A stretch of 64,000 bases of DNA. Source: an uncultured Sphingomonadaceae bacterium. GTDB taxonomy: Bacteria; Pseudomonadota; Alphaproteobacteria; Sphingomonadales; Sphingomonadaceae. The position numbers and the translations under genes are program-made. Below are positions 1 through 64,000 of the stretch, in pieces; position 1 is the stretch's first letter, and the number at the start of each line of letters is the position of its first letter. Under the pieces are notes generated by a model. That model was given only the letters and a program-made list of their open reading frames with translations. It was not told where the DNA came from and did no database searches. The stretch covers positions 1,984,001 to 2,048,000 of the forward strand of contig CANKZR010000001.1 of NCBI GenBank assembly GCA_947488625.1, given 5' to 3'.

Positions 1-449
1 GTCAGTCGCTGACTGCCGCCCATGCCGGGCGCAACGCCCAGATTGATCTCTGGCTGGCCGAATTTCGCCTTGTCGCTGGCAAGGATGAAGTCCGCCATCA
101 TGGCCAGTTCGCACCCGCCGCCCAGCGCGAAACCGTTTACCGCGGCAATCCACGGCTTGCGGGTGCCCTGAACGACCTTGGTCTGCCATCCGGAGAAGAA
201 ATCTTCGAGGTAGAAGTCGACCGCCTGCTTGTCGGCCATTTGCTTGATATCGGCACCGGCTGCAAAAGCCTTGTCGCCAGAGCCCGTCAGCACCAGGCAG
301 CGCGGGGAGGAGTCGGCTTCGTAACTGGCGAAAGCTTCGCCCAGTTCGCGCAGTACGTCTGTGTTGAGAGCATTAAGCGCCTGGGGACGATTGAGCGTCA
401 CCAGCGTGACGGCGTCGCGCTGTTCGACCAAGATGTTTTCGTAACTCAT
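1..449 (-). CDS. Enoyl-CoA hydratase, C-terminus cut by the window edge
   Basis: The first 149 residues of a crotonase-fold enoyl-CoA hydratase are present; the rest lies left of the window. The translation begins MSYENILVEQRDAVTLVTLN and shows the oxyanion-hole motifs AFAAGADI and NGFALGGGCELAM, followed by the active-site segment FGQPEINLG with its glutamate. The ATG overlaps the stop of the upstream hydrolase gene by four bases (TCAT at 446-449 on the plus strand), so it is the fourth visible gene of the operon. In this context it probably hydrates methacrylyl-CoA in valine degradation, although such enzymes often also serve general beta-oxidation. Confidence 0.92.
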   Translation of the reverse strand, partial: MSYENILVEQRDAVTLVTLNRPQALNALNTDVLRELGEAFASYEADSSPRCLVLTGSGDKAFAAGADIKQMADKQAVDFYLEDFFSGWQTKVVQGTRKPWIAAVNGFALGGGCELAMMADFILASDKAKFGQPEINLGVAPGMGGSQRL

Positions 450-1507
450 AGCGGGGTCCATTCCTCGTTTGCCGGCAGCGGAGCGAAAATCGCATCAAGC
501 AATTCATCATCGACCGCTGCGGGCGTGGCAGGGTTCCATCGGGGGTCGTTCGTCTTGTCGACGATTACCGCGCGTACTCCCTCCGAAAAATCGGGGCGTA
601 TGAGTACGCGGCTGGCAATGCGATATTCCTGAGCCATGTTCTCGGCGAAATCGTCGAGTTGAGCGGCTTGAGCCAGTTGGCGCAGCGATACCTTGCACGC
701 CTGCGGACTCTTGGTGCGCAGCGTTGCCAGTTCCTTTGCCGCCCATTCGCTGTCGTCTGCTTCGAGACTTTCCAGCACGTCCTCGAGCCGGTCGGAGGCG
801 AAATGCCGGGCGATCCGATCGGCATTCGCGGCAAGGCGCGCTTCGGGAGGGGCGGTTGAAAGCTCGGCCAGAATACCGTCGATCCGATCGGGATGCTGCG
901 CTATGCGGACCTTCGCTTCGGCCAGCCTGTTATGCGGCAAATAGTGCGTGGCAAGATCCGCCCACAGGCAATCTGCTCCATCCAGCCGGGCACCTGTCAG
1001 TGCCACGAATTGGCCGATCCGCCCACCCAGCCGCGACAGGTACCAGCCGCCGCCGACGTCGGGGAACAGGCCGATCCCGGTTTCGGGCATGGCGAAGCGC
1101 GTGTTTTCAGTCGCCACGCGGTATTTCGCCGGCTGGCTGATGCCCACGCCGCCGCCCATGGTGATACCGTCCATGAAGGCCACGACCGGTTTGGCATAGG
1201 TGAACAGCTGGTGGTTGAGGCGATACTCATCGTAGAAAAAGCGGCGGCCGGCCTTGCCGCCATCGCTCAACGCGGACTTGCGCAGCAGGTTGATGTCACC
1301 ACCCGAACAGAAACCGCGCCCTTCGGCATGGTCGATCATCACCGCCTGCACGCTGTCGTCATCGGCCCAGGTCGTCAGTGCCGCGCTCATCGCCAGACAC
1401 ATCTCATGCGTCAGAGCGTGGATCGCCTTGGGCCGATTGAGCGAGATGTGCCCCGCCGCGCCGTGGCGGTGCGTGTTGAGATCTTCGATATCCTCGATGT
1501 CCGTCAC
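446..1507 (-). CDS. 3-hydroxyisobutyryl-CoA hydrolase (HIBCH type)
   Basis: This 353-residue crotonase-superfamily protein has the longer HIBCH-type length and motifs: GRGFCSGGDINLL, GITMGGGVGIS and AMPETGIGLFPDVGG with the catalytic glutamate. It would hydrolyse 3-hydroxyisobutyryl-CoA to free 3-hydroxyisobutyrate and CoA in valine catabolism. The start is a GTG overlapping the stop of the acyl-CoA dehydrogenase gene (GTGA), which suggests translational coupling. Its neighbours are the enzymes expected before and after it. The matching 3-hydroxyisobutyrate dehydrogenase (mmsB) is not in the window and may lie further left. Confidence 0.9.
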   Translation of the reverse strand: MTDIEDIEDLNTHRHGAAGHISLNRPKAIHALTHEMCLAMSAALTTWADDDSVQAVMIDHAEGRGFCSGGDINLLRKSALSDGGKAGRRFFYDEYRLNHQLFTYAKPVVAFMDGITMGGGVGISQPAKYRVATENTRFAMPETGIGLFPDVGGGWYLSRLGGRIGQFVALTGARLDGADCLWADLATHYLPHNRLAEAKVRIAQHPDRIDGILAELSTAPPEARLAANADRIARHFASDRLEDVLESLEADDSEWAAKELATLRTKSPQACKVSLRQLAQAAQLDDFAENMAQEYRIASRVLIRPDFSEGVRAVIVDKTNDPRWNPATPAAVDDELLDAIFAPLPANEEWTPL

Positions 1508-2649
1508 TGTCGCAGCAAGTCCCTTCCCACGATCATGCGCATGACCTGGTTTGTGCCTTCCAGGATCGAATGTACGCGAAGATCGCGCCAGAAGCGTTCG
1601 ATGGGGTAGTCCTTGAGATAGCCGTAGCCGCCGAACAACTGCAGCGCGTTGTTGACGACGTTGCTGCCGCTGTCGGTGGCAAGACGTTTGGCCATCGCGG
1701 AAAAGCGCGTCTTGTCAGGCGCGTTCTCGGTCACCTTTACCGCGGCGAGATAGAGCAGCGCGCGGGCCGCCTCCACTTCGGTGGCCATGTCGGCCAGCAT
1801 GAACTGGGTGTTCTGGAAATCGGCAATGGCCGTGCCGAACTGCTGGCGATCCCTGGTGTAGGCCACGGCCTCGTCCAGGCAGCGCTGCGCACCGCCCAGC
1901 GAACAGGCACCGATGTTCAGCCGCCCGCCATCAAGGCCCGCCATGGCGAACTTGAAGCCGTCGCCCTCCTCGCCAACGCGATTGGCCACGGGAACGCGCG
2001 CGTCCTCGAAGATCATCTGCGCCGTGGGGCTGGCATTCCACCCAAGCTTCTTCTCGGGCGCACCGAAGCTGAGGCCGGGGGTATCCTTGTCCACCACCAC
2101 GCAGGAAATGCCGCGGGTCTTGTGCTCGCCCGTGCGCACCATCACCACGTAGACATCGTTCACCCCACCGCCCGAAATGAACTGCTTGGTGCCGTTGAGC
2201 ACGTAGTGGTCGCCATCCAGCCTGGCGCTCGTCTTCAGCGCCGCAGCGTCCGAGCCCGAACCCGGTTCCGTCAGCGCATAGCTGGCCAGCTTGTCCATCG
2301 TCACCAGGTCGGGGAGATAGCGATCCTTCAGGTCCTGCCCGCCGAACCTGTCGATCATCCATGCGGCCATGTTGTGGATCGAGATGAAGGCACTGGTGGT
2401 GGGGCAGCCGTAGGCCATGGCCTCCATGATCAGCGCCGCTTCCAGCCTGCCCAGCGCAATACCGCCGTTTTCCTCCGACACGTAGATCGCGCCGAAGCCA
2501 AGCTCGCCTGTCTGCCTGATCACATCGCGCGGAAAGTGATGGGCCTCGTCCCACTCGCCCGCGTGCGGCGTGATATTGTCCGCCGTGAAACGCTGCGCCA
2601 TCTCCTGAATGGCGCGCTGGTCTTCGGTAAGCTGGAATTGGCTCGCCAC
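1504..2649 (-). CDS. Isobutyryl-CoA dehydrogenase-like acyl-CoA dehydrogenase
   Basis: This is a 381-residue acyl-CoA dehydrogenase of ACAD8/short-branched-chain type. FAD- and substrate-binding motifs are visible (ALTEPGSGSDAAAL, FISGGGVNDVY), and the C-terminal segment HSILEGTNQVMRM carries the canonical catalytic glutamate. I place the start at the GTG at 2649 (protein VASQFQLTEDQRA), five bases past the mmsA stop. The open frame continues upstream, but only as antisense-like sequence inside mmsA. It would oxidise isobutyryl-CoA to methacrylyl-CoA and pass electrons to ETF. Confidence 0.9.
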   Translation of the reverse strand: MASQFQLTEDQRAIQEMAQRFTADNITPHAGEWDEAHHFPRDVIRQTGELGFGAIYVSEENGGIALGRLEAALIMEAMAYGCPTTSAFISIHNMAAWMIDRFGGQDLKDRYLPDLVTMDKLASYALTEPGSGSDAAALKTSARLDGDHYVLNGTKQFISGGGVNDVYVVMVRTGEHKTRGISCVVVDKDTPGLSFGAPEKKLGWNASPTAQMIFEDARVPVANRVGEEGDGFKFAMAGLDGGRLNIGACSLGGAQRCLDEAVAYTRDRQQFGTAIADFQNTQFMLADMATEVEAARALLYLAAVKVTENAPDKTRFSAMAKRLATDSGSNVVNNALQLFGGYGYLKDYPIERFWRDLRVHSILEGTNQVMRMIVGRDLLRQ

Positions 2650-2653
2650 GGGC

Positions 2654-4153
2654 CTACCCCATCGTCGGAATGAGGAACGCGTTGGATCCGTCGCCGCCGC
2701 CATCGGGCCAGCGCTGGGTGACCTTCTTGGACTTGGTCCAGAACCTGAGGCCTTCCATGCCATACTGGTCGATGTCGCCAAAACCGCTGCGCTTCCAGCC
2801 GCCGAAGCTGTGGTAGCTGACCGGCACGGGGATCGGAACATTGATGCCCACCATGCCAACATTCACGCGGGCAGCAAACTCGCGCGCGGCGTGGCCGTTG
2901 CGGGTGAAGATGCACACGCCGTTGCCGTACTGGTGTTCGCTGGGAAGGCGCAGCGCCTCCTCGAAGTCCTTCGCCCGCACGATCTGCAGCACCGGCCCGA
3001 AGATCTCTTCCTTGTAGCTTTCCATGTCGGGCGTGACATGATCGAGCAGCGTCGGGCCGACGAAGAAACCGTCCTCGTGACCCTGAAGCGTGAACCCGCG
3101 CCCGTCGATTACCACTTCGGCGCCTTCTTTCTCGGCAGTGTCGATCCAGCTCTCGATGCGCGCCTTGTGTTCGGGCGTGACCACGGGGCCGTAATGCGCG
3201 TCCGGATCACTCGATACGCCCACACGCAGCGCGTTGATTGCCGGGATCAGTTTTTCCTTCAGCCGCTCTGCCGTTTCCTCGCCTACCGGCACCACTACCG
3301 GCAGTGCCATGCAGCGCTCTCCCGCAGAACCGAAGGCTGCGCCTGACAGATCGTTCACAACCTGATCGAGATCGGCATCGGGCATGACAATGCCGTGGTT
3401 CTTCGCCCCGCCAAACGCCTGCACGCGCTTGTGGTTCGCCGCGCCGCGCTCATAGATGTACTGCGCGATGTCGCTGGAGCCGACGAAGCTGATCGCCGCG
3501 ATATCGGGATGGTCGAGAATGGCATCGACCATCTCCTTGTCACCATGCACCACCTGCAACAATCCTTCCGGAGCTCCCGCCTCCAGGAAAAGCTCGGCCA
3601 GCCGCATCGGCACGCTTGGGTCGCGTTCCGACGGCTTGAGGATGAAGGCGTTGCCCGCCGCGATGGCCATGCCGAACATCCACATGGGGATCATCGCCGG
3701 GAAATTGAACGGCGTGATACCAGCGCCGATGCCCAAAGGCTGACGCATCGAAAAGACGTCGATACCCGGCCCTGCGCTGGTGGTATATTCGCCCTTGCTC
3801 GCCTGCGGGATACCACAGGCGAACTCGATCACTTCCAGCCCGCGCTGCACATCGCCCTTGGCGTCATCGACCACCTTGCCGTGCTCGCTCGAAAGCAATT
3901 CGGCCAGTTCCTGCATGTTGTCTTCGATGAGTTGCTTGAACTTGAACATCACCCGCGCGCGGCGCTGCGGATTGGTCGCTGCCCATTCGGGCTGCACTTT
4001 CTTCGCGGCTTCCACCGCACGCGCCAGCAGCGACGCGTCGCCAAGCGCAACTTCAGCCTGCACCTCGCCTGTCGAAGGGTTCCATATCTGATGCTTGCGT
4101 CCGGTTCCGGTCGAACCGGCGCCGCCTGAGATGAAATGGTCGATCTGTCGCAT
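2654..4153 (-). CDS. mmsA: CoA-acylating methylmalonate-semialdehyde dehydrogenase
   Basis: This 499-residue aldehyde dehydrogenase of the MmsA family converts methylmalonate semialdehyde to propionyl-CoA, the last specific step of valine breakdown. Diagnostic motifs include GITPFNFPAMIPMWMFGMA, ILKPSERDPSVP, VQAFGGAKNHGIVMPDAD and SAGERCMALP with the catalytic cysteine. The length is normal for the family. It is the first gene of the minus-strand operon and diverges from the LysR gene, with 88 bases between the two starts. That short gap contains repeats likely to be a LysR-type operator. Confidence 0.95.
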   Translation of the reverse strand: MRQIDHFISGGAGSTGTGRKHQIWNPSTGEVQAEVALGDASLLARAVEAAKKVQPEWAATNPQRRARVMFKFKQLIEDNMQELAELLSSEHGKVVDDAKGDVQRGLEVIEFACGIPQASKGEYTTSAGPGIDVFSMRQPLGIGAGITPFNFPAMIPMWMFGMAIAAGNAFILKPSERDPSVPMRLAELFLEAGAPEGLLQVVHGDKEMVDAILDHPDIAAISFVGSSDIAQYIYERGAANHKRVQAFGGAKNHGIVMPDADLDQVVNDLSGAAFGSAGERCMALPVVVPVGEETAERLKEKLIPAINALRVGVSSDPDAHYGPVVTPEHKARIESWIDTAEKEGAEVVIDGRGFTLQGHEDGFFVGPTLLDHVTPDMESYKEEIFGPVLQIVRAKDFEEALRLPSEHQYGNGVCIFTRNGHAAREFAARVNVGMVGINVPIPVPVSYHSFGGWKRSGFGDIDQYGMEGLRFWTKSKKVTQRWPDGGGDGSNAFLIPTMG

Positions 4154-4201
4154 GGGAAAGCATCCTCAAAAGTTGAAAGGCCTTCATGCAGGCCGGATAA
4201 G

Positions 4202-4239
4202 TTGCAGACAAGATCGAATTTTGCAGACATAAGCTGCAA
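4202..4239. promoter_or_regulatory. Candidate LysR-type operator between mmsA and the regulator gene
   Basis: TTGCAGACA occurs twice in direct orientation (4202-4210 and 4221-4229). The second copy also forms an inverted repeat with CTGCAA (TTGCAG at 4221-4226, CTGCAA at 4234-4239), giving the dyad T-N11-A type arrangement typical of LysR sites. The dyad ends two bases before the regulator's ATG, so binding would probably repress the regulator itself. Function is inferred from position and symmetry only. Confidence 0.5.
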
Positions 4240-4241
4240 AT

Positions 4242-5135
4242 ATGCAGGACCTGAACTGGAATGATGTGCGCGTCTTCCTTGCCGTCGCCGATGCAGGGCA
4301 ACTTGGCCGCGCTGCACAGAAACTCAAACTGGACCCCACCACACTGGGCCGACGACTCAAACGTCTCGAACAGCGACTCGAAGTCACCCTTTTCGAACGC
4401 AGTAGACAGGGACAGGCGCTGACCGAAGCGGGCGAAGCACTGCTCGCCAAGGCAGAAGGAATGGCCGAACTGGCGCGCAGGATCGAAGATGTCTCGGTAT
4501 CGCACTCGGGTTTGAGCGGCACCCTGCGGCTCAGCGTGTCGGAGGGGTTTGGAAGTCAATTCCTTGCACCCTATCTGAAGGCCTTCGCCCGGCAACATCC
4601 TGCGCTGACAATCGAACTGGTGGCCAGCAGTGGTTTCCTCAGTCCCTCGCGGCGCGAAGCCGATATTGCCGTCATGCTATCGCGTCCCAAGGCCGGGCCA
4701 GTACTGTGCCGGAAGCTGTCCGCCTATCGGCTCAAACTGTATGCCAGCCACTCCTATGTTCAGCAAAATGGCACACCCGCTACGCTGGCCGATCTTGACC
4801 AGGGCCACCGTTTCATTAGCTACGTGCCGGACCTGCTCTACGCACCCGAACTGAATTACCTGGACGAATTCCACTCCGGGATCGAGGCGCAGGTTCGATC
4901 ATCCAGCATCAACGCACAGCACAAGCTGGTGGAATCCGGCGCCGGGATCGGTGTGCTGCCCTGCTTTATCGCGGATAGGTCGACGGGTCTCAGGGCCGTG
5001 TGTCCGGAGAAGTTCATCGAGCGCAGCTTCTGGATCGTCACTCACCGCGACACGCAAACCCTTGCCAAGGTGCGGGCCGGGAAGGAGTGGTTAAGGCAAT
5101 GCGTGGCGCAGGGGCGCAACCGATTGCTTCCCTGA
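4242..5135 (+). CDS. LysR-family transcriptional regulator
   Basis: This 297-residue regulator has an N-terminal winged helix-turn-helix (roughly residues 6-62, including GQLGRAAQKLKLDPTTLGRR) and a LysR substrate-binding domain. It is divergent from mmsA and is the likely regulator of the valine/isobutyrate operon, perhaps sensing a pathway intermediate. No clear Shine-Dalgarno sequence precedes the ATG, and the candidate operator abuts the start codon, so translation may be weak or leaderless. The start is supported by the normal N-terminus of the DNA-binding domain. Confidence 0.9.
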   Translation: MQDLNWNDVRVFLAVADAGQLGRAAQKLKLDPTTLGRRLKRLEQRLEVTLFERSRQGQALTEAGEALLAKAEGMAELARRIEDVSVSHSGLSGTLRLSVSEGFGSQFLAPYLKAFARQHPALTIELVASSGFLSPSRREADIAVMLSRPKAGPVLCRKLSAYRLKLYASHSYVQQNGTPATLADLDQGHRFISYVPDLLYAPELNYLDEFHSGIEAQVRSSSINAQHKLVESGAGIGVLPCFIADRSTGLRAVCPEKFIERSFWIVTHRDTQTLAKVRAGKEWLRQCVAQGRNRLLP

Positions 5136-5146
5136 GATCAAGCCGC

Positions 5147-6010
5147 TCAATCCAGTTTGGTTTGCGGTAACGCGGTCTCATTGGGAGGGCGCGAAAGATC
5201 GGTATCGGCCACTTCGTCGGTGTGAACGTGAAAATGCGCCAGTTTCGCTGCGCCGAACTGGGTCGTCAGGGCGGTATCGGTGGCGTCGCGACCGTGCGCC
5301 ATGACGATCCTGGCAATCCTGGGCGTATTATGGCGCGCATCGAAAGTGTACCAGCGGCCACCCAGATAGGCTTCGAACCAGGCCGAGAAATCCATGGGGT
5401 AGTCGACCGGTTCGATACCGATATCGCCAAGATAGCCGGTGCAATAGCGGGCTGGAATGTTCACGGCTCGGCAAAGCGTTATCGCAAGGTGAGCAAAGTC
5501 GCGGCAAACGCCAAAGCGCTGGTCAAAGGCCGAGCGTGCCGTATGCTCGGTACTCGCTTTCATGTAATCGAACTGAATTCTTTCGTGGGCCGCGCTTACC
5601 ATGGCCTGCGCACGCCCCCAGCCAGGCTCGGTGCGCTCTGCAATATCCCATGCCGCGTCAGCCAGCTTGCTGACTTCACAGTAGCGGGAACTGAAAAGAA
5701 ACTGCAGAACATCGTTGGGCAGTTCCTCGACCGGAACCTGTCTTGCATCAAGATCAACCGCGTCCGGTTTGCCGCTGTCTGCGATCACGAAATCCGCAGA
5801 CAGCGTCGTGCTGCCAGGAGGCAGGACCAGCCTGCTGCAAACATTGCCGAAGTGGTCGATATAAGTCTGCACCGGCACGCGAGGTTCGGTCTGCAATATC
5901 TCCGGCGTCTGCAAATCGCCCTGCCTCTCAGGCCGGACATGCAAGAGGGCGAGCATCGGAACCGGGGCTTCGGTCTCGAAGCGGAGATTGTAGCCTGTCC
6001 GGATCAGCAT
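5147..6010 (-). CDS. Transglutaminase-like (cysteine protease fold) family protein
   Basis: This 287-residue protein has a bacterial transglutaminase N-terminal beta region (about 1-130) and a transglutaminase-like core. The core motifs are RFGVCRDFAHLAITLCR (nucleophile Cys), YPMDFSAWFEAYLGGRWY and FDARHN (Asp). Where the core usually has the catalytic histidine before AW, the codon here is TCG (Ser), so the triad is non-canonical unless the subfamily uses another residue. The ATG overlaps the end of the upstream paralogue. No signal peptide is seen. The physiological role is unknown; such proteins often occur in pairs. Confidence 0.85.
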   Translation of the reverse strand: MLIRTGYNLRFETEAPVPMLALLHVRPERQGDLQTPEILQTEPRVPVQTYIDHFGNVCSRLVLPPGSTTLSADFVIADSGKPDAVDLDARQVPVEELPNDVLQFLFSSRYCEVSKLADAAWDIAERTEPGWGRAQAMVSAAHERIQFDYMKASTEHTARSAFDQRFGVCRDFAHLAITLCRAVNIPARYCTGYLGDIGIEPVDYPMDFSAWFEAYLGGRWYTFDARHNTPRIARIVMAHGRDATDTALTTQFGAAKLAHFHVHTDEVADTDLSRPPNETALPQTKLD

Positions 6011-6921
6011 GACGCTTGTCGCTTCTCAGGAACGCCGGGATGGCTGGTTTTCAGATCGAGCTGTTTGATGAGCACTTCGACATCCATATCGATATGGCTT
6101 CCCTTGTGTCCTACCCAGGTTCCCGAAAGCGGTGTCGCTTGTGCCGGTTCACGCGCGACAGCCACACGGATCAATCCACAATTGCCGACGATACCGTTCG
6201 TCGGGTCGAATTCTATCCAGCCCGATCCCGGTATGAACACCCGTAGCCAGGCGTGGGTTGAGTGCCCGCCTTTTCGCGTGCTTTCCTTGTCCGGTTGATA
6301 GAGATAACCCGATACGAAGCGAGCGGCGAAACCTAGTGCCCTTGCCGCCTCCATCATCAGCACGGCGTAGTCCCGACATGTGCCTTTGCGCAAAGCCAGG
6401 CTTTCCAGCGGTGACTGGACGCCCTTCTCATCTCGCGGTTCGTATTCGAAATCATCGTGAATTGCGTGAGTGAGGCTGCACAAGAGATCGAGCGTATCGG
6501 TCTGTCCCGCAGGCAAATAGCTGCGCGCCCATGCGTCGATCTTGCGATCGGGATCGGCGTAGCGTCGCTCAATTGAACGAAGGAGGTCGGGCATGTCCTC
6601 TGCCGAATATGTGAAGGGATATCGCCGGGCGTAAGGTTCGACGGCGATCTCGTCAGGCCCCGTTGGCAGGTGCTCCACTTCGGCGGTGGCGCGGATTTCC
6701 AGTCGGTCGGAGCGCGTATCGAACTGTGCTATGGCCACGGCGTTACCGAACACGTCTTGCAGCCAGCGTAAGGATTGCGGTTCCGGATCGATCTGCAGGT
6801 CCGCATGGAGAACGCGCTGGTCATAGCTCTCTCGCGGGCGCACGAGTATGCGATGTTCACCGAATTCGACGTTTCGGCGATAGCGGTACCGGGTTACATG
6901 GTTGATAGATACGGTCGGCAT
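6004..6921 (-). CDS. Transglutaminase-like family protein, canonical triad
   Basis: This 305-residue protein has an N-terminal transglutaminase-associated beta domain (about 1-130) followed by a transglutaminase-like core. The triad is complete: RKGTCRDYAVLMMEAAR (Cys), GHSTHAWLRVF (His) and WIEFDPTNG (Asp). It is the first gene of a two-gene operon whose second member begins inside its last codons (overlap 6004-6010). No signal peptide is visible. It faces the N-formylglutamate amidohydrolase-like gene across 33 bases. The family probably acts on peptides or isopeptide bonds; the substrate cannot be read from the sequence. Confidence 0.87.
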   Translation of the reverse strand: MPTVSINHVTRYRYRRNVEFGEHRILVRPRESYDQRVLHADLQIDPEPQSLRWLQDVFGNAVAIAQFDTRSDRLEIRATAEVEHLPTGPDEIAVEPYARRYPFTYSAEDMPDLLRSIERRYADPDRKIDAWARSYLPAGQTDTLDLLCSLTHAIHDDFEYEPRDEKGVQSPLESLALRKGTCRDYAVLMMEAARALGFAARFVSGYLYQPDKESTRKGGHSTHAWLRVFIPGSGWIEFDPTNGIVGNCGLIRVAVAREPAQATPLSGTWVGHKGSHIDMDVEVLIKQLDLKTSHPGVPEKRQASC

Positions 6922-6954
6922 GGAACAGCGTCTGGCGCAAAACTTTCAGGACAT

Positions 6955-7716
6955 ATGGCTGATAACACCCTTCTTAACGCGTCCGACGGCGATCCGGTCC
7001 GCAAAACTCACGTAAACGTAACGCACAGCCCGTTTTTTCTCGTTGGAGACCATGCTGGTTCGGCGATCCCGTCCGCGCTTGGCGGTCTCGGCCTGCCCGA
7101 TACGGAACTGACGAAACATATCGCACTCGATATCGGAGTGAGGGAGTTGGGGCTGGAAATAGGCGAGAGGCTGGGGGCACCTTTTACATGGCAGCACTTC
7201 TCGCGGCTGGTCTGCGATTGCAACCGGCATCCTGCCAGCGAAGAGTGGGCGCCGGAGGTTAGTGATGGGACAGACATTCCCGGCAATCGCGGATTGAGCC
7301 ATGCCGACCTGCGGGCGCGTGAGAACGAGATCTTCGAACCCTATCATGCGTCGATCGAAAGCGCTCTCGATCAACGCCAATCGAAGGGAACGCCCACCGT
7401 ATTCGTCTCCCTGCACAGTTTCACGCCAGATATGGGCACGGAAGACCGACCGTGGGATGTGGCCGTCCTTCACGACGGGCGCGAAGATGGCTTCGCTCGC
7501 GATGTGCTGGGACTTTTGCGCGCAAGGGGGGAATATGTTGTCGGCGACAACCAGCCGTATCACATGGACGACACCGACTATACCGTCCCCCGCCATGCCT
7601 ACCCGCGCAAATTGCCCTATATCGAACTGGAGGTGCGGCAGGACAGGTTGGCGTCCGAAGTCGGGATCGGTCGTATGGCCGACTTGCTCGCAAGTGTCCT
7701 TACCGAGGCGTTGTGA
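6955..7716 (+). CDS. N-formylglutamate amidohydrolase family protein
   Basis: This 253-residue protein of the N-formylglutamate amidohydrolase (HutG/FGase) fold has LVGDHAGSAIPSALGG, FVSLHSFTPDM and a C-terminal YIELEVRQD segment, with metal/acid residues in the usual order. The ATG at 6955 is chosen because the frame upstream is antisense to the transglutaminase gene. Family members release formate or act as amidases. There are no histidine-utilisation genes nearby, so a role in histidine degradation is not supported. Proximity to the transglutaminase pair suggests a peptide-linked function, which is inference. Confidence 0.85.
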   Translation: MADNTLLNASDGDPVRKTHVNVTHSPFFLVGDHAGSAIPSALGGLGLPDTELTKHIALDIGVRELGLEIGERLGAPFTWQHFSRLVCDCNRHPASEEWAPEVSDGTDIPGNRGLSHADLRARENEIFEPYHASIESALDQRQSKGTPTVFVSLHSFTPDMGTEDRPWDVAVLHDGREDGFARDVLGLLRARGEYVVGDNQPYHMDDTDYTVPRHAYPRKLPYIELEVRQDRLASEVGIGRMADLLASVLTEAL

Positions 7717-7738
7717 AGAGTTATCGACGGAAGAACAT

Positions 7739-9901
7739 TCAGATCGAAACCGAAACGTCCCAGTCATCATCGCCGCGCCTGACGAAAACGCTCGTCGCAG
7801 GGGGGATTTGCTGCACGTCAAGATCGATGCTGTGGTCCCCGCACACCAGACCATCCAGTGAAAGGCTCCCCAGAAAGGAAGGGAGGCGCGGCTTTTCGAA
7901 AGTGATCTTGCTAGGTGCCTCTACAGACATGCCCAATGCGGCCTGGGTAATCATGAAGGGGGTTGCGCTGGACCAGGCCTGCGGAGCGCAGGCCACGGGG
8001 TAAAGCGTAGGGCCCCTGCCCCATCTGCGTCCGAAACCACAAAACAGTTCGGGAAAGCGCTGCTGGTCGAAATACTGGGACGCCTCGAACAGCGCGGTGA
8101 ACACCTTCTCTACCGCCCCCTTGAGACCATACCGCGCGAGCCCGGCGGCGATCAGCGCATTGTCATGTGGCCAGATCGAGCCGTTGTGATAGCTCATAGG
8201 GTTGTAGCGCTTTTCCCTGCGCGAAAGCGTTCGAATGCCCCATCCGGAAAAGACATCCGGGGCCAGCAACCGCTCCCCGACAGCTTTCGCATGGTCCGGC
8301 ATGGCGATGCCGGTAAACAGGGCATGACCAGCATTCGAAGACACTACGCGGCAAGGCTCTTTGTTACCGTCGAAAGCAAGAATGTAGCAGCCCATTTCAG
8401 CGTCGAAGAAGGTTTCTGCAAAGCGGTGTTTAAGGTCTGCCGCCTTGTCTTCCCACGTTTTCGCGCTGTTGCTGTCGCCGCGTGCAGCAGCAAGCGATGC
8501 CATCGCGCGCCATGCGCCGTAGACATAGGCCTGCATCTCCACCAGTGCGATCGGCCCTTCCGCAAGACGCCCGTCGGAATGCGAAATGGCATCGTGGCTG
8601 TCTTTCCAGCCCTGGTTGCGAAGCCCCTCTGCATTGCGGCGACCATATTCAAAAAAGCCGTCGCCGTCGCGATCACCCGAGGTCTCGATCCAGCCTGTGG
8701 CGGCCTCCAGGCGCGGCCATAGCTTCTCGATTGTTTCTTCGTCGCCTGTCCGCCGGAAATACTCACCGGCGAGGTGGACGAAAAGCGGCGTGGAATCGAC
8801 GCTGCCGTAGTAATGACGGAACGGAACCTCGCCCGTATTCGCCATTTCACCTCGGCGGGTTTCGTGCAGGATCTTGCCCGGTTCCGCATCGGCAATGGGA
8901 TCGTCCTCCTGCGCTTGCAGTTCTCCAAGCCGAAGCAAGGTTCCGCGCGATAGCGATGGGTCATACCATAAGGTCTGCATCGCGGTGATCAGGGAATCCC
9001 GACCAAACAGGGTGCAATACCATGGGATGCCTGCATAGGCGGCAGGCCCCTGCGGCGTTTGCGTGGTCAACGTGGTGACATCGGCGATACTGCGCTCCAG
9101 CATGGTGTCGAACGCCGCATTCGAGGAGGAGATGCGGGGCCGCGCCGTACGCGACTCCTGCCGGCCCTTGCGCAGGGCGCGGTAAGCCTTGAGATAGGCC
9201 CGCGCCGGATTGTCTGCAGCATCGTCGTCGAACGCGGCCCTGGTAAAGATGACCTGCCGCTGTCCCGGCTCAAGCTGTATATCGAAGCGCACTCGGTTCT
9301 TGTTCAACACGTCGGGTAAAGGTTCGAACGTCATGTGCGTATGGCGTTCTACCGCATCGAGGCCAGTGTAACGGTAACGAACCGAACCCTCGTTCAGGAT
9401 CGGTTCGTGGCGTGTACCTCGCATCTTCCGCTTGCTTCCGCGCACCTCGAACATGTCGCAAAAATCCGAACCCAGCACGATTTCGAGACTGAACTTGTGG
9501 GGTTTCCGATCGAAGTTTCGTACCGTCAGCCGTTCATAACCGCTCTTATCAAAAAGGAACTTGGTGCGACTGATATGGAGGGCGTCTGCAGGTATGCGCG
9601 CCCCATCACGGTTGGTGACCCCTGGATTGGTAAGATCGACGTTCAACGCGTCGAGGCGATCGTCGATGGCCGACCCCAACAGCAGCGGATAGGTGCCGCA
9701 TACCGTAAGCCGCCAGAACGAAAGGTGCCGGGTATCGCGGAAGAAGACGCCTTCCGGCGCGTTCTCGGCGCCTACGACATCGCCGTGACTGTCGAACAAA
9801 GCGAAGGCATCACCGTGCTTGACGGCTAGCAACCTGCGTTCCTGCGTCGAACTTGCAGCCTCGGTAAAGATCTGCGGGTCGCTTTCGGGAGGGGTGTTCA
9901 T
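7739..9901 (-). CDS. Glycogen debranching-like protein (amylo-alpha-1,6-glucosidase family)
   Basis: This protein of about 720 residues has an N-terminal GDE_N_bis-type beta domain (about 20-240) and an (alpha/alpha)6 C-terminal domain of the amylo-1,6-glucosidase type. Motifs include GIPWYCTLFGRDSLITAMQ, NQGWKDSHDAI and NPMSYHNGSIWPHDNALIA. I prefer the ATG at 9901; a TTG at 9958 overlaps the stop of the upstream glycosyltransferase gene and is an alternative start. It forms an operon with that glycosyltransferase. Proteins of this type are usually annotated as debranching enzymes, but the true glycan substrate is rarely known. Confidence 0.88.
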   Translation of the reverse strand: MNTPPESDPQIFTEAASSTQERRLLAVKHGDAFALFDSHGDVVGAENAPEGVFFRDTRHLSFWRLTVCGTYPLLLGSAIDDRLDALNVDLTNPGVTNRDGARIPADALHISRTKFLFDKSGYERLTVRNFDRKPHKFSLEIVLGSDFCDMFEVRGSKRKMRGTRHEPILNEGSVRYRYTGLDAVERHTHMTFEPLPDVLNKNRVRFDIQLEPGQRQVIFTRAAFDDDAADNPARAYLKAYRALRKGRQESRTARPRISSSNAAFDTMLERSIADVTTLTTQTPQGPAAYAGIPWYCTLFGRDSLITAMQTLWYDPSLSRGTLLRLGELQAQEDDPIADAEPGKILHETRRGEMANTGEVPFRHYYGSVDSTPLFVHLAGEYFRRTGDEETIEKLWPRLEAATGWIETSGDRDGDGFFEYGRRNAEGLRNQGWKDSHDAISHSDGRLAEGPIALVEMQAYVYGAWRAMASLAAARGDSNSAKTWEDKAADLKHRFAETFFDAEMGCYILAFDGNKEPCRVVSSNAGHALFTGIAMPDHAKAVGERLLAPDVFSGWGIRTLSRREKRYNPMSYHNGSIWPHDNALIAAGLARYGLKGAVEKVFTALFEASQYFDQQRFPELFCGFGRRWGRGPTLYPVACAPQAWSSATPFMITQAALGMSVEAPSKITFEKPRLPSFLGSLSLDGLVCGDHSIDLDVQQIPPATSVFVRRGDDDWDVSVSI

Positions 9902-9954
9902 ATTGCTGCCCACCGCCGCAATGACGGTGCTCCCTTTAAACGTGTCAATGTGAA

Positions 9955-11088
9955 TCAAATGGCCGGGTCAGCTTTAAGTTTCGGCCCGGTGGCAAAGGTG
10001 TCCTTACGCGACTTGTCGCCAAGCATGAAAGTGGCAGGGCGATCGTTCATCTTCTTGCCATGACCCACGATCAGCCTTTCATACACCCGGACATAATCCG
10101 CAGCCATCCTGCTGACGGTGAAGCGTTCCTCGAACGCTGCGCGCACATCAGCGCGCGGCAGCGCCAGCACCTCGTCCACTGCGACGACAGCTTCGTCTAT
10201 AGTCCCGACGATCCGACCCGTTCGTCCATTATCGATGACTTCGGGAACGGAGCCGTTCCGCCACGCGACCACCGGCGTGCCGCAAGACATGGCCTCGATC
10301 ATGACCAGCCCGAAGGGTTCGGGCCAATCGATCGGGAACAGGAGCGCACCGGCATTGCCAAGAAGTTCTGCTTTCTGGGCCTCGTTCACCTCTCCAAGGT
10401 ATTCGACATTGTCATGCGCCCCGACAAGTGGCTCGATCTTCTGTTCCCAGTACTCGCGATCGACATTGTCGATCTTGGCCGCAATCTTGAGCTGCTTTCC
10501 GCTACGAACTGCTATCTCGATCGCCCGGTCGGGCCGCTTCTCCGGTGAGATGCGTCCGAGAAAAACCAGGTAGTCCCCGCCATCGGGGTTGTAGGGCAAC
10601 ATGTCTTCGGGAAGTCCGTGGTAGACCGTATCGATCCAGTTCACCGGCGGAAGCGGTAAGCGCTGGTTGTTCGATATCGAAATCAGCGGCACATCGCAAA
10701 AGGCGCGATAGCAGTCATACAGTTCCGGCAGATCAAGGCGGCCGTGCAGCGTCGTAATCGTTGGTGTGCGCCAGGACGATATCGCCGGGTAATGGAACAG
10801 ATCGATATGAAAATGCACGATATCGAAGTCATCCAATCGCCTTCGCACTCTTTCGACGAGGCTGAGGTGATGGGGTACGAGATTTTGTGCGCCGTCAACC
10901 AGTCGCAAGGCCTCCGGCACACAAGGAACAAGCTCACCTGCAGTCTGGGAGTCGCCTGACGCGAACAAGGTAACATCATGACCTTGCCGGACGAGTTCTT
11001 CGGTCAGGAAATGTACGATGCGTTCCGTTCCACCGTAGAGTTTCGGTGGGCAACTTTCGGCCAGTGGGGCAATTTGAGCAATACGCAT
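9955..11088 (-). CDS. Family 4 glycosyltransferase (GT-B fold)
   Basis: This 377-residue glycosyltransferase has the N-terminal glycine-rich acceptor lobe KLYGGTERIVHFLTEELV and the C-terminal nucleotide-sugar lobe with GRISPEKRPDRAIE and EPFGLVMIEAMSCGTPVVAW, the E-x7-E motif of retaining GT4 enzymes. The start MRIAQIAPLAES at 11088 is preferred over an in-frame upstream codon because it begins exactly at the family's first beta strand. It lies directly upstream of the debranching-like gene and probably shares its transcript. The acceptor and sugar are not determined. Confidence 0.9.
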   Translation of the reverse strand: MRIAQIAPLAESCPPKLYGGTERIVHFLTEELVRQGHDVTLFASGDSQTAGELVPCVPEALRLVDGAQNLVPHHLSLVERVRRRLDDFDIVHFHIDLFHYPAISSWRTPTITTLHGRLDLPELYDCYRAFCDVPLISISNNQRLPLPPVNWIDTVYHGLPEDMLPYNPDGGDYLVFLGRISPEKRPDRAIEIAVRSGKQLKIAAKIDNVDREYWEQKIEPLVGAHDNVEYLGEVNEAQKAELLGNAGALLFPIDWPEPFGLVMIEAMSCGTPVVAWRNGSVPEVIDNGRTGRIVGTIDEAVVAVDEVLALPRADVRAAFEERFTVSRMAADYVRVYERLIVGHGKKMNDRPATFMLGDKSRKDTFATGPKLKADPAI

Positions 11089-11255
11089 CGTTAACTTTCT
11101 GATGGCTTCTGAAGAGATAACGCGCGAACCGCCATAATGCCTTGATGCGTTGCAAAAATATCCGACATCAGGTTCTCCGCTCAAGACAAAGTGAGATGTG
11201 CAGGAGCAGCAGCGGCAGGCCCCCTCATCCCGCTGACGAAAGACGATGATCTAGG

Positions 11256-11852
11256 TTAGTCTTTCAGCCTTCCTCTTTCGGACCGTTCGAGGTGATCTAT
11301 GCGGTATTCTGGTTGGCAAGATCGAAGGTCCGCTTTCCATGGTCGAGCATGACGAAAGATCTCCACCGCTTCCTGACCATCGACAGCGAGATCGTTCGAG
11401 CCTGTCCAGTTGACCAGCACACATAGTCCAGCCGGCGCAAGTGAACGCCAGACATGTCCGGCGGTGGCGGCGATCTCGTCCGCGCTGAGGAAATAGAGAA
11501 TCTCTGACAGAACGATGAGGTCGAACGAACCCGCGGGCCACTCGCGCGGTATTTCACATCGTAGAAGTTCGACGTTTCCTATGCCGCGCAGGCGTTGTTC
11601 GGCAAGGGCGAGCGCGCTGCTGGCGACGTCGATAGCCTGGAGGCGATCGCAGTACGGTGACAGGTCGCGGGTAAGTACCCCATTCGAGCAGCCGACTTCC
11701 AGTGCCTTGGCAAAACGCCGCCCTTCGAGGTTGGCAAGAACCTTCGCTCGTTTTGCCCGCTCGTACTGGCTCGTCTCGAAAGACCAGGGATCGGCATCCT
11801 TCGTGTGAAGTGCCTCGAAAGTGGCGCGTCGGCTTTGCTTCCTATCGTTCAC
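11256..11852 (-). CDS. SAM-dependent methyltransferase, NodS-like
   Basis: This class I methyltransferase of about 198 residues starts at a GTG (11852) that overlaps the end of the PIG-L gene by 11 bases. The SAM motifs are ALEVGCSNGVLTRDL (motif I, about residue 45-60) and FDLIVLSEILYFLS (motif IV region), with the NodS-type lead TKDADPWSFETSQYERAK. NodS-type enzymes N-methylate chitooligosaccharide amines. Next to a PIG-L deacetylase, that chemistry would fit deacetylation of an N-acyl sugar followed by N-methylation. The frame is open further upstream but overlaps PIG-L coding sequence, so I reject the longer form. Confidence 0.85.
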   Translation of the reverse strand: MNDRKQSRRATFEALHTKDADPWSFETSQYERAKRAKVLANLEGRRFAKALEVGCSNGVLTRDLSPYCDRLQAIDVASSALALAEQRLRGIGNVELLRCEIPREWPAGSFDLIVLSEILYFLSADEIAATAGHVWRSLAPAGLCVLVNWTGSNDLAVDGQEAVEIFRHARPWKADLRSCQPEYRIDHLERSERGRLKD

Positions 11853-12576
11853 GAATGAAGATTTCCGGGTGGTCCGCGAAGTGGCGAACCAGTTCGTGCG
11901 GCATTGTGAAACCGTCAGGATCGTCTCCGACAAGATCGGTCGTCTGCGATGCGTAGGCGGCAATCGCGCGCTGCTTCGCCTCGGCCTGATGGTCAGCAGC
12001 GAATACGAACAGCTCTGAAGGCACCGATTGCACACCGAACCGTCCCCAGATCGGGAAGCTGAAGAGTTCAGCGTCGAGGCAATCGGCCAGATCCCTGGAA
12101 AGCAGGGCAGCCGTCTCATGATCGCAGTGCGGATCACCGATCCATGTCGTCCATATCGTAGAGACGGCGTTTTCATGTGCAAAGGCAGTAATACGGGCGA
12201 CGGCGCCGTCCGACATTTCCGAGATGTCGGACGAGCCGTCCGGCAGGTTGAGACGAAGAACCGGAACGTCGGCGCCTGGAGCAAGGGCACTTAACGCCTT
12301 TTCAAACTCCGCACGTCGCAAATCGACAAGCCGTTGTCTTCCATATCGCCGGGAATTGGGATGCGAACCTTCGCCATCGGTGCACAGGACAATCGCAACC
12401 CTGCGGTCCGCCGCTACGGCGGTAGCCAAAGCCGCGCCGCAACCAAAAGTTTCGTCATCCGGATGGGGCGATACGATAAGCAGGCAGCCAGGGGGCGCCA
12501 GCGTTTGGATCGAAATCTGCGGCGCGATCGCCGCCTGGCGAAGCATCGTATTCTCCGCGATTGAAGGATCGATCAC
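11842..12576 (-). CDS. PIG-L family zinc-dependent deacetylase
   Basis: This 244-residue PIG-L/LmbE-type deacetylase has the metal motif SPHPDDETFGCGAALA at about residues 35-50 and a downstream histidine motif in WIGDPHCDHETAAL. Such enzymes remove N-acetyl groups from GlcNAc-containing small molecules or lipids. The GTG start overlaps the stop of the acyl-CoA-dehydrogenase-like gene (GTGA at 12573-12576). An ATG at 12546 is an alternative. It is the third gene of a four-gene overlapping operon whose end product is unknown. Confidence 0.9.
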   Translation of the reverse strand: MIDPSIAENTMLRQAAIAPQISIQTLAPPGCLLIVSPHPDDETFGCGAALATAVAADRRVAIVLCTDGEGSHPNSRRYGRQRLVDLRRAEFEKALSALAPGADVPVLRLNLPDGSSDISEMSDGAVARITAFAHENAVSTIWTTWIGDPHCDHETAALLSRDLADCLDAELFSFPIWGRFGVQSVPSELFVFAADHQAEAKQRAIAAYASQTTDLVGDDPDGFTMPHELVRHFADHPEIFIRER

Positions 12577-13661
12577 AAGTCCTCCACGCGAGCGCCGGAG
12601 ACGACCAGGGCTTCCGCAGCGCGGGCCCTTTTTGCATCAGGTGTTGCCTGACAGAGGAACAGGCTCAGATCGCGGCAGATCATCTCAACTTTCGAACCTT
12701 CGACATGCGCCGCCATGCCAAGCGCCTGCTGCGTTCGATCGATCACCAGGCGACAGCATTGTTCGGTTATTTCGCGGGCAAGCAGGGAATGGGTTGCCGC
12801 GTCCGGCGGCGCGTCCGTCGCCTCGACCTTGCTGGCCGCGCGGACCAGCCATAGCCGCGCCGTTTCCACGGCACAGGCGCATTCCACGATCCGGCGTTGC
12901 TGGTGCGGATCGGCCGCTCGCTCCTTCTCCACAAGCATGTCCCGCATCACGTCAAAGAGGGCTTCTGCAGCTCCCAGATGGGCAGCGCAGTAACGCCAGA
13001 TGCCGCCTTCGAAATGCGGTTCGCGCAGATAGTCGCCAGGCTCCCCGACGAGGTTTGCGGGTGATATTGCGATGCCGTTGAAATCGTAATGTCCGGACCT
13101 GCTGGCCCGCATGCCCGCCATCCGCCAATGCGTCGAATCGCTTCTGGCGTCTTCGGCAGTAGGCACGAGCAGCAATTGCAAACCGGCGTCGGTAGAAGCC
13201 GTGACAATTGCCAAATCCACCGACTGCAATCCCGAAGCAAACTGCTTCACGCCTCCAAGCCGCAATTGGCCCTCATGGCATTCGAAAGTCAGCGGGGCCG
13301 CCGGCAGATCGGCACCCCAGACGCCCAGCAATGTCCCATCTCGCACGGCACTGAAACTGCTTTCTTGCAGGTCTGCATCGGCATAGAGGCAAAGCAGTTT
13401 CACTGCATTCATATGGCCTTCGAAAAGGCGCGCTATGGAAAGGTTCACCCGGCCCAGACGGCGAAGGGCATTCAGGGCAGCGCCAGTCCCGGATGGTTGC
13501 GAGCCCCAGCCATTGCCGCCCTCGCTTTCCGGCAGGCAGGCCGCAAGCCAGCCCTGGCTTTCAAGCAGCTTTATATCTTCCGCAGGGTCTGCATCGTGAG
13601 CATCCAGCAACATCGCATGAGCAGCGATCTTTTGCAGGAAAGGTGGTGTCCTATCGCGCAT
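12573..13661 (-). CDS. Acyl-CoA dehydrogenase-like flavoprotein, divergent
   Basis: This protein of about 362 residues has acyl-CoA dehydrogenase architecture: an N-terminal helical domain (ESQGWLAACLPESEGGNGWG), a middle beta domain (LGVWGADLPAAPL) and a C-terminal helical domain. It lacks a recognisable catalytic E-G-T motif near the C-terminus, so a dehydrogenase reaction is uncertain. I take the ATG at 13661 (MRDRTPPFLQ), which overlaps the end of the glycosyltransferase by 11 bases. Its place between a GT2 and a PIG-L enzyme points to a biosynthetic rather than beta-oxidation role. That is inference. Confidence 0.8.
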   Translation of the reverse strand: MRDRTPPFLQKIAAHAMLLDAHDADPAEDIKLLESQGWLAACLPESEGGNGWGSQPSGTGAALNALRRLGRVNLSIARLFEGHMNAVKLLCLYADADLQESSFSAVRDGTLLGVWGADLPAAPLTFECHEGQLRLGGVKQFASGLQSVDLAIVTASTDAGLQLLLVPTAEDARSDSTHWRMAGMRASRSGHYDFNGIAISPANLVGEPGDYLREPHFEGGIWRYCAAHLGAAEALFDVMRDMLVEKERAADPHQQRRIVECACAVETARLWLVRAASKVEATDAPPDAATHSLLAREITEQCCRLVIDRTQQALGMAAHVEGSKVEMICRDLSLFLCQATPDAKRARAAEALVVSGARVEDL

Positions 13662-14811
13662 GGACGGGCTCTGTCTGGCGTAACAGACCCCGCGCAATGG
13701 CGAGCTCCTGAAGCACCCGGCTGTAGCGCAAGGGGGCCGCGTCGTCAGAAGCGAATACATTTGCTTTGGCTAACTCATCGGCACCTTCAAATACGGCCGA
13801 GTTCGGATTTAGCAGACGTGCTCTGCGATACAGGCTCGCGACTGGTATCAACCGGCCATCGCACACTGGATCGTCCGTTGCTGCACGCAGCGCCAGCGTG
13901 GCCCCGCAACCACCATCGGCGCGCCCTGCTGTTCGCGCGGACGTGCGGGTCCCGCCGTCGCGGATGGTGATGACCTCGTATCCCGACTGCAAAGCCAGTT
14001 CGCAAAGGGCGGAATCTTCTCCGGAAGAGGGTAGAGGAAGCCCACCGAGCGCCGTGTAGGCCTTTGATCGGATGGCCATGCTGGCTCCGCTGGCCCGGTG
14101 AGCGAAGGTGCCAAAAACGCCCTCGGTCCACTGCGTCCATAACTCCTCTATCGCGTTGAAATAGGCGCGTTCCGCTTCGCCCACATCCCGCACCTTCTCG
14201 GGAAGGTCGGCAAGCTCGCGATCATCGAGCCGCACATCTTCGCAAACCAGATCGTGCCCCGCGCCTGCAAGCTCCAGCATATTGCGACACCAGCCCGGCG
14301 CGACGTGCGTGTCGGCATCGGTGGTGAGCAGTACGCCTGCAGGGACCATATGCGCGGCGACATCCATTGCGATGCGCCGAGCGTGAGGGGCATCGCGAAT
14401 TTCCTCATCGAATTTCAATTCCAGGGCGCAACCTGCATGACCACTTTTGCCGAACCATTCGCGGATCAGCCTGAAAGAATCGTCGTCGCTATCGTGCACG
14501 GCGAACACCACCAATCCCTTGGTGCCTGCGTGCATGATCGCAGTATCCAGGGCATTCAGGCATCGGGGGAGAAGTTCGGCTTCGTTATAAACCGGAACGG
14601 TGATGGCAAAGCGCGCATCGGGAGCAGACCGATCCAGCAGATTGATCAATTCAGCCTGTCCGGCGAAGGCAGGCTGCCGCAAGGCGTCGCGAACCGCCCA
14701 CTCGGTCGGCTTATTCAATTTTGGTGCATCCAGCCGCGGGATACGAGAGACGCGCGCAACCGGCATTGCATTATCGTCAAACCGCGCTTCGCCTCTGGTT
14801 TGCAAACTCAT
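13651..14811 (-). CDS. Family 2 glycosyltransferase
   Basis: This 386-residue GT2-type protein has the GT-A nucleotide-binding start AITVPVYNEAELLPRCLNAL at about residue 73, then LLTTDADTHVAPGW with a metal-binding DxD-like DAD, and a later GLPLPSSGEDSALCELAL acceptor region. No transmembrane helices are evident, so it is probably cytosolic. It is the first gene of the four-gene operon (GT2, ACAD-like, PIG-L, methyltransferase), every junction of which overlaps. The upstream 347-base gap toward katE should hold its promoter. Confidence 0.88.
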   Translation of the reverse strand: MSLQTRGEARFDDNAMPVARVSRIPRLDAPKLNKPTEWAVRDALRQPAFAGQAELINLLDRSAPDARFAITVPVYNEAELLPRCLNALDTAIMHAGTKGLVVFAVHDSDDDSFRLIREWFGKSGHAGCALELKFDEEIRDAPHARRIAMDVAAHMVPAGVLLTTDADTHVAPGWCRNMLELAGAGHDLVCEDVRLDDRELADLPEKVRDVGEAERAYFNAIEELWTQWTEGVFGTFAHRASGASMAIRSKAYTALGGLPLPSSGEDSALCELALQSGYEVITIRDGGTRTSARTAGRADGGCGATLALRAATDDPVCDGRLIPVASLYRRARLLNPNSAVFEGADELAKANVFASDDAAPLRYSRVLQELAIARGLLRQTEPVHAR

Positions 14812-15158
14812 CTGGCGGCCACATTGACGCTACGCTCGGCAATATTCTTGGGGGCAAGCAAAGCAATCTCCTATGAAGGCAGCTCCACTCTCTCCGGTCC
14901 TGATGAAACCTGGGCGAAGCGCTCTTTAGAAATTGGCGTACTGGTAATCGGTTCCTCCAAGACCTTGAGAGCACTCGGTCATTTCTTGACCATTGTTAAT
15001 ACCGCGATTTCACCAGCTACAATTTACGGTCAGAGCCCCCGAGCTTCGGCAGCACTCCCGCGAGTGCTCATTGATAAAGTTTAAGAGGCAGTTTTCCTGC
15101 AACCCAAACTGATCGGCATCGTTAACCCTGAGACTTACCTGCAAGCGGAGGACTTTCC
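14812..15158. other. Intergenic region between the GT2 operon and katE
   Basis: A 347-base gap lies between divergently transcribed genes and contains no convincing gene. It must hold promoters for both operons. On the katE side I see a candidate EcfG-type promoter (15099-15123). On the GT2 side GTTCC occurs at 14951-14955 (GGAAC on the minus strand), but no CGTT stands at the right distance, so I do not call a second EcfG site. Confidence 0.5.
15099..15123 (+). promoter_or_regulatory. Candidate EcfG (general stress sigma factor) promoter of katE
   Basis: GCAAC at 15099-15103 is followed after exactly 16 bases by CGTT at 15120-15123. This is one mismatch from the alphaproteobacterial EcfG consensus GGAAC-N16/17-CGTT. 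Transcription would start near 15131 and give a leader of about 28 bases, with a GGAG Shine-Dalgarno sequence before the katE ATG at 15159. Spacing, orientation and the stress function of the gene agree. Confidence 0.55.
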
Positions 15159-17252
15159 ATGGCTGACGAATTCGATCTTTCCAAAGGTGGTGCCAATCAT
15201 CAGAAACCCCAGGGGGACGATGATGTGATGACCACGGCCCAGGGCTGTCCCATTTCCGACGATCAGAACTGGCTGACTGCCGGGCCACGGGGCCCACAGC
15301 TGCTGGAGGATCAGGCGGCACGGGAAAAGATCTTCCACTTCGATCACGAGCGCATTCCCGAGCGGGTCGTTCATGCGCGCGGTTATGGCGTGCACGGACA
15401 CTTCGAGCTTAAAAAGGCGATCCCGCAATATTCCCGCGCCCGGATATTCAACGAGGAAGGGGTGAAGACGCCAACCTTTACCCGGTTCTCCACCGTGGCA
15501 GGAAACAAGGGTTCGCCCGATCTTGCCCGTGACGTGCGCGGTTTCGCCACGAAGTTCTATACTCCCGAAGGCAACTGGGATCTGGTCGGCAACAATATCC
15601 CGGTCTTCTTTATCCAGGACGCGATCAAGTTTCCGGATCTTATCCATGCAGCCAAGCCCGCACCCGATCGCGGTTTTCCGCAGGCGCAGACGGCGCACGA
15701 CAACTTCTGGGATTTCATTTCATTGAGTCCGGAAGCCATGCACATGGTCATGTGGATCATGTCGGATCGCACCATCCCTCGCAGCTTCCGCTTCATGGAA
15801 GGGTTCGGCGTGCACACGTTCCGCCTCGTGAACGAAAAGGGCGAGTCTCATTTCGTGAAGTTCCACTGGAAGCCGCGGCAGGGCCTGCAGTCGGTGATCT
15901 GGAACGAGGCGCTGAAAGTGAACGGGGCAGACCCCGATTTTCATCGCCGCGACATGTGGGATGCAATCGACGCTGGCGATTTTCCGCAATGGGATCTTGG
16001 CATTCAGGTATTCGATGACGAATTTGCCGAGAAATTCGAATTCGATGTCCTCGATGCGACCAAGATCATCCCTGAAGAGCAGGTACCGGTCGAGATTATC
16101 GGCACACTCACGCTCGATGCGAATGTCGACAATTTCTTCGCAGAAACCGAACAGGTCGCCTTCTGTACGCAGAACATCGTTCCCGGCATCGATCACTCGG
16201 ACGATCCGCTGCTCCAGGGTCGCAATTTCAGCTATCTCGATACCCAGTTGAAGCGGCTTGGTGGCCCGAACTTCACCCATATCCCGATCAATGCGCCAAA
16301 GTGTCCCGTGCGGCATTTCCAGCAGGACGGCCACATGGCCATGCACAACCCCAAGGGACGTGCGAATTACGAGCCGAACAGTTGGGGCATGGGCGATGGA
16401 ACGGAGGAAGATCGCGGACCGCGTGCCTGTCCCGATCGCGGTTTCGCGAGTTACCCGGCGGAAGTATCGGGGACGAAAGTACGCGTACGTAGCGAAACCT
16501 TTGCCGATCATTACAGCCAGGCGCGGCAATTCTACGTCTCGCAGACCCCGGTTGAGCAAACCCACATGGCCAATGCCCTTACGTTCGAGCTTTCCAAGGT
16601 CGAACGCATGGATATTCGCAAGCGCATGGTTGGCCATCTGCGGCATATCGACGATGGTCTGGCGCAGGAAGTTGCCGACGGGCTCGGCCTGCCGGAGCTA
16701 CCGGACAAGGTTCCTCTCGCACGCGAACCGATTACCGATCTGCCGGAAAGCCCCGCCCTTTCCATCATCAAGAACGGACCTGACAGCTTCAAGGGGCGCA
16801 AGCTTGGCATCTACGTTGCCGAGGGCGGCGATGCGAGCGTCGTAAAGGCTCTGCAGGACGCTGCAAAGGCTGCGGGAGCAATGGCCGAAATCGTGGCACC
16901 GCACGTGGCGGGCGCGAAGCTTTCTGATGGCAATTTCATGGAAGCCGACGAGAAGATCGATGGCGGCCCGTCGGTGGTTTACGACGCGGTGGCCGTGGTG
17001 ATGAGCGAAAAATCGGCCAAACGCTACAATACCGACAAGCCCAGCATCGATTTCGTGAACGATGCCTTCGCTCATGCAAAGTTCGTTGCCTACGTTCCTG
17101 CTGTACAACCCCTGTTCGAAGCCGCGGGCGTCTGGAACTGGATGGATGATGGCTTTGTCGACGTGTCTTCAGGCAAGGATGCGGCGGCGAAGTTCATCGA
17201 GAAGTGCGGAAAACTTCGCTTCTGGGATCGCGAAAGCGTGAAACAGGATTGA
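15159..17252 (+). CDS. katE: Large-subunit (HPII-type) heme catalase
   Basis: This 697-residue clade II catalase decomposes hydrogen peroxide. The catalytic His lies in [16 protein letters not shown] (about residue 72), the Asn in [13 protein letters not shown], and the proximal heme Tyr in [17 protein letters not shown]. After the catalase core (to about residue 560) there is a C-terminal flavodoxin/DJ-1-like domain beginning near [13 protein letters not shown], as in E. coli HPII. A good Shine-Dalgarno sequence precedes the ATG. It stands alone in its transcription unit and is probably induced in stationary phase or general stress. Confidence 0.96.
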
Positions 17253-17302
17253 GCTGTGGCCGGACCGGCTGGAGGTCGGCAGGCTCTGCCAGCCCAACCA
17301 GC

Positions 17303-17325
17303 AAGGTCCGGCCCGGACGGACCTT
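17303..17325 (+). terminator. Hairpin downstream of katE
   Basis: AAGGTCCG (17303-17310) and CGGACCTT (17318-17325) are perfect reverse complements around a 7-base loop. The hairpin is about 50 bases past the katE stop and before the MipA-like gene. No clear U-tract follows, so it may be a weak or Rho-assisted terminator. Confidence 0.4.
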
Positions 17326-17478
17326 CGCCTGTCTGAGTCGCGCTCCTTCCCCCCACGGCACGCGTCGGTTGAGGAGAAGGCGGGTGACAATAGGCATGCA
17401 ACTCCCCATGGTCGGTTGATCCAAAACGTACCGCAGCGAGGGTGTGCAATTGCAGACCACCTCGTAGAGGAAACCGAC

Positions 17479-18279
17479 ATGCATGACCTTAAAACCATTC
17501 TCGTTCTTGCCATCACGTCTGCGGCCCTGTCTGCTCCGCCCGCACTGGCCCAGGAGGCTGGTGGGGAAGAAACAAAGCGCACCCGTATCGCGCTTGGACC
17601 ACAGATCGCGCCAAGCTATCCCGGCGCAGACGACGTTTCATTTCGTCCGCTCGTCGATCTGTCTCGCGCTCGCGGTGCGGAAGAATTTGCATTCGAGGCG
17701 CCAGACGAAGGCTTCGGCTTCGCTTTGCTGGGCGGTGACAAGTTCTCGGCAGGACCGTCACTCGGGTTTGAAGGGAAACGCTCCTCCTCTGATGTGGGTG
17801 GCGCGCTGCCGGACGTGGGCATTTCGGTCGAACTCGGTGCTTTCATGCAGTATCAGATGACCGACAATATCCGCCTCCGGGCCGAGGGGCGGCAAGGCGT
17901 GAGTGGCCACGACGGGTTTGTTGCAAATCTGGGCGCCGATTATGTCTGGCGAGAGGGCGACCGGCAGCTGTTTTCCATCGGACCCCGCGTGACGGTGACC
18001 GACAGCAATTACCAGGATGCGTATTTCGGCGTTCGGCCCGAAGATGTCGCCGCGTCCGGTATCGCGGCTTATGACGCCGACGGCGGTTTGCAGGCGGTCG
18101 GCGCGACGGTCGGTTACATACGCCAGATCACGCAGCGCTGGGGTATTTACAGCTACGCCAAGTATAATCGACTCCTAGGCGATCCTGCCGATTCACCGCT
18201 GGTCGAAACGTTCGGCTCCCGCGATCAGGTTTCGGGCGGCATCGCCCTCACCTACACCTTCGGGACAGGCGTTCGCTGA
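17479..18279 (+). CDS. MipA/OmpV-family outer-membrane protein
   Basis: This precursor of about 266 residues has a signal peptide (MHDLKTILVLAITSAALS...ALAQ, cleavage before EAGGEE) and a beta-barrel typical of the MipA/OmpV family: RIALGPQIAPSYPGADD near the mature N-terminus, alternating strands, and a C-terminal LTYTFGTGVR strand. I prefer the ATG at 17479, which begins directly at the signal peptide, over an in-frame codon at 17416. The protein sits in the outer membrane. Family members have been linked to murein scaffolding or small-molecule passage, and neither role is shown here. Confidence 0.85.
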   Translation: MHDLKTILVLAITSAALSAPPALAQEAGGEETKRTRIALGPQIAPSYPGADDVSFRPLVDLSRARGAEEFAFEAPDEGFGFALLGGDKFSAGPSLGFEGKRSSSDVGGALPDVGISVELGAFMQYQMTDNIRLRAEGRQGVSGHDGFVANLGADYVWREGDRQLFSIGPRVTVTDSNYQDAYFGVRPEDVAASGIAAYDADGGLQAVGATVGYIRQITQRWGIYSYAKYNRLLGDPADSPLVETFGSRDQVSGGIALTYTFGTGVR

Positions 18280-18401
18280 TCGTCGGCTGCTAGCGACAGT
18301 CTGATCTACGCCGCGAGTTGTGCCAAATGTCGTGACGACGGGACAGAAGATCTGCCGTTGGATGACTGTCTAGAGTGAATAGAACAAGAAAATCGGATGG
18401 G

Positions 18402-19175
18402 ATGACAGGTATGATCAGCTACTCTTTGGAAGGGAAAGTAGCCCTCGTTACAGGTGGGGCGCGGGGTCTCGGCCGTATGATTGCAGAGGGGTTTCTGCAG
18501 TGCGGCGCTCGGGTCATCATCACCTCGCGCAAGAACGCGAAGGTCGCTGCAGATGAAATGTCAGGGTCAGGTGCATGCCACGGCATTACGAACAGTCTTG
18601 ATGGTTCTGATGCCTACGATGCACTACTGACGGAGGTGGAAAAGCTCACCGATAAGGTTCACATCGTGGTCAACAATGCCGGCCGAACTTGGGGCGACGC
18701 TTTTTCCGAATTTCCTGACAAGGCGTGGTCAAACATCATGACAACCAATGTGCATACGCCATTCGCCGTAATTCAAAGGTTGCTTCCGTTGCTGGAAAGA
18801 GCAGCATCACCCGATGATCCGGCACGGGTAATCAACATTGGCTCGATTGCGGGCACTAAAGTCCAACGCCTCAATGCTTTCAGCTATGGGGCCAGCAAGG
18901 CAGCGCTGCACCATCTGTCCAAAGACCTTGCAGCGGAACTTGCGGGCCGCGGCATTACCGTGAACACGGTATTGCCTGGGTTTTTCCCGACAAACATGGC
19001 CGCCCACATTTGCTCGGACGAAGATCTCGTAACCGACCTGCATGAGCAGATCCCGCTCGGTCGGCTTGGCGAAGCCAAAGATATCATTGGCGCCTGCACC
19101 TTTCTGGCATCGCCATTTTCTTCGTATATCACCGGTACCGAGATCACGGTGGACGGGGGACTGAGCTGCACCTAG
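18402..19175 (+). CDS. Short-chain dehydrogenase/reductase, FabG-like
   Basis: This classical SDR of about 257 residues has the cofactor motif TGGARGLG, the structural NNAG motif, the active-site Ser in NIGSIAG, and YGASK with Tyr/Lys. The C-terminus (ITGTEITVDGGLSCT) is standard for FabG-like enzymes. Possible starts are GTG 18375, ATG 18402 and ATG 18411; I list 18402. It is an isolated unit at the left border of the catabolic island, converging on the alpha/beta hydrolase. It may oxidise or reduce a pathway alcohol, but a general role is equally possible. Confidence 0.87.
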   Translation: MTGMISYSLEGKVALVTGGARGLGRMIAEGFLQCGARVIITSRKNAKVAADEMSGSGACHGITNSLDGSDAYDALLTEVEKLTDKVHIVVNNAGRTWGDAFSEFPDKAWSNIMTTNVHTPFAVIQRLLPLLERAASPDDPARVINIGSIAGTKVQRLNAFSYGASKAALHHLSKDLAAELAGRGITVNTVLPGFFPTNMAAHICSDEDLVTDLHEQIPLGRLGEAKDIIGACTFLASPFSSYITGTEITVDGGLSCT

Positions 19176-19400
19176 AGCGCGCTGACCGCAGGTGCGCAAA
19201 TCCGCGTGCCTGTGAGTAACAGCACGACGGATCGGAACCCGCGGGAACGGCGGTGCTCCTGCTGCCAGACGCCTGGCAGATATGATCTATGCCTCACGTT
19301 GGCCACGCTTCGTACTTCCGGCGTATCGTTATCCGTAGCGCACTTTGCGGCTGCGGTTGCGCCACAATCACCTCGGCAGCAGCGATAATGGCACTGTCGG

Positions 19401-20324
19401 TCAGCAGACAGTCTCTACCCACCGATCGAGCCGCTCGGCAAACCGCCCGATCGTCCGGTAGCCGAAGTGATTGTGTCCGGTGCAAGGCAGGACCAGCAGC
19501 TGGAAATCTGTCAGGCTGGTGAAATGCCTTGGCACCTCGCTGGGCGCATCACCGATGTCGTTCTCTCCGAACAGGAAGAAGGTCGGGCAATCCAGTGCTG
19601 CGGCTTCTGCGCGGAACGAACCCTTCGTCATCGCCATGATCCCGCCCGCGCCGAACAACGGTCCAACCGCTGCCCGCAGAAAATCATTGGCGGCATCGTC
19701 CTCGCCGCCAAACAGGTTCGAGCCTGTTCTGGGTCCGGGGCCGCCATCCGGATAGGCGCAGCCGAACTTGCGCTGTACCAGATCAGGCAGGGCGCGTTCC
19801 AGTTCGGCAGGCCGGTCGATGAACTGGCGTTCCTGCTCGTCCAGACCCCACTCGAGGCCTCCCGCACCGCTGCCCATCAGGCACACCGCGTCGAAGGGGT
19901 TGCAATCAGCCTGTGCCAGAACAGTCAGCATCCCGCCCATCGAGTGGCCGGTTCCGACAAGTGAGCGCGCACCTTCGCCAAGCTCCCCGCGCAGCGCCTT
20001 GGCGACCGCCGCGATATAGCCGGCAGAAGTACGGGGCAGCAGGAATGGGTGATCGTCAGGCAGCGCGTTGTCGCCCGTTCCCGGCACGTCCATCGCCGCT
20101 ACGTGATGGCCCCGCGCCGTCATCAACCTGGCAAAACTGAGATCGGCCGCAACGGTGCTTCCCAGATCGAAATACCGGCGCGAGCTGGCTCCGCCCGGAA
20201 GGCAGAAGAAGCAGACACCGCTGGGCGCGCACTCGGGCCGGTATATCGCCACCTGCATCGCTCCCATCGATCCGTCTGCGAACGAAACCGGCAGCACGGC
20301 AATCTCGTCTGTCTTGTAATCCAT
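19401..20324 (-). CDS. Alpha/beta hydrolase
   Basis: This 307-residue alpha/beta-hydrolase-fold protein has the nucleophile elbow GTGHSMGGMLTV, an oxyanion segment CLPGGASSRRYF and a C-terminal TGHNHFGYR that supplies the catalytic His. It starts with the ATG at 20324, only three bases after the ferredoxin stop, so the two form an operon. An ester, lactone or ring-cleavage product hydrolase in the catabolic island is plausible, but the substrate is unknown. Confidence 0.87.
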   Translation of the reverse strand: MDYKTDEIAVLPVSFADGSMGAMQVAIYRPECAPSGVCFFCLPGGASSRRYFDLGSTVAADLSFARLMTARGHHVAAMDVPGTGDNALPDDHPFLLPRTSAGYIAAVAKALRGELGEGARSLVGTGHSMGGMLTVLAQADCNPFDAVCLMGSGAGGLEWGLDEQERQFIDRPAELERALPDLVQRKFGCAYPDGGPGPRTGSNLFGGEDDAANDFLRAAVGPLFGAGGIMAMTKGSFRAEAAALDCPTFFLFGENDIGDAPSEVPRHFTSLTDFQLLVLPCTGHNHFGYRTIGRFAERLDRWVETVC

Positions 20325-20327
20325 CTC

Positions 20328-20648
20328 TCAAACCTCCGGCGCAATGACGAGTTTTATGCCATCCAGCGCCGGGGTCAGCGCGATCTGGCACGACAGGCGC
20401 GAGGATGCCTTGACCTCCACCTCGTCCTCCAGCGCTTCAAGCATGTATTCTTCATCCTCCGTCCGTTCGCCCGTCGCTGCGAGCCAGGCTGGGTCTACAT
20501 AGACATGACAGGTGCCGCACGATGCCGCGCCGCCGCAGGTGCCCTTCACCAGATCGTCATTCTGGAGAGCTTCCATGAGCGAACCGCCGCCCTCGACGGA
20601 CAGGAGCCGCTCCGCTCCGTCAACTGTCTGCACCTCAACTGCTATCAT
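20328..20648 (-). CDS. [2Fe-2S] ferredoxin, adrenodoxin/P450 type
   Basis: This is a 106-residue plant/vertebrate-type ferredoxin of the ISC subgroup. Ligands are visible in GTCGGAASCGTCHVYVD (Cys-x5-Cys-x2-Cys), with a fourth Cys in SSRLSCQIALTPALDG. This is the spacing of adrenodoxin- and putidaredoxin-like donors for class I P450s. I take the ATG at 20648 (MIAVEVQT); the longer frame adds an unrelated basic N-terminus. It is divergent from the two-domain CoA transferase gene and about 12.5 kb from the P450, which it could serve. No ferredoxin reductase is in the window. Confidence 0.9.
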   Translation of the reverse strand: MIAVEVQTVDGAERLLSVEGGGSLMEALQNDDLVKGTCGGAASCGTCHVYVDPAWLAATGERTEDEEYMLEALEDEVEVKASSRLSCQIALTPALDGIKLVIAPEV

Positions 20649-20805
20649 CGTTTGCTCCTTTATCAGATCGACCTGAAATGAGTTTTTGAATTTCGTTCGG
20701 AAATTGATAAGCAGGGTTGTGAATCGCATTCAAGTGTTCTGGCAAGCTGCAATGGCAACGGCCAGATCATGAAATAGCGGAACGGGACGAGGAGGAGCGA
20801 AACGC

Positions 20806-23220
20806 ATGGCTGGTGTATTGGCGGGACTGAAAGTTCTGGACCTCAGCTGGGGCATAGCCGGGCCGATGGCCGGGATGCTGCTGGCCGATCACGGGGCGGA
20901 TGTAACGAGGATAGAGCGGCCCCAGGGCGATCCCTTTCCCGATCTCCTCGGCTACCACGTCTGGCACCGTGGCAAGAAGAACGCCGTATTCGATCTGAAG
21001 GACAAGGATGACCACGCGCTGTTCGTGCGCCTCGTGACCGAAGCGGACGTGCTTATCGAAAGTTTCTCGCCCGGAGTGACGTCGCGGCTGGGCATCGATT
21101 TCGACACGCTGTCGCAAATCAACCCCCGTCTCATCTACTGCTCGATCACAGCCTATGGCGAGGGAACGCCGGATCAGGATTGTCCCGGCTATGACGCGCT
21201 TGTCGCAGCACGCAGCGGCCTGCAATACGAGCAGCGCGGCTGGCCCGAAGGCGCCGTCAATCACATGAAGGGCCGCGATGTCCCCTTCGCCGAGGTCGAG
21301 ATCCCGCGCGAAAACGTTCAGGGTGCAAACCGTGATGGGCCGTTGTTCGTAGCTTCGCCCTGGCCCAGCCTCGGCGCGTTCTTCTCCGCTTCGCTCGGCA
21401 TCGCTGCTGCCCTGTATGTCCGGGAGCGAACCGGGCAGGGACAAAAGGTCAGTACCTCGCTGCAACAAGGCGCGATGGTATGCGCCAGCGGCGTTTGGCA
21501 GCGGATGGGGAACCCGGATGCCGAAGGCTTCGATACCTGGATCATGAACGCCCGCTCGCCCAAGGGACATTTCGAGGGTGCGGATGGCGAATGGCTGCAC
21601 AATTGGGTGCCCAATCCGCGCTTCATCCTGGAAGCATCGAAGGGCGCAACGCTGGATGCGACGCCCGACCTGACGGTGCAGAACGATCCCGACCGCTTCG
21701 GCATCGGTCCCGAAGAATTGCTGGTGATGGCGCATTACCAGCCTATCCTCGCCGAAGCGGTGCGCAAGTTTCCCGTCGCGCAGTGGGTCGACGCCGCGGC
21801 AACGGCCGAAGTCACGATGCAGCCCTGCCGCTCGGTGGAGGAATCGCTTACCGATCCGCTGCTGATGGCGGATAATTGCGTTACCACGGTCGAGGATGCG
21901 CAGCTTGGCGCTATCAATCAGGTGGGCATCACCTACCGGCTGGAAACCAGCCCCGGCGACATTCAGGGGCCGATGCGCGCATGCGGAGCGGACACAACCG
22001 AGGTAAAGCGCCACGCCGCCTCGCTGCCTGAACCCGTCCCTCGCCCGGCGGCCGAGGCGAAGCCCGCGCCACCGCTGGCAGGAGTAAGGGTAATTGATCT
22101 GGGGCTGGCAATTGCCGGGCCGTTCGGTTGCCAGCTGCTGGGCGATCTGGGTGCCGATGTCATCAAGGTTAATACCTTGTGGGACATGTACTGGCACCGC
22201 ACCCACATTGCCTACATGGCGAACCGCAACAAGCGTTCGATTGCCCTGATGCTGAAACATCCAAAGGCGATGGAGGCGCTCCACCGCCTGCTTGGCACGG
22301 CAGACGTGGTGCAACACAATATGCGTTACGGGGCGGTAGAGCGGCTGGGTCTCGACTATGCCACCCTGAAGGAGCGGTACCCCCGCCTTGTCTACTGCCA
22401 TTCGCGAGGGTTCGAGAAGGGGCCGCGCATGAACCTGCCAGGCAATGACCAGACCGGTGCATGTCTCGCCGGTATCCAGCATGAGGATGGCGCACTTCAT
22501 ACAGGCGAGGGGTTCCCGTTCTGGTCGCTTACCTCGCTGGGCGATACTGGCAACGGCTTCCTCAGCGCCATCGGCATCTGCAACGCACTGATGGATCGAG
22601 AGCGCACCGGGCGCGGCCAGTTCGTCGACACGTCCATCATCAACGCCGCGCTCCTCAACACAAGCTATGCCGTGGCAACCGCCAGCGGCGAACCTGTAGA
22701 GCGGCCCCGACTGGATGCGTCGCAGACAGGGTATGGTCCGCATTACCGCCTGTATCGCTGCGCCGATGACAAGTGGATCCAGATCGCGGCGATTACCGGG
22801 GAGCAACAGGCGGCATTCGCCGGTCTGGCCGATCCGGACCCGGAAACGGTGTTTGCCAGCGCACCGGCCGCAGACATGCTCGAGCGGTTGCAATCCGTCG
22901 GGGTACCGGCCGAGGTTTCGAATGCTGATGCCAGCCGCAAGGTGTTCGATAATCCCGACTTTGCCAAGCGCGGATGGACCACGCGCTACGAACACCGCGA
23001 CGTGGGCACCCTTGAACAGATCGGCTCCAGCTACGCGCTGTCGGGTGCCGCGCCGCCAGAACACATTCCGCCGATGATTGTCGGGGATGCAACCGCCGAG
23101 CTTCTGACGGAGCTAGGCTACAGCGAAGAGGAAATCGATGCACTGGCGCAGGAAACCGCCATCCTGTGCGATCCTCCGCGCGCCGGGCAGAAGGAGCTAG
23201 ACAGTCCATGGGGAATGTAG
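20806..23220 (+). CDS. Tandem two-domain CaiB/BaiF-family CoA transferase
   Basis: This 804-residue protein contains two complete family III CoA-transferase domains (about 1-390 and 425-800) joined by a Pro/Ala linker. Each begins with the typical strand-helix unit (VLDLSWGIAGPMAGMLLADHG and VIDLGLAIAGPFGCQLLGD). The second domain has the expected Gly-Asp (TSLGDTGNGFLSAIG), while the first has SPWPSLGAFFSASLG there and lacks the aspartate. The protein may therefore be an internally paired heterodimer with one active lobe. It would exchange CoA between acyl groups, or possibly racemise. Its last codons overlap the DUF35 gene start. Confidence 0.93.
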   Translation: MAGVLAGLKVLDLSWGIAGPMAGMLLADHGADVTRIERPQGDPFPDLLGYHVWHRGKKNAVFDLKDKDDHALFVRLVTEADVLIESFSPGVTSRLGIDFDTLSQINPRLIYCSITAYGEGTPDQDCPGYDALVAARSGLQYEQRGWPEGAVNHMKGRDVPFAEVEIPRENVQGANRDGPLFVASPWPSLGAFFSASLGIAAALYVRERTGQGQKVSTSLQQGAMVCASGVWQRMGNPDAEGFDTWIMNARSPKGHFEGADGEWLHNWVPNPRFILEASKGATLDATPDLTVQNDPDRFGIGPEELLVMAHYQPILAEAVRKFPVAQWVDAAATAEVTMQPCRSVEESLTDPLLMADNCVTTVEDAQLGAINQVGITYRLETSPGDIQGPMRACGADTTEVKRHAASLPEPVPRPAAEAKPAPPLAGVRVIDLGLAIAGPFGCQLLGDLGADVIKVNTLWDMYWHRTHIAYMANRNKRSIALMLKHPKAMEALHRLLGTADVVQHNMRYGAVERLGLDYATLKERYPRLVYCHSRGFEKGPRMNLPGNDQTGACLAGIQHEDGALHTGEGFPFWSLTSLGDTGNGFLSAIGICNALMDRERTGRGQFVDTSIINAALLNTSYAVATASGEPVERPRLDASQTGYGPHYRLYRCADDKWIQIAAITGEQQAAFAGLADPDPETVFASAPAADMLERLQSVGVPAEVSNADASRKVFDNPDFAKRGWTTRYEHRDVGTLEQIGSSYALSGAAPPEHIPPMIVGDATAELLTELGYSEEEIDALAQETAILCDPPRAGQKELDSPWGM

Positions 23221-23633
23221 AGAATTTGGGAGCCCGGCCCGATCCGGTCGTGCGGGTAGACAGCGCCTTCTTCTGGGAGGCCTGTGAGCGCGGCGAATTC
23301 GTGGCGCAGCGCTGCGAAGGATGCGAACGGCTGTGGCACCCGCCCCGGCCGATGTGCCCCATCTGTCACTCGACAGAGAAAAGCGCCGCCGCGCTGTCGG
23401 GCAAAGGTGTCGTGATGAGCTACGTCATGCCTGTCCATCCGCCCGCTTACGGCTTTGCCGAACCGCCGATCGCCGCGCTGATCGAGTTGGAAGAAGGTTT
23501 GCGGTTTGTCGGCACGCTGGTCGATGTGGAACCTGCCTCCATTCGCGTCGGCATGCCGGTGCAGGTCTCCTTTGCGGCAACTTCGGGAGGCAAGGCGGTG
23601 CCGGTCTTCCGCCCGACAGAGGACATCACATGA
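23208..23633 (+). CDS. DUF35 / Zn-ribbon OB-fold protein, partner of the thiolase-like protein
   Basis: This 141-residue protein has an N-terminal rubredoxin-like zinc ribbon (RCEGCERLWHPPRPMCPIC: Cys36, 39, 50, 53) followed by a DUF35 OB-fold (about 60-140). The ATG overlaps the previous gene by 13 bases and the stop overlaps the next ATG (ATGA), so the three genes are translationally coupled. DUF35 proteins form obligate complexes with thiolase-superfamily partners, for example ChsH2-DUF35 with the steroid aldolase Ltp2, or the archaeal thiolase/HMG-CoA synthase complex. The adjacent gene encodes exactly such a partner. Confidence 0.92.
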   Translation: MGNVENLGARPDPVVRVDSAFFWEACERGEFVAQRCEGCERLWHPPRPMCPICHSTEKSAAALSGKGVVMSYVMPVHPPAYGFAEPPIAALIELEEGLRFVGTLVDVEPASIRVGMPVQVSFAATSGGKAVPVFRPTEDIT

Positions 23634-24778
23634 GCAGACGGGCCGTCATCGCCGGAATTGGGCAAACCGAATTTTCCAAGGACTCCGGCCGTTCGGAGCA
23701 GCAGCTTGCCGCCGAGTGCGTAACCTCTGCGTGTATCGATGCGGGGCTCGACCCGCATGCAATCGACGGAATGATCACTTTCGCGCTCGACCACTCGGAC
23801 GAGGTGGACGTCATGCGCTCCACCGGCGCGCAGGAACTCAAATACACCGTTCGCCTGCCCCAGGGCGGCGCTGCCAGCGTAACGTCGGTAGTTCACGCCA
23901 AGAATGCAGTGGAATCGGGCATGTGCGATGCCGTGGTGATCTGGCGCGCGATGAACGAGCGGTCGCAATACCGGTTTGGCCAGCCGCACCAGTCGCTGTC
24001 TCCCGATGCCCATTCCTCCACCTTCATCGAATGGTGTTTTCCCTTCGGCGCGCAGACGCCGGCGGCCTGGGAGGTATTATCCTGCGGCACCTATCTCGAT
24101 ACTATCGGGGTCACGACACAGGATCTGGGCCGGATCGCCGTTATCCTCCGGCGTGCGGCGGCAACCAATCCGCTGGCGCAGTTCTACGATCGTCCGATCA
24201 CGCTCGAGGATCACCAGGCTTCGCGCTGGATCGTGCAGCCATGGCTGCGCCTGCTCGATTGCTGCCAGGAATCGGATGGTGGTGTCGCGCTGCTCGTCAC
24301 GACGGAGGAACGGGCCCGCGACCTCAGACAGAAACCGGTGCGCATCCTCGGCGCAGAATATGCCTTCTGCTTCAATCACGAAATCATCAGCGACTTCTAC
24401 GAAGGCGATCTCACCCGGCTGCACAACAGCGAAGCGGTAACGAAACGATTGACTGCAGCTGCCGGAATAGCACCGCGCGAGACCGATGTTGCAATGATCT
24501 ACGACAACTTTACGCCGCAAGTGCTGCGCCAGCTGGAAGGCTTCGGCTACTGCGGATACGGCGAGGCGAAAGACTACGTGGCCGACGGGCACCTGGACCT
24601 GGACGGCCGCACCCCGCTCAGTCCCAACGGGGGTCTGCTGGGCGAAGCGTATATTCACGGCATGAACAACTTCACCGAAGGCGTGCGACAGCTGCGCGGT
24701 ACGGCGGCGAACCAGATTGCTGATGCACAAACCGTGTTCATGGCATCCGGCGTCGCCGGTGCGATCCTGGGAATTTAA
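23630..24778 (+). CDS. Thiolase-superfamily protein of the lipid-transfer (SCP-x/Ltp2) group, candidate retro-aldolase
   Basis: This 382-residue protein has the thiolase fold, beginning RRAVIAGIGQTEFS. The position that normally carries the nucleophilic Cys reads PQGGAASVTSVVHA and has none, so Claisen thiolysis is unlikely. The C-terminal half has MIYDNFTPQVL (Tyr291), GFGYCGYGEAKDYV and GGLLGEAYIHGMNNF (Tyr341). The steroid-side-chain aldolase Ltp2 is reported to use two tyrosines, which I recall as Tyr294 and Tyr344; the 50-residue spacing is the same. With the coupled DUF35 gene upstream, this is best read as an Ltp2-like carbon-carbon lyase. Thiolase-like activity on another substrate remains possible. 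Confidence 0.88.
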   Translation: MSRRAVIAGIGQTEFSKDSGRSEQQLAAECVTSACIDAGLDPHAIDGMITFALDHSDEVDVMRSTGAQELKYTVRLPQGGAASVTSVVHAKNAVESGMCDAVVIWRAMNERSQYRFGQPHQSLSPDAHSSTFIEWCFPFGAQTPAAWEVLSCGTYLDTIGVTTQDLGRIAVILRRAAATNPLAQFYDRPITLEDHQASRWIVQPWLRLLDCCQESDGGVALLVTTEERARDLRQKPVRILGAEYAFCFNHEIISDFYEGDLTRLHNSEAVTKRLTAAAGIAPRETDVAMIYDNFTPQVLRQLEGFGYCGYGEAKDYVADGHLDLDGRTPLSPNGGLLGEAYIHGMNNFTEGVRQLRGTAANQIADAQTVFMASGVAGAILGI

Positions 24779-24790
24779 GGAGAGAAGGCG

Positions 24791-25093
24791 TTGAAGTTAA
24801 AGGCAGGAACAAAGCTTGAAAGTGCGGTTTGCGACACGCAGGTCATGGTGCTGCGGGTTCCGGACAGAGACCTGGATGTGCGCTGCGGCGGCGTGCCCCT
24901 TCAGCTTGACCCAGGTCAGCAGGAAGGTGAGCCGGAAGCTGGCTTCGACGGCGGAACGCTGGTCGGCAAACGCTATAACGATGCCGATGATACGATGGAG
25001 TTTCTGTGCACGCGGGGGGGTGCGGGAAGCTTGAGCGTGGATGGCACCCTGCTTGAACAAAAGCTTGCCAAGAAGCTTCCCTCCTCTGACTGA
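24791..25093 (+). CDS. Small conserved-looking protein of unknown function (100 aa, TTG start)
   Basis: This 100-residue protein starts at TTG 24791 behind a clear Shine-Dalgarno sequence (AAGGAGAG, 24778-24785) and lies between the thiolase-like and ligase genes. It has three cysteines (14, 32, 73), a motif VRCGGVPLQL, a motif LVGKRYND and a C-terminal LAKKLPSSD. No signal peptide or membrane segment is seen. I cannot assign a family with confidence. My impression, from memory only, is that similar small proteins occur beside acyl-CoA synthetases in actinobacteria. Its place in a tight operon supports a real gene. Confidence 0.75.
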   Translation: MKLKAGTKLESAVCDTQVMVLRVPDRDLDVRCGGVPLQLDPGQQEGEPEAGFDGGTLVGKRYNDADDTMEFLCTRGGAGSLSVDGTLLEQKLAKKLPSSD

Positions 25094-25105
25094 GCACGGT
25101 CGGCG

Positions 25106-26593
25106 ATGAATCTGTCCTTGATATTGCAGATGGCGGCGGATGCCATGCCCGATCGGGTGGCCCTCACGTCCAGCGATGACCAACTCACCTATGGCGAGCT
25201 TCAACGGCTTTCAGTCGCGGCGGCAAAGCGCATCGGGCCGAACCGCAAGATAGCTTACGTAGCCGAGAACTCTGCCGCGGCCCCCATCGCGCTGTTCGGA
25301 GCGGCGTTGGCCGGAGTGCCTTATGTTCCGATCAACTACCGGCTCGCGCCCGACCGTGTGGAGGCGCTGCTCCGCCGGGTTGGTCCATGTCTGCTGGTTG
25401 GCGAAGCCGATGCGGTACTGCCGCAGGTAGAGCAGATTGATCCTGCAGCCTTCCTGGCCGACCTGCGCACTTTCGACGGCGAAACCGCCCACGATATGCC
25501 TGAGGAAGAGGGCGGCATCGCGGTGGAACTGTTCACCAGCGGCACGACCGGCGAGCCCAAGGCGGCAATTCTGCGTCACAATCACCTGCTTGCCTACATC
25601 CTGGGCTCGGTTGAGTTCATGGCGGCGAGTGAGGACGAGGCGGCCCTGGTGACGGTACCGCCCTATCATATTGCGGGCGTTTCAACGGTGCTGAGCTCCA
25701 CTTATGCAGGACGCCGCACCGTGCAACTGCCCAGCTTCACGCCCGAGGCATGGATCGATCTGGCTGAACGTGAGGATATCACGCAAGCCTTTCTGGTTCC
25801 CACCATGTTGCAGCGGATCGTCGCTGTGGGGCAGGAGCGCGGCGGACTGCATCTGCCGGCGCTGCGATCGATCGCGTATGGTGGCGGCAGGATGCCTTTG
25901 TCGGTCATCGAAGCGGCCATGGAGATGTTGCCGGACGTGGCGTTCACCAATGCCTACGGCCTCACCGAGACGAGCTCCACGATCGCGCTACTGGGACCAG
26001 ATGAACACCGCGTCGCCGCCGCATCGACCGACCCGGCAATTCGTCGCCGCCTGGCATCGGTAGGCAAGCCCCTGCCGGAACTGGAGATAGAAATCCGCAC
26101 CGCGTCCGGTGCACGGTGCGAGACTGGTGAGACGGGCGACCTCTACGTTCGCGGCGAGCAGGTCAGCGGCGAATATGCCGGCGGGGCCGCCAAGGATCGG
26201 ACAGATGGATGGTTCGCGACCCGCGACCGTGCGTGCCTGGACGCGGACGGTTTCTTGTTTCTCGATGGACGCGCCGACGATGTGATCGTGCGCGGCGGGG
26301 AGAACATATCTCCAGGTGAAATCGAGGATGTGCTGGCCTCGCACCCTGCCGTTCAGGAGGCTGCAGCGGTTGGCATACCCGACGACGAATGGGGTGAGGC
26401 AATCGGGGTGGCCGTCGTGCTGCGCGATGGCATGGCGCAGCCAGAGCCGGAGGAACTGATCGATCATATCCGCGCCCAGCTGCGCTCGAGCAGGATACCA
26501 GGCGTCATCCGCTTCATCGACCAGCTGCCATACAACGAGATGGGCAAGCTTTTGCGGCGTGAGATCGGCGCCATTCTGCAAACGTCGGCATGA
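25106..26593 (+). CDS. Acyl-CoA synthetase (AMP-forming, ANL superfamily)
   Basis: This 495-residue ANL-family enzyme has the P-loop-like ELFTSGTTGEPKAAILRH (about residue 143), NAYGLTETSSTIALLG (A5), DGWFATRDRACLDADGFLFLDGR (A7/A8 hinge) and the C-terminal catalytic lysine region YNEMGKLLRREI. It would activate a carboxylic acid to its CoA thioester with ATP. It follows the small orphan gene by 12 bases, and its stop overlaps the start of the next gene (ATGA). Substrate class cannot be read reliably; the island context favours a cyclic or branched acid. Confidence 0.92.
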   Translation: MNLSLILQMAADAMPDRVALTSSDDQLTYGELQRLSVAAAKRIGPNRKIAYVAENSAAAPIALFGAALAGVPYVPINYRLAPDRVEALLRRVGPCLLVGEADAVLPQVEQIDPAAFLADLRTFDGETAHDMPEEEGGIAVELFTSGTTGEPKAAILRHNHLLAYILGSVEFMAASEDEAALVTVPPYHIAGVSTVLSSTYAGRRTVQLPSFTPEAWIDLAEREDITQAFLVPTMLQRIVAVGQERGGLHLPALRSIAYGGGRMPLSVIEAAMEMLPDVAFTNAYGLTETSSTIALLGPDEHRVAAASTDPAIRRRLASVGKPLPELEIEIRTASGARCETGETGDLYVRGEQVSGEYAGGAAKDRTDGWFATRDRACLDADGFLFLDGRADDVIVRGGENISPGEIEDVLASHPAVQEAAAVGIPDDEWGEAIGVAVVLRDGMAQPEPEELIDHIRAQLRSSRIPGVIRFIDQLPYNEMGKLLRREIGAILQTSA

Positions 26594-27819
26594 CTGACCA
26601 TCCGGCACTCGCATGGCGACGGTCGGGGTTGATGGCGGTGACAGGCCATGCGGCCGGAAGTTCGCTGGTTTGCCCCGCCGACCTCACGAGTGCTGCCGAG
26701 CGCAGTCTGGCGCGACTCCGCGCCGCTGCGCCTGATGGTCATCGCTTGCCTGCAAACGGCGCGGCGCTGCTGGGAGAGCGGGCTCGGATGCTGGGGCTTG
26801 GTCGGCACGGTCGCACTTCGGCCAATACGTTTTGTCATCTCTTCCGCGCCAGCAACGGGACCATCGCCCTCAATCTGGCGCGCGAGGATGACATGGCGCT
26901 GATGCCCGCCTGGCTGGAACGCCCGGTCACCACGCTAGAAGGTATCGCTGCGGCAATCGGCAATCGCGACGCAGCGCATTTGCTCGATCGTGGACGCGAG
27001 ATGGGACTTGCGGTGGCATGTCCGGGGACAGCAAGCGAAGTCGATACCGATGCGGAACCGCAGCGCATAGGACGGCGGCAGGAGCCGCGCGAACGAACAC
27101 CGCTGGTGGTCGATCTTTCGTCCCTGTGGGCCGGACCGCTCGCCGGTTCGCTTCTGGCGATGACGGGAGCGCAAGTGATCAAGGTCGAAAGTACCAGTCG
27201 CCCAGATGCTGCCCGGCTTGGCAACCGCATGGTCTTCGACTTGCTGAATGCGGGCAAGCTCAGCGTTGCCCTTGATTTTGCAAGTCTATCGGGTCGCAAT
27301 GCGCTGATCGATCTGCTTGTACGAGCCGACATCGTGATCGAAGGCTCACGGCCGCGCGCTCTGCGACAACTTGGCGTCCATGCAGAGGAACTGGTGCGCG
27401 CAAAATCTGGCAAGGTGTGGGTGTCCATCACCGCGCATGGGCGCAAAGGGGAAGCTGCAAGCTGGACCGGCTTTGGCGACGATGCCGCCGTCGCGGGCGG
27501 GCTGGCGACGGCGATGGAGGCAGGCTGGGGCGAACTGCTGTTCGCAGGCGACGCAATCGCCGATCCCCTGGTAGGCCTGGCTGCCGCACAAGCAGCTTGG
27601 GCGAGCTGGCTGCGCGGCGGCAGCGAGCTGCTTTCTCTTTCGTTATCGGGAACAATCGCGTCAGCCTTGCGGCGCGACGATGCCATAAACCACCAGCGAA
27701 CGGTGAACTGGCAGAGACTGGCAGAAGCCGATACTGCGCCGCTTTACCCGCTGCGGACCGCGCCACCGGCACCGCCAATGGGTGCGGACAACCATCAGGT
27801 TCTGGCGGCGGCATGCTGA
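26590..27819 (+). CDS. CoA-transferase family III protein with rearranged domain order
   Basis: This 409-residue protein's N-terminal about 170 residues resemble the distal lobe of a CaiB/BaiF protein (CHLFRASNGTIALNLAREDDMALMP). A typical family N-terminus then appears only at about residue 174 (VVDLSSLWAGPLAGSLLAMTG). A Gly-Asp at the expected catalytic position is present (LLFAGDAIADPLVGLAAA). It thus looks circularly permuted or assembled from two lobes and lacks a full distal domain. ATGA overlap with the ligase and a 7-base overlap with the amidohydrolase place it firmly in the operon. Activity is uncertain. Confidence 0.82.
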   Translation: MTDHPALAWRRSGLMAVTGHAAGSSLVCPADLTSAAERSLARLRAAAPDGHRLPANGAALLGERARMLGLGRHGRTSANTFCHLFRASNGTIALNLAREDDMALMPAWLERPVTTLEGIAAAIGNRDAAHLLDRGREMGLAVACPGTASEVDTDAEPQRIGRRQEPRERTPLVVDLSSLWAGPLAGSLLAMTGAQVIKVESTSRPDAARLGNRMVFDLLNAGKLSVALDFASLSGRNALIDLLVRADIVIEGSRPRALRQLGVHAEELVRAKSGKVWVSITAHGRKGEAASWTGFGDDAAVAGGLATAMEAGWGELLFAGDAIADPLVGLAAAQAAWASWLRGGSELLSLSLSGTIASALRRDDAINHQRTVNWQRLAEADTAPLYPLRTAPPAPPMGADNHQVLAAAC

Positions 27820-29159
27820 TTAGGAACGCCGACCTGATGGGACGTCTTTGCGATGTGCGCGTTACCGGGGGGCGCATCGCCGCAATTGGCCATTTGCAAC
27901 CTGAGGAAGGCGAACAGCTTCTCGACGCGGGCAACGGGGCGTTGCTCCCCGGTTTGCACGATCATCACATCCACCTGAACGCAGCAGCTGCGGCTCGCAC
28001 GTCGATTACCTGCGGACCGCCTGCCGTCGGTTCGGCGGACGATCTGGTTGCCGCACTGCATGACGCGCCGGGCACCGAATGGCTCCGCGGCATCGGCTGG
28101 CACGCTTCTGTGACGGGTGAGATCGACCGTCAGTGGCTCGACCGAAACGGTCCGGCTCGGCCCATTCGCATCCAGCATCGCGGCGGCCGCATGTGGGTCG
28201 TCAATACCTTGGCGGCAGAACTGCTCGATATTGACTGTCCTGCCGACGGACGCTTGATCGACCGCGACACGCAATTGGCAGCGGCTCGCCGCGACCCGCC
28301 AGACCTTGCCGCTCTGGGCGAAGCGATGGCGCGCCATGGTATCACCGGCGTAACGGACACGACCCCGCGCAACGATGACCGCGATGCGGAGCATTATGCC
28401 CGGTGTGGAATGCCGCAGCGCATCGCGGTGATGGGCGGTCCGGCGATGACCGACGGCGGGACCAGCGGCCTCCCGGTGATTGCGCGTAAGCTGCACTATC
28501 ACGACCACGACCTGCCTCCGCTGGCCGACCTGGCCAGGCTTGTAGCGCGGGAACACGAACGTGACCGCCCGGTGGCCGCCCACTGCGTGACCGAAGCGGA
28601 GTTGTGGCTGGTGCTGGCAGCGATCGAGCAATCCGGACCGCACCCGGGCGACCGCATCGAACACGCCGCTCTGTGCAGCGACGACGCCATGGAGGCGATT
28701 GCCCGCCTTGATCTCACGGTCGTGACCCAGCCGCAATTCTTGACAGAGAGGCAAGCGGCCTACCGCGCCGAGGTCCCTCCCCACCAGCACGCGCAGCTTT
28801 GGCGTTTGGGCGCGTTTCTGCGGCACGGTGTTCGCCTGGCAGCTGGCAGCGACCATCCCTTCGGTGGCCTTGGCCCATGGCAGGCAATGGCAGCGGCCTG
28901 TAACCGGCCCGATGGTTTCGGGCATGACGAAGCGATCAGCCCCGAACAAGCGCTCGCGCTTTATACCAAGCCTGTCTGCAATGCCGGCGCACCATCCCGG
29001 CAGGTCGAGGCGGGCACCGTGGCCGATCTTTGTCTCCTGTCCCGCCCATGGCAGGACGTGCGGCTGGATCTTGGCGCTGTCCGGGTGCAGGCCACGATCA
29101 TCGGCGGTCGGTTCGCCTATCAGCGGAGCTCATCCACAAGGCCCCAGGCCAGCGCCTGA
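27813..29159 (+). CDS. Amidohydrolase-superfamily protein, YtcJ-like
   Basis: This metal-dependent hydrolase of about 448 residues has the N-terminal metal motif LPGLHDHHIHLNA, internal histidines in VAAHCVTEAE and RIEHAALCSDD, and the C-terminal LAAGSDHPFGGLGPW aspartate. The ATG at 27813 overlaps the previous stop by 7 bases. The gene runs 40 bases into the end of the convergent enoyl-CoA-hydratase-like gene. It probably hydrolyses an amide, lactone or cyclic imide. In a CoA pathway this could open a lactone formed by Baeyer-Villiger-like oxidation, but that is speculation. Confidence 0.85.
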   Translation: MLIRNADLMGRLCDVRVTGGRIAAIGHLQPEEGEQLLDAGNGALLPGLHDHHIHLNAAAAARTSITCGPPAVGSADDLVAALHDAPGTEWLRGIGWHASVTGEIDRQWLDRNGPARPIRIQHRGGRMWVVNTLAAELLDIDCPADGRLIDRDTQLAAARRDPPDLAALGEAMARHGITGVTDTTPRNDDRDAEHYARCGMPQRIAVMGGPAMTDGGTSGLPVIARKLHYHDHDLPPLADLARLVAREHERDRPVAAHCVTEAELWLVLAAIEQSGPHPGDRIEHAALCSDDAMEAIARLDLTVVTQPQFLTERQAAYRAEVPPHQHAQLWRLGAFLRHGVRLAAGSDHPFGGLGPWQAMAAACNRPDGFGHDEAISPEQALALYTKPVCNAGAPSRQVEAGTVADLCLLSRPWQDVRLDLGAVRVQATIIGGRFAYQRSSSTRPQASA

Positions 29160-30058
29160 CGAGCACGGACCCGCGCCATCGACAGCGCCATCCAGACGGT
29201 CCGGTGCCGTCCGATCCGCCCCGCAACGCTGACCGTTCCGCCCGCGCCGGGGATCAAGCCATAGGCAAGTTCGGGAAGCTGAAACCATGCCCGCTTGCTA
29301 GCGGTCAAATGCTTGGCGAATGCGGCCATCTCCAGCCCCGCTCCGATCGCCGCGCCATCGACGTGCACGTGCAAACGCTGATGCAGGCGGAGCAGGCGGC
29401 TGGCCGGCAAGCGCACCGTTCGGATCGCGTGCGCCGTTGCGGGATCGCTGACCGTGCCGAACTCCCCTACCGCGCCGCCGGTGCTGAACACACGGCCGCT
29501 AGCCTCTAGCGAAACCTGTTCGATTTGCTGGTCGAGAACCGCCACATCCAGCGCCTCGCACAGGGCGTCCCGCATGGTCGTGCCGATTTCATTCCGACGA
29601 TCGGGGTCGTTCAGGACAAGGCGCAGGTGCGAACCCGTTCGCTCGACCAGAAGTGGCGCGGCATTACCAGACAAGCTCGTGGAACCATCCGGGCGGGAGC
29701 GTTGCCAACGCCGGAACTCCTGCCCGTGCTGTACCGCCGCATAGGCAAGGCTTTCGGCTGTCAGTGCCGCAGCGGGGGGAAGCGGCCGCGTCATCCGCAT
29801 CAATTGCACGAGTACGCTGGCCGTGAAGGGAGCGTTCGCGACGTTGCGCATGACGCGCACGACCTCATCGGCTGTCAATCGGGTATCGCAAGCGGGATCG
29901 AAAGGCCCAACTCCCAGCACCGGACATGGGAAACGCTCGACCAGGTCGGGATCGACTGGGCCGACCGCTGTATCCACCAATAGCGCGGGCCTAGCGGTGA
30001 GCGGCCCCACATCCTGCGGGTCCATCCACGCCAGCGATTGCGGTTCGAGCAACTCCAT
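29120..30058 (-). CDS. Enoyl-CoA hydratase/isomerase homologue with N-terminal extension
   Basis: This 312-residue protein has a crotonase-like part starting only at about residue 120 (PLLVERTGSHLRLVLNDPDRR), with EASGRVFSTGGAVGEFG, VDGAAIGAGLEMAAF and FQLPELAYGLIPGAGGTVSVAG. The first 115 residues are not part of a normal hydratase and contain SLAWMDPQDVGPLTARPALL. The C-terminal helices are short. Start MELLEPQSL at 30058. It is the only minus-strand gene within this part of the island. It overlaps the amidohydrolase 3' end and diverges from the TetR gene. A hydratase or isomerase role is plausible. Confidence 0.78.
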   Translation of the reverse strand: MELLEPQSLAWMDPQDVGPLTARPALLVDTAVGPVDPDLVERFPCPVLGVGPFDPACDTRLTADEVVRVMRNVANAPFTASVLVQLMRMTRPLPPAAALTAESLAYAAVQHGQEFRRWQRSRPDGSTSLSGNAAPLLVERTGSHLRLVLNDPDRRNEIGTTMRDALCEALDVAVLDQQIEQVSLEASGRVFSTGGAVGEFGTVSDPATAHAIRTVRLPASRLLRLHQRLHVHVDGAAIGAGLEMAAFAKHLTASKRAWFQLPELAYGLIPGAGGTVSVAGRIGRHRTVWMALSMARVRARQALAWGLVDELR

Positions 30059-30117
30059 GTCACCCGTCTGCCACTTCGCCGCAACAACTGCCACGATTTT
30101 ACCAATTGACAGCAAAC

Positions 30118-30141
30118 AATATCTGAACGAATATCAGAACA
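30118..30141. promoter_or_regulatory. Tandem 12-bp repeat, candidate TetR operator
   Basis: AATATCTGAACG (30118-30129) is followed directly by AATATCAGAACA (30130-30141), with 10 of 12 bases identical. The same bases also contain an inverted repeat TCTGA-N7-TCAGA (30122-30138). The site lies between the divergent hydratase-like and TetR genes, 12 bases before the TetR ATG, as expected for an autoregulatory operator. Function is inferred from position and symmetry. Confidence 0.5.
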
Positions 30142-30152
30142 GGATTCGGAAA

Positions 30153-30854
30153 ATGACTGATAAACCCCTCACCCTTTCGCCAAGCGCCACCGACGATGGC
30201 CCAAGCCCCGTGGGACGTCCGCGCCTGTTGACGCGCGAAGCCATTCTCGATGCGGCGTTGGAACTGGGGCTGGAAGCGCTGACCATGAAGCGGCTGGCGG
30301 CCAAGCTGGGTACCGGGGCGGCGACGCTTTACCAGTATTTCGACAATCGCGACGCCTTGTTGCGTGCGGCTGCGCTGCATGCGTTTCAGGACATGCACCT
30401 GCCGTGCGATACCGACCAGCATTGGACAGAGTTCGCGCGCGACCACGCTCGCATCATGCAGGCTGTTCTGGTCGAGAACCCATCGGCAATTTCCCATTAC
30501 GTGCAGGCGGATTACGGTTTCGAGGTGCAGATCGAGATGGTCGAACACTTCCTCGCCACGATGCAGCGGCGCAGCTTCAGCGCCGAAGAAGGCATGGTGT
30601 TGCTGCGCGGTGTAACGATGGCGTCCATGAGCGGCGCGATGGAGATCATTCGCGAGCGCGCGTTCCTGGCTCGCGGAACCAAGCCGACCGATGTGCTTGA
30701 TCGGCAGCTTGCCGCGGCGCCGGAAGCCGATTTTCCCCTGACGCGATCCGTACGCGCTCAGCTTGCGGCTCCGGCAGATACCCTGCTCGACCAGTTCCTG
30801 GAACCGGTCCTGCAGGCCTGGTTGCTACGCCGGGGTGAACAAATGCCGGAATGA
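30153..30854 (+). CDS. TetR-family transcriptional regulator
   Basis: This 233-residue TetR regulator has a helix-turn-helix at about residues 25-70 (AILDAALELGLEALTMKRLAAKLGTGAATLYQYF), preceded by a flexible N-terminus, and an all-helical ligand-binding domain behind it. It lies at the centre of the island, divergent from the hydratase-like gene and 49 bases before the SDR that opens the P450/Rieske operon. It is the best candidate for the island's local regulator, and a CoA thioester or the substrate may be its ligand. Confidence 0.9.
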   Translation: MTDKPLTLSPSATDDGPSPVGRPRLLTREAILDAALELGLEALTMKRLAAKLGTGAATLYQYFDNRDALLRAAALHAFQDMHLPCDTDQHWTEFARDHARIMQAVLVENPSAISHYVQADYGFEVQIEMVEHFLATMQRRSFSAEEGMVLLRGVTMASMSGAMEIIRERAFLARGTKPTDVLDRQLAAAPEADFPLTRSVRAQLAAPADTLLDQFLEPVLQAWLLRRGEQMPE

Positions 30855-30903
30855 ACGAAGATTGGGCAAAGCCGGCAATCGGATAAGCCCACAAGGAGGA
30901 TGC

Positions 30904-31773
30904 ATGGACAGTTTCAAGGGTAAGAACGTTGTCATCACCGGGGCCGGTTCAGGCGTCGGCAGAGCGCTTGCTCGCCGCTTTGCGCGCGAAGGTGCCAATC
31001 TGCTCCTGGCGGACATCGAAGAAGACCGCGTAAAAAGTGTCGCTCAGGATATCGGCTCGGGGGCCGAGGGAATCGGCCTTGACGTTACCGACCGCGATGC
31101 AGTGTTTGCCATGGCGGACCAAGCTTATGAACGCTGGGGTCATGTCGATGCCGTCTTCAACAATGCAGGCGTTGGCGGAGGCGGCGGAGCGACCAACTGG
31201 GTCACGCCGGAAAAAGCCTATCGCTGGGCTCTGGAGGTAAACTTTTTCGGTCCGCTGCATGGCCTGCATGCCTTCCTGCCGCGAATGGTCGAGCGGGGCG
31301 AAGAAGCGATCATCTCTGCCACTTCGTCGGGGGCGGGCCTCGTCTTTCCGCCGATGAGCCATGCCTACTCCGCGTCCAAGGCAGCGCTGATTGCCTTGTG
31401 GGAAACGACCCAGCACCAGCTTGATATGAACAGTTCGCGCGTACGGGCGGCCCTGCTGTTCCCCGGCCCCCATGTTGTAAATTCCGACCTCATGAATTCG
31501 CAGCGCAATCTGCAGACGCAATATGATGATCCGGCGCTGCGCGCAGGCAGCGGCATCAACTCTATCGAGACGTTCCAGGCAAGCATGAAGATGGTGATCG
31601 GACACGAGGTCGAGCTGACAGAACCGGAGGATTTCGCGGATTACACCCACGATGCACTGCTCAGCGACAAATTCTGGGTGCTGCCGCTCACGGAAAAGAC
31701 CGAGAAGGCAATCCGCAAGCGGACAGAGGAAATGCTGACGCAAAGCCACCCCACCCTTCCCCAGATGCTTTGA
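30904..31773 (+). CDS. Short-chain dehydrogenase/reductase
   Basis: This 289-residue SDR has TGAGSGVG at residues 12-19, NNAG near 87, Ser in SATSSGAG (about 142) and the YSASK pair Tyr155/Lys159. It is longer than a FabG because of an extended C-terminal region (about 200-289). A strong AAGGAGGA sits just before the ATG, so it is probably the best-expressed gene of the following operon. It probably oxidises an alcohol to the aldehyde or ketone used by the adjacent aldehyde dehydrogenase. Confidence 0.9.
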   Translation: MDSFKGKNVVITGAGSGVGRALARRFAREGANLLLADIEEDRVKSVAQDIGSGAEGIGLDVTDRDAVFAMADQAYERWGHVDAVFNNAGVGGGGGATNWVTPEKAYRWALEVNFFGPLHGLHAFLPRMVERGEEAIISATSSGAGLVFPPMSHAYSASKAALIALWETTQHQLDMNSSRVRAALLFPGPHVVNSDLMNSQRNLQTQYDDPALRAGSGINSIETFQASMKMVIGHEVELTEPEDFADYTHDALLSDKFWVLPLTEKTEKAIRKRTEEMLTQSHPTLPQML

Positions 31774-31782
31774 GGTGCCGCG

Positions 31783-33213
31783 ATGAACGACATGAACCCT
31801 GCAACAACGTATGATCACGACTTCTCCGCCATGTTCGAAAAGCTGCACGACCGATCGCTGGAACTGGCAGCCACGAGTGCCGAGGAGCGCGTCGAGAAAA
31901 TCAAGCGGCTCTACCGTGCGGTGTATGATCTGAGGCACGAGATAAGCCGGACAGGTCACTCCGAGCTGGGCATGGACGGCAAGATGCACCTTGTGCCGCT
32001 CAAGGGCGAGGTCGAGTTCGTGTGCGAACGGCTGGCAGGGTGGATGGAGCGCGAGCCGGTGGAAGACGTACTGGCGCTGCAGGGGCGCAAGGGATTCATC
32101 CATTACGAGCCCAAGGGCGTGGTGCTGCATCTGGCCACCTGGAACAGCCCGGTATTGATTGCCATTTCCCCGCTGATCGGCATGATCGCGGCTGGCAACG
32201 CGATCGTGGTGAAACCTTCCGAGATCACGCCCAATTCCGCTGAACTGGTGCGCAAGATCATCGACGGGGCCGATCTGGCGGACGACATCGCCGTCGTCAC
32301 CGGCGGACCGGACGTGGCCGAATCGCTGCTGAAGCTTCCGTTCAATCACATCTGCTATGTGGGCAACAACCGAGTGGGCAAGCTGGTGATGAAGGCGGCT
32401 GCCGAACACTTCGCGGGTGTCACGCTAGAAATGGGAGGCAAGAACCCGGCAATAGTAGCTGCCGACGCAGATGTTGCGGATGCTGCGGCCAAGCTTGCAT
32501 TCGCGCGCAATCTCATCTCGGGGCAGGTATGCCTCGCCCCCGATTACGTACTGGTCGAAGAGCAGGTTAGGGAGGCTTTTACGAGTGCACTCGTCAGCAG
32601 TCTTGAACAGATGTTCAACCCCGAGGGCGCTGGCTTTGACAAATCGAAGGATCTTGCCCGCATCGTCAACGCGCGCCATGCCAGCCGCATCAAGGAGCTG
32701 ATCGATGATGCGACCGGCAAGGGCGCGGAAATCGTTCACGGCGGAAACGTGGATGTGGACAGCTGCTTTGTGGAGCCCACAGTCATTACCGGCATCACCG
32801 ATGACATGGCTATCGCGCAGGAAGAGGTCTTTGGCCCAGTCATTGCCATCAGCGGCGTTGCTTCGAACAAGGCGGCGATCGATGAAATCGCCAAGCGGCC
32901 AAAACCGCTGGCCATCTACATCTTTACCTCCTCACGCGAAACCGCCGACTGGTATCTTGCGAATACGCGGGCGGGCACCAGCGCCATCAACAATGCCGTG
33001 GTGCAGGCGAATATCCCGACCCTGCCGTTCGGCGGCGTCAATCACAGCGGTATTGGCAGGCTCGGGGGTCATGCCGGCTTCAAGGAGTTTTCCAATGCCA
33101 GGTCGGTGGTGGAAGACGCTCTGAACCCTGCCGAAGGCACGCCGATGACCTATCCGCCCTTTCCAGCCGAAGCTGCGATGTTCATCGATATGCTTCTGAC
33201 GCCGAGCGACTGA
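31783..33213 (+). CDS. Aldehyde dehydrogenase (coniferyl-aldehyde-dehydrogenase-like)
   Basis: This 476-residue NAD(P)-dependent aldehyde dehydrogenase of the shorter class 3/coniferyl aldehyde type has ATWNSPVLIAISPLIGMIAAG, KPSEITPNSAELV, TLEMGGKNPAIV (general base Glu) and SGQVCLAPDYVLV with catalytic Cys250. It would convert an aldehyde to the acid, the substrate for the ligase. Its stop overlaps the P450 start codon (TGATG), and it follows the SDR by 9 bases, so it belongs to one operon. Confidence 0.93.
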   Translation: MNDMNPATTYDHDFSAMFEKLHDRSLELAATSAEERVEKIKRLYRAVYDLRHEISRTGHSELGMDGKMHLVPLKGEVEFVCERLAGWMEREPVEDVLALQGRKGFIHYEPKGVVLHLATWNSPVLIAISPLIGMIAAGNAIVVKPSEITPNSAELVRKIIDGADLADDIAVVTGGPDVAESLLKLPFNHICYVGNNRVGKLVMKAAAEHFAGVTLEMGGKNPAIVAADADVADAAAKLAFARNLISGQVCLAPDYVLVEEQVREAFTSALVSSLEQMFNPEGAGFDKSKDLARIVNARHASRIKELIDDATGKGAEIVHGGNVDVDSCFVEPTVITGITDDMAIAQEEVFGPVIAISGVASNKAAIDEIAKRPKPLAIYIFTSSRETADWYLANTRAGTSAINNAVVQANIPTLPFGGVNHSGIGRLGGHAGFKEFSNARSVVEDALNPAEGTPMTYPPFPAEAAMFIDMLLTPSD

Positions 33214-34649
33214 TGGCTACGTCCGCCCCAGCGCCGGACGAAGTCCGAACCTCGGCACCAAAGGCGACCGACAAGATCCCCGACGTGCCGGGCCTGCCGC
33301 TTCTTGGCAACACGCTGGAAATGGCACGCGATCCGGCGGCCTTCTTCCTGAGGGCTTACCGCGATTATGGTCCGGTCTACCGGGTGAACGTCTTCGGGCG
33401 GCGCACGATTGTCATCGCCGGCCCAGAAGCCAGCACCTTCATGACTACGCGCGACGGCCGCGACAGCTTGCGTTCCAAAGAGTTCTGGGGCGATTTCGTC
33501 GACTTCCACGGCGCATCCAAGACGCTGACGGGCGAGGATGGGAAAACCCACGAGAAGTTGCGCCGGATCATGCGGCACGGGTTCTCCAAGGCCGCTGTTG
33601 CCGGACAATATCATCGGCTGGCGCAGATTACAGATGAGGCAATTGAGCGCGATTGGCTTTCGCGCCCGCAAGTGCCGGTCGTCGAAGCTTATCAATACCT
33701 TATCGTGGCGCAACTGGGCGAGATCATGACCGGCCACGCGCCGCTGGAATATGTGCCCGATATTCGCCTCAACATCCTGTATCTGCTCAACACGCTGGTG
33801 GCGCGCACCCGGCCCAAGATCCTGCTCCACCGGCCCGAATTCAAACGCGCCAATGCGCGGGTGAACGAACTTGGCCGCGACATGATCGCCGAGTTCAAGG
33901 GGCATGCGGCAGCGGGAACCCTGCCCTCGAACCTGCTGGGAGATATCATGCACGCGCATGAGACCGATCCCGACCTCATTCAGGAGCGCGACCTCGCCCT
34001 GTTGCTTACCGGCCCCTATGTTGCCGGGCTGGACACGGTGGCTAACACGATTGCGGCAGCAACCTACGGCATCCTGAAAACGCCGGGCGTGCTGGAGCGC
34101 GTGCAGGCAGAGGCCGATGCGCTGTATGCGAAGGATGTCGTGACGGAGCAGGACATTCACAACCTGCCCGCTATCAACGGGGCCATCATGGAGGCCATGC
34201 GGCTGTGGCCCATCGCGGTGGCTCAGATGCGCACCGCGATCGAAGATTTCTCCTTCGCCGGCTACACCATTCCCGCAGGCGAGATGATCTACATCGGCAC
34301 CAGCGTTCCGCATTTCATGGAAGAATACTTTCCCGAACCGGAGCGCTTCGACATCGACCGCTATCAGCGGCCTCGCGCCGAACATCTGCAGAAGGGTGCC
34401 TACAGCCCATTTGGCCGCGGCCCCCACTCGTGCCTTGGTCAAAGCCTTGCCGAAGTACAGATGGCCGCAACGGTTTCTCGCATATTCCACCGGCTCGACC
34501 TGGCGTTGCCCAGCCCCGATTACGTGCTGAAGACCAAGTCAGCTCCAACCCCCGGCCCGTCCATGGACTTCAAGGTCCGTGTGCTGGGCGAACGAAGGCC
34601 GGCAAGAGCCTTGAAACCCGAACAAAGAGAGGAGAAGTCCGATGGCTAG
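33213..34649 (+). CDS. Cytochrome P450
   Basis: This 478-residue bacterial P450 has no membrane anchor but a Pro-rich N-terminus (DKIPDVPGLPLLGNT). Landmarks are the oxygen-binding I-helix AGLDT (271-275), the ExxR motif EAMR (327-330) and the heme loop FGRGPHSCLG with the thiolate Cys407. The general form is closer to multi-substrate and sterol-type P450s (CYP51/CYP120-like) than to CYP101, but I cannot fix the family. It overlaps both neighbours, so stoichiometric production with the Rieske protein is likely. The ferredoxin at 20328-20648 could donate electrons. Confidence 0.95.
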   Translation: MATSAPAPDEVRTSAPKATDKIPDVPGLPLLGNTLEMARDPAAFFLRAYRDYGPVYRVNVFGRRTIVIAGPEASTFMTTRDGRDSLRSKEFWGDFVDFHGASKTLTGEDGKTHEKLRRIMRHGFSKAAVAGQYHRLAQITDEAIERDWLSRPQVPVVEAYQYLIVAQLGEIMTGHAPLEYVPDIRLNILYLLNTLVARTRPKILLHRPEFKRANARVNELGRDMIAEFKGHAAAGTLPSNLLGDIMHAHETDPDLIQERDLALLLTGPYVAGLDTVANTIAAATYGILKTPGVLERVQAEADALYAKDVVTEQDIHNLPAINGAIMEAMRLWPIAVAQMRTAIEDFSFAGYTIPAGEMIYIGTSVPHFMEEYFPEPERFDIDRYQRPRAEHLQKGAYSPFGRGPHSCLGQSLAEVQMAATVSRIFHRLDLALPSPDYVLKTKSAPTPGPSMDFKVRVLGERRPARALKPEQREEKSDG

Positions 34650-35670
34650 TACTGCCCCTGTTGACCGCATCCAGCGCGGACATGAGCTGGAAAGGTGCCC
34701 GTTTCCCATTCCTTTTGGCTGGTTCGTCGTGGATCTGTCGGAGAACCTCCAACCCAGCGAAATCCGCAACGTCCAGGCGTTCGATCAGCAATGGGTACTG
34801 TTCCGGGGCGAGGAGGGCGAGGTCGGCATGACCGATCCGTTCTGTCCGCATCTGGGCGCACACCTTGGCAAGGGTGGCACGGTCCAGGGTAATAATATCC
34901 AGTGCCCATTCCACCATTGGCAATTCAACGCTCAAGGATGGTGCAAGAAAATACCCTACGGCAAGGTCATGCCGGGAATTGCGCGCAAGAAGCCGGTGCT
35001 ACGCACTTTGCCGATCAAGGAAAAATACGGCATGATCTGGGCCTGGTACCACCCGCAAGAGGCGGAGCCTTCTTTCGATCTGCCGGTCGTCGACGAACTG
35101 GAAAACCCCGACGCGCATGTGCCGGTGCGCCGCGGCGAATGGACCATGCACACCTGCATGCAGGAGATCGGCGAGAACGGCGTGGATTTCGCCCATCTGA
35201 AATTCCTGCACGGATCGCCAATCATTCCGCCGGGCACCTGCAAGCTCGAAGACGAGCATTTCGAGTTCGACATTGGCGAAGGCTATATCCACGGCAAGTA
35301 TTATGGACCCGGAGCGCAGGTGGTACGCCATAACAAGGACGGCGTATCCATGCTCATGTTCTCGACCCCGCTACCGATCTCGCGGGAAGAAACCTTGTCG
35401 CGAATGCACTTCACCTTCCAAGACTATCCCGAGGGCTCGACCGAGCGGCAGGTGGCCGAGCACTTGTATCAGCATTCGATCGGCGAGGCAGATGGCGAGG
35501 ATTCCGCAGGGTTCGAATCCGTCGACATGATCGTGTGGGATAACAAGAAGTACCGGCCGCAGCCGCTCCTGTGCGACGGTGATGGCCCGATCCTCAAATG
35601 GCGTAAATGGTACAGTCAGTTCTATGTGGAAGACCAGGCAGAGGAGCCTCAGGCCGTCGCGGCCGAATAG
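34642..35670 (+). CDS. Rieske non-heme iron oxygenase, KshA/DAF-36-like
   Basis: This 342-residue terminal oxygenase has a Rieske domain FCPHLGAHLGKGG...CPFHHWQF (Cys68, His70, Cys88, His91) and a mononuclear iron site GVDFAHLKFLH (Asp182, His185, His190). This Rieske motif is typical of the 3-ketosteroid 9-alpha-hydroxylase and cholesterol-7-desaturase (DAF-36/Neverland) group rather than of benzoate or naphthalene dioxygenases. The ATG overlaps the end of the P450 gene by 8 bases. No cognate reductase (KshB-like) is in the window. A steroid or terpenoid substrate is a reasonable inference. Confidence 0.92.
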   Translation: MASTAPVDRIQRGHELERCPFPIPFGWFVVDLSENLQPSEIRNVQAFDQQWVLFRGEEGEVGMTDPFCPHLGAHLGKGGTVQGNNIQCPFHHWQFNAQGWCKKIPYGKVMPGIARKKPVLRTLPIKEKYGMIWAWYHPQEAEPSFDLPVVDELENPDAHVPVRRGEWTMHTCMQEIGENGVDFAHLKFLHGSPIIPPGTCKLEDEHFEFDIGEGYIHGKYYGPGAQVVRHNKDGVSMLMFSTPLPISREETLSRMHFTFQDYPEGSTERQVAEHLYQHSIGEADGEDSAGFESVDMIVWDNKKYRPQPLLCDGDGPILKWRKWYSQFYVEDQAEEPQAVAAE

Positions 35671-35707
35671 TTCAAGCTAGTACGCCACCTGAGAGAGGAT
35701 TTATAAA

Positions 35708-36490
35708 GTGGGGCGATTGAGCGGGAAAACAGCGATCATCACCGGCGGCGCTCAGGGCATGGGTGCCGCCACCGCAAAGCTGTTCGTCGCCGAAGGGGCA
35801 AAGGTCGCTATCGGCGATGTGAAGGACGGATCCGCGCTGGCGCAGGAGCTGGGCGACAACGCCCTGTTCCAATCACTGGACGTGACCGACGAACGCGCAT
35901 GGGAAGCTATCGTCAAGAAGACCAACGACCGGTTCGGCACCGTGGATATCCTCGTCAACAATGCGGGCCTCGTGCATTTCACCGCGATCGAGGATTTCGA
36001 GCCGGACGAAGCGCGGCGGATCATGGATGTGAACGCCATTGGCCCACTGATCGGTGCAAAGCATCTGGTACTGCAAATGGCCAAGGCTGGGCGCGGTGTG
36101 ATCATCAACATCAGCAGCGTGGACGGCCTTCGCGGCTGCAATGGTCTCAGCGCCTATACCGCCAGCAAATGGGCACTGCGAGGCGTCACCAAGACGCTGG
36201 CGATCGAGCTGGCACCGCGCGGTATCCGCGTCGTCAGTGTGCACCCCGGCGGTGTCGATACGCCGATGGGCAATTCGCGCGGCCTCGAAACAGAAGAGCT
36301 CAACAAGACATTTCAACGCGTGCCGATGCAGCGGATTGGAGAGCCGGAGGAAGTTGCCCGCACCACCCTGTTCCTCGCTAGTGACGACGCCAGCTACATC
36401 ACTGGCGCGGAACTGGCAGTGGATGGCGGCTGGACCGCAGGCCTGATGCTGAACGTGCTGCCGGGCGCGCCAGCCGGGTTGGGACCTTAA
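35708..36490 (+). CDS. SDR similar to 3-alpha(20-beta)-hydroxysteroid dehydrogenase
   Basis: This 260-residue SDR starts at GTG 35708 behind GAGAGGA. It has TGGAQGMG (12-19), NNAG (84-87), Ser137, Tyr150 and Lys154, and the C-terminal TGAELAVDGGWTAG. From memory it resembles the Streptomyces/mycobacterial 3-alpha,20-beta-hydroxysteroid dehydrogenase group in the stretches LSGKTAIITGGAQG, VHPGGVDTPM and ITGAELAVDGGWT. It probably oxidises a ring or side-chain hydroxyl after the Rieske or P450 step. It follows the Rieske gene by 37 bases. Confidence 0.9.
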   Translation: MGRLSGKTAIITGGAQGMGAATAKLFVAEGAKVAIGDVKDGSALAQELGDNALFQSLDVTDERAWEAIVKKTNDRFGTVDILVNNAGLVHFTAIEDFEPDEARRIMDVNAIGPLIGAKHLVLQMAKAGRGVIINISSVDGLRGCNGLSAYTASKWALRGVTKTLAIELAPRGIRVVSVHPGGVDTPMGNSRGLETEELNKTFQRVPMQRIGEPEEVARTTLFLASDDASYITGAELAVDGGWTAGLMLNVLPGAPAGLGP

Positions 36491-36564
36491 ACCCGCATCT
36501 TTCGCCCTGCAGGCATCTCGAAGGGATAAATGACAAAACAATAACACTGGGGAGGATACAGGAT

Positions 36565-39108
36565 ATGAAAGCAACATTCTTTGGCTCGACCGCAGCAAGC
36601 GTCATCGCGCTTGCCGCCATGCCGGCCGCAGCGCAGACGTCCGCAGCCAACGATGAGGTACAGCTCGACCAAATCATCGTTACTGCGCAAAAGCAGGAAC
36701 AACGCCTGCAGGACGTACCGATTTCCATCGCCGCGTTCGACGAAGTTGCCATTGAAACCAACCGGATCCAGGGGTTCGAGGATTTGGCGCAGTTTACCCC
36801 CGGTGTATATGCCGTCCCCAACTCGGCCGACAGTAACGGTCTGCGCTTCACCATTCGCGGTGTGGGCGTCACCGATCCGCAACTTGGTCTCGACAGCAAG
36901 GTCGCCCTGTATGTGGATGGGCTCTACATCGGCAAGACGCCGGGTCTGGCATTTGATTCCCCCGACATCGCGCGGGTGGAAATCCTGAAGGGACCGCAAG
37001 GAACCCTGTACGGCCGCAACGCTGTGGCCGGCGCGATCAACATCATTCCCGCGCGCCCCGAAGGAGGCGAGTTCTACGGCAAGGCGTCGGCAGAGTACGG
37101 TCGCTTCAACGAGATGCGAATTGATGGCGCGGTCAACATCCCCGTCGGCGAGATGGCCGGCATCCGCGTCTCGGGACTGTATGCAAGCCGCGACGGCTGG
37201 GTGGAGAACACCGGCCTCGGCAAGGATCTTTCCGGTTATGAACGCTATGGCGGCCGGGTCGCCTTCGGCGCCGATGTGACGCCTGAACTGAGACTTGATG
37301 TGGCGGCCGATTACAGCGAGTCCCGCAATACGCCATATTATTACCAGTATGTCGCCGGGACGCAGCAACCCACGTCGCTCTTCGCACCTGCCATCACTGC
37401 CTTTTCGGAACGTAGCGAGGAAGTCGATACGTCGTTCGAGGTCGAGGACGGACTGGTCCAGAACTACGGCTTTGTCGGCCGGGCGGAATGGTCCCTCGCG
37501 GCCAATCACAGCCTTACCTTTACAGGCGGCTGGCGCGGCGCAGATGCCAGCCGGTTCGTGACGCTCGCACCCGATGCGAACGTTCCGGCATTGAACGCAG
37601 TATTCAACGCCGACCTCGATCAGGACCCCACCAATGGGTCATTTTCGATCAACGATACACTCCGCGCCATTCCGAGCTTGCTTGGCATCATTGGGGAGAC
37701 CGTTCGACCGAACTATTTCGCGGGCGTTCCCCCGCAGGAGCTTATCGGCCTGTTTACATCACCTCCGGGAGGCTCACCAACCCTGGATGACCATAAGCAG
37801 TACAGTTTCGAGCTGACCGCAAACGGCACCTTCGGCAATGACATGTTCGATTACACTGCGGGTCTTTATTACTTCAACGAGGATACATCGACCGGGCGTC
37901 CCACCTTTTTAGCGGGTGATGCGCAGGAATATCTAAGCCTGCTTCCCGTACTGGAACCCGCCTTGACCGGCCTGGGGCTGCTTGGCGCACTGCAAAACCC
38001 GGCACTGCCGCCAGCGCAGCAGGCCGCGATTTTTCAGCAAGCACAGGCGCAGGCGCAGCAGACGGCGAATATCCTGGCAGCCGCGCGATTTTCGTCGTCC
38101 AACTTCCTCGAGATTCAGACAGAAGCCTACGCCGCCTACGCGCGGCTTACGTGGAACGTAAGCGACCGCTTCCGCATAATCGGGGGCCTGCGCTATTCGA
38201 CGGAGACTAAAAGCGGTTTCAACAGTACCCGTAGTTCGTTTTTCTTCGACGACATCAACCTGCTGGGCGATCCCATATTGCCCAATATCGTGAATGACAG
38301 GGATTTCGACAGCTTCGATCCCAGTATCATCGTCGAGTTCGAACCAGATGAGGACATTCTCGTCTATGCCAGCCGCAGCGAGTCCTTTCGCTCTGGCGGG
38401 TTCAACGCGGTCGCACTGGCGCCGCGCCTGCCGAACGAAACCTTTGGCAGCGACTTCCTGTTCGATAACGAGGAAATTACCGCCTACGAGGTGGGCCTCA
38501 AAAGCGACCTGTTCGAACGCCGTTTGCGCTTCAACGCTGCGGCGTTCTATTACCAGCTGACCGACGAGCAGACCAGCATCATACTCGACATCCGCAACCC
38601 GGTGGCGCGTGCGGTTGTCAATGCCGACACAGACATCTGGGGCGGCGAAGTGGAGGTCGCCTTCGCTCTGGCCGAAGGACTGACAGTGGCGGGCAACTAC
38701 GCTTATACCGATGGCGATCCCGATCCGCTGATCAATCCTCTGTCGGGCGCTGTAGAAGAGCGGGACAACCTCTTCGCCGCGCCTAAAAACAGCTATACCG
38801 TGGCGCTGGACTACCGCGGGACCATGCGGCCCGGCACCGATCTCATCGCCCACATCGATTACAATCACAAGGACTCGACGGAGCTGACGCAGGGTGCGTT
38901 CCTGACCAATCAGGATCTCGTCAACTTGCGCGTGGGTGTGGAGTTCGAGCTGGCGAACGGTACCGAAGTGTCCGTCACCGGCTGGGCGCAGAACGTGCTG
39001 GATGACGAATATACCATCGACAACATCGATTTCAGCTCATTCGCGTACAGTGTCGTGGTGTACGGTACGCCGCGCACCTACGGCATCAGCGTAGCTACGA
39101 AGTTCTAG
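36565..39108 (+). CDS. TonB-dependent outer-membrane receptor of the catabolic island
   Basis: This 847-residue receptor has a signal peptide (MKATFFGSTAASVIALAAMP, cleavage after AAAQ), a TonB-box region (LDQIIVTAQK), a plug domain (QDVPISIAAFD ... FTIRGVG ... VEILKGPQGTLYGRNAVAGAINI) and a 22-strand barrel ending in a C-terminal Phe. About residues 477-506 form an Ala/Gln-rich insert with long Q runs, probably an extracellular loop. It is the last gene of the island's plus-strand series, 74 bases after the SDR, and has a strong Shine-Dalgarno sequence. It would import the pathway's bulky or hydrophobic substrate. Confidence 0.94.
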   Translation: MKATFFGSTAASVIALAAMPAAAQTSAANDEVQLDQIIVTAQKQEQRLQDVPISIAAFDEVAIETNRIQGFEDLAQFTPGVYAVPNSADSNGLRFTIRGVGVTDPQLGLDSKVALYVDGLYIGKTPGLAFDSPDIARVEILKGPQGTLYGRNAVAGAINIIPARPEGGEFYGKASAEYGRFNEMRIDGAVNIPVGEMAGIRVSGLYASRDGWVENTGLGKDLSGYERYGGRVAFGADVTPELRLDVAADYSESRNTPYYYQYVAGTQQPTSLFAPAITAFSERSEEVDTSFEVEDGLVQNYGFVGRAEWSLAANHSLTFTGGWRGADASRFVTLAPDANVPALNAVFNADLDQDPTNGSFSINDTLRAIPSLLGIIGETVRPNYFAGVPPQELIGLFTSPPGGSPTLDDHKQYSFELTANGTFGNDMFDYTAGLYYFNEDTSTGRPTFLAGDAQEYLSLLPVLEPALTGLGLLGALQNPALPPAQQAAIFQQAQAQAQQTANILAAARFSSSNFLEIQTEAYAAYARLTWNVSDRFRIIGGLRYSTETKSGFNSTRSSFFFDDINLLGDPILPNIVNDRDFDSFDPSIIVEFEPDEDILVYASRSESFRSGGFNAVALAPRLPNETFGSDFLFDNEEITAYEVGLKSDLFERRLRFNAAAFYYQLTDEQTSIILDIRNPVARAVVNADTDIWGGEVEVAFALAEGLTVAGNYAYTDGDPDPLINPLSGAVEERDNLFAAPKNSYTVALDYRGTMRPGTDLIAHIDYNHKDSTELTQGAFLTNQDLVNLRVGVEFELANGTEVSVTGWAQNVLDDEYTIDNIDFSSFAYSVVVYGTPRTYGISVATKF

Positions 39109-39154
39109 GCAGCCCGGTTCTAGCGGATCGCTAGACAGGCGGATTGATCCACGT

Positions 39155-39180
39155 CAGGGCGGCACACTAGTGTCGCCCTG
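39155..39180 (+). terminator. Strong hairpin after the TonB receptor gene
   Basis: CAGGGCG (39155-39161) pairs with CGCCCTG (39174-39180), and the inner bases ACACTAGTGT extend the stem as a self-complementary core. It lies about 47 bases past the receptor stop and likely ends the island's transcript. No long U-tract follows. Confidence 0.5.
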
Positions 39181-39324
39181 CTCGTGCGGCTCCCTTGTCC
39201 CAGTATCCCCAGCGCTGTGATGCAAGGTAGGCTCTGGCTGCGGGATATTAACCAGCATCAAACAACGCATGTCACAATTACGGGCGACGCCGAGCGACCG
39301 TACTCATCGGCCTGAACTGAGCCA

Positions 39325-41109
39325 TTAAAAACAGGCGGCATCCGCCTCGTAAGCGCAAAGATCATTGCGGAGGAGCGTTTCCGCCCACCCTTTGGTGCGG
39401 ACAAGCTCGCGGTTGAAAAAGTAGCGCGCCGAATGCTTTTTCCCTTCGGTGAAAGGGCTTTCACCTTCGCGCGCGGCTTTCCCCTCGGCTGCTCCCAAAA
39501 TCCGCAGATGCATCCACGCCAGGACCATATGGCCGGAGAAATCCAGATATAGCGTCGCATTGGCCAGACCCTTTCTGCGATCCTTCCCGATCTCTTCGAC
39601 CAGGAATGCAGTGACCTTCTCGTATCGGTCCACGCAGTCCTCCATGGAATTGATCAAGGCAGGGTCGACCTGGTCAAGACTATCCTGGATGTCCGCCCGA
39701 ATGCGGCGCGTCAGCAAGGCTACGCCGGCCCCGTCTTGCATGGTCGCCTTCCGGCCAAGGAAATCCAGGCCCTGGATGCCATGCGTTCCTTCATGGATTG
39801 GATTGAGCCGATTGTCCCGATAGCACCGCTCAATCGGATAATCGCGCGTGTAGCCTGCCCCACCGAGGACCTGCAGAGCGTGCTTGTTCGCCTCAAGGCA
39901 GAATTCGGAAGGCCATGATTTTGCGATCGGGGTCAGCATCTCGAGCATCAGTTCAGCCTCGCGCTTTTCGACGGGATCATCGGTTGAACTGATAGTGTCG
40001 ACCGACCTTGCGCAATATAGACCCAGCGACAAGGAGCCCTCTACGGCGGACTTTTGTGCCAACAGCAAACGCCGGATATCGGCATGTTCGGTTAGCGCAA
40101 TTTGTGGTTTTGTCGCGTCCTTGTCGTCAGGATGGCGGCCCTGTGGTCGTTCACGAGCATACTGTAATGATGCCTGATACGCGCATTGCCCCAGCGCTGT
40201 GGCCCCGAGCCCTACTGCGATACGCGCTTCGTTCATCATCTGGAACATGTAGCCGAGGCCCCAATTTTCTTCGCCGACCAGGTAGCCGATGCAATCGTCG
40301 TTCTCGCCGAAGTTCAGGGCGCAATTTGTCGTCGCCTTGTAACCCATTTTGTGATTGAAACCTGCAAGGGAGACATCATTGCGTTTGCCCAGCACGCCCC
40401 CGTCCTCCACCCGAAACTTCGGCACTACGAACAGTGATATCCCTTTCACGCCAGCGGGGCCGCCTGGAACTTTGGCTAGAACCAGATGAACGATGTTTTC
40501 AGAGATGTCGTGGTCGCCGCATGAGATCCACATCTTGCTGCCCGTTATCTTGTAAGTGCCATCCTCCAACGGTCGCGCGGAAGTCGTGATATCCGAAAGG
40601 GACGACCCTGCGTGCGGTTCAGACAGGCACATGGTTCCCATATACCGTCCATCCAGCATAGGCGTAAGGTAGGTGTCTTTCATCTCCGCATTGCCATAGG
40701 AAGCGAGCAGCCGACCTGCCGCAGCAGACAGCATCCCATATCCCTGAAAGGCGATATTGGCCGTGGCGAAGATGTAGTAAACGGCCTGAACCACCGTCTC
40801 GGGCAGGCCGAAGCCGCCCAATTCTTCCGGAAAGGGAGCCGCGACAAATCCCGCGCCGGCAAATGCACGCACCGCAGCACCGGTTTCCGGAATCATCTGG
40901 ATTTCTCCATCGATGAATTGCGGCTCATTCTCGTCACCGAGGCGAGCAAAAGGCTCAAAATGCGATGCCGCGAGTTTGGTGGCTGTATCAATCACGTTTT
41001 CGACGACATCACGATCGACTTTTTCAAAACGATCCGTGGCAAGGATGGTGTCCAGACCGGCAATGTCGAACAGCTGAAAGCTAAGGTCTTCATGATCAAA
41101 TGTAGGCAT
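39325..41109 (-). CDS. Long acyl-CoA dehydrogenase (DmdC/ACAD9-like architecture)
   Basis: This protein of about 594 residues has a normal three-domain acyl-CoA dehydrogenase core, with CLSEPHAGSSLSDI, DYPIERCYRDNRL and NPIHEGTHGIQGLDFLGRKA carrying the catalytic Glu. An extra C-terminal four-helix region ends in Cys-Phe, the form seen in 3-methylmercaptopropionyl-CoA dehydrogenases. I use the ATG at 41109. The gene lies 28 bases behind the enoyl-CoA hydratase gene, so they form an operon. The substrate is an acyl-CoA of unknown length. Confidence 0.92.
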   Translation of the reverse strand: MPTFDHEDLSFQLFDIAGLDTILATDRFEKVDRDVVENVIDTATKLAASHFEPFARLGDENEPQFIDGEIQMIPETGAAVRAFAGAGFVAAPFPEELGGFGLPETVVQAVYYIFATANIAFQGYGMLSAAAGRLLASYGNAEMKDTYLTPMLDGRYMGTMCLSEPHAGSSLSDITTSARPLEDGTYKITGSKMWISCGDHDISENIVHLVLAKVPGGPAGVKGISLFVVPKFRVEDGGVLGKRNDVSLAGFNHKMGYKATTNCALNFGENDDCIGYLVGEENWGLGYMFQMMNEARIAVGLGATALGQCAYQASLQYARERPQGRHPDDKDATKPQIALTEHADIRRLLLAQKSAVEGSLSLGLYCARSVDTISSTDDPVEKREAELMLEMLTPIAKSWPSEFCLEANKHALQVLGGAGYTRDYPIERCYRDNRLNPIHEGTHGIQGLDFLGRKATMQDGAGVALLTRRIRADIQDSLDQVDPALINSMEDCVDRYEKVTAFLVEEIGKDRRKGLANATLYLDFSGHMVLAWMHLRILGAAEGKAAREGESPFTEGKKHSARYFFNRELVRTKGWAETLLRNDLCAYEADAACF

Positions 41110-41137
41110 AAAAGGCGACTTTCGATTGAATTTGGTT

Positions 41138-41968
41138 CTAGCCGTAAAGTCGGCGACGTTCAGCCAGGGCAGCTTGCATGCCCCGCTCGGCAACTACCTT
41201 GAAGAATGCGTTGAAAGTGGGACTTTGATGGAACACCGCGTCGAGATCCGCCGCTTGATATGAAGACGTCGACAGCCCCATGTTTTCATACCAGTTGTTA
41301 GCCGATTCTTTAAGAATTTTCAGGTGATTAACCGGTGTTCGCGCAACGTCCTCGGCCATTTCGTGGACACTCTCTTGCAAAGTCTGCGGCGGAACTACCT
41401 TGTTGACCAGGCCCAGTCGCGCCGCTTCGGCTGCGTCTATGAGTTTCGAGGTGTAAAGCAGTTCCTTCGTCTTGCGCATGCCGATCAGCATCGGCCACAA
41501 GAACACCGTTGGCGGAATGCCCAGATCACGGCCAGCGGGATGACCGAATTTTGCGTCTTCGCTGGCTATCACCAGGTCGCACATTGCCAGCAATTCGCCA
41601 GCGCCCGACAAGGCCGGCCCCTGAACCGCCGCTATGATCGGCTTGGGAAATTTCCACATCTCCAGCCAATATTCCAGCAACTTGATGATATCTTCACGGT
41701 CCTGTTGAAGATCGACGCCCCCATCGAATTCTGCCGGGAATTGCGAGATTATCCAGTCCTCCGGACTGAGATCATATCCTGCGCAAAACACTTTTCCGGT
41801 GCTTTGCAGCACCACCACGGAGATCGCATCATCCTGCGCCGCATGGTCCAGCGCCTGCTTCAGCTCGGCAAGAAGCGTGGGCGACATGGCGTTCATCTTC
41901 GTCGGGCGGTTCAGGGTTACCGTCATGATCTTGCCATCGAAGTCCACGCGCACGGTTTGATATGTCAT
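41138..41968 (-). CDS. Enoyl-CoA hydratase/isomerase
   Basis: This 276-residue crotonase has GKVFCAGYDLSPEDW, VQGPALSGAGELLAMCDLVIA and FGHPAGRDLGIPPTV. The usual Glu of the second active-site loop is not obvious (AGRDLG), so it may act as an isomerase or on an unusual substrate. It is the first gene of a two-gene operon with the long acyl-CoA dehydrogenase. It is not adjacent to other beta-oxidation genes, and its link to the neighbouring island is only positional. Confidence 0.88.
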   Translation of the reverse strand: MTYQTVRVDFDGKIMTVTLNRPTKMNAMSPTLLAELKQALDHAAQDDAISVVVLQSTGKVFCAGYDLSPEDWIISQFPAEFDGGVDLQQDREDIIKLLEYWLEMWKFPKPIIAAVQGPALSGAGELLAMCDLVIASEDAKFGHPAGRDLGIPPTVFLWPMLIGMRKTKELLYTSKLIDAAEAARLGLVNKVVPPQTLQESVHEMAEDVARTPVNHLKILKESANNWYENMGLSTSSYQAADLDAVFHQSPTFNAFFKVVAERGMQAALAERRRLYG

Positions 41969-42354
41969 TCCAGGCTCTTCTCCCCTTTTCGCCTACCGCG
42001 TTCGGGCTTTTTTCGCGCTCCCCGAAGCAGGTCGATACATCCGTCAGCTCACCAACCTTGACACACTGGCTCCGCGCAAAGATTAGCAGCTAACGTTTTT
42101 AAGGTCGTACACCGAAATGTCGCTAGAAAAATAAGGGATTTTCAGGGCAATTTTTCGTATTTCGTATCACTCATCCTGAATAGCCCCGAGCTTTCGACAA
42201 CCAGCACAGATCACCCAGGATCATGCCCCAAAGAAAGAGAAAAAAATAGGACGCTGCAGATCGGCTGATTGAACGCGAGACGGGATGGCTCCTTCTTCAC
42301 TGTTTCCCTATTCCCCGGCATCGCAATGGCAGTCGGAAAGATCCGCTCAGTGGC
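41969..42354. other. Intergenic region between the GST gene and the hydratase operon
   Basis: This 386-base gap has no convincing gene. It is richer in A/T than its surroundings around 42080-42180 and contains a short repeat TTTCGTATTTCGTATC at about 42150-42168 and a purine-rich stretch near 42230-42250. The promoter of the hydratase/dehydrogenase operon must lie here. I do not see a clear operator. Confidence 0.5.
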
Positions 42355-43041
42355 TCATTCATCCAGACCGAAGAAGCGACGGCGTTCGGTTAGCGATGCT
42401 TGAGCGAACATTACGCCGTCTCGTTCCTGAACATCTCGCGTGAAGCGTCGGGCGCGGATCACGGCTTCGCGTTGTTCGAGTGCAGTGCGCCAGCGGTTCA
42501 GGCTCGGATAGTCGAGGCGATCAAGTCCATGGTTTTCGATGTAATCGGTCCAGGGCAATGTCGCCATGTCGGCGATCGTATATTCATGCCCGGCCAGGTA
42601 GTCGAACTCTTCCAGGCGCTTATCCAGCATGGCGTAAATGCGTTTAGCTTCGCGCCGGTACCGTCCCAGCGCATAGTCTTCGCCTTCCGGAGCATAGGAG
42701 ACGAAGTGATTCAGTTGGCCGAGCAATGGGCCGACAGTGGTATTCTGCAACATCAGCCACTGTATGACGTCGTAGCGCTGATTGTCTTGCTTGGGCAGAA
42801 AGCGACCGTTGGTTTCGGCGAGGTAAAGCAGAATCGCACCCGACTCAAAGATTGCCTTCCCATCGTCGGTCACCAGTAAGGGAACCTTGGAGTTCGGGTT
42901 CAACCGCTGGAAGTCTGCACTGAATTGCGAGCCGGAAAACAGATTGATGTGTTGGAACGCGAACGGTTCGTTCAGTTCTGCGAGCATGATCAGTATCTTG
43001 ACCACGTTCGGGCTGCTCATGCCGTATAGGGTTAGGCTCAC
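42355..43041 (-). CDS. Glutathione S-transferase family protein
   Basis: This 228-residue GST has an N-terminal thioredoxin-fold domain beginning LTLYGMSSPNVVKILIMLAEL, then SKVPLLVTDDGKAIFESGAILLYLAE (the conserved cis-Pro and Glu-Ser glutathione-binding elements) and a helical C-terminal domain with YTIADMATLPW. It is of the bacterial Ure2p/YfcG-like sort. It starts at GTG 43041. It is not in an operon and diverges from the cupin gene. Confidence 0.9.
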   Translation of the reverse strand: MSLTLYGMSSPNVVKILIMLAELNEPFAFQHINLFSGSQFSADFQRLNPNSKVPLLVTDDGKAIFESGAILLYLAETNGRFLPKQDNQRYDVIQWLMLQNTTVGPLLGQLNHFVSYAPEGEDYALGRYRREAKRIYAMLDKRLEEFDYLAGHEYTIADMATLPWTDYIENHGLDRLDYPSLNRWRTALEQREAVIRARRFTRDVQERDGVMFAQASLTERRRFFGLDE

Positions 43042-43377
43042 TTGTCGGGCTCCGACAGATAAGCGTGGACGACCTGACTTCCTGTCACTTAACCCTCCCC
43101 TTCAAAGCGCGCAGCCTATCGCGCCATCCCCATAGCGCAATTGCAACATGTAACGAGGCCAGGTGAAAGGAATGCGATCCGCGATAGTGCGATTGCAGCC
43201 GGGGTGTGCGGGAAAGCGGCGTTCATTCGCGATCATGCGGAAGCGTTCGATCCCCGGCTTCGGAGTCCCACGGCATACCGGATGCGGCGCGATGCGCAGA
43301 TGCTGTGACCTTGCCCTTCGGCGCGGTTTGGATCAGGATTGGTGTAACCACAATAAGAATAATCCGGAGAGAAAATC
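43042..43377. other. Intergenic region between the GST and cupin genes
   Basis: This 336-base gap lies between divergent starts. Short open frames here (for example 43163-43381) have no family features and codon use unlike the neighbours, so I call no gene. A Shine-Dalgarno GGAG sits just before the cupin ATG. No clear operator was recognised. Confidence 0.5.
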
Positions 43378-43920
43378 ATGAACAAGCAACCTGATCGCAA
43401 ACGTATGCAGGTCTTTCGCGCTTCGGAAGGCATACGTCTCGATCACGACGTGATGCCCTGGGAGGGCATGGATGAAGCCACGATGGCCGGAATGGCCAAG
43501 CTGGCGCAAGTCGGAGCTCAGGACGGTATGGCGGAAAAGACGGTCGTGTTGTTTCGCGAACCGGGCGAATGCGGGATGAGCATGATGTACGCCTGGTTCA
43601 AGAGCGGTTACATCCTCCCCCGCCACAGCCACAACGCCGATTGCCTCTACTATGTCATCGCCGGCAACCTGAAGATGGGCAGCCAGGTGCTGGGCAAGGG
43701 CGATGGTATGTTCGTTCCTGCCGATGCAGGTTACACCTACGAAGTGGGGCCTGACGGTCTTGAACTGTTGGAAGTGCGCAATGCCACGCGCTTCAACATT
43801 CACTTCAAGGGCAACGACGAAGCGCACTGGGAACGCGTCGCCAATGTATACCGCAAGAACATGACCGACTGGGCGGATGAGACGCCGCCCTCTGAAAAAA
43901 CCGCCGAACCGGTCGGCTAA
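43378..43920 (+). CDS. Cupin-domain protein
   Basis: This 180-residue protein has a single cupin domain: GYILPRHSHNADCLYYVIAG (His-x-His metal motif, with Asp in place of the usual Glu) and a second motif GDGMFVPADAGYTYEVGPDG. No signal peptide is seen. It may be a metal-dependent dioxygenase- or isomerase-like protein, or a small binding protein. It stands alone, and the function is unknown. Confidence 0.85.
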   Translation: MNKQPDRKRMQVFRASEGIRLDHDVMPWEGMDEATMAGMAKLAQVGAQDGMAEKTVVLFREPGECGMSMMYAWFKSGYILPRHSHNADCLYYVIAGNLKMGSQVLGKGDGMFVPADAGYTYEVGPDGLELLEVRNATRFNIHFKGNDEAHWERVANVYRKNMTDWADETPPSEKTAEPVG

Positions 43921-43932
43921 TACGAAAGCCGA
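43913..43932 (+). terminator. Short hairpin at the end of the cupin gene
   Basis: TCGGCT (43913-43918) pairs with AGCCGA (43927-43932) around an 8-base loop spanning the stop codon. It is short and has no U-tract, so it is only a weak terminator candidate. Confidence 0.25.
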
Positions 43933-44155
43933 ACGTTGGCGTGCGCGGAGGCGAACTTCTGCCGGGACTTCCTCTGGCGAAGTCTGGGCGTCATGCGCTC
44001 TCTTCGTCACAGAGGTAGTGGCCTGTTCGCGGCTCGATGGTTGAGCCAGCGCCCCATTTTCGCGGCGCTTCGAGACCTTGATATCTCTCATCGGGCGAAC
44101 AAATCAGATGGCGCACTTCAGGCGCACAGCTCTGCGTGCACCACAATCTCGGCAG

Positions 44156-45193
44156 CTATGCAGTCTCGCGGATAATGAGCCTGGGCGGCATGATGAGACT
44201 TTCGGTTTCTTCGCCATTCAGACGTCGCAATAGCAGATCAACAAGCCCGTGAGCGCCAGCGGCTATATCCTGACGAATGGTTGTGAGCGGCGGCAGCGTT
44301 TGGGCGGCGATAGGCAGGTCATCGAACCCCACCAGCTTCATCTGCTCGGGAACTGCAATACCGAGCTTCTGCAATTCGCGCAGGCAGGAAAAGGCGATGG
44401 TGTCGCTTGCGGCAAAGATGCCATCGATCTCACCGTGGTTGTCAGCAAGAAAGGCAGCGATCTCCCTGCCCGTCCGATCGGGCGTAAGGTGGGTGGGGAC
44501 TGCTTCGATCGATGCGCCCATCCGGGTGGCCACATCCTGCGCGCCTGCGAAGCGCGCGGCGAATTCGAACGGCCCGGTGTCACCCAGAAAGGCAAGGCGT
44601 GTCGCCCCGGACGCTATCAATCGTTCCGCCGCCAGCCTTCCGCCGAGCCTGTTGTCCGCGCCGACCACGCAATGTCGCTGTCCCTCCTGATGGTTGCCCC
44701 AGACAACCATCGGTAGATAGCCATCGGCGATTTCCTCGATCCTTTCGAACTGGTTCGACTGTCCGATCACCAATACGCCGTCGATCATTCCCGAGCGGAT
44801 GAACCTGTCCAGCCAATCCTTGTCCTGCTGGGGGATGACCCTGCGCAGCATGAGGTCGTAACCCTTTGCTGTCAGTTCGTCCGCCAAGTGGCCCAGCAGG
44901 GTCATGAAGAACGTATCGGAAATCTGCTGCTGGCGATCATGCCCAAGCGGGATGACCACGCCGATCACGCCAGTCTTCTGCCGTCGCAGCTTACTGGCCA
45001 TCTGGTTCGGGCGAAAATCGTGTTCGCGAGCGATCCGCTCGATCTTTTCACGCGTTCTTGCATTCACCAGACTGTTGCCCGCCAAGGCGCGTGACACCGT
45101 GCCCGCCGATACGCCCGCGATCTTGGCCAGATCGGCAATGGTGCGAACTGGTGCGGTTGCACAATCCGGATCCTGATCTTCGGGTGTCGCCAT
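44156..45193 (-). CDS. LacI-family regulator of the sucrose regulon
   Basis: This 345-residue LacI/GalR regulator has an N-terminal HTH (TIADLAKIAGVSAGTVSRALAGNSLVN) with the hinge helix NQMASKLRR, and a periplasmic-binding-protein-like effector domain. It lies 9 bases behind the MFS gene in the same transcript, so the regulator and transporter are co-expressed and feedback is likely. The perfect palindromes before the MFS and TonB-receptor genes are its likely operators. The inducer is probably sucrose or fructose, inferred from the gene content. Confidence 0.92.
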   Translation of the reverse strand: MATPEDQDPDCATAPVRTIADLAKIAGVSAGTVSRALAGNSLVNARTREKIERIAREHDFRPNQMASKLRRQKTGVIGVVIPLGHDRQQQISDTFFMTLLGHLADELTAKGYDLMLRRVIPQQDKDWLDRFIRSGMIDGVLVIGQSNQFERIEEIADGYLPMVVWGNHQEGQRHCVVGADNRLGGRLAAERLIASGATRLAFLGDTGPFEFAARFAGAQDVATRMGASIEAVPTHLTPDRTGREIAAFLADNHGEIDGIFAASDTIAFSCLRELQKLGIAVPEQMKLVGFDDLPIAAQTLPPLTTIRQDIAAGAHGLVDLLLRRLNGEETESLIMPPRLIIRETA

Positions 45194-45202
45194 GTTTCTA
45201 CC

Positions 45203-46537
45203 CTAGCCTACAATGTGCTTTTGTTCACGCGGCACGCGATGTCCTGCATCCACAAATAACGTGGCCACGGCACCTGCAAGCATCAGCAGGCCGCCAAGCA
45301 TCAGAACATTGCGCGGATCGCCACCCAGAACCGGATTGTATATCAGCGGCATTGTTAGCGTCTGGATCAGCATCGGAATCACGATGAACATGTTGAACAC
45401 GCCCATGTAAATCCCGTTGCGCTCTGCCGGAATGGAATCCGCCAGCATGACGTAGGTGTTGCCCATCATGCCGGCCCATCCCACGCCGATGCCCAGCATC
45501 AACACGAACAGGGCCGCAGTCGTCTCTATCCCCGGCAACATCAGCATCGCTGCGCCCGATGCGGTCAGGCACGCCGCATGCACCAGTCGCGCACCCAGCC
45601 GGGCCACGATCGGGATAAGGGCAAGGGCCGCGATGAAAGCGATGAAATTATACAGCGCGCCTGCCTGCTGGGTCGTCAACGTAGCTTCGCGAAAGGCAGC
45701 GCTGGAGGGATCGCTCGTGTCGTATAGCGCACGACCGACGGCGAAGGTGACGTACTGCCAGTAAGCGAACATCGCATACCATTGGCACAGCATGGCAACG
45801 GCGAGGTGGCGCATTGGTCTGGGCATGTCGCGAATGGCATCGACGATCTCTGCGAAAGTTGCCTTGACCGTGAGAGGTTTGGTCTCAAGCACTGCTTTCT
45901 CATCATCGGTCATGGGCAGTTCCGGCACGCGCCAGACCGACCATACGATGGTGGAGATCGACAGGATGGCGCCAATGATGAAGGCGATGCGCACGATCAC
46001 CGGAATGCCGTTGTCATCAAGCACGTCCTGCGCGACGAAAGCCGTCAGCAAGGTAGGCGCCAGGTAGGACAAGGTCTGGGCGAGGCCGGTAAAGGCGCTT
46101 TGCGTAAGGAATCCGATAGACCTTTGTTCGGGAACCAGTCGGTCCGCCACGTAAGCCCGGTATGGCTCCATCGTGATATTGTTGCCTGCATCGAGGATCC
46201 ACAGCAACGATGCGGCCATCCAGAGTGTGCTGGAATATGGCATCAAGAACAGGCTGATCGTGCAGATTATCGCACCGATAAGGAAGTAGGGTGTGCGCCT
46301 GCCGAAACGCGAATTGGTGCGGTCGCTCATCGCGCCGACAATCGGTTGAATTATCAACCCCGTCATTGGTCCGGCGAGCCATAGCAGCGGCATCGTCGCT
46401 TCGTCCGCACCCAGGAAGCCATAGATCGGCCCCATGTTGGCCTGTTGCAGCCCGAAACTGAACTGCAGCCCGAAAAAGCCGATGTTCATTTCGATGATTC
46501 GCAGCAGCGAAAGGCGGGGTTTTACCGCAGTCTTCAT
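45203..46537 (-). CDS. MFS sugar transporter (sucrose/GPH-like)
   Basis: This protein of about 444 residues has 12 predicted transmembrane segments. It belongs to the SLC45/GPH-like sucrose-transporter set, with the inter-helix motif SDRTNSRFGRRTPYFLIGAI after TM3 and a matching loop in the second half. I use the ATG at 46537 (MKTAVKPRLS). It would carry sucrose across the inner membrane, with the TonB receptor serving the outer membrane. It is divergent from that receptor and shares its operator region. Confidence 0.92.
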   Translation of the reverse strand: MKTAVKPRLSLLRIIEMNIGFFGLQFSFGLQQANMGPIYGFLGADEATMPLLWLAGPMTGLIIQPIVGAMSDRTNSRFGRRTPYFLIGAIICTISLFLMPYSSTLWMAASLLWILDAGNNITMEPYRAYVADRLVPEQRSIGFLTQSAFTGLAQTLSYLAPTLLTAFVAQDVLDDNGIPVIVRIAFIIGAILSISTIVWSVWRVPELPMTDDEKAVLETKPLTVKATFAEIVDAIRDMPRPMRHLAVAMLCQWYAMFAYWQYVTFAVGRALYDTSDPSSAAFREATLTTQQAGALYNFIAFIAALALIPIVARLGARLVHAACLTASGAAMLMLPGIETTAALFVLMLGIGVGWAGMMGNTYVMLADSIPAERNGIYMGVFNMFIVIPMLIQTLTMPLIYNPVLGGDPRNVLMLGGLLMLAGAVATLFVDAGHRVPREQKHIVG

Positions 46538-46610
46538 GTTCAACCATCCTCTTGCACGCCGCATTTTCTAGCGGTCGATATGCATTCTGGTGACACAGTT
46601 TCGCATTCGT

Positions 46611-46624
46611 TGCAATCGATTGCA
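46611..46624. promoter_or_regulatory. LacI-family operator 1 (perfect 14-bp palindrome)
   Basis: TGCAATCGATTGCA is a perfect palindrome with the CG centre and TTGCAA-like arms typical of LacI/GalR operators. It lies between the divergent MFS transporter and TonB-receptor genes of the sucrose regulon. Confidence 0.75.
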
Positions 46625-46633
46625 CTTTTTTAT

Positions 46634-46647
46634 TGCAATCGATTGAA
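46634..46647. promoter_or_regulatory. LacI-family operator 2 (imperfect)
   Basis: TGCAATCGATTGAA has the same core as operator 1 with one changed arm base. Its centre is 23 bases from that of operator 1, about two helical turns, which suits two dimers on one face of the DNA. It is nearer to the TonB-receptor gene. Confidence 0.7.
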
Positions 46648-46708
46648 ATTTGCCTACCCCTAATGGCGAATCGTGCAAGATAGCGCGAACGATCTAGGAG
46701 AGTTTGTC

Positions 46709-49174
46709 ATGAAGTTCCGTCACGCACTTGCGTTTGGTGTTGCCTTTTCGGCCATCTCCACCCCTGCCCTTTCACAGGATGCTACCACTGGCGAAGGAGC
46801 CGCCGAGGAAGAAAACACGATCTTCGTAACCGCGGTTGCACGCGGCGGAAATGAACTGGAGACGTCGGTCTCGCTGAGTGTGATCGATGCCGATGCGATT
46901 ACCGATATCAACCCGCGCTCTGCTGCTGACCTGGTACGCCAGATCCCCGGCATCCGTGCCGAAGCTTCGGGTGGTGAAGGCAACGCCAACATCGCCGTTC
47001 GCGGTATTCCCGTATCCACCGGCGGTGCGCGCTATATCCAGTTGCAGGAAGATGGCCTTCCCGTGCTCGAATTCGGCGACATCGTCTTCGGCAACTCCGA
47101 TAATTTCATTCGTGCTGACCGCAACGTCGGCCGCGTTGAAACCGTTCGTGGTGGTTCGGCCTCGACGTTCGCCTCCAACTCCCCCGGCGGCGTCATCAAC
47201 TTCATATCGAAGACAGGAGAGCGCGAAGGCGGTGCGATCGCCGGCACGGTGGGTCTCGATTATGAAACCTATCGTCTCGACTTCGACTATGGCGCCAGCC
47301 TGACCGACGACAGCTATTTCCATATCGGCGGCTTCTATCGCACCGGCGAAGGCAACCGCGACATCGGTTATACTGGTAGCAACGGAGGCCAGATCCGCGC
47401 GAACTTCACGCAGGAATTCGATGGCGGCTATATCCGCATCTACGGCAAGTATCTGGATGACAGCACGCCGACCATCCTGCCGCAGCCGGTTTTCGTAGGC
47501 GGGACGAATTCCGATCCGGACTATCAGGCAATCGACAATTTCGATCCGCGCACGGACTCGCTCTACAGCCGTTACATCACGACAGCAGCCACGCTGGACG
47601 GCGACAACAATCCGACCACATATGACCTGCACGATGGTCTTTCGGTCAAGTCCGCAGCGCTCGGTCTTGAAGCCGAGATCGAGTTTGCCGACGGTTGGGT
47701 GCTGACCGAGCGTTTTCGCTTCGCCGATAATTTAGGCAGCTTCGTATCGCCGTTCCCGGCCAGTGCAGGATCCGCGCAATCGATTGCCGACGGTATTGGC
47801 GGGGCAGGTTCGACCATCGAATTCGCCAGCGGCCCCAACACCGGGCAGGTTGCGGATGCGGGGTCGATCGGCGGAAACGGTCTGTTGACGAACGTTGTGC
47901 TGTTCAACGTCCGCCTCAACAATCTTGACAATATTTCGAACGACCTGCGCCTTTCGAAAGAGTTCGATGCGGGTGGCGCGCGTATCACCTTCCTCGGCGG
48001 TTTCTATGCCTCGCGCCAGGAGGTCGATACCGATTGGCTCTGGACGTCGTTCGTCCAGACGGTCGAAGGTGATGGTGAAGCCGTGCTGGTCGATGTCCGC
48101 GATGCCGATGGCGATCTTGTCACCCAGAACGGCGTGGTGGGCTTTGGTGCCAGCTTCTTCGGCAATTGCTGCCGCCGGAACTACGATGTCAGCTATGACA
48201 CCTACGCCCCCTTTGCCGCTATCTCGGCCGAACTTGGCAGCCTGACCCTCGACGGCAGTGTCCGTTACGACTTCGGGTCTGCCGATGGCACGATCACCGG
48301 AAGCGACACCGGTTTCGGCAATGGCCTGACCAGCTTCGACTTCAATAACGATGGCATGATAGATCCGGCGGAAGCGCAGACCAGCATCCTGCCGCTCAAC
48401 AATGCCCGTCCGGTCAACTACGATTACAACTATTTCTCGTTCTCGCTCGGCGCAAACTACCTGCTGACCGACGATCTCTCGGTTTTCGCACGCTACAGTC
48501 AGGGTGGTCGCCACACGGCTGATCGCAGCCTGTTCTCGCCAGCCGTCAGCACGATAGACGGCAGCTTGCCAGGTGGTGACAGTGGCGTAATTGCCGAGGT
48601 CAACCAGCTTGAAGGCGGCTTGAAGTATCAGGGCGGCGGGCTACGCCTCTATGCCACGGCGTTCTATGCAGAAGTGGCGGAAACCAATGTCGAGATCGCT
48701 CCGCTATTGCTGACTGACAACGAGTACGAGGCATTCGGCGTTGAACTCGAAGGCAGCTATGCCGTTGGCCCATTCTCGCTTTCGGCAGGCGCTACCTGGA
48801 CAGATTCTGAGATTGTCGATGCAAACAACGCCGCAGTCATTGGCAACACCCCGCGTCGCCAGGCCGATCTCGTCTATCAAGGTACAGCGCAGTACGAAGA
48901 TGAATTCTTCACTGCTGGCCTTAACCTGATCGGCACGACGGAAAGCTTCACGCAGGACAGCAATGACCTGTTGCTTCCCGCCTATGCGCAGGTGAATGCC
49001 TTTCTGGCAGTACGTCCGCTCGATCGTCTCGAACTTTCGATCAATGCCAACAACCTCTTCAATGCCTACGGCTACACCGAAGCCGAAGAAGGTTCGATCC
49101 CTGGCAACGGTATCGTCCGAGCTCGCTCGATCGCGGGTCGTACGGTTTCCGCCTCGGTCAGGGTCGAGTTCTGA
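46709..49174 (+). CDS. TonB-dependent receptor of the sucrose regulon
   Basis: This protein of about 821 residues starts at ATG 46709 behind AGGAGAG. It has a signal peptide (MKFRHALAFGVAFSAISTPALSQ), a TonB box (IFVTAVARGG), a plug domain (SLSVIDADAITD ... NIAVRGIPVSTGG ... VETVRGGSASTFASNSPGGVINF) and a barrel ending in Phe (ASVRVEF). It faces the MFS transporter, and the downstream genes encode sucrose cleavage and fructose phosphorylation. It would therefore take up sucrose or a sucrose-containing oligosaccharide. Confidence 0.94.
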   Translation: MKFRHALAFGVAFSAISTPALSQDATTGEGAAEEENTIFVTAVARGGNELETSVSLSVIDADAITDINPRSAADLVRQIPGIRAEASGGEGNANIAVRGIPVSTGGARYIQLQEDGLPVLEFGDIVFGNSDNFIRADRNVGRVETVRGGSASTFASNSPGGVINFISKTGEREGGAIAGTVGLDYETYRLDFDYGASLTDDSYFHIGGFYRTGEGNRDIGYTGSNGGQIRANFTQEFDGGYIRIYGKYLDDSTPTILPQPVFVGGTNSDPDYQAIDNFDPRTDSLYSRYITTAATLDGDNNPTTYDLHDGLSVKSAALGLEAEIEFADGWVLTERFRFADNLGSFVSPFPASAGSAQSIADGIGGAGSTIEFASGPNTGQVADAGSIGGNGLLTNVVLFNVRLNNLDNISNDLRLSKEFDAGGARITFLGGFYASRQEVDTDWLWTSFVQTVEGDGEAVLVDVRDADGDLVTQNGVVGFGASFFGNCCRRNYDVSYDTYAPFAAISAELGSLTLDGSVRYDFGSADGTITGSDTGFGNGLTSFDFNNDGMIDPAEAQTSILPLNNARPVNYDYNYFSFSLGANYLLTDDLSVFARYSQGGRHTADRSLFSPAVSTIDGSLPGGDSGVIAEVNQLEGGLKYQGGGLRLYATAFYAEVAETNVEIAPLLLTDNEYEAFGVELEGSYAVGPFSLSAGATWTDSEIVDANNAAVIGNTPRRQADLVYQGTAQYEDEFFTAGLNLIGTTESFTQDSNDLLLPAYAQVNAFLAVRPLDRLELSINANNLFNAYGYTEAEEGSIPGNGIVRARSIAGRTVSASVRVEF

Positions 49175-49231
49175 TCTTTCCAGATCAGCAATAATGGCCG
49201 GCGGATGCTCCTCCCTATGTCCGCCGGCCAT
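49171..49231 (+). terminator. Two tandem hairpins after the TonB receptor gene
   Basis: The first hairpin, CTGATCT/AGATCAG (49171-49177 with 49182-49188), overlaps the stop codon. The second is a perfect 12-bp stem, ATGGCCGGCGGA (49194-49205) with TCCGCCGGCCAT (49220-49231), followed by a short T-containing stretch. They lie between the receptor and the sucrase gene, so they may attenuate read-through or protect the receptor mRNA's 3' end. Confidence 0.65.
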
Positions 49232-49309
49232 ACTTTCCCGTATCAATGCACTGTTCGACCTTTGCGTGGTCGGACGCGATGGTGCGCCGATAAAGACAGA
49301 GCAGGTAGT

Positions 49310-50452
49310 ATGAAACCGAGCGTGGCCTCAGCAGACACTTCGAGCATCAGAACGGCTGTATGGTCCGCCAGCGCATTACGAAAGCTGCAACTCGACGATA
49401 CCAACCAGGCTCCTGTGATAGACAAAGACTGCGCCAACCCCATGTCTCCTGACCTGGACGTCTGGGATGCCTGGCCGCTTGCCGATCCAGGTGGGGTGCC
49501 CGTTAAATGGCAAGGCGGAGAACTCTGGTTCGCGCTTGCCGTGCCGCGAGAGGCCGATCCCGAGCAGCGGCACCACATGGCGCGCATCCATCACTTTCAT
49601 CGCCGTGGCGACCGTTTCCACCATATCGCACGCACTTTGCCGGAAGGCTTGTGTCCCGGAGCACGCGAATGGTCGGGTTCCGCGAAACTGGAAGACGGCG
49701 TGGTTACGCTCTATTTTACGGCAGCAGGCCGAAAGGGTGACTGGAAGCTTACCTATCACCAGCGGATATTCTCCACGCAGTCGCTCTTAAATGAAACGGG
49801 CGAGTTCTCAGCTTGGTCGGAGCCCACCGAAATCTTCGAGGCAGACGGCGATATTTACCGTCCGGCTGATGAAAACGAGGGCGAGGCTGGCAAGATAAAG
49901 GCATTTCGCGACCCCAGCTATTTCCGCGATGAGGATTGCACCAATTATGTTCTGTTCACCGGTTCGTCTGCATGCCAGCCCAGTGCGCACGACGGCGTGA
50001 TCGGTATAGCTGCGGAGGCGCTGGATGGTCGATTCGACCTGTTGCCCCCGCTTTTGCAGGCCACCGGAGTGAACAACGAACTGGAGCGCCCGCATATCGT
50101 CGAGCACGCTGGTGCGCTGTATCTCTTCTGGTCCACCCAGCGCGGCGTTTTCGCTCCAGGTATCGAGGCGCCCACAGGGATGTATGGCGCAACCTCGAAA
50201 TCTATCGAAGGGCCCTGGACGCTACTGAACGGCCACGGGCTGGTCATCGCCAATCCGGCTGAACGCCCCACGCAAGCCTACAGTTGGTGGGTCCTGCCTG
50301 ATCTTACCGTGACAAGCTTTGTGGATTACTGGGGGCCGGAAGAGCCAGAGAGACCGGAAATTGAATCTCGCCGCGCACGTTTCGGCGGCACGTTTGCACC
50401 ATTCCTGCAACTCGCGCTTGAGGGCGATCGCTCCAGATTGGTGCTCGACTGA
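49310..50452 (+). CDS. GH68 sucrase (levansucrase/invertase family), no signal peptide
   Basis: This family GH68 enzyme of about 380 residues has DVWDAWPL (nucleophile Asp53), FRDPSYF (transition-state Asp201) and NELERPHIV (acid/base Glu259 of the ER motif). No export signal is visible. With the MFS transporter this suggests cytoplasmic sucrose cleavage, in contrast to secreted levansucrases. It is shorter than exported levansucrases, again consistent with a plain hydrolase. Start ATG 49310. The next gene begins in its stop codon, so the two are coupled. Confidence 0.93.
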   Translation: MKPSVASADTSSIRTAVWSASALRKLQLDDTNQAPVIDKDCANPMSPDLDVWDAWPLADPGGVPVKWQGGELWFALAVPREADPEQRHHMARIHHFHRRGDRFHHIARTLPEGLCPGAREWSGSAKLEDGVVTLYFTAAGRKGDWKLTYHQRIFSTQSLLNETGEFSAWSEPTEIFEADGDIYRPADENEGEAGKIKAFRDPSYFRDEDCTNYVLFTGSSACQPSAHDGVIGIAAEALDGRFDLLPPLLQATGVNNELERPHIVEHAGALYLFWSTQRGVFAPGIEAPTGMYGATSKSIEGPWTLLNGHGLVIANPAERPTQAYSWWVLPDLTVTSFVDYWGPEEPERPEIESRRARFGGTFAPFLQLALEGDRSRLVLD

Positions 50453-51339
50453 TGGCTGCGCAATCGGATTCCGGAATGCTTTTGGGCGCTATCGAAGCAG
50501 GCGGCACGAAGTTCGTGCTCGCGACCGGCACCGCGAATGGCAAGATCTTGACGCGGCAGAGCATCGCAACAACCGACCCTGCCTCAACCATGGCCCAAGC
50601 ACGGGATTGGTTCGCAGGGCAATCGTCCATCGCGGCGCTGGGGATCGCATCGTTTGGCCCCGTCGAACTGGACCGGCAATCTCCGCAATGGGGTCATATT
50701 ACCGAGACGCCCAAGCCGGGCTGGAGCAATTGCGATCTAGCGGGCTACTTCGCCGGCGAGCTTGGCGTACCGATTGGTTTCGATACCGATGTGAACGGCG
50801 CCGCCCTTGGCGAATTTCATCTCGGTGCCGGTCGCGGTACGAGCGGTATTGCCTACATCACCGTCGGCACTGGAGTTGGCGGTGGCCTGATCGTCGATGG
50901 CAATCTCGTCCACGGCGCGGGTCACCCGGAGATGGGGCATCTCTATCCTCGTCGCGATGCAAACGATCGCGATTTCAAGGGCACTTGTCCTTTTCACGGC
51001 GATTGCCTCGAGGGTCTGGCAAGCGGACCTGCCATCCTCGCGCGGTGGGGTAGTACTCTGTCAGATCTGCCTGAGGACCACGAGGCTCATGAATTGGTTG
51101 CCGGTTACCTCGCAGACGCCTGTCACACCGTATTCGCCTGCTGCGCGGTTGAGCGCGTAGTGTTGGGCGGAGGGGTTATGCAAACGCCTGGCCTCATTGA
51201 GCGGATCGGGCGAGCGAGTGCTAAGGCCGGTGGCAACTACCTTCCCGGACGCGACAAGCAGGAGGTTGTTGCTCCGGGGCTGAACGCAGATTCTGGTATC
51301 ACTGGCGCGCTGCTCCTTGCCGCTGGAGCCCGCAACTAG
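50452..51339 (+). CDS. ROK-family fructokinase
   Basis: This 295-residue ROK sugar kinase has the phosphate-1 motif LLGAIEAGGTKFVLATG, DTDVNGAALGEF, a TVGTGVGGGLIVDG motif, and the zinc-binding region GHPEMGHLYPRR ... CPFHGDCLEGLASGPA. It phosphorylates the fructose released by the upstream GH68 enzyme; no separate glucokinase is seen here. The ATG overlaps the previous stop (TGATG). Confidence 0.93.
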   Translation: MAAQSDSGMLLGAIEAGGTKFVLATGTANGKILTRQSIATTDPASTMAQARDWFAGQSSIAALGIASFGPVELDRQSPQWGHITETPKPGWSNCDLAGYFAGELGVPIGFDTDVNGAALGEFHLGAGRGTSGIAYITVGTGVGGGLIVDGNLVHGAGHPEMGHLYPRRDANDRDFKGTCPFHGDCLEGLASGPAILARWGSTLSDLPEDHEAHELVAGYLADACHTVFACCAVERVVLGGGVMQTPGLIERIGRASAKAGGNYLPGRDKQEVVAPGLNADSGITGALLLAAGARN

Positions 51340-52019
51340 CTGTCCGGTATCGCAAAAACTCTCGCGCTGTTCGACAGGCGATCTCGCACGCTCCAAGAAT
51401 TCCTGCCGTCGCTTCGCCTGCCAGAACTCGAACCAACCATTGTTAGCTGACGGTGACTGTCGATGATCTCTGCTGAAGGTATCGAACCTTCCAAGATCAT
51501 GTCGGCCGGTGAAAGCAAGCACGCAAGCAGCAAGACGCTCGAGGGATGAAGACCTCGCGCGATCCCGGAGCGCATTGGGTCGGCTTGTAAGGGCCGGTGG
51601 CGAAGCGGGTGGGATTCGGCTTTAGGCAATATCCCCTTGTAGATAAGATAGATATTCATCCAAGAAACGAGATAATACCCCCTACCATACCCTCGCTTTG
51701 CCAATACAGGTGGAACGGATGTCGCGACCGGTCGCCGCTGACGCATCGTCATTGCACATTGTCGAGCCTCGGGCTGCATAGCTGGCAATACCGAGTACTT
51801 CGGCCAACCGCATAGCATTTGGCCATCCTGCCCCATGGTGAAGCGGCCACCCTCTATCCTTACCGGATCGTTCGGAACCTCGCCACAATCGGCGGCGGTG
51901 GCGAAAGCTGCTGCTGAATCCGGTCGCGTCGGTTCGCCCTCGTCCGGCTCACTGCTGTCGCACGCCACCAATGCACCTGCGCTCAAGCCAACGAAAAGGT
52001 AGCGATAACTCAATTGCAT
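51336..52019 (-). pseudogene. Decayed lipoprotein gene, possible FGE-sulfatase-type protein
   Basis: The open frame begins with a plausible lipoprotein signal (MQLSYRYLFVGLSAGALVAC, lipobox LVAC), then an acidic linker and RIEGGRFTMGQDGQ. The latter resembles the start of formylglycine-generating/SUMF1-type domains (GGxFxMG). After about residue 70 the sequence no longer looks like that family, and bases around 51640-51700 are AT-rich. I read it as a truncated or frameshifted remnant rather than a working gene, but family assignment rests on a very short motif. Confidence 0.4.
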
Positions 52020-52066
52020 TTCTGGCCAGTCAGATCAGCCATCTTTGGTCTACAAGCGGGGGTGTA

Positions 52067-53426
<1,360 letters not shown>

Positions 53427-54034
53427 CTGGCTAGACCGTAAGCATGAGGTGTTTCCCGAGAAATAAAATTGAGTTTGTGGGTTAGCTAGGAGATACGCTG
53501 AGCTCCTAAGAGTATCATTGCGGCCCGCAAGGTTATTGACGCGGTCGATGTAGGTATGCTCAACTAGGACCGCGATATCACGAATGCCGCTGGCGTCGTT
53601 CTCGTTTCTCGCCGTCGAATGAGTTGTCTTTAGGTCCGCTAATTGGCCGATTGCTGACAGTCTACTTTGGAGCGCCTGAATCACAAAGCGGTATCGGCAC
53701 ACAGCATAATTGGAGTTTCTTGCTCGTAACCCTCGTCCAGCGGCTTTGCGGCGGCCTACACCTATGTGCTTTTAGCAGCGCATTGCGAGTCGATCAATCA
53801 CACGGCCGAAGTCATGCAGGGATGCTAAGCGACGAAATGGGGTCTGAGGCTTAGTCGTGACAAAGCTTCAACTCGTCAGCTTTGAAGACATCGCTCCCAA
53901 AATTGACGGCTGCGACGGCCGGGTTCCTTTGGATGTTTTCCACCTATCGTCCGAGAGGTGAGCGATACGACCGGTAAACTAACATCCTTAGCCAGACTTG
54001 CATGGGCTTATGCCCGACCAACGAGAGGTAATTT
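53427..54034. other. Non-coding or decayed DNA upstream of the truncated tautomerase
   Basis: About 600 bases hold no gene that I can support. Base composition is less GC-rich than the neighbours, and stop codons are frequent in most frames. The minus frame 53430-53702 is open but matches nothing recognisable. No transposase, inverted terminal repeat or target duplication was identified. This is most likely a recombination scar. Confidence 0.5.
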
Positions 54035-54991
54035 GTGGTCGACGCGAAATCATTGAGGAGTGCGCTTGGGAGTTTCGCTACCGGTGTGACCATCGTCACC
54101 ACGAACCATGATGGCCGGAACGTTGGTCTTACGGCCAATAGCTTCAATTCGGTGTCTCTCGATCCGCCGCTCGTGCTTTGGAGCCTGGCGAAAAAATCGT
54201 CGAACATCGAGGCCTTCAGGGAAGTCGATGCTTTTGCCGTTCACATACTGGGCGCGGATCAGGAAGCGCTTTCAAATCAGTTTGCGACGCCAGGCGTCGA
54301 CAAATTCGAGGGAGTCGAATTCAAGACGGGCCGCGCGGGCATTCCCCTACTCACCGATTGCGCGGCACGCTTTGAATGCCAGACAGCATACCAGTATGAT
54401 GGCGGCGACCATATCATCTTCGTTGGCGAAGTGCTCGATCTCGAGCAGTCCGAGAAGGAGCCCCTGCTTTTCCATCGCGGCAAATATGCCCGCAAGACCT
54501 CACCAAACATCGACGATGACGAGGGCAATCCCCGTGACCTGAACTATCTTGTCGCACGGGCCTATTTCATGCTGACAGACGGCGTACGAGCTGAAGTCGG
54601 CAGGCTCGGCCTTTCACAAGGCGATCACTATGCACTCTCCATCCTCATGAAAGGCGGACCCGCAACACTGGCCGATGTAAACGCCATTCTGGAAGCATCA
54701 GGCTGGGAATGGACGAAGGATGACCTTCAAAGGCTGGCGGAACAGGATCATATCACGGTAGAAGACAGCGGCAGGATTGCGCTTACGAAGTCCGGCCGCG
54801 AGACGATGATCGGGCTGTTCGCACAAGCGAAGGCGAGAGAGGCAAGCGCACAGAAGGCTTTTTCGGTAGATGAGCTGGACCAACTTCGTTCGCTTTTGTC
54901 GCATCTTCTCGATGAACTTTCGCTCAATAACGGTGATGCCTCGACGCAGCACCTCGAAGTGATGAACGCCCTACAGGCAGACCAGACCTAA
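54035..54991 (+). CDS. Flavin reductase with C-terminal MarR-like domain (two-component monooxygenase reductase type)
   Basis: This 318-residue protein starts at GTG 54035 behind GAGAGG. An N-terminal flavin_reduct domain (about 1-155: SFATGVTIVTT, TANSFNSVSLDPPLVLWSL, HFHRGKY-like end FHRGKYARK) is joined to a winged-helix/MarR-like region (about 170-310: YALSILMKGGPATLADVNAIL). This layout matches the C1 reductase of p-hydroxyphenylacetate 3-hydroxylase from Acinetobacter, where the tail senses substrate. No HpaB-like oxygenase is nearby, so its partner lies elsewhere. Confidence 0.88.
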   Translation: MVDAKSLRSALGSFATGVTIVTTNHDGRNVGLTANSFNSVSLDPPLVLWSLAKKSSNIEAFREVDAFAVHILGADQEALSNQFATPGVDKFEGVEFKTGRAGIPLLTDCAARFECQTAYQYDGGDHIIFVGEVLDLEQSEKEPLLFHRGKYARKTSPNIDDDEGNPRDLNYLVARAYFMLTDGVRAEVGRLGLSQGDHYALSILMKGGPATLADVNAILEASGWEWTKDDLQRLAEQDHITVEDSGRIALTKSGRETMIGLFAQAKAREASAQKAFSVDELDQLRSLLSHLLDELSLNNGDASTQHLEVMNALQADQT

Positions 54992-55009
54992 CCACTATAT
55001 TTGCGCCGA

Positions 55010-55615
55010 CTATTTCCTCGGTCGCTTGCCAAGCCTCACCGGGCTTGCTGCCATTTTTGTACGTCTTCTATCCGGCTCGACTTCGCGCAAGGGCGCTGTC
55101 TCCCGCAAACTCGATTGCACCTCTCGGGTGAGTCGCTGGTACTCACCATCGCCATCGTTGCGCCATCCGATCTCGTCAGCCGACATCGTGCGGACAATCC
55201 GTGCCGGAACGCCCATTAGCAGACTGCGCCGTGGTGCCTCCAGCCCATGCGGCACAAGCGACATGGCACCGATCATGCACTCGGCCCCGAGAATTGCCGC
55301 ATCGAGCACGACAGCGTTGATCCCGACCAGGCAATTCTCTCCGATTTCGCAGCCATGGATGACTGCACCATGGGCAATTGTGGCACCACGCCGGATCACT
55401 GTGTCGCGTTCGGTCGAGACATGCACTGTGGCACAATCCTGAATGTTGGCATCGGCCTCCACGACAAGGCGTCCGAAATCAGCCCGCAGGCTCGCACTTG
55501 GGCCGATGAAACATCCCGGACCGACAATCACATCGCCAATCAACGAAGCCAGCGGATGAACATAGCTGGAGGGATCGACCACTGGCCTGATGCCCTGGAA
55601 TTCATAACACGGCAT
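55010..55615 (-). CDS. Gamma-carbonic-anhydrase-like hexapeptide protein (PaaY-like)
   Basis: This left-handed beta-helix protein of about 201 residues has hexapeptide repeats (GDVIVGPGCFIGPSASLRAD ...) and three zinc histidines in CATVHVSTERD and TIAHGAVIHGCEIG. PaaY-type proteins are thioesterases or carbonic anhydrases found with phenylacetate and other CoA pathways. The last about 35 residues are basic. Start ATG 55615, 40 bases after the RibB-type gene, making it the last gene of the operon. Confidence 0.87.
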   Translation of the reverse strand: MPCYEFQGIRPVVDPSSYVHPLASLIGDVIVGPGCFIGPSASLRADFGRLVVEADANIQDCATVHVSTERDTVIRRGATIAHGAVIHGCEIGENCLVGINAVVLDAAILGAECMIGAMSLVPHGLEAPRRSLLMGVPARIVRTMSADEIGWRNDGDGEYQRLTREVQSSLRETAPLREVEPDRRRTKMAASPVRLGKRPRK

Positions 55616-55655
55616 TTCGCGCGGTCCTTTCCCGCTTGACGTCGGGCTTGCGACT

Positions 55656-56777
55656 TTAACCTTGGTCGATGCTCCGTTCGCCGACAATCGACAAGCCATA
55701 GCCTTCAAGCGCAACCAGGGAACGGCTGTTATTGGTGAGCAGTATCATGTCTCTCACGCCGAGTTCGGCTAGAATCTGCGCGCCATTGCCGTAGTCACGC
55801 TGTTCAGGATTCTCGCCGGCGGTTTTTTCTGCCGCTTCCGACCCTGCAATCCGCATGGCCCGGCTGACAAAATCGGGCACGGGGCGATTGATAAGCACCA
55901 ATACGCCGCTCCCTTCTTCGGCAATGCTCTCCATTGATCGGCGCACCAACGATTCCCGCCCACCGGCTTCGGCAAACACATCGGGGAAGACAGACAGCAA
56001 CTGCATCCGCACCAGCGTTGGAGTCGCCGGGTCGATGTCACCCTTCACCAGGGCAAGTGTCTCTTCGCGGGTTGCCTTGTTGTAGAAGCAGATCGCTTTC
56101 CAGTCGCCACCCCAACGACTGGAGAAGACTCTTTCGGATCTCCGCTCGATCAGATGGTCGTGCTCGCGGCGATATGCGATGAGATCGCGGATCGTGCCGA
56201 CTTTCAGATCATGCTTTTTCGCAAAGCCCACGAGATCGTCCATCCGGCTCATCGTGCCATCATCGTTCATGATCTCGCAAATGACTGCAGAGGCATTCAG
56301 GCCCGCCAGCCGCGATATATCGACCGAAGCCTCCGTGTGTCCGGCACGCACCAGCACGCCGCCATCGCGGGCGACGAGCGGGAATACATGACCCGGAGTG
56401 ACGATATCATCTCCGCCTTTACCGCCATCGATAGCTACGGAGATTGTGCGGGCACGATCCGCAGCCGATATGCCTGTGGTCACGCCTTCGCGCGCCTCTA
56501 TGGAGATGGTGAAGGCCGTCTCGTGCCGGGTGCGGTTCTGCTGGCTCATCAAATCGATGCCCAGCTGGTCCACCCGCTGCCTGGTGAGTGCCAGGCAAAT
56601 CAGTCCGCGACCGTGGGTCGCCATGAAATTGACCGCTGCCGGCGTGGCCATCTGCGCGGGGATGATGAGGTCACCCTCATTCTCGCGATCTTCATCGTCA
56701 ACAAGAATGAACATACGCCCGTTGCGGGCCTCTTCGACTATTTCTTCAATGCTAGCAATCACTCTGCCGTCTCCCAT
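55656..56777 (-). CDS. RibB (DHBP synthase) fused to a degenerate GTP-cyclohydrolase-II domain (RibBX-like)
   Basis: This protein of about 373 residues has an N-terminal 3,4-dihydroxy-2-butanone-4-phosphate synthase domain (about 1-205) that is intact: [40 protein letters not shown]. The C-terminal RibA-like domain lacks the zinc cysteines: the usual GDxFxSxRCDCG region reads [19 protein letters not shown]. It is therefore probably active only as RibB, as reported for RibBX proteins. Being beside beta-oxidation genes and a flavin reductase suggests a supply of flavin for this catabolic locus. It is 62 bases behind the acyl-CoA dehydrogenase gene. Confidence 0.88.
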
Positions 56778-56839
56778 ACTGCGGCGAGTTCCTCGGCAGC
56801 ATTCCCGATCGTTCCGGTCCGCTTCGTGCGCAACCTTGA

Positions 56840-57997
56840 TCAATTCATTTTGCGCTCGTCCAGTCCCAGCCCGCGACCGATTATCTCGAGCATTATTTCA
56901 CTCGTCCCAGCGAAAATGCGGCTGATGCGCGCATCGGTAAACATACGGCTGATGCGGTATTCTTCCATGTAGCCGGCACCTCCATGCAGCTGCACGCATT
57001 CGTCCATCACGCGGCCCTCAAGTTCGCTGGTGAGCAATTTCGCTGCCGATGCATCCTCCGCCGTCAGGGCGCCGTCGTTCAACAGCATCACGCATTGATC
57101 GACGTAAGTCTGCGCCATATCGAGCTGCGCGCGCATCTGCGCCATCTTGAAACGGGTATTCTGGAAGGCGCCGATCGGTTTGCCGAAGGCGCGACGTTCC
57201 TTCACATATTCCAGCGTCAGATCGAATGCGGTCTGTGCGGTTGCCATGAACCCGATGGCGGCGATAAGCCTTTCCTGCGCCAGCATCTGTGCGAGGTATT
57301 TGAAGCCTTGCCCTGCCTCACCAATCAGGTTTTTCTGTGGCACCTTAACATCGTTAAAGAACAGCTCTGCCGTATCCTGCGATTTGAGGCCCATCTTCTC
57401 CAGCTTGCGGCCGCGTTCAAACCCTTCCATCCCGCGCTCCACCAAGAACAGGCTGATGCCGTGGGGCCTGTCGGGATCGGTGCGCGCGGCAACAACCACC
57501 AGATCGCCCAGAATGCCGTTGGAGATATAGGTCTTGGCTCCATTCAATACCCAGTGATCGCCCTTCTCCACCGCGCGGGTCTTCATACCGGCAAGGTCGC
57601 TTCCGGTGGAGGGTTCGGTCATGGCGACCGCCAGGATCGTCTCGCCCGAAACCACGCCAGGCATGAAGCGATCCCTTTGTTCGTCGTTGCAGAGCTTGTG
57701 AATATAGGGCGCCACGAGGTTGTTATGCAGATTGATGTAGAACCCGATGTCACCATGACGCATGTTCTCTTCGACGATAATTTGGTCGAAGCGCAGGTCA
57801 TCAATCCCCGCGCCGCCATATTTCTCGTCTGCAAACACACACAGCAGCCCTTGCTCGCCAGCCTTCAGATAGACATCGCGATCAACTATGCCGGCTTCGC
57901 GCCAGCGTTCGGCATGCGGACCGACCTCGGTCTGCATGAACTTGCGAACACTGTCGCGAAACTGCTCGTGCTCGGGTTCGAAGATCGTACGCTGCAT
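56840..57997 (-). CDS. Acyl-CoA dehydrogenase, long-chain type
   Basis: This 385-residue acyl-CoA dehydrogenase has [15 protein letters not shown] and [10 protein letters not shown]. The C-terminal motif reads [18 protein letters not shown], in which the glutamate of the usual E-G-T is replaced by Ala. Enzymes of this sort (LCAD/IVD group) carry the catalytic Glu on another helix. It is the third gene of an operon after thiolase and the multifunctional protein, starting 6 bases after the latter. Its substrate is probably a medium or long acyl-CoA. Confidence 0.92.
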
Positions 57998-58003
57998 TGC
58001 TCG

Positions 58004-60184
58004 TCAGCCCTTAGACGCCACTGGCGGATAGAAACTTTCCTGCTTCGTGGCCTTTTCCTGCAACCATGCTGAAGGCGCAAACCTTTCACCATAGGCCTCG
58101 GCCAGACGCTTCGAGTCATTCACGAAAGCCTCGATCCCCACAGTGTCGATATAGCTCAACGTACCCCCAGTCCAGGATGGGAAACCCCAGCCCAGCAAGG
58201 CGCCGAGATCGGCATCTTGCGGCGTTTCCAGCACACCCTCTTCCAGACAGCGGGCGGTTTCATTGGCTTGCGAGTAGAGGAAGCGCTTCTTCAGTTCTTC
58301 CTGCTCGGGTTGTTCTTCGCTGGTCGGAAACTCTTTCGCCATCCCGGTCCAAACGCGCTTGGTTCCGTCCTCGGCATATTCGTAAAAGCCGCCCCCGGCC
58401 TTGCGACTGCCGCGGCCGAGTTCGAGCATACGGTCAAGCACCTGGCCGCCGCGCTCGATCGTATAGAGGTTGCCGTCCTTGCCTTGTGCGTCCTTCAGGA
58501 TCTTTACGGGAAGGTCGATTGTCACTTCATCCAGAAGGGCGAGCGGACCTATGGGGAAACCGGCGGCCTTGGCAGCGTTCTCGATCCGCGCAGGCTCGAC
58601 ACCGTCTGCCACCATGGCAGCGCCTTCGAAGATGAACATGCGGAACACCCTGCTGGTGTAGAAGCCCTGGGCATCGTTCACCACGATCGGGGTCTTGCGG
58701 ATCTGCGCAATGAAATCGAGCGATTTCGCCAGGGTTTCCTCCGACGTCTGTTCCCCCATGATAACTTCGACCAGGCCCATGCGATCGACCGGCGAGAAGA
58801 AGTGCAGGCCGATATACTGATCGGGCTGCTTCGACGCCTTGGCCAGTTGCGAAATGGGCAAGGTAGACGTGTTGGTTGCGAACACCGCGCTGTCAGGCAG
58901 AACTGCTTCGGCCTTTTTCGTGGTTTGTGCCTTGATGTCCAGATCTTCGAATACCGCTTCAACCACCAGATCGCAGCCGTCGAGATGGGCGAAATCGTCA
59001 GTCGGGTTGATGCGTGCGAGAGCGGCGTCGGCCTTCTCCTGCGTCATCCTGCCGCGTTCCACGGCCTTGCCGAAAACCTTTTCGCTGTAGCCCTTGCCTT
59101 TTTCGGCGGTGGCGGTGTCACGGTCGATCAGAACAACGTCGATGCCCGCCTTGGCCGAGACAAGCGCAATCCCTGCGCCCATCATCCCGGCACCCAGCAC
59201 GCCCAGCTTCTGCACTTCGGATTTGGGCACGCCATCGGGACGGCGCGCGCCCTTCTCGGCGGCCTGTTTGGAAATGAAAGTGGTGCGAATGATATTGCGC
59301 GCCACCGGGTCTGTCAGGAGCTTGGCGAAATACTTGCTTTCCACCGACAGCGCCTTGTCCATCGGCATTTGAAGCCCTTCGAACACACAGGACAGGATCG
59401 CGCCGGGTGCCGGATAATTGTAGCCATGCTTGTTGACGACACCTGCCACGGCAATCGAGTAGTCCATGGCCACTTCGGGAACGATCATTCCACGCATTTC
59501 GGGGATTGCGTAGCCTTTCACATCCCAAATGCGCTCTGCCGGCGGATCGGTTGCCAGCCACTGGCGCGCCTTGTCCATCAGTTCGTCGGCTGAAGCCACC
59601 TCGTCGACGATGCCGAGCTCAAGCGCGTCTTGCGGGGCGACAGAACGCCCCGAAAGGAGCAGGTCGAGCGCCGGCTTGCGCCCGATTATGCGTGGCAGGC
59701 GCTGCGTGCCACCGGAACCGGGCAGTAAGCCCAACGTGACTTCAGGCAAACCCACGACGGCCCGCGGATCGTCCACCAGAACGCGATGATGGCATGCCAG
59801 GGCGAGTTCGAAACCACCACCGAGCGCAAGCCCGTTCATGACGCAGGCAACGGGCTTGCCCATCGTCTCCAGCGCGCGGTGCATCGCGGTGGCCTTTTGG
59901 CTGAAGGCATAGGCTTCCTTGGCAGACATGGTTTCATAGGCGTCGACGACGAATTTGAGATCGACACCCGCCATGAAGGCTTTCTTGCCCGAGGCAATAA
60001 TGACACCCGTTACGGATCCGTCATCGCGCAAATCGGCGATGGCGGCGTTCATGTCGTCGAGCCATTCGTCGGAGACGACATTCATGCTCTCGTCAGCATT
60101 GTCGAGGGTGAGAATGGCGACGCCGTCGGCGCCCTTTTCCAGCTTGATGTGTCGCATTGTTTTGCTCTTTGCGCTTTCGCTCAT
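58004..60184 (-). CDS. Multifunctional enoyl-CoA hydratase / 3-hydroxyacyl-CoA dehydrogenase (FadB/FadJ type)
   Basis: This 726-residue fusion has an N-terminal hydratase domain (about 1-190: ASGKKAFMAGVDLKFV, NGLALGGGFELALAC, LPEVTLGLLPGSGG) and a Rossmann 3-hydroxyacyl-CoA dehydrogenase domain from about residue 328 (KLGVLGAGMMGAGIALVSAKAG) with VFATNTSTLPIS, LHFFSPVDRMGLVEV and a C-terminal dehydrogenase part. It performs the middle two steps of beta-oxidation. It starts 4 bases after the thiolase stop and is followed by the acyl-CoA dehydrogenase. Confidence 0.95.
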   Translation of the reverse strand: MSESAKSKTMRHIKLEKGADGVAILTLDNADESMNVVSDEWLDDMNAAIADLRDDGSVTGVIIASGKKAFMAGVDLKFVVDAYETMSAKEAYAFSQKATAMHRALETMGKPVACVMNGLALGGGFELALACHHRVLVDDPRAVVGLPEVTLGLLPGSGGTQRLPRIIGRKPALDLLLSGRSVAPQDALELGIVDEVASADELMDKARQWLATDPPAERIWDVKGYAIPEMRGMIVPEVAMDYSIAVAGVVNKHGYNYPAPGAILSCVFEGLQMPMDKALSVESKYFAKLLTDPVARNIIRTTFISKQAAEKGARRPDGVPKSEVQKLGVLGAGMMGAGIALVSAKAGIDVVLIDRDTATAEKGKGYSEKVFGKAVERGRMTQEKADAALARINPTDDFAHLDGCDLVVEAVFEDLDIKAQTTKKAEAVLPDSAVFATNTSTLPISQLAKASKQPDQYIGLHFFSPVDRMGLVEVIMGEQTSEETLAKSLDFIAQIRKTPIVVNDAQGFYTSRVFRMFIFEGAAMVADGVEPARIENAAKAAGFPIGPLALLDEVTIDLPVKILKDAQGKDGNLYTIERGGQVLDRMLELGRGSRKAGGGFYEYAEDGTKRVWTGMAKEFPTSEEQPEQEELKKRFLYSQANETARCLEEGVLETPQDADLGALLGWGFPSWTGGTLSYIDTVGIEAFVNDSKRLAEAYGERFAPSAWLQEKATKQESFYPPVASKG

Positions 60185-60188
60185 CGGG

Positions 60189-61394
60189 TCAGACCCGTTC
60201 GATGATGGTGGCGGTGCCGAGGCCGTTACCGGCGCACAGCAAGGTCATGGCGGTGTTCAAATCGCGGCGTTCCAGCTCGTCCAGCACGGTGCCAAGGATC
60301 ATGGCCCCGGTGGCGCCCAGCGGGTGGCCCATCGCGATCGCCCCACCCGCGACATTGGTCTTGGCATGGTCCACCTCCATGTGGTCCATGAACCGCAGTA
60401 CGACGCTGGCAAAGGCTTCGTTCAGTTCATACAGATCGATATCGTCCTTCGACATACCGGTATGCTTCAACGCCTTTCGCGCCACATCGACTGGCGCGGT
60501 GAGCATGATCGTCGGGTCGGATCCGATCGAGGCCCAGCCTTTGATCCGGGCGCGTGGCTTCAATCCTGCAGCCTTGCCGAACTCGGCATCGCCCAGCATC
60601 ACGATCCCCGAACCATCGACAATCCCGCTGGAATTGCCGCCCGTGTGAACGTGGGCCAGCTCTTCGATCTCGGGATAACGCTCCTTGGCCACGCGGCCGA
60701 ACCCCATCTTCGCAAATCCGGGAAAGGCTGCCTTCAGACCGGCGAGCGATTCCATCGTCGTACCGGGCCGGCGATATTCGTCATGATCGAGAATGACCTC
60801 GCCCATCACGTCCTTCACCGGCACGATCGAGCGCGCGAAATTGCCATCGTCCCACGACTTTGCCGCGCGCTTCTGGCTTTCCACGGCATAGGCATCGACG
60901 TCCTCGCGGGTATATCCCTCAAGGGTGGCGATCATGTCAGCGCCTAAGCCCTGCGGGGCATAGTAATTTTCGACCGCCACGGCGGGATCGGCCACCCATG
61001 CACCGCTGTCATATCCCATGACCACGCGGCTCATGCTTTCCACACCGCCGCCGATACCCGCGCTGGCCATGCCCGTACCGATCTGAGCCGCGATATTGTT
61101 GACCGCCTCAAGGCCCGATGCACAAAACCGGTGCAACTGCTGCGCCGCCACCGTGTGATGGTATTTGGCGTTGATAACTGCGCCGCGTGCCAGCACGCCG
61201 CCCTGCTCGCCCACAGGCTGCGCGCAACCGATCGCCACGTCATCCAGCAATGCCGTGTCCAGATCGTTTCGATCGCGGACAGCTTCCAGCAACTGCGTAA
61301 CCAGTTCGATAGCGGTGATCTCATGCAGCGAGCCATCCGCCCGCCCGCGACCGCGCGGTGTGCGGACATGGTCGTAGATAAATACTTCACGCAT
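60189..61394 (-). CDS. Acetyl-CoA C-acyltransferase (thiolase, FadA type)
   Basis: This 401-residue thiolase has the nucleophile Cys91 in HRFCASGLEAVNN, HTGGNSSGIVDGSG, MGHPLGATGA (His) and the second Cys in LLCAGNGLGTATIIERV. It cleaves 3-ketoacyl-CoA to acetyl-CoA and a shortened acyl-CoA. I use the ATG at 61394 (MREVFIYDHVRTPRG); the longer upstream frame adds an unlikely N-terminus. It is the first gene of the five-gene beta-oxidation operon and is divergent from the MDR gene. Confidence 0.94.
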   Translation of the reverse strand: MREVFIYDHVRTPRGRGRADGSLHEITAIELVTQLLEAVRDRNDLDTALLDDVAIGCAQPVGEQGGVLARGAVINAKYHHTVAAQQLHRFCASGLEAVNNIAAQIGTGMASAGIGGGVESMSRVVMGYDSGAWVADPAVAVENYYAPQGLGADMIATLEGYTREDVDAYAVESQKRAAKSWDDGNFARSIVPVKDVMGEVILDHDEYRRPGTTMESLAGLKAAFPGFAKMGFGRVAKERYPEIEELAHVHTGGNSSGIVDGSGIVMLGDAEFGKAAGLKPRARIKGWASIGSDPTIMLTAPVDVARKALKHTGMSKDDIDLYELNEAFASVVLRFMDHMEVDHAKTNVAGGAIAMGHPLGATGAMILGTVLDELERRDLNTAMTLLCAGNGLGTATIIERV

Positions 61395-61552
61395 TGGAGC
61401 GATTCTCCCGAGGTCGATTGCAGACGAACCGGTGTTCATCCGTTTGACCATTGCCTTTTCCGCGACAGCCGCTGCCATCACCTACCCTGCGATAGGACGA
61501 GCGGAAGAAAAAGACTGTCTTTCGGCAACGAATGACAATGCGAAAAAGCGGT

Positions 61553-62548
61553 ATGAACCGAAGGGTAATCCTGACATCGCGGCCCGCCGGCATTGCCCAG
61601 GCTGAAAACTTTTCGATAGACGAGATTGCGCTCGAACCCCTGCGCGAGGGCGAGGTGCGAATCAGAAATCGCTTTCTATCCGTCGATCCCGCCATGCGTG
61701 GCTGGATCGCCGATGCCGGAAACTACGCCGACCCGGTACCGATAGGCGGGGTCATGCGATCGCTTGCAGTGGGTGAGGTGGTCGAAAGTCGCAGCAAGAA
61801 CTGGTCGGAAGGCGAGACAGTACTGGGCTGGTTCGGCTGGCAGGAAATCGCGACGGTCGCAGCAGACGCGGTCGTGCGACGCGTGGTGCATTCCGATCTC
61901 CCACAGTCACTGGCGCTGGGCGTCCTTGGCATCAATGGCGTCACTGCGCTGCTGGCGCTGACCACGATCGGCGAACCGAAGGCGGGTGAAACCCTGCTGG
62001 TTTCGACCGCGGCAGGCTCGGTCGGTTCGGCGGTCGGGCAAATCGGACATCTACTGGGTTGCCGGACTGTCGGCATCGCGGGTGGTTCGACGAAGGTCCG
62101 CGATTGCAAGGACAGGTTCGGATACGACACGGCTATCGACTACAAGGCCGGCAATCTGAATGAGGCGATTGCGATGGAGTGTCCGGACGGTGTCGATATC
62201 TATTTCGACAACACTTCCGGGGCCGTCAGCGATGCGGTGCTGCCGCATCTGGCGACGGGAGCGCGCGTCATTGTCTGCGGCACGGCGGCCGTCGACCGCT
62301 GGGATCCCTGGCCAACCGGACCGAGAGTGGAGCGCCACCTGTTGGTGAAAAGAGCACGCATGCAGGGTTTTGTCGTCTTTGACCATATGGACAGGTGGGA
62401 GGAGACGGTAACAACGCTCGCGCAATGGATACGCGAGGGAAAGCTGGACTATAGCGAGGACGTGCTGGAGGGGCTGGAAGCGTGTCCTGACGCCATTGCG
62501 GGGCTGTACCGCGGCGAAAACAGCGGCAAGCGGATTATCCGCCTCTAG
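61553..62548 (+). CDS. Zinc-independent MDR oxidoreductase (CurA/PTGR-like)
   Basis: This NADP-dependent medium-chain reductase of about 331 residues has EGEVRIRNRFLSVDPAMRGW, a Rossmann core LLVSTAAGSVGSAVGQIGHLLG and YFDNTSGAVSDAVLPHL. No zinc ligands are seen. Relatives reduce alpha,beta-unsaturated ketones or CoA-linked enones. I use the ATG at 61553. It runs 14 bases into the convergent CoA-transferase gene. Its role with the neighbouring beta-oxidation genes is unproven. Confidence 0.88.
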   Translation: MNRRVILTSRPAGIAQAENFSIDEIALEPLREGEVRIRNRFLSVDPAMRGWIADAGNYADPVPIGGVMRSLAVGEVVESRSKNWSEGETVLGWFGWQEIATVAADAVVRRVVHSDLPQSLALGVLGINGVTALLALTTIGEPKAGETLLVSTAAGSVGSAVGQIGHLLGCRTVGIAGGSTKVRDCKDRFGYDTAIDYKAGNLNEAIAMECPDGVDIYFDNTSGAVSDAVLPHLATGARVIVCGTAAVDRWDPWPTGPRVERHLLVKRARMQGFVVFDHMDRWEETVTTLAQWIREGKLDYSEDVLEGLEACPDAIAGLYRGENSGKRIIRL

Positions 62549-63626
62549 ACCACTCCTGCACGATGTCTTCCACCGTGGCATCCCTGCTCTTGTCAATCTT
62601 GCCGGGCGTTTGCGAAAAGCGCGGCGCTGGCGATGCCTGCATCACGCCATTGTGTTCCAGAAAGACACCGCGCTCGATATTGACAGGGTGGCTGGTCGCT
62701 TCCGTCAACGAAAGGACCGGCGAAACACAGGCGTCGGTTCCGGCGAACCGCCGCTCCCACGCGTCGCGCGAGGTCGAGGCGAAGATGCGTTGGAATTCGG
62801 CTTGCATGGCCGGCCATTGGTTACGGTCATTCTGCTCGAACCGGTCGTGCGGCAATTCAAGCCCGTCCAGCAGAGCCGCGAAGAATTGCGGTTCCAGCGC
62901 GCCAACCGCAACCGAGCCGCCGCAACTGCACAAATAGCAGCGATAAAACGGCGCAGCGCCATCGAAAAGGTTGGATTCCCGTTCATCCTGCCAGAGACCG
63001 TTGGCGACGAAGGCGTGATACAGCCCCAGCAGGTTGGCGACCCCGTCAACCATCGCTGCATCGACGATCTGTCCCTTCCCCGTCTCGCGGGCGGAAAGAA
63101 TGGCCGATACCATGCCCAGCGCCAGGAACATCGTTCCGCCGGCATAATCGCCTACCAGGTTCAACGGTACGGTCGGCGGCTCACTTTGCTTGCCGATGGC
63201 GTGCAGCGCCCCGGTCATAGCAATGTAGTTGATATCGTGACCCGCAGCCTTGTTCAGGCTGCCTTCCTGCCCCCAGCCTGTCATCCTACCGAAAACGAGG
63301 CGCGGGTTGCGCGCGAGACACTCGTCCGGTCCCAGACCCAATCTTTCCATCACTCCGGGACGAGCGCCTTCGACAAGGCCATCCGCATGGGTCACCAGAT
63401 CCAGCAGGGCTTGCCTGCCAACGTCGGACTTCAAGTCCAGTTGCACCTGCGTGCGCCCTCGCAGAACCACGGCATCGCCGATGTCCCCCCAGGCCGAATG
63501 ACCCCCGGGACGTGTTACGCGAACAATTTCCGCACCAAGTCCGGAAAGGATCATGCCGCAAAGCGGGACCGGCCCTATCGCATCCATTTCCACAATACGG
63601 ATTCCAGCAAGCGGGCCGTGGGGCAT
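62535..63626 (-). CDS. Alpha-methylacyl-CoA racemase-like CaiB/BaiF protein
   Basis: This 363-residue single-domain family III protein has the racemase signature AGHDINYIAMTGALHAIG and the catalytic Asp in VGDYAGGTMFLALG, plus the N-terminal LAGIRIVEMDAIGPVP. AMACR converts (2R)- to (2S)-methylacyl-CoA so that branched chains such as steroid or isoprenoid side chains can be oxidised. It lies between the MDR gene and the next receptor-like gene and is transcribed on the minus strand alone. Confidence 0.92.
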   Translation of the reverse strand: MPHGPLAGIRIVEMDAIGPVPLCGMILSGLGAEIVRVTRPGGHSAWGDIGDAVVLRGRTQVQLDLKSDVGRQALLDLVTHADGLVEGARPGVMERLGLGPDECLARNPRLVFGRMTGWGQEGSLNKAAGHDINYIAMTGALHAIGKQSEPPTVPLNLVGDYAGGTMFLALGMVSAILSARETGKGQIVDAAMVDGVANLLGLYHAFVANGLWQDERESNLFDGAAPFYRCYLCSCGGSVAVGALEPQFFAALLDGLELPHDRFEQNDRNQWPAMQAEFQRIFASTSRDAWERRFAGTDACVSPVLSLTEATSHPVNIERGVFLEHNGVMQASPAPRFSQTPGKIDKSRDATVEDIVQEWSRGG

Positions 63627-63864
63627 TGTTATTCCTCGTCTATAGGTGGCGGTCGAAGAACCTGCATCAGGACAGGCGTCCGAAAATGCGCTGTGACTTA
63701 ATTGCTACAGATCGGCTAACTAAATTAAATGCGCATCCACCCCCCTACCCTTCGATAGGAACCGTCAGAGTACGAACCGATAAATGATAATCACATGACC
63801 GGGTAGTCCGGCGGTACAAACTTGGGCCCAGGATAGGGTTCGTGATTTGGGAAGGGATGAAAAA

Positions 63865-64000
63865 ATGAATTTTCTTCGGTTGAAAGTCGGACTCGCAACG
63901 TCTGTGGCTGGTCTGGCAATGTTATCGACCCCTGTGTTTGCGCAAGATGCGCTTGAGCAAGAATCGAGTGCGCCCGATGCAACCGAGACGGAGGCGGCTC
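63865..64000 (+). CDS. N-terminus of an exported protein, probably a TonB-dependent receptor (cut by the window edge)
   Basis: Only the first 45 codons are present. They encode a signal peptide (MNFLRLKVGLATSVAGLAML, cleavage after VFAQ) and an acidic, Ser/Ala/Glu-rich mature start. This form is common in sphingomonad TonB-dependent receptors. A GGAAGGGA Shine-Dalgarno sequence precedes the ATG. The TonB box and plug would lie right of the window, so the family is an inference. Confidence 0.6.
   Translation, partial: MNFLRLKVGLATSVAGLAMLSTPVFAQDALEQESSAPDATETEAA

Follow-up and report, generated by a model that had tools for sequence, protein, structure and literature searches.

Two adjoining genes in a 64,000-nucleotide stretch of DNA from an uncultured Sphingomonadaceae bacterium (the whole stretch is called the window below) probably encode a DUF35-aldolase complex that cleaves the beta-hydroxyacyl-CoA of a steroid side chain by retro-aldol chemistry. 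We put the probability of this reading at about 0.7; complex formation, the chemistry, the substrate, the roles of the neighbouring genes and the order of steps are the parts of it that we infer. The two genes belong to the following cluster.

19401..20324, minus strand: alpha/beta hydrolase (Pfam Abhydrolase_6; synteny)
20328..20729, minus strand: 2Fe-2S ferredoxin (Pfam Fer2; synteny), a putative electron donor to the P450 or the Rieske oxygenase
20806..23220, plus strand: fused double CaiB/BaiF CoA-transferase, 804 aa (Pfam CoA_transf_3 in two stretches; synteny)
23208..23633, plus strand: stand-alone DUF35/ChsH2-C-like protein with a rubredoxin-like Zn ribbon and an OB domain, 141 aa (Pfam, PDB match)
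23630..24778, plus strand: predicted Ltp2-like retro-aldolase of the YDNF clade, 382 aa (phmmer, AlphaFold2, Foldseek, alignment, tree)
24791..25093, plus strand: conserved 100-aa protein (54-61% identical to 12 aligned copies)
25106..26593, plus strand: AMP-forming acyl-CoA ligase, 495 aa (Pfam AMP-binding; synteny)
26590..27819, plus strand: second CaiB/BaiF-type CoA-transferase, 409 aa (Pfam CoA_transf_3; synteny)
27798..29159 (stretch scanned; start codon approximate), plus strand: Amidohydrolase_3 family protein (Pfam; synteny)
29120..30115 (start approximate), minus strand: enoyl-CoA hydratase (crotonase) domain protein (Pfam ECH_1; synteny)
30150..30854 (start approximate), plus strand: TetR-type regulator (Pfam TetR_N; synteny)
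33213..34649, plus strand: cytochrome P450, 478 aa (Pfam p450; synteny)
34642..35670, plus strand: KshA-like Rieske oxygenase, 342 aa (Pfam KshA_C and Rieske; synteny)
35708..36490, plus strand: short-chain dehydrogenase (Pfam; 60-63% identical copies in loci L054-L059 and L064)
36565..39108, plus strand: TonB-dependent receptor, 847 aa (Pfam)

The aldolase and its DUF35 partner

Both open reading frames, that of the 141-aa DUF35 protein (23208-23633) and that of the 382-aa thiolase-like protein (23630-24778), are intact and share, as the sequence-only reading had described, an ATGA junction, in which the ATG (23630-23632) overlaps the TGA (23631-23633). Numbering by script likewise put Tyr291 (motif MIYDNF) 50 residues before Tyr341 (motif GEAYIHGM), and the positions 294 and 344 named earlier for the Ltp2 tyrosines proved correct, both by the published account (PMC12329534) and by a count along the 6OK1 sequence. 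These catalytic residues of TcLtp2 are the ones with which Y291 and Y341 align. In thiolases the nucleophilic Cys, the His of the HDAF motif and the His of the GHP motif are catalytic; in the phmmer alignment with the P. furiosus thiolase 7YVY their places are taken by G80, Y291 and Y341, respectively, the segment PQGGAASV occupying that of the nucleophile. The Cys is thus missing, as had been claimed, and the thiolase catalytic set (nucleophilic Cys, His residues) is absent from the 382-aa protein.

Among the PDB entries, the best phmmer match of this protein is the Ltp2 aldolase chain 6ok1_A (E 5.1e-113, 380.6 bits), and Foldseek, run with its AlphaFold2 model (pLDDT 86), placed 6OK1 on top among the PDB chains listed (TM 0.91); the stretches of low confidence in the model are 119-129 and 338-340, the latter being the loop immediately before Tyr341. 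Y291, Y341 and G80 are invariant in 34 of 34 aligned rows (18 of the YDNF clade and 16 canonical). In a broader set of 33 rows that have other motifs, 32 keep the second Tyr as well; it is therefore not special to Ltp2. The earlier view of the protein is supported by homology, by the paired tyrosines, by the lost thiolase residues and by the fold prediction, and its assignment as a retro-aldolase, not a thiolase, is, on these sequence-based grounds, well supported.

As to the 141-aa protein, Pfam zf-ChsH2 and OB_ChsH2_C score above the cut-off in it, and its best phmmer match in the PDB is 6ok1_B, ChsH2(DUF35) (E 1e-27). The spacing of C36, C39, C50 and C53 (C-x2-C-x10-C-x2-C) is that reported for the C4 zinc site of TcChsH2-DUF35 (PMC12329534). 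The features of a DUF35 partner are present, namely the Zn ribbon with the OB domain, the C4 motif and a gene that adjoins the aldolase gene with the ATGA overlap, and we propose this protein as the putative partner of the aldolase. The label ChsH2-like, given to it previously, holds for the DUF35 half and fails for the MaoC half, since Pfam detected DUF35 domains only in the 141 residues and the N-terminal MaoC domain of ChsH2 was not found among them. In C. testosteroni TA441, a separately expressed ChsH2-DUF35 is reported to support the aldolase (PMC12502768).

By the example of 6OK1, the complex would probably contain two of each chain. Ltp2, an aldolase of steroid C3 side chains, converts 17-hydroxy C22-oyl-CoA steroids to the 17-ketone and propionyl-CoA, and the substrate of the window aldolase is presumed to be a tertiary beta-hydroxyacyl-CoA. 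Tyr291 would act as the base, taking the proton from the beta-hydroxyl; cleavage of the C-C bond would give a ring-side ketone (or aldehyde) and an acyl-CoA enolate, and Tyr341, as the acid, would protonate the enolate, with release of propionyl-CoA or acetyl-CoA. Because the thiolase Cys is Gly, no acyl-enzyme is envisaged.

The gene cluster, steroid genes of related genomes and the substrate

Comparison of gene neighbourhoods with other genomes revealed the cluster, within the reach of each locus and with exceptions, in 13 loci (L052-L064), including those of Hellea and PS1-clade genomes. The double CoA-transferase, which overlaps the start of the DUF35 gene, has 66-70% identical copies in the 11 syntenic loci holding one; its nearest solved proteins are formyl-CoA transferase and alpha-methylacyl-CoA racemase, and benzylsuccinate CoA-transferase is also among its relatives. 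The 100-aa protein, which has matches in 22 of 298 genomes from the window's family, gave no Pfam or NCBIfam match at E<=0.001 and a poor model (pLDDT 44.5). The acyl-CoA ligase was not found in loci L053 and L054. In the crotonase protein, the domain spans residues 166-329 after an N-terminal stretch of about 150 residues, the copies aligning from approximately residue 20-60; two Glu, which we take to be the crotonase catalytic glutamates, match 4fzw in the phmmer alignment, and from its sequence we would guess that the protein is a candidate hydratase. Nine of the 13 loci carry a copy of the P450 (63-66% identity), whose nearest solved relatives are CYP51 (E 1.6e-34) and CYP46A1 (E 4.2e-26). 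The KshA-like Rieske enzyme, nearest to KshA 4qdc (E 3.2e-31), has 61-65% identical copies adjoining the P450 in L054-L059 and L064. In L052, L053 and L055-L059, related TonB receptors stand upstream, at the opposite end of the cluster. No acyl-CoA dehydrogenase was found within the conserved module in the synteny comparison of the 13 loci, a point against the proposal. The rest of the cluster may ready the substrate: the TonB receptor would provide for uptake, the P450, the Rieske oxygenase and the ferredoxin for oxidation, and the CoA ligase and the CoA-transferases for activation, with the crotonase-type hydratase possibly replacing the MaoC hydratase ChsH1/ChsH2.

Linkage to KshA of the canonical range and to HsaA/HsaC-like genes, seen in related genomes, favours a steroid-like substrate, which had already been suspected from the neighbouring genes. 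Of the 12 named genomes that carry L052-L064, 11 have a KshA_C match of 174-206 bits, i.e., in the range of the KshA of the own-genome steroid cluster (199 bits); in the remaining one, G308, no KshA_C match exceeds 84 bits. The clade aldolase shares a contig with such a KshA in six of the 12, at 8.8-13.3 kb in five and at 69 kb in one. In Hellea balneolensis, HsaA-like and HsaC-like genes lie 42-47 kb from it; in IMCC14465, contig C10 carries homologues of the Hellea KshA, HsaA-like and HsaC-like genes and also a homologue of the KshA-like gene of the module, and the aldolase is on C13. In the window's own family, 38 of the 298 genomes have KshA_C at E<=1e-40, and all six family genomes found with the YDNF clade, the window's own included, are among its carriers (hypergeometric p 3e-6, kinship ignored).

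It seems unlikely to us that the retro-aldolase chemistry is kept and the substrate is a non-steroid branched acyl-CoA (terpenoid, polyketide-like or other lipid), the linkage to steroid genes reflecting the clustering of hydrophobic catabolism. Such a substrate is suggested by substitutions particular to the clade (A81, N293, L336 and N347), which lie close to the active-site motifs along the sequence, and by the window's own genome, where the module is on contig C1, and a canonical Ltp2, with a MaoC-DUF35 frame nearby, is found with KshA in the steroid-type cluster on C3, so that the window copy must have another task or be superfluous. However, at E<=1e-30 each of the 12 named genomes gives the clade aldolase and no other match, although most of these are metagenome bins or similar and the single copy may partly reflect missing sequence; nearly all of these genomes have canonical-range KshA, five of them in close proximity to the aldolase, and the window cluster itself holds a KshA-like Rieske enzyme.

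A wider reading may be offered, quite tentatively: the cluster could be an undescribed aerobic route for the uptake and degradation of (sulfated) alkyl-side-chain sterols in marine Alphaproteobacteria, including the PS1 clade, by means of TonB receptors, sulfatases (present in the Hellea and PS1 copies of the cluster), a P450 whose closest solved proteins are of the CYP51/CYP46A1 type and not Cyp125 or Cyp142, and a side-chain aldolase that belongs to a new clade and is no longer tied to the MaoC hydratase, in whose stead there would be a crotonase-type hydratase or a tertiary alcohol made by an oxygenase. The PS1-clade genomes are small (1.2-1.9 Mb of sequence); the surface ocean is the habitat of these streamlined bacteria, and candidate steroid users would, if the reading is true, be named among them. 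Steroid aldolases that form 17-ketosteroids from precursors with a side chain matter for the manufacture of steroid drugs and for the removal of steroids from water. A cluster serving sterol side chains would also be relevant to the possible use of alkyl-side-chain sterols by Proteobacteria, among which a survey of 2016 reported no Cyp125/142 orthologues; none of the Proteobacteria tested in it metabolised cholesterol (PMC4810484).

Clade position and the oxyanion residue

In the tree, which is midpoint-rooted and has long branches in the outgroup rows, the YDNF clade (99/92) and the canonical Ltp2 clade (100/99) are united by a joint node (100/99). The clade that contains the characterised Ltp2 proteins takes in the own-genome paralogue L002 and leaves out the 382-aa protein, whose place in a sister clade is supported. 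The description Ltp2-like therefore stands as far as the closest solved relative and the tyrosines are concerned, and does not extend to Ltp2 itself, given the sister clade and Asn in place of the oxyanion His; membership of a sister clade of Ltp2, not of Ltp2, is the assignment that the alignment and tree support. The window aldolase is 71-77% identical to 16 relatives and 53-55% to two; its identity to TcLtp2 is 49%, that of the own-genome canonical Ltp2 being 67%. With the NCBIfam lipid-transfer protein model PRK07855 it scores 464.8 against a cut-off of 469, three clade members score 484, 497 and 521, two canonical proteins 598 and 648, and a YDAF homologue 508, a spread which indicates that the model is broader than Ltp2.

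Two residues past Tyr291 stands Asn293, where TcLtp2 has the oxyanion-hole His296; the His of YDHF is replaced by Asn in 18 of 18 clade rows and kept in 16 of 16 canonical ones. The oxyanion role of the canonical His might pass to Asn293 or to backbone amides. The change from His to Asn hits an active-site residue and counts against the proposal. We consider it very improbable that the protein is a catalytically reduced paralogue, mainly a scaffold or a binder of CoA esters, with a needed His lost to Asn: replacement of His296, the proposed oxyanion-hole residue, is reported to have cost TcLtp2 14-fold in catalytic efficiency, but the same source describes the variant as only modestly impaired (PMC12329534), and the invariance of Tyr291/Tyr341 in the 18 clade rows, the lack of any other match at E<=1e-30 in the 12 genomes and the good conservation of the protein all argue against reduction. 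With its changed oxyanion residue and its uncoupled DUF35, the sister clade is a natural experiment on what determines side-chain length and the coupling to the hydratase.

Comparison with known systems

The window pair shares the thiolase fold and DUF35 with the benzoylsuccinyl-CoA thiolase BbsAB and with PhlABC; however, those are named thiolase and acyltransferase, and their scores to the window aldolase are far lower. That the latter functions as a thiolase or C-acyltransferase (BbsAB-, PhlABC- or acetoacetyl-CoA-thiolase-like), also pairing with DUF35, is scarcely credible: the fold and the DUF35 partner family are the same and the CoA-transferase neighbours recall the Bbs system, but all three catalytic positions are replaced and benzoylsuccinyl-CoA thiolase scores 81.7 bits against the 380.6 of Ltp2. 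The putative thiolase 4U4E of Sphaerobacter thermophilus is alike in fold and has YDSF with the first Tyr, but carries His at the second Tyr position and is 29% identical in the fold comparison.

The Sal-Shy(DUF35) aldolase of Comamonas testosteroni (9MYR) is, like the window pair, a thiolase-fold retro-aldolase with DUF35, and the first catalytic Tyr is common to both. Sal is reported to use Tyr302 and Cys304, to have Gln in place of the second Tyr and to hold its zinc in a C3H1 site (PMC12329534); in contrast, the window aldolase has Asn at the position of Cys304 and keeps the second Tyr, and the zinc motif is C4. Sal (C5 side-chain aldolase) was rejected as an identity for the window protein on the YDN instead of the YDC motif and on Tyr341 instead of Gln.

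As for Ltp2-ChsH2(DUF35) of Thermomonospora curvata (6OK1; Ltp2 of igr-type operons), the window aldolase differs in its 49% identity to TcLtp2 (61-64% is given between the Ltp2 of C. testosteroni and those of actinobacteria in Table 2 of PMC12502768), in YDNF versus YDHF and in the absence of a short C-terminal insertion that canonical members retain; its DUF35 partner is without MaoC, and no ChsE or ChsH genes lie directly beside the aldolase gene. It resembles 6OK1 in fold, in tyrosine spacing, in Gly at the Cys position and in a DUF35 partner with the C4 zinc motif.

Identity and catalytic residues of the gene pair

The thiolase-like protein of the window belongs to a clade sister to Ltp2, in which the oxyanion position is altered; its putative DUF35 partner stands alone, and both are encoded in a conserved steroid-linked cluster. 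The sequence-only reading had described its gene and the DUF35 gene as a pair sharing an ATGA junction, and indeed both ORFs are intact and overlap by ATGA:

23208-23633, + strand, DUF35 protein, 141 aa, intact ORF
23630-24778, + strand, thiolase-like protein, 382 aa, intact ORF

The start of the DUF35 gene also overlaps the end of the upstream gene for an 804-aa CoA-transferase (20806-23220), so that at least three genes are tightly packed. Among solved structures, the best match of the 382-aa protein is 6ok1_A (Ltp2; E 5.1e-113, 380.6 bits), further ones being the putative thiolase 4u4e (161.2 bits), Sal of Sal-Shy (9myr_A, 110.5) and the P. furiosus thiolase 7yvy (92.5). The 141-aa protein matches 6ok1_B, ChsH2(DUF35), at E 1e-27 and contains both Pfam ChsH2 domains above cut-off. 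The AlphaFold2 model of the 382-aa protein, for which 28 sequences from the window and the fetched loci served as input, has a mean pLDDT of 86 and a pTM of 0.90, with low-confidence stretches at 119-129 and 338-340 (the latter directly before Tyr341). Foldseek places 6ok1 on top (TM 0.91, rmsd 2.4-2.5), then 4u4e (0.81) and Sal 9myr (0.83).

Several other identities were considered. Among them are Ltp3 and Ltp4, the C24-branch aldol lyases; PRK06059 and PRK07937, which we take to represent them, score 99.5 and 38.3 in NCBIfam versus 464.8 for PRK07855. The Sal reading was rejected from the aligned motif rows. Also rejected was an equation with bsd I, a bile-salt cluster known from Caenibius tardaugens: its description in the accessible part of PMC12882949 gives Scd4AB, SclA and the MaoC-like Shy1 and mentions no DUF35-aldolase pair. 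The thiolase reading was rejected from the alignment to 7YVY, where the thiolase Cys falls on Gly80, the motif His on Tyr291 and the GHP His on Tyr341; the earlier remark that the nucleophilic Cys is missing was thus correct. With these positions replaced and Ltp2 as the best solved relative, the protein would be a carbon-carbon lyase, as had been proposed from the sequence.

The tyrosine equivalents named in that proposal, 294 and 344, are exactly those which the 6OK1 sequence numbering sets opposite Tyr291 and Tyr341, and PMC12329534, in the part available, names Tyr294 as the catalytic base and Tyr344 as the acid of TcLtp2. Tyr291 is kept in all 33 aligned rows (31 loci and two solved proteins) and Tyr341 in 32, while position 293 is mixed (His 17, Asn 6, Ala 5, Cys 4, Ser 1); hence the variation is at position 293, and having the second tyrosine does not set Ltp2 apart. 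According to the same source, replacement of His296 in TcLtp2 lowered catalytic efficiency about 14-fold, so a change at this position need not abolish activity; no test of Asn there was among the literature matches listed.

Other Ltp2-like homologues of the family (L022-L030) carry Ala (5) or Cys (4) in place of the oxyanion His and keep the second tyrosine, variants suggesting, on sequence grounds, that there may be more uncharacterised aldolase clades.

The clade, its distribution and a second homologue

In a maximum-likelihood tree of 46 rows, the window protein falls into a 19-row clade beside the canonical clade, whose 16 rows include TcLtp2 (supports 99/92, 100/99 and, for the joint node, 100/99); the tree is midpoint-rooted with several long-branched outer rows, and the sister relation holds if these are the outgroup. 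Compared without the partial row L064 (18 versus 16 rows), the clades are fixed both ways for Asn versus His at 293, Leu166 versus Phe and Asn347 versus Gly, and nearly so for Ala81 versus Gly (17/18 window-clade, 16/16 canonical rows).

Of 298 genomes sampled from the window's family, at least six, the window's own included, possess the clade, tree placement covering the fetched loci. At E<=1e-90 a class-level search matched 2 of 385 genomes, namely that of the window and one other, and the six other same-genus genomes listed gave no match at E<=1e-40. The scan of named genomes returned 13 loci at 73-77% identity (a distant match at 30%, L065, was excluded from later comparisons), with source titles naming Hellea, the PS1 clade, IMCC14465, Rhodobiaceae, Sphingomonadales and other alphaproteobacterial bins. 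In the 12 genomes of these loci searched whole, nothing but the window-clade aldolase matches at E<=1e-30; most of these genomes are bins or similar, in which absence is not firm. No paper on the clade or the cluster was among the literature matches listed, which covered few subscription journals.

The window's genome contains a second homologue on contig C3 (221 kb), where the region of about 37-66 kb (L037, L038) forms a separate steroid-type cluster:

C3 37134-38252, second aldolase homologue, 47% identical to the window protein
C3 38318-38647, further MaoC match
C3 39822-40856, frame with a DUF35 match (39831-40205) and a MaoC-type FAS1_DH match (40299-40706)
C3 65151, KshA, 199 bits

This homologue has the YDHF motif and lies inside the canonical clade by alignment and tree; its identity to TcLtp2 is 67%, against 49% for the window protein. 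Since canonical Ltp2, the MaoC/DUF35 frame and KshA all sit on C3, the organism has an igr-like set plus the separate window module. Second copies at 46-48% occur in each of the six family genomes with the window clade; the one whose motif was read, L002 of the window's genome, has YDHF.

The conserved cluster and its link to steroids

Synteny was assessed by searching the 13 module loci (L052-L064) with 22 genes of the window in tblastn. The order is largely kept: alpha/beta hydrolase, ferredoxin, double CoA-transferase, DUF35, aldolase, 100-aa protein, CoA ligase, then CoA-transferase, amidohydrolase, hydratase-like, TetR, P450, KshA-like Rieske and SDR. In L053 and L054 tblastn did not find the CoA ligase. 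A P450 with the KshA-like gene behind it is seen in L054-L059 and in L064, but L062 lacks this arrangement; L060, L061 and L063 stop before it, L064 begins within the aldolase, and L053 ends without a P450. In L052 the KshA-like match is only 30% and lies elsewhere; beyond the locus, the same contig carries a copy 74% identical to that of Hellea. The window carries its TonB receptor downstream, but in L052, L053 and L055-L059 the receptor is upstream; neither the second SDR of the window nor its aldehyde dehydrogenase keeps its position in the loci. Other family genomes have a partial or rearranged gene set. GC content is 61.6% in the module versus 58-60% in the remaining window.

The gene next to the aldolase was considered as a marker of the module:

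24791-25093, + strand, conserved 100-aa protein, no Pfam or NCBIfam match

This reading is weakened because, of the 22 family genomes (out of 298) that have copies, 16 were not found with the clade, and because in three of the six clade-bearing ones (G071, G139, G011) the copies lie away from the aldolase. Its structure model is poor (pLDDT 44.5).

A KshA_C match is present in each of the 12 genomes, scoring 174-206 bits in 11 of them and 83.7 in G308. The aldolase shares a contig with a canonical-range KshA, as judged against the own-genome C3 copy, in six of the 12; five of these have the two genes 8.8-13.3 kb apart, the sixth 69 kb. Of the 298 family genomes, 38 have KshA_C at E<=1e-40, among them all six found with the clade. 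The 640-720 kb region of Hellea balneolensis encodes two acyl-CoA dehydrogenases, a CoA-transferase, a further CoA ligase, two FAD_binding_2 flavoproteins, which we label KstD-like, and proteins with HsaA as best and HsaC as second NCBIfam match, both under the curated cut-offs; the HsaD label used in our tblastn comparison with Hellea genes is our assumption. Hellea carries sulfatase and alkyl-sulfatase-like genes in the stretch from the TonB receptor to the hydrolase (L057 2813-5852), and IMCC14465 has homologues near the KshA-like gene of its module (G307:C10 8575-11508), hinting at sulfated steroids as substrates of these versions of the cluster; in the window, neither of the Hellea copies gave a tblastn match. 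Hellea was already a likely steroid degrader, since steroid-degradation HMM matches in sponge metagenomes were assigned to it (Holert et al., 2018, PMC5790920, in the part available).

A further beta-oxidation group is located at 56840-63626 of the window (acyl-CoA dehydrogenase, FadJ-like, thiolase and CaiB genes), its CaiB protein sharing 48% identity with a protein from the steroid region of Hellea.

Substrate supply and DUF35 coupling

The beta-hydroxyacyl-CoA could come from a hydratase or, as a tertiary alcohol, be made by an oxygenase. One hydratase candidate is encoded in the cluster:

29120-30115, - strand, enoyl-CoA hydratase (crotonase-type, Pfam) with an unusual N-terminal extension, about 150 residues long

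Its Pfam match ends at profile position 172 of 251, and two Glu align with those of 4fzw, presumably the crotonase catalytic residues. In IMCC14465, a single-domain MaoC lies near an acyl-CoA dehydrogenase pair on C10. The nearest solved relatives of the window P450 are CYP51 (E 1.6e-34), CYP120 and CYP46A1; the 26 sequences listed at E<=1e-20 include none that bears the name Cyp125 or Cyp142, though some are named only 'cytochrome P450'.

PF12172 is unreliable as a detector of ChsH2-type fusions, having given no match for a DUF35 that tblastn located in the C3 locus; therefore the absence of MaoC-DUF35 fusions in the relatives rests on the FAS1_DH search. It revealed none in seven named genomes, the best matches being 21-35 bits except in G301 (one 312-aa frame of G298, 35 bits, was left out of the reading), as against 62-76 bits in the three ChsH2-like frames of family genomes. 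In G301, a Hellea bin, a 187-aa MaoC frame (FAS1_DH 64 bits) lies beside a separate 161-aa DUF35 frame, away from the module (C8 79780-80643).

The accessible parts of the literature differ on the role of DUF35, which is apparently unimportant for activity according to PMC11321319 and indispensable for the aldolase according to PMC12502768. The latter describes aldolase function supported by a separately expressed DUF35 in C. testosteroni TA441, so a stand-alone DUF35 need not preclude activity. The known systems ChsH1-ChsH2-Ltp2 and Shy-Sal, as far as described in the available text of PMC11321319 and PMC12329534, couple the aldolase to a hydratase via DUF35, whereas the DUF35 of the window stands alone.
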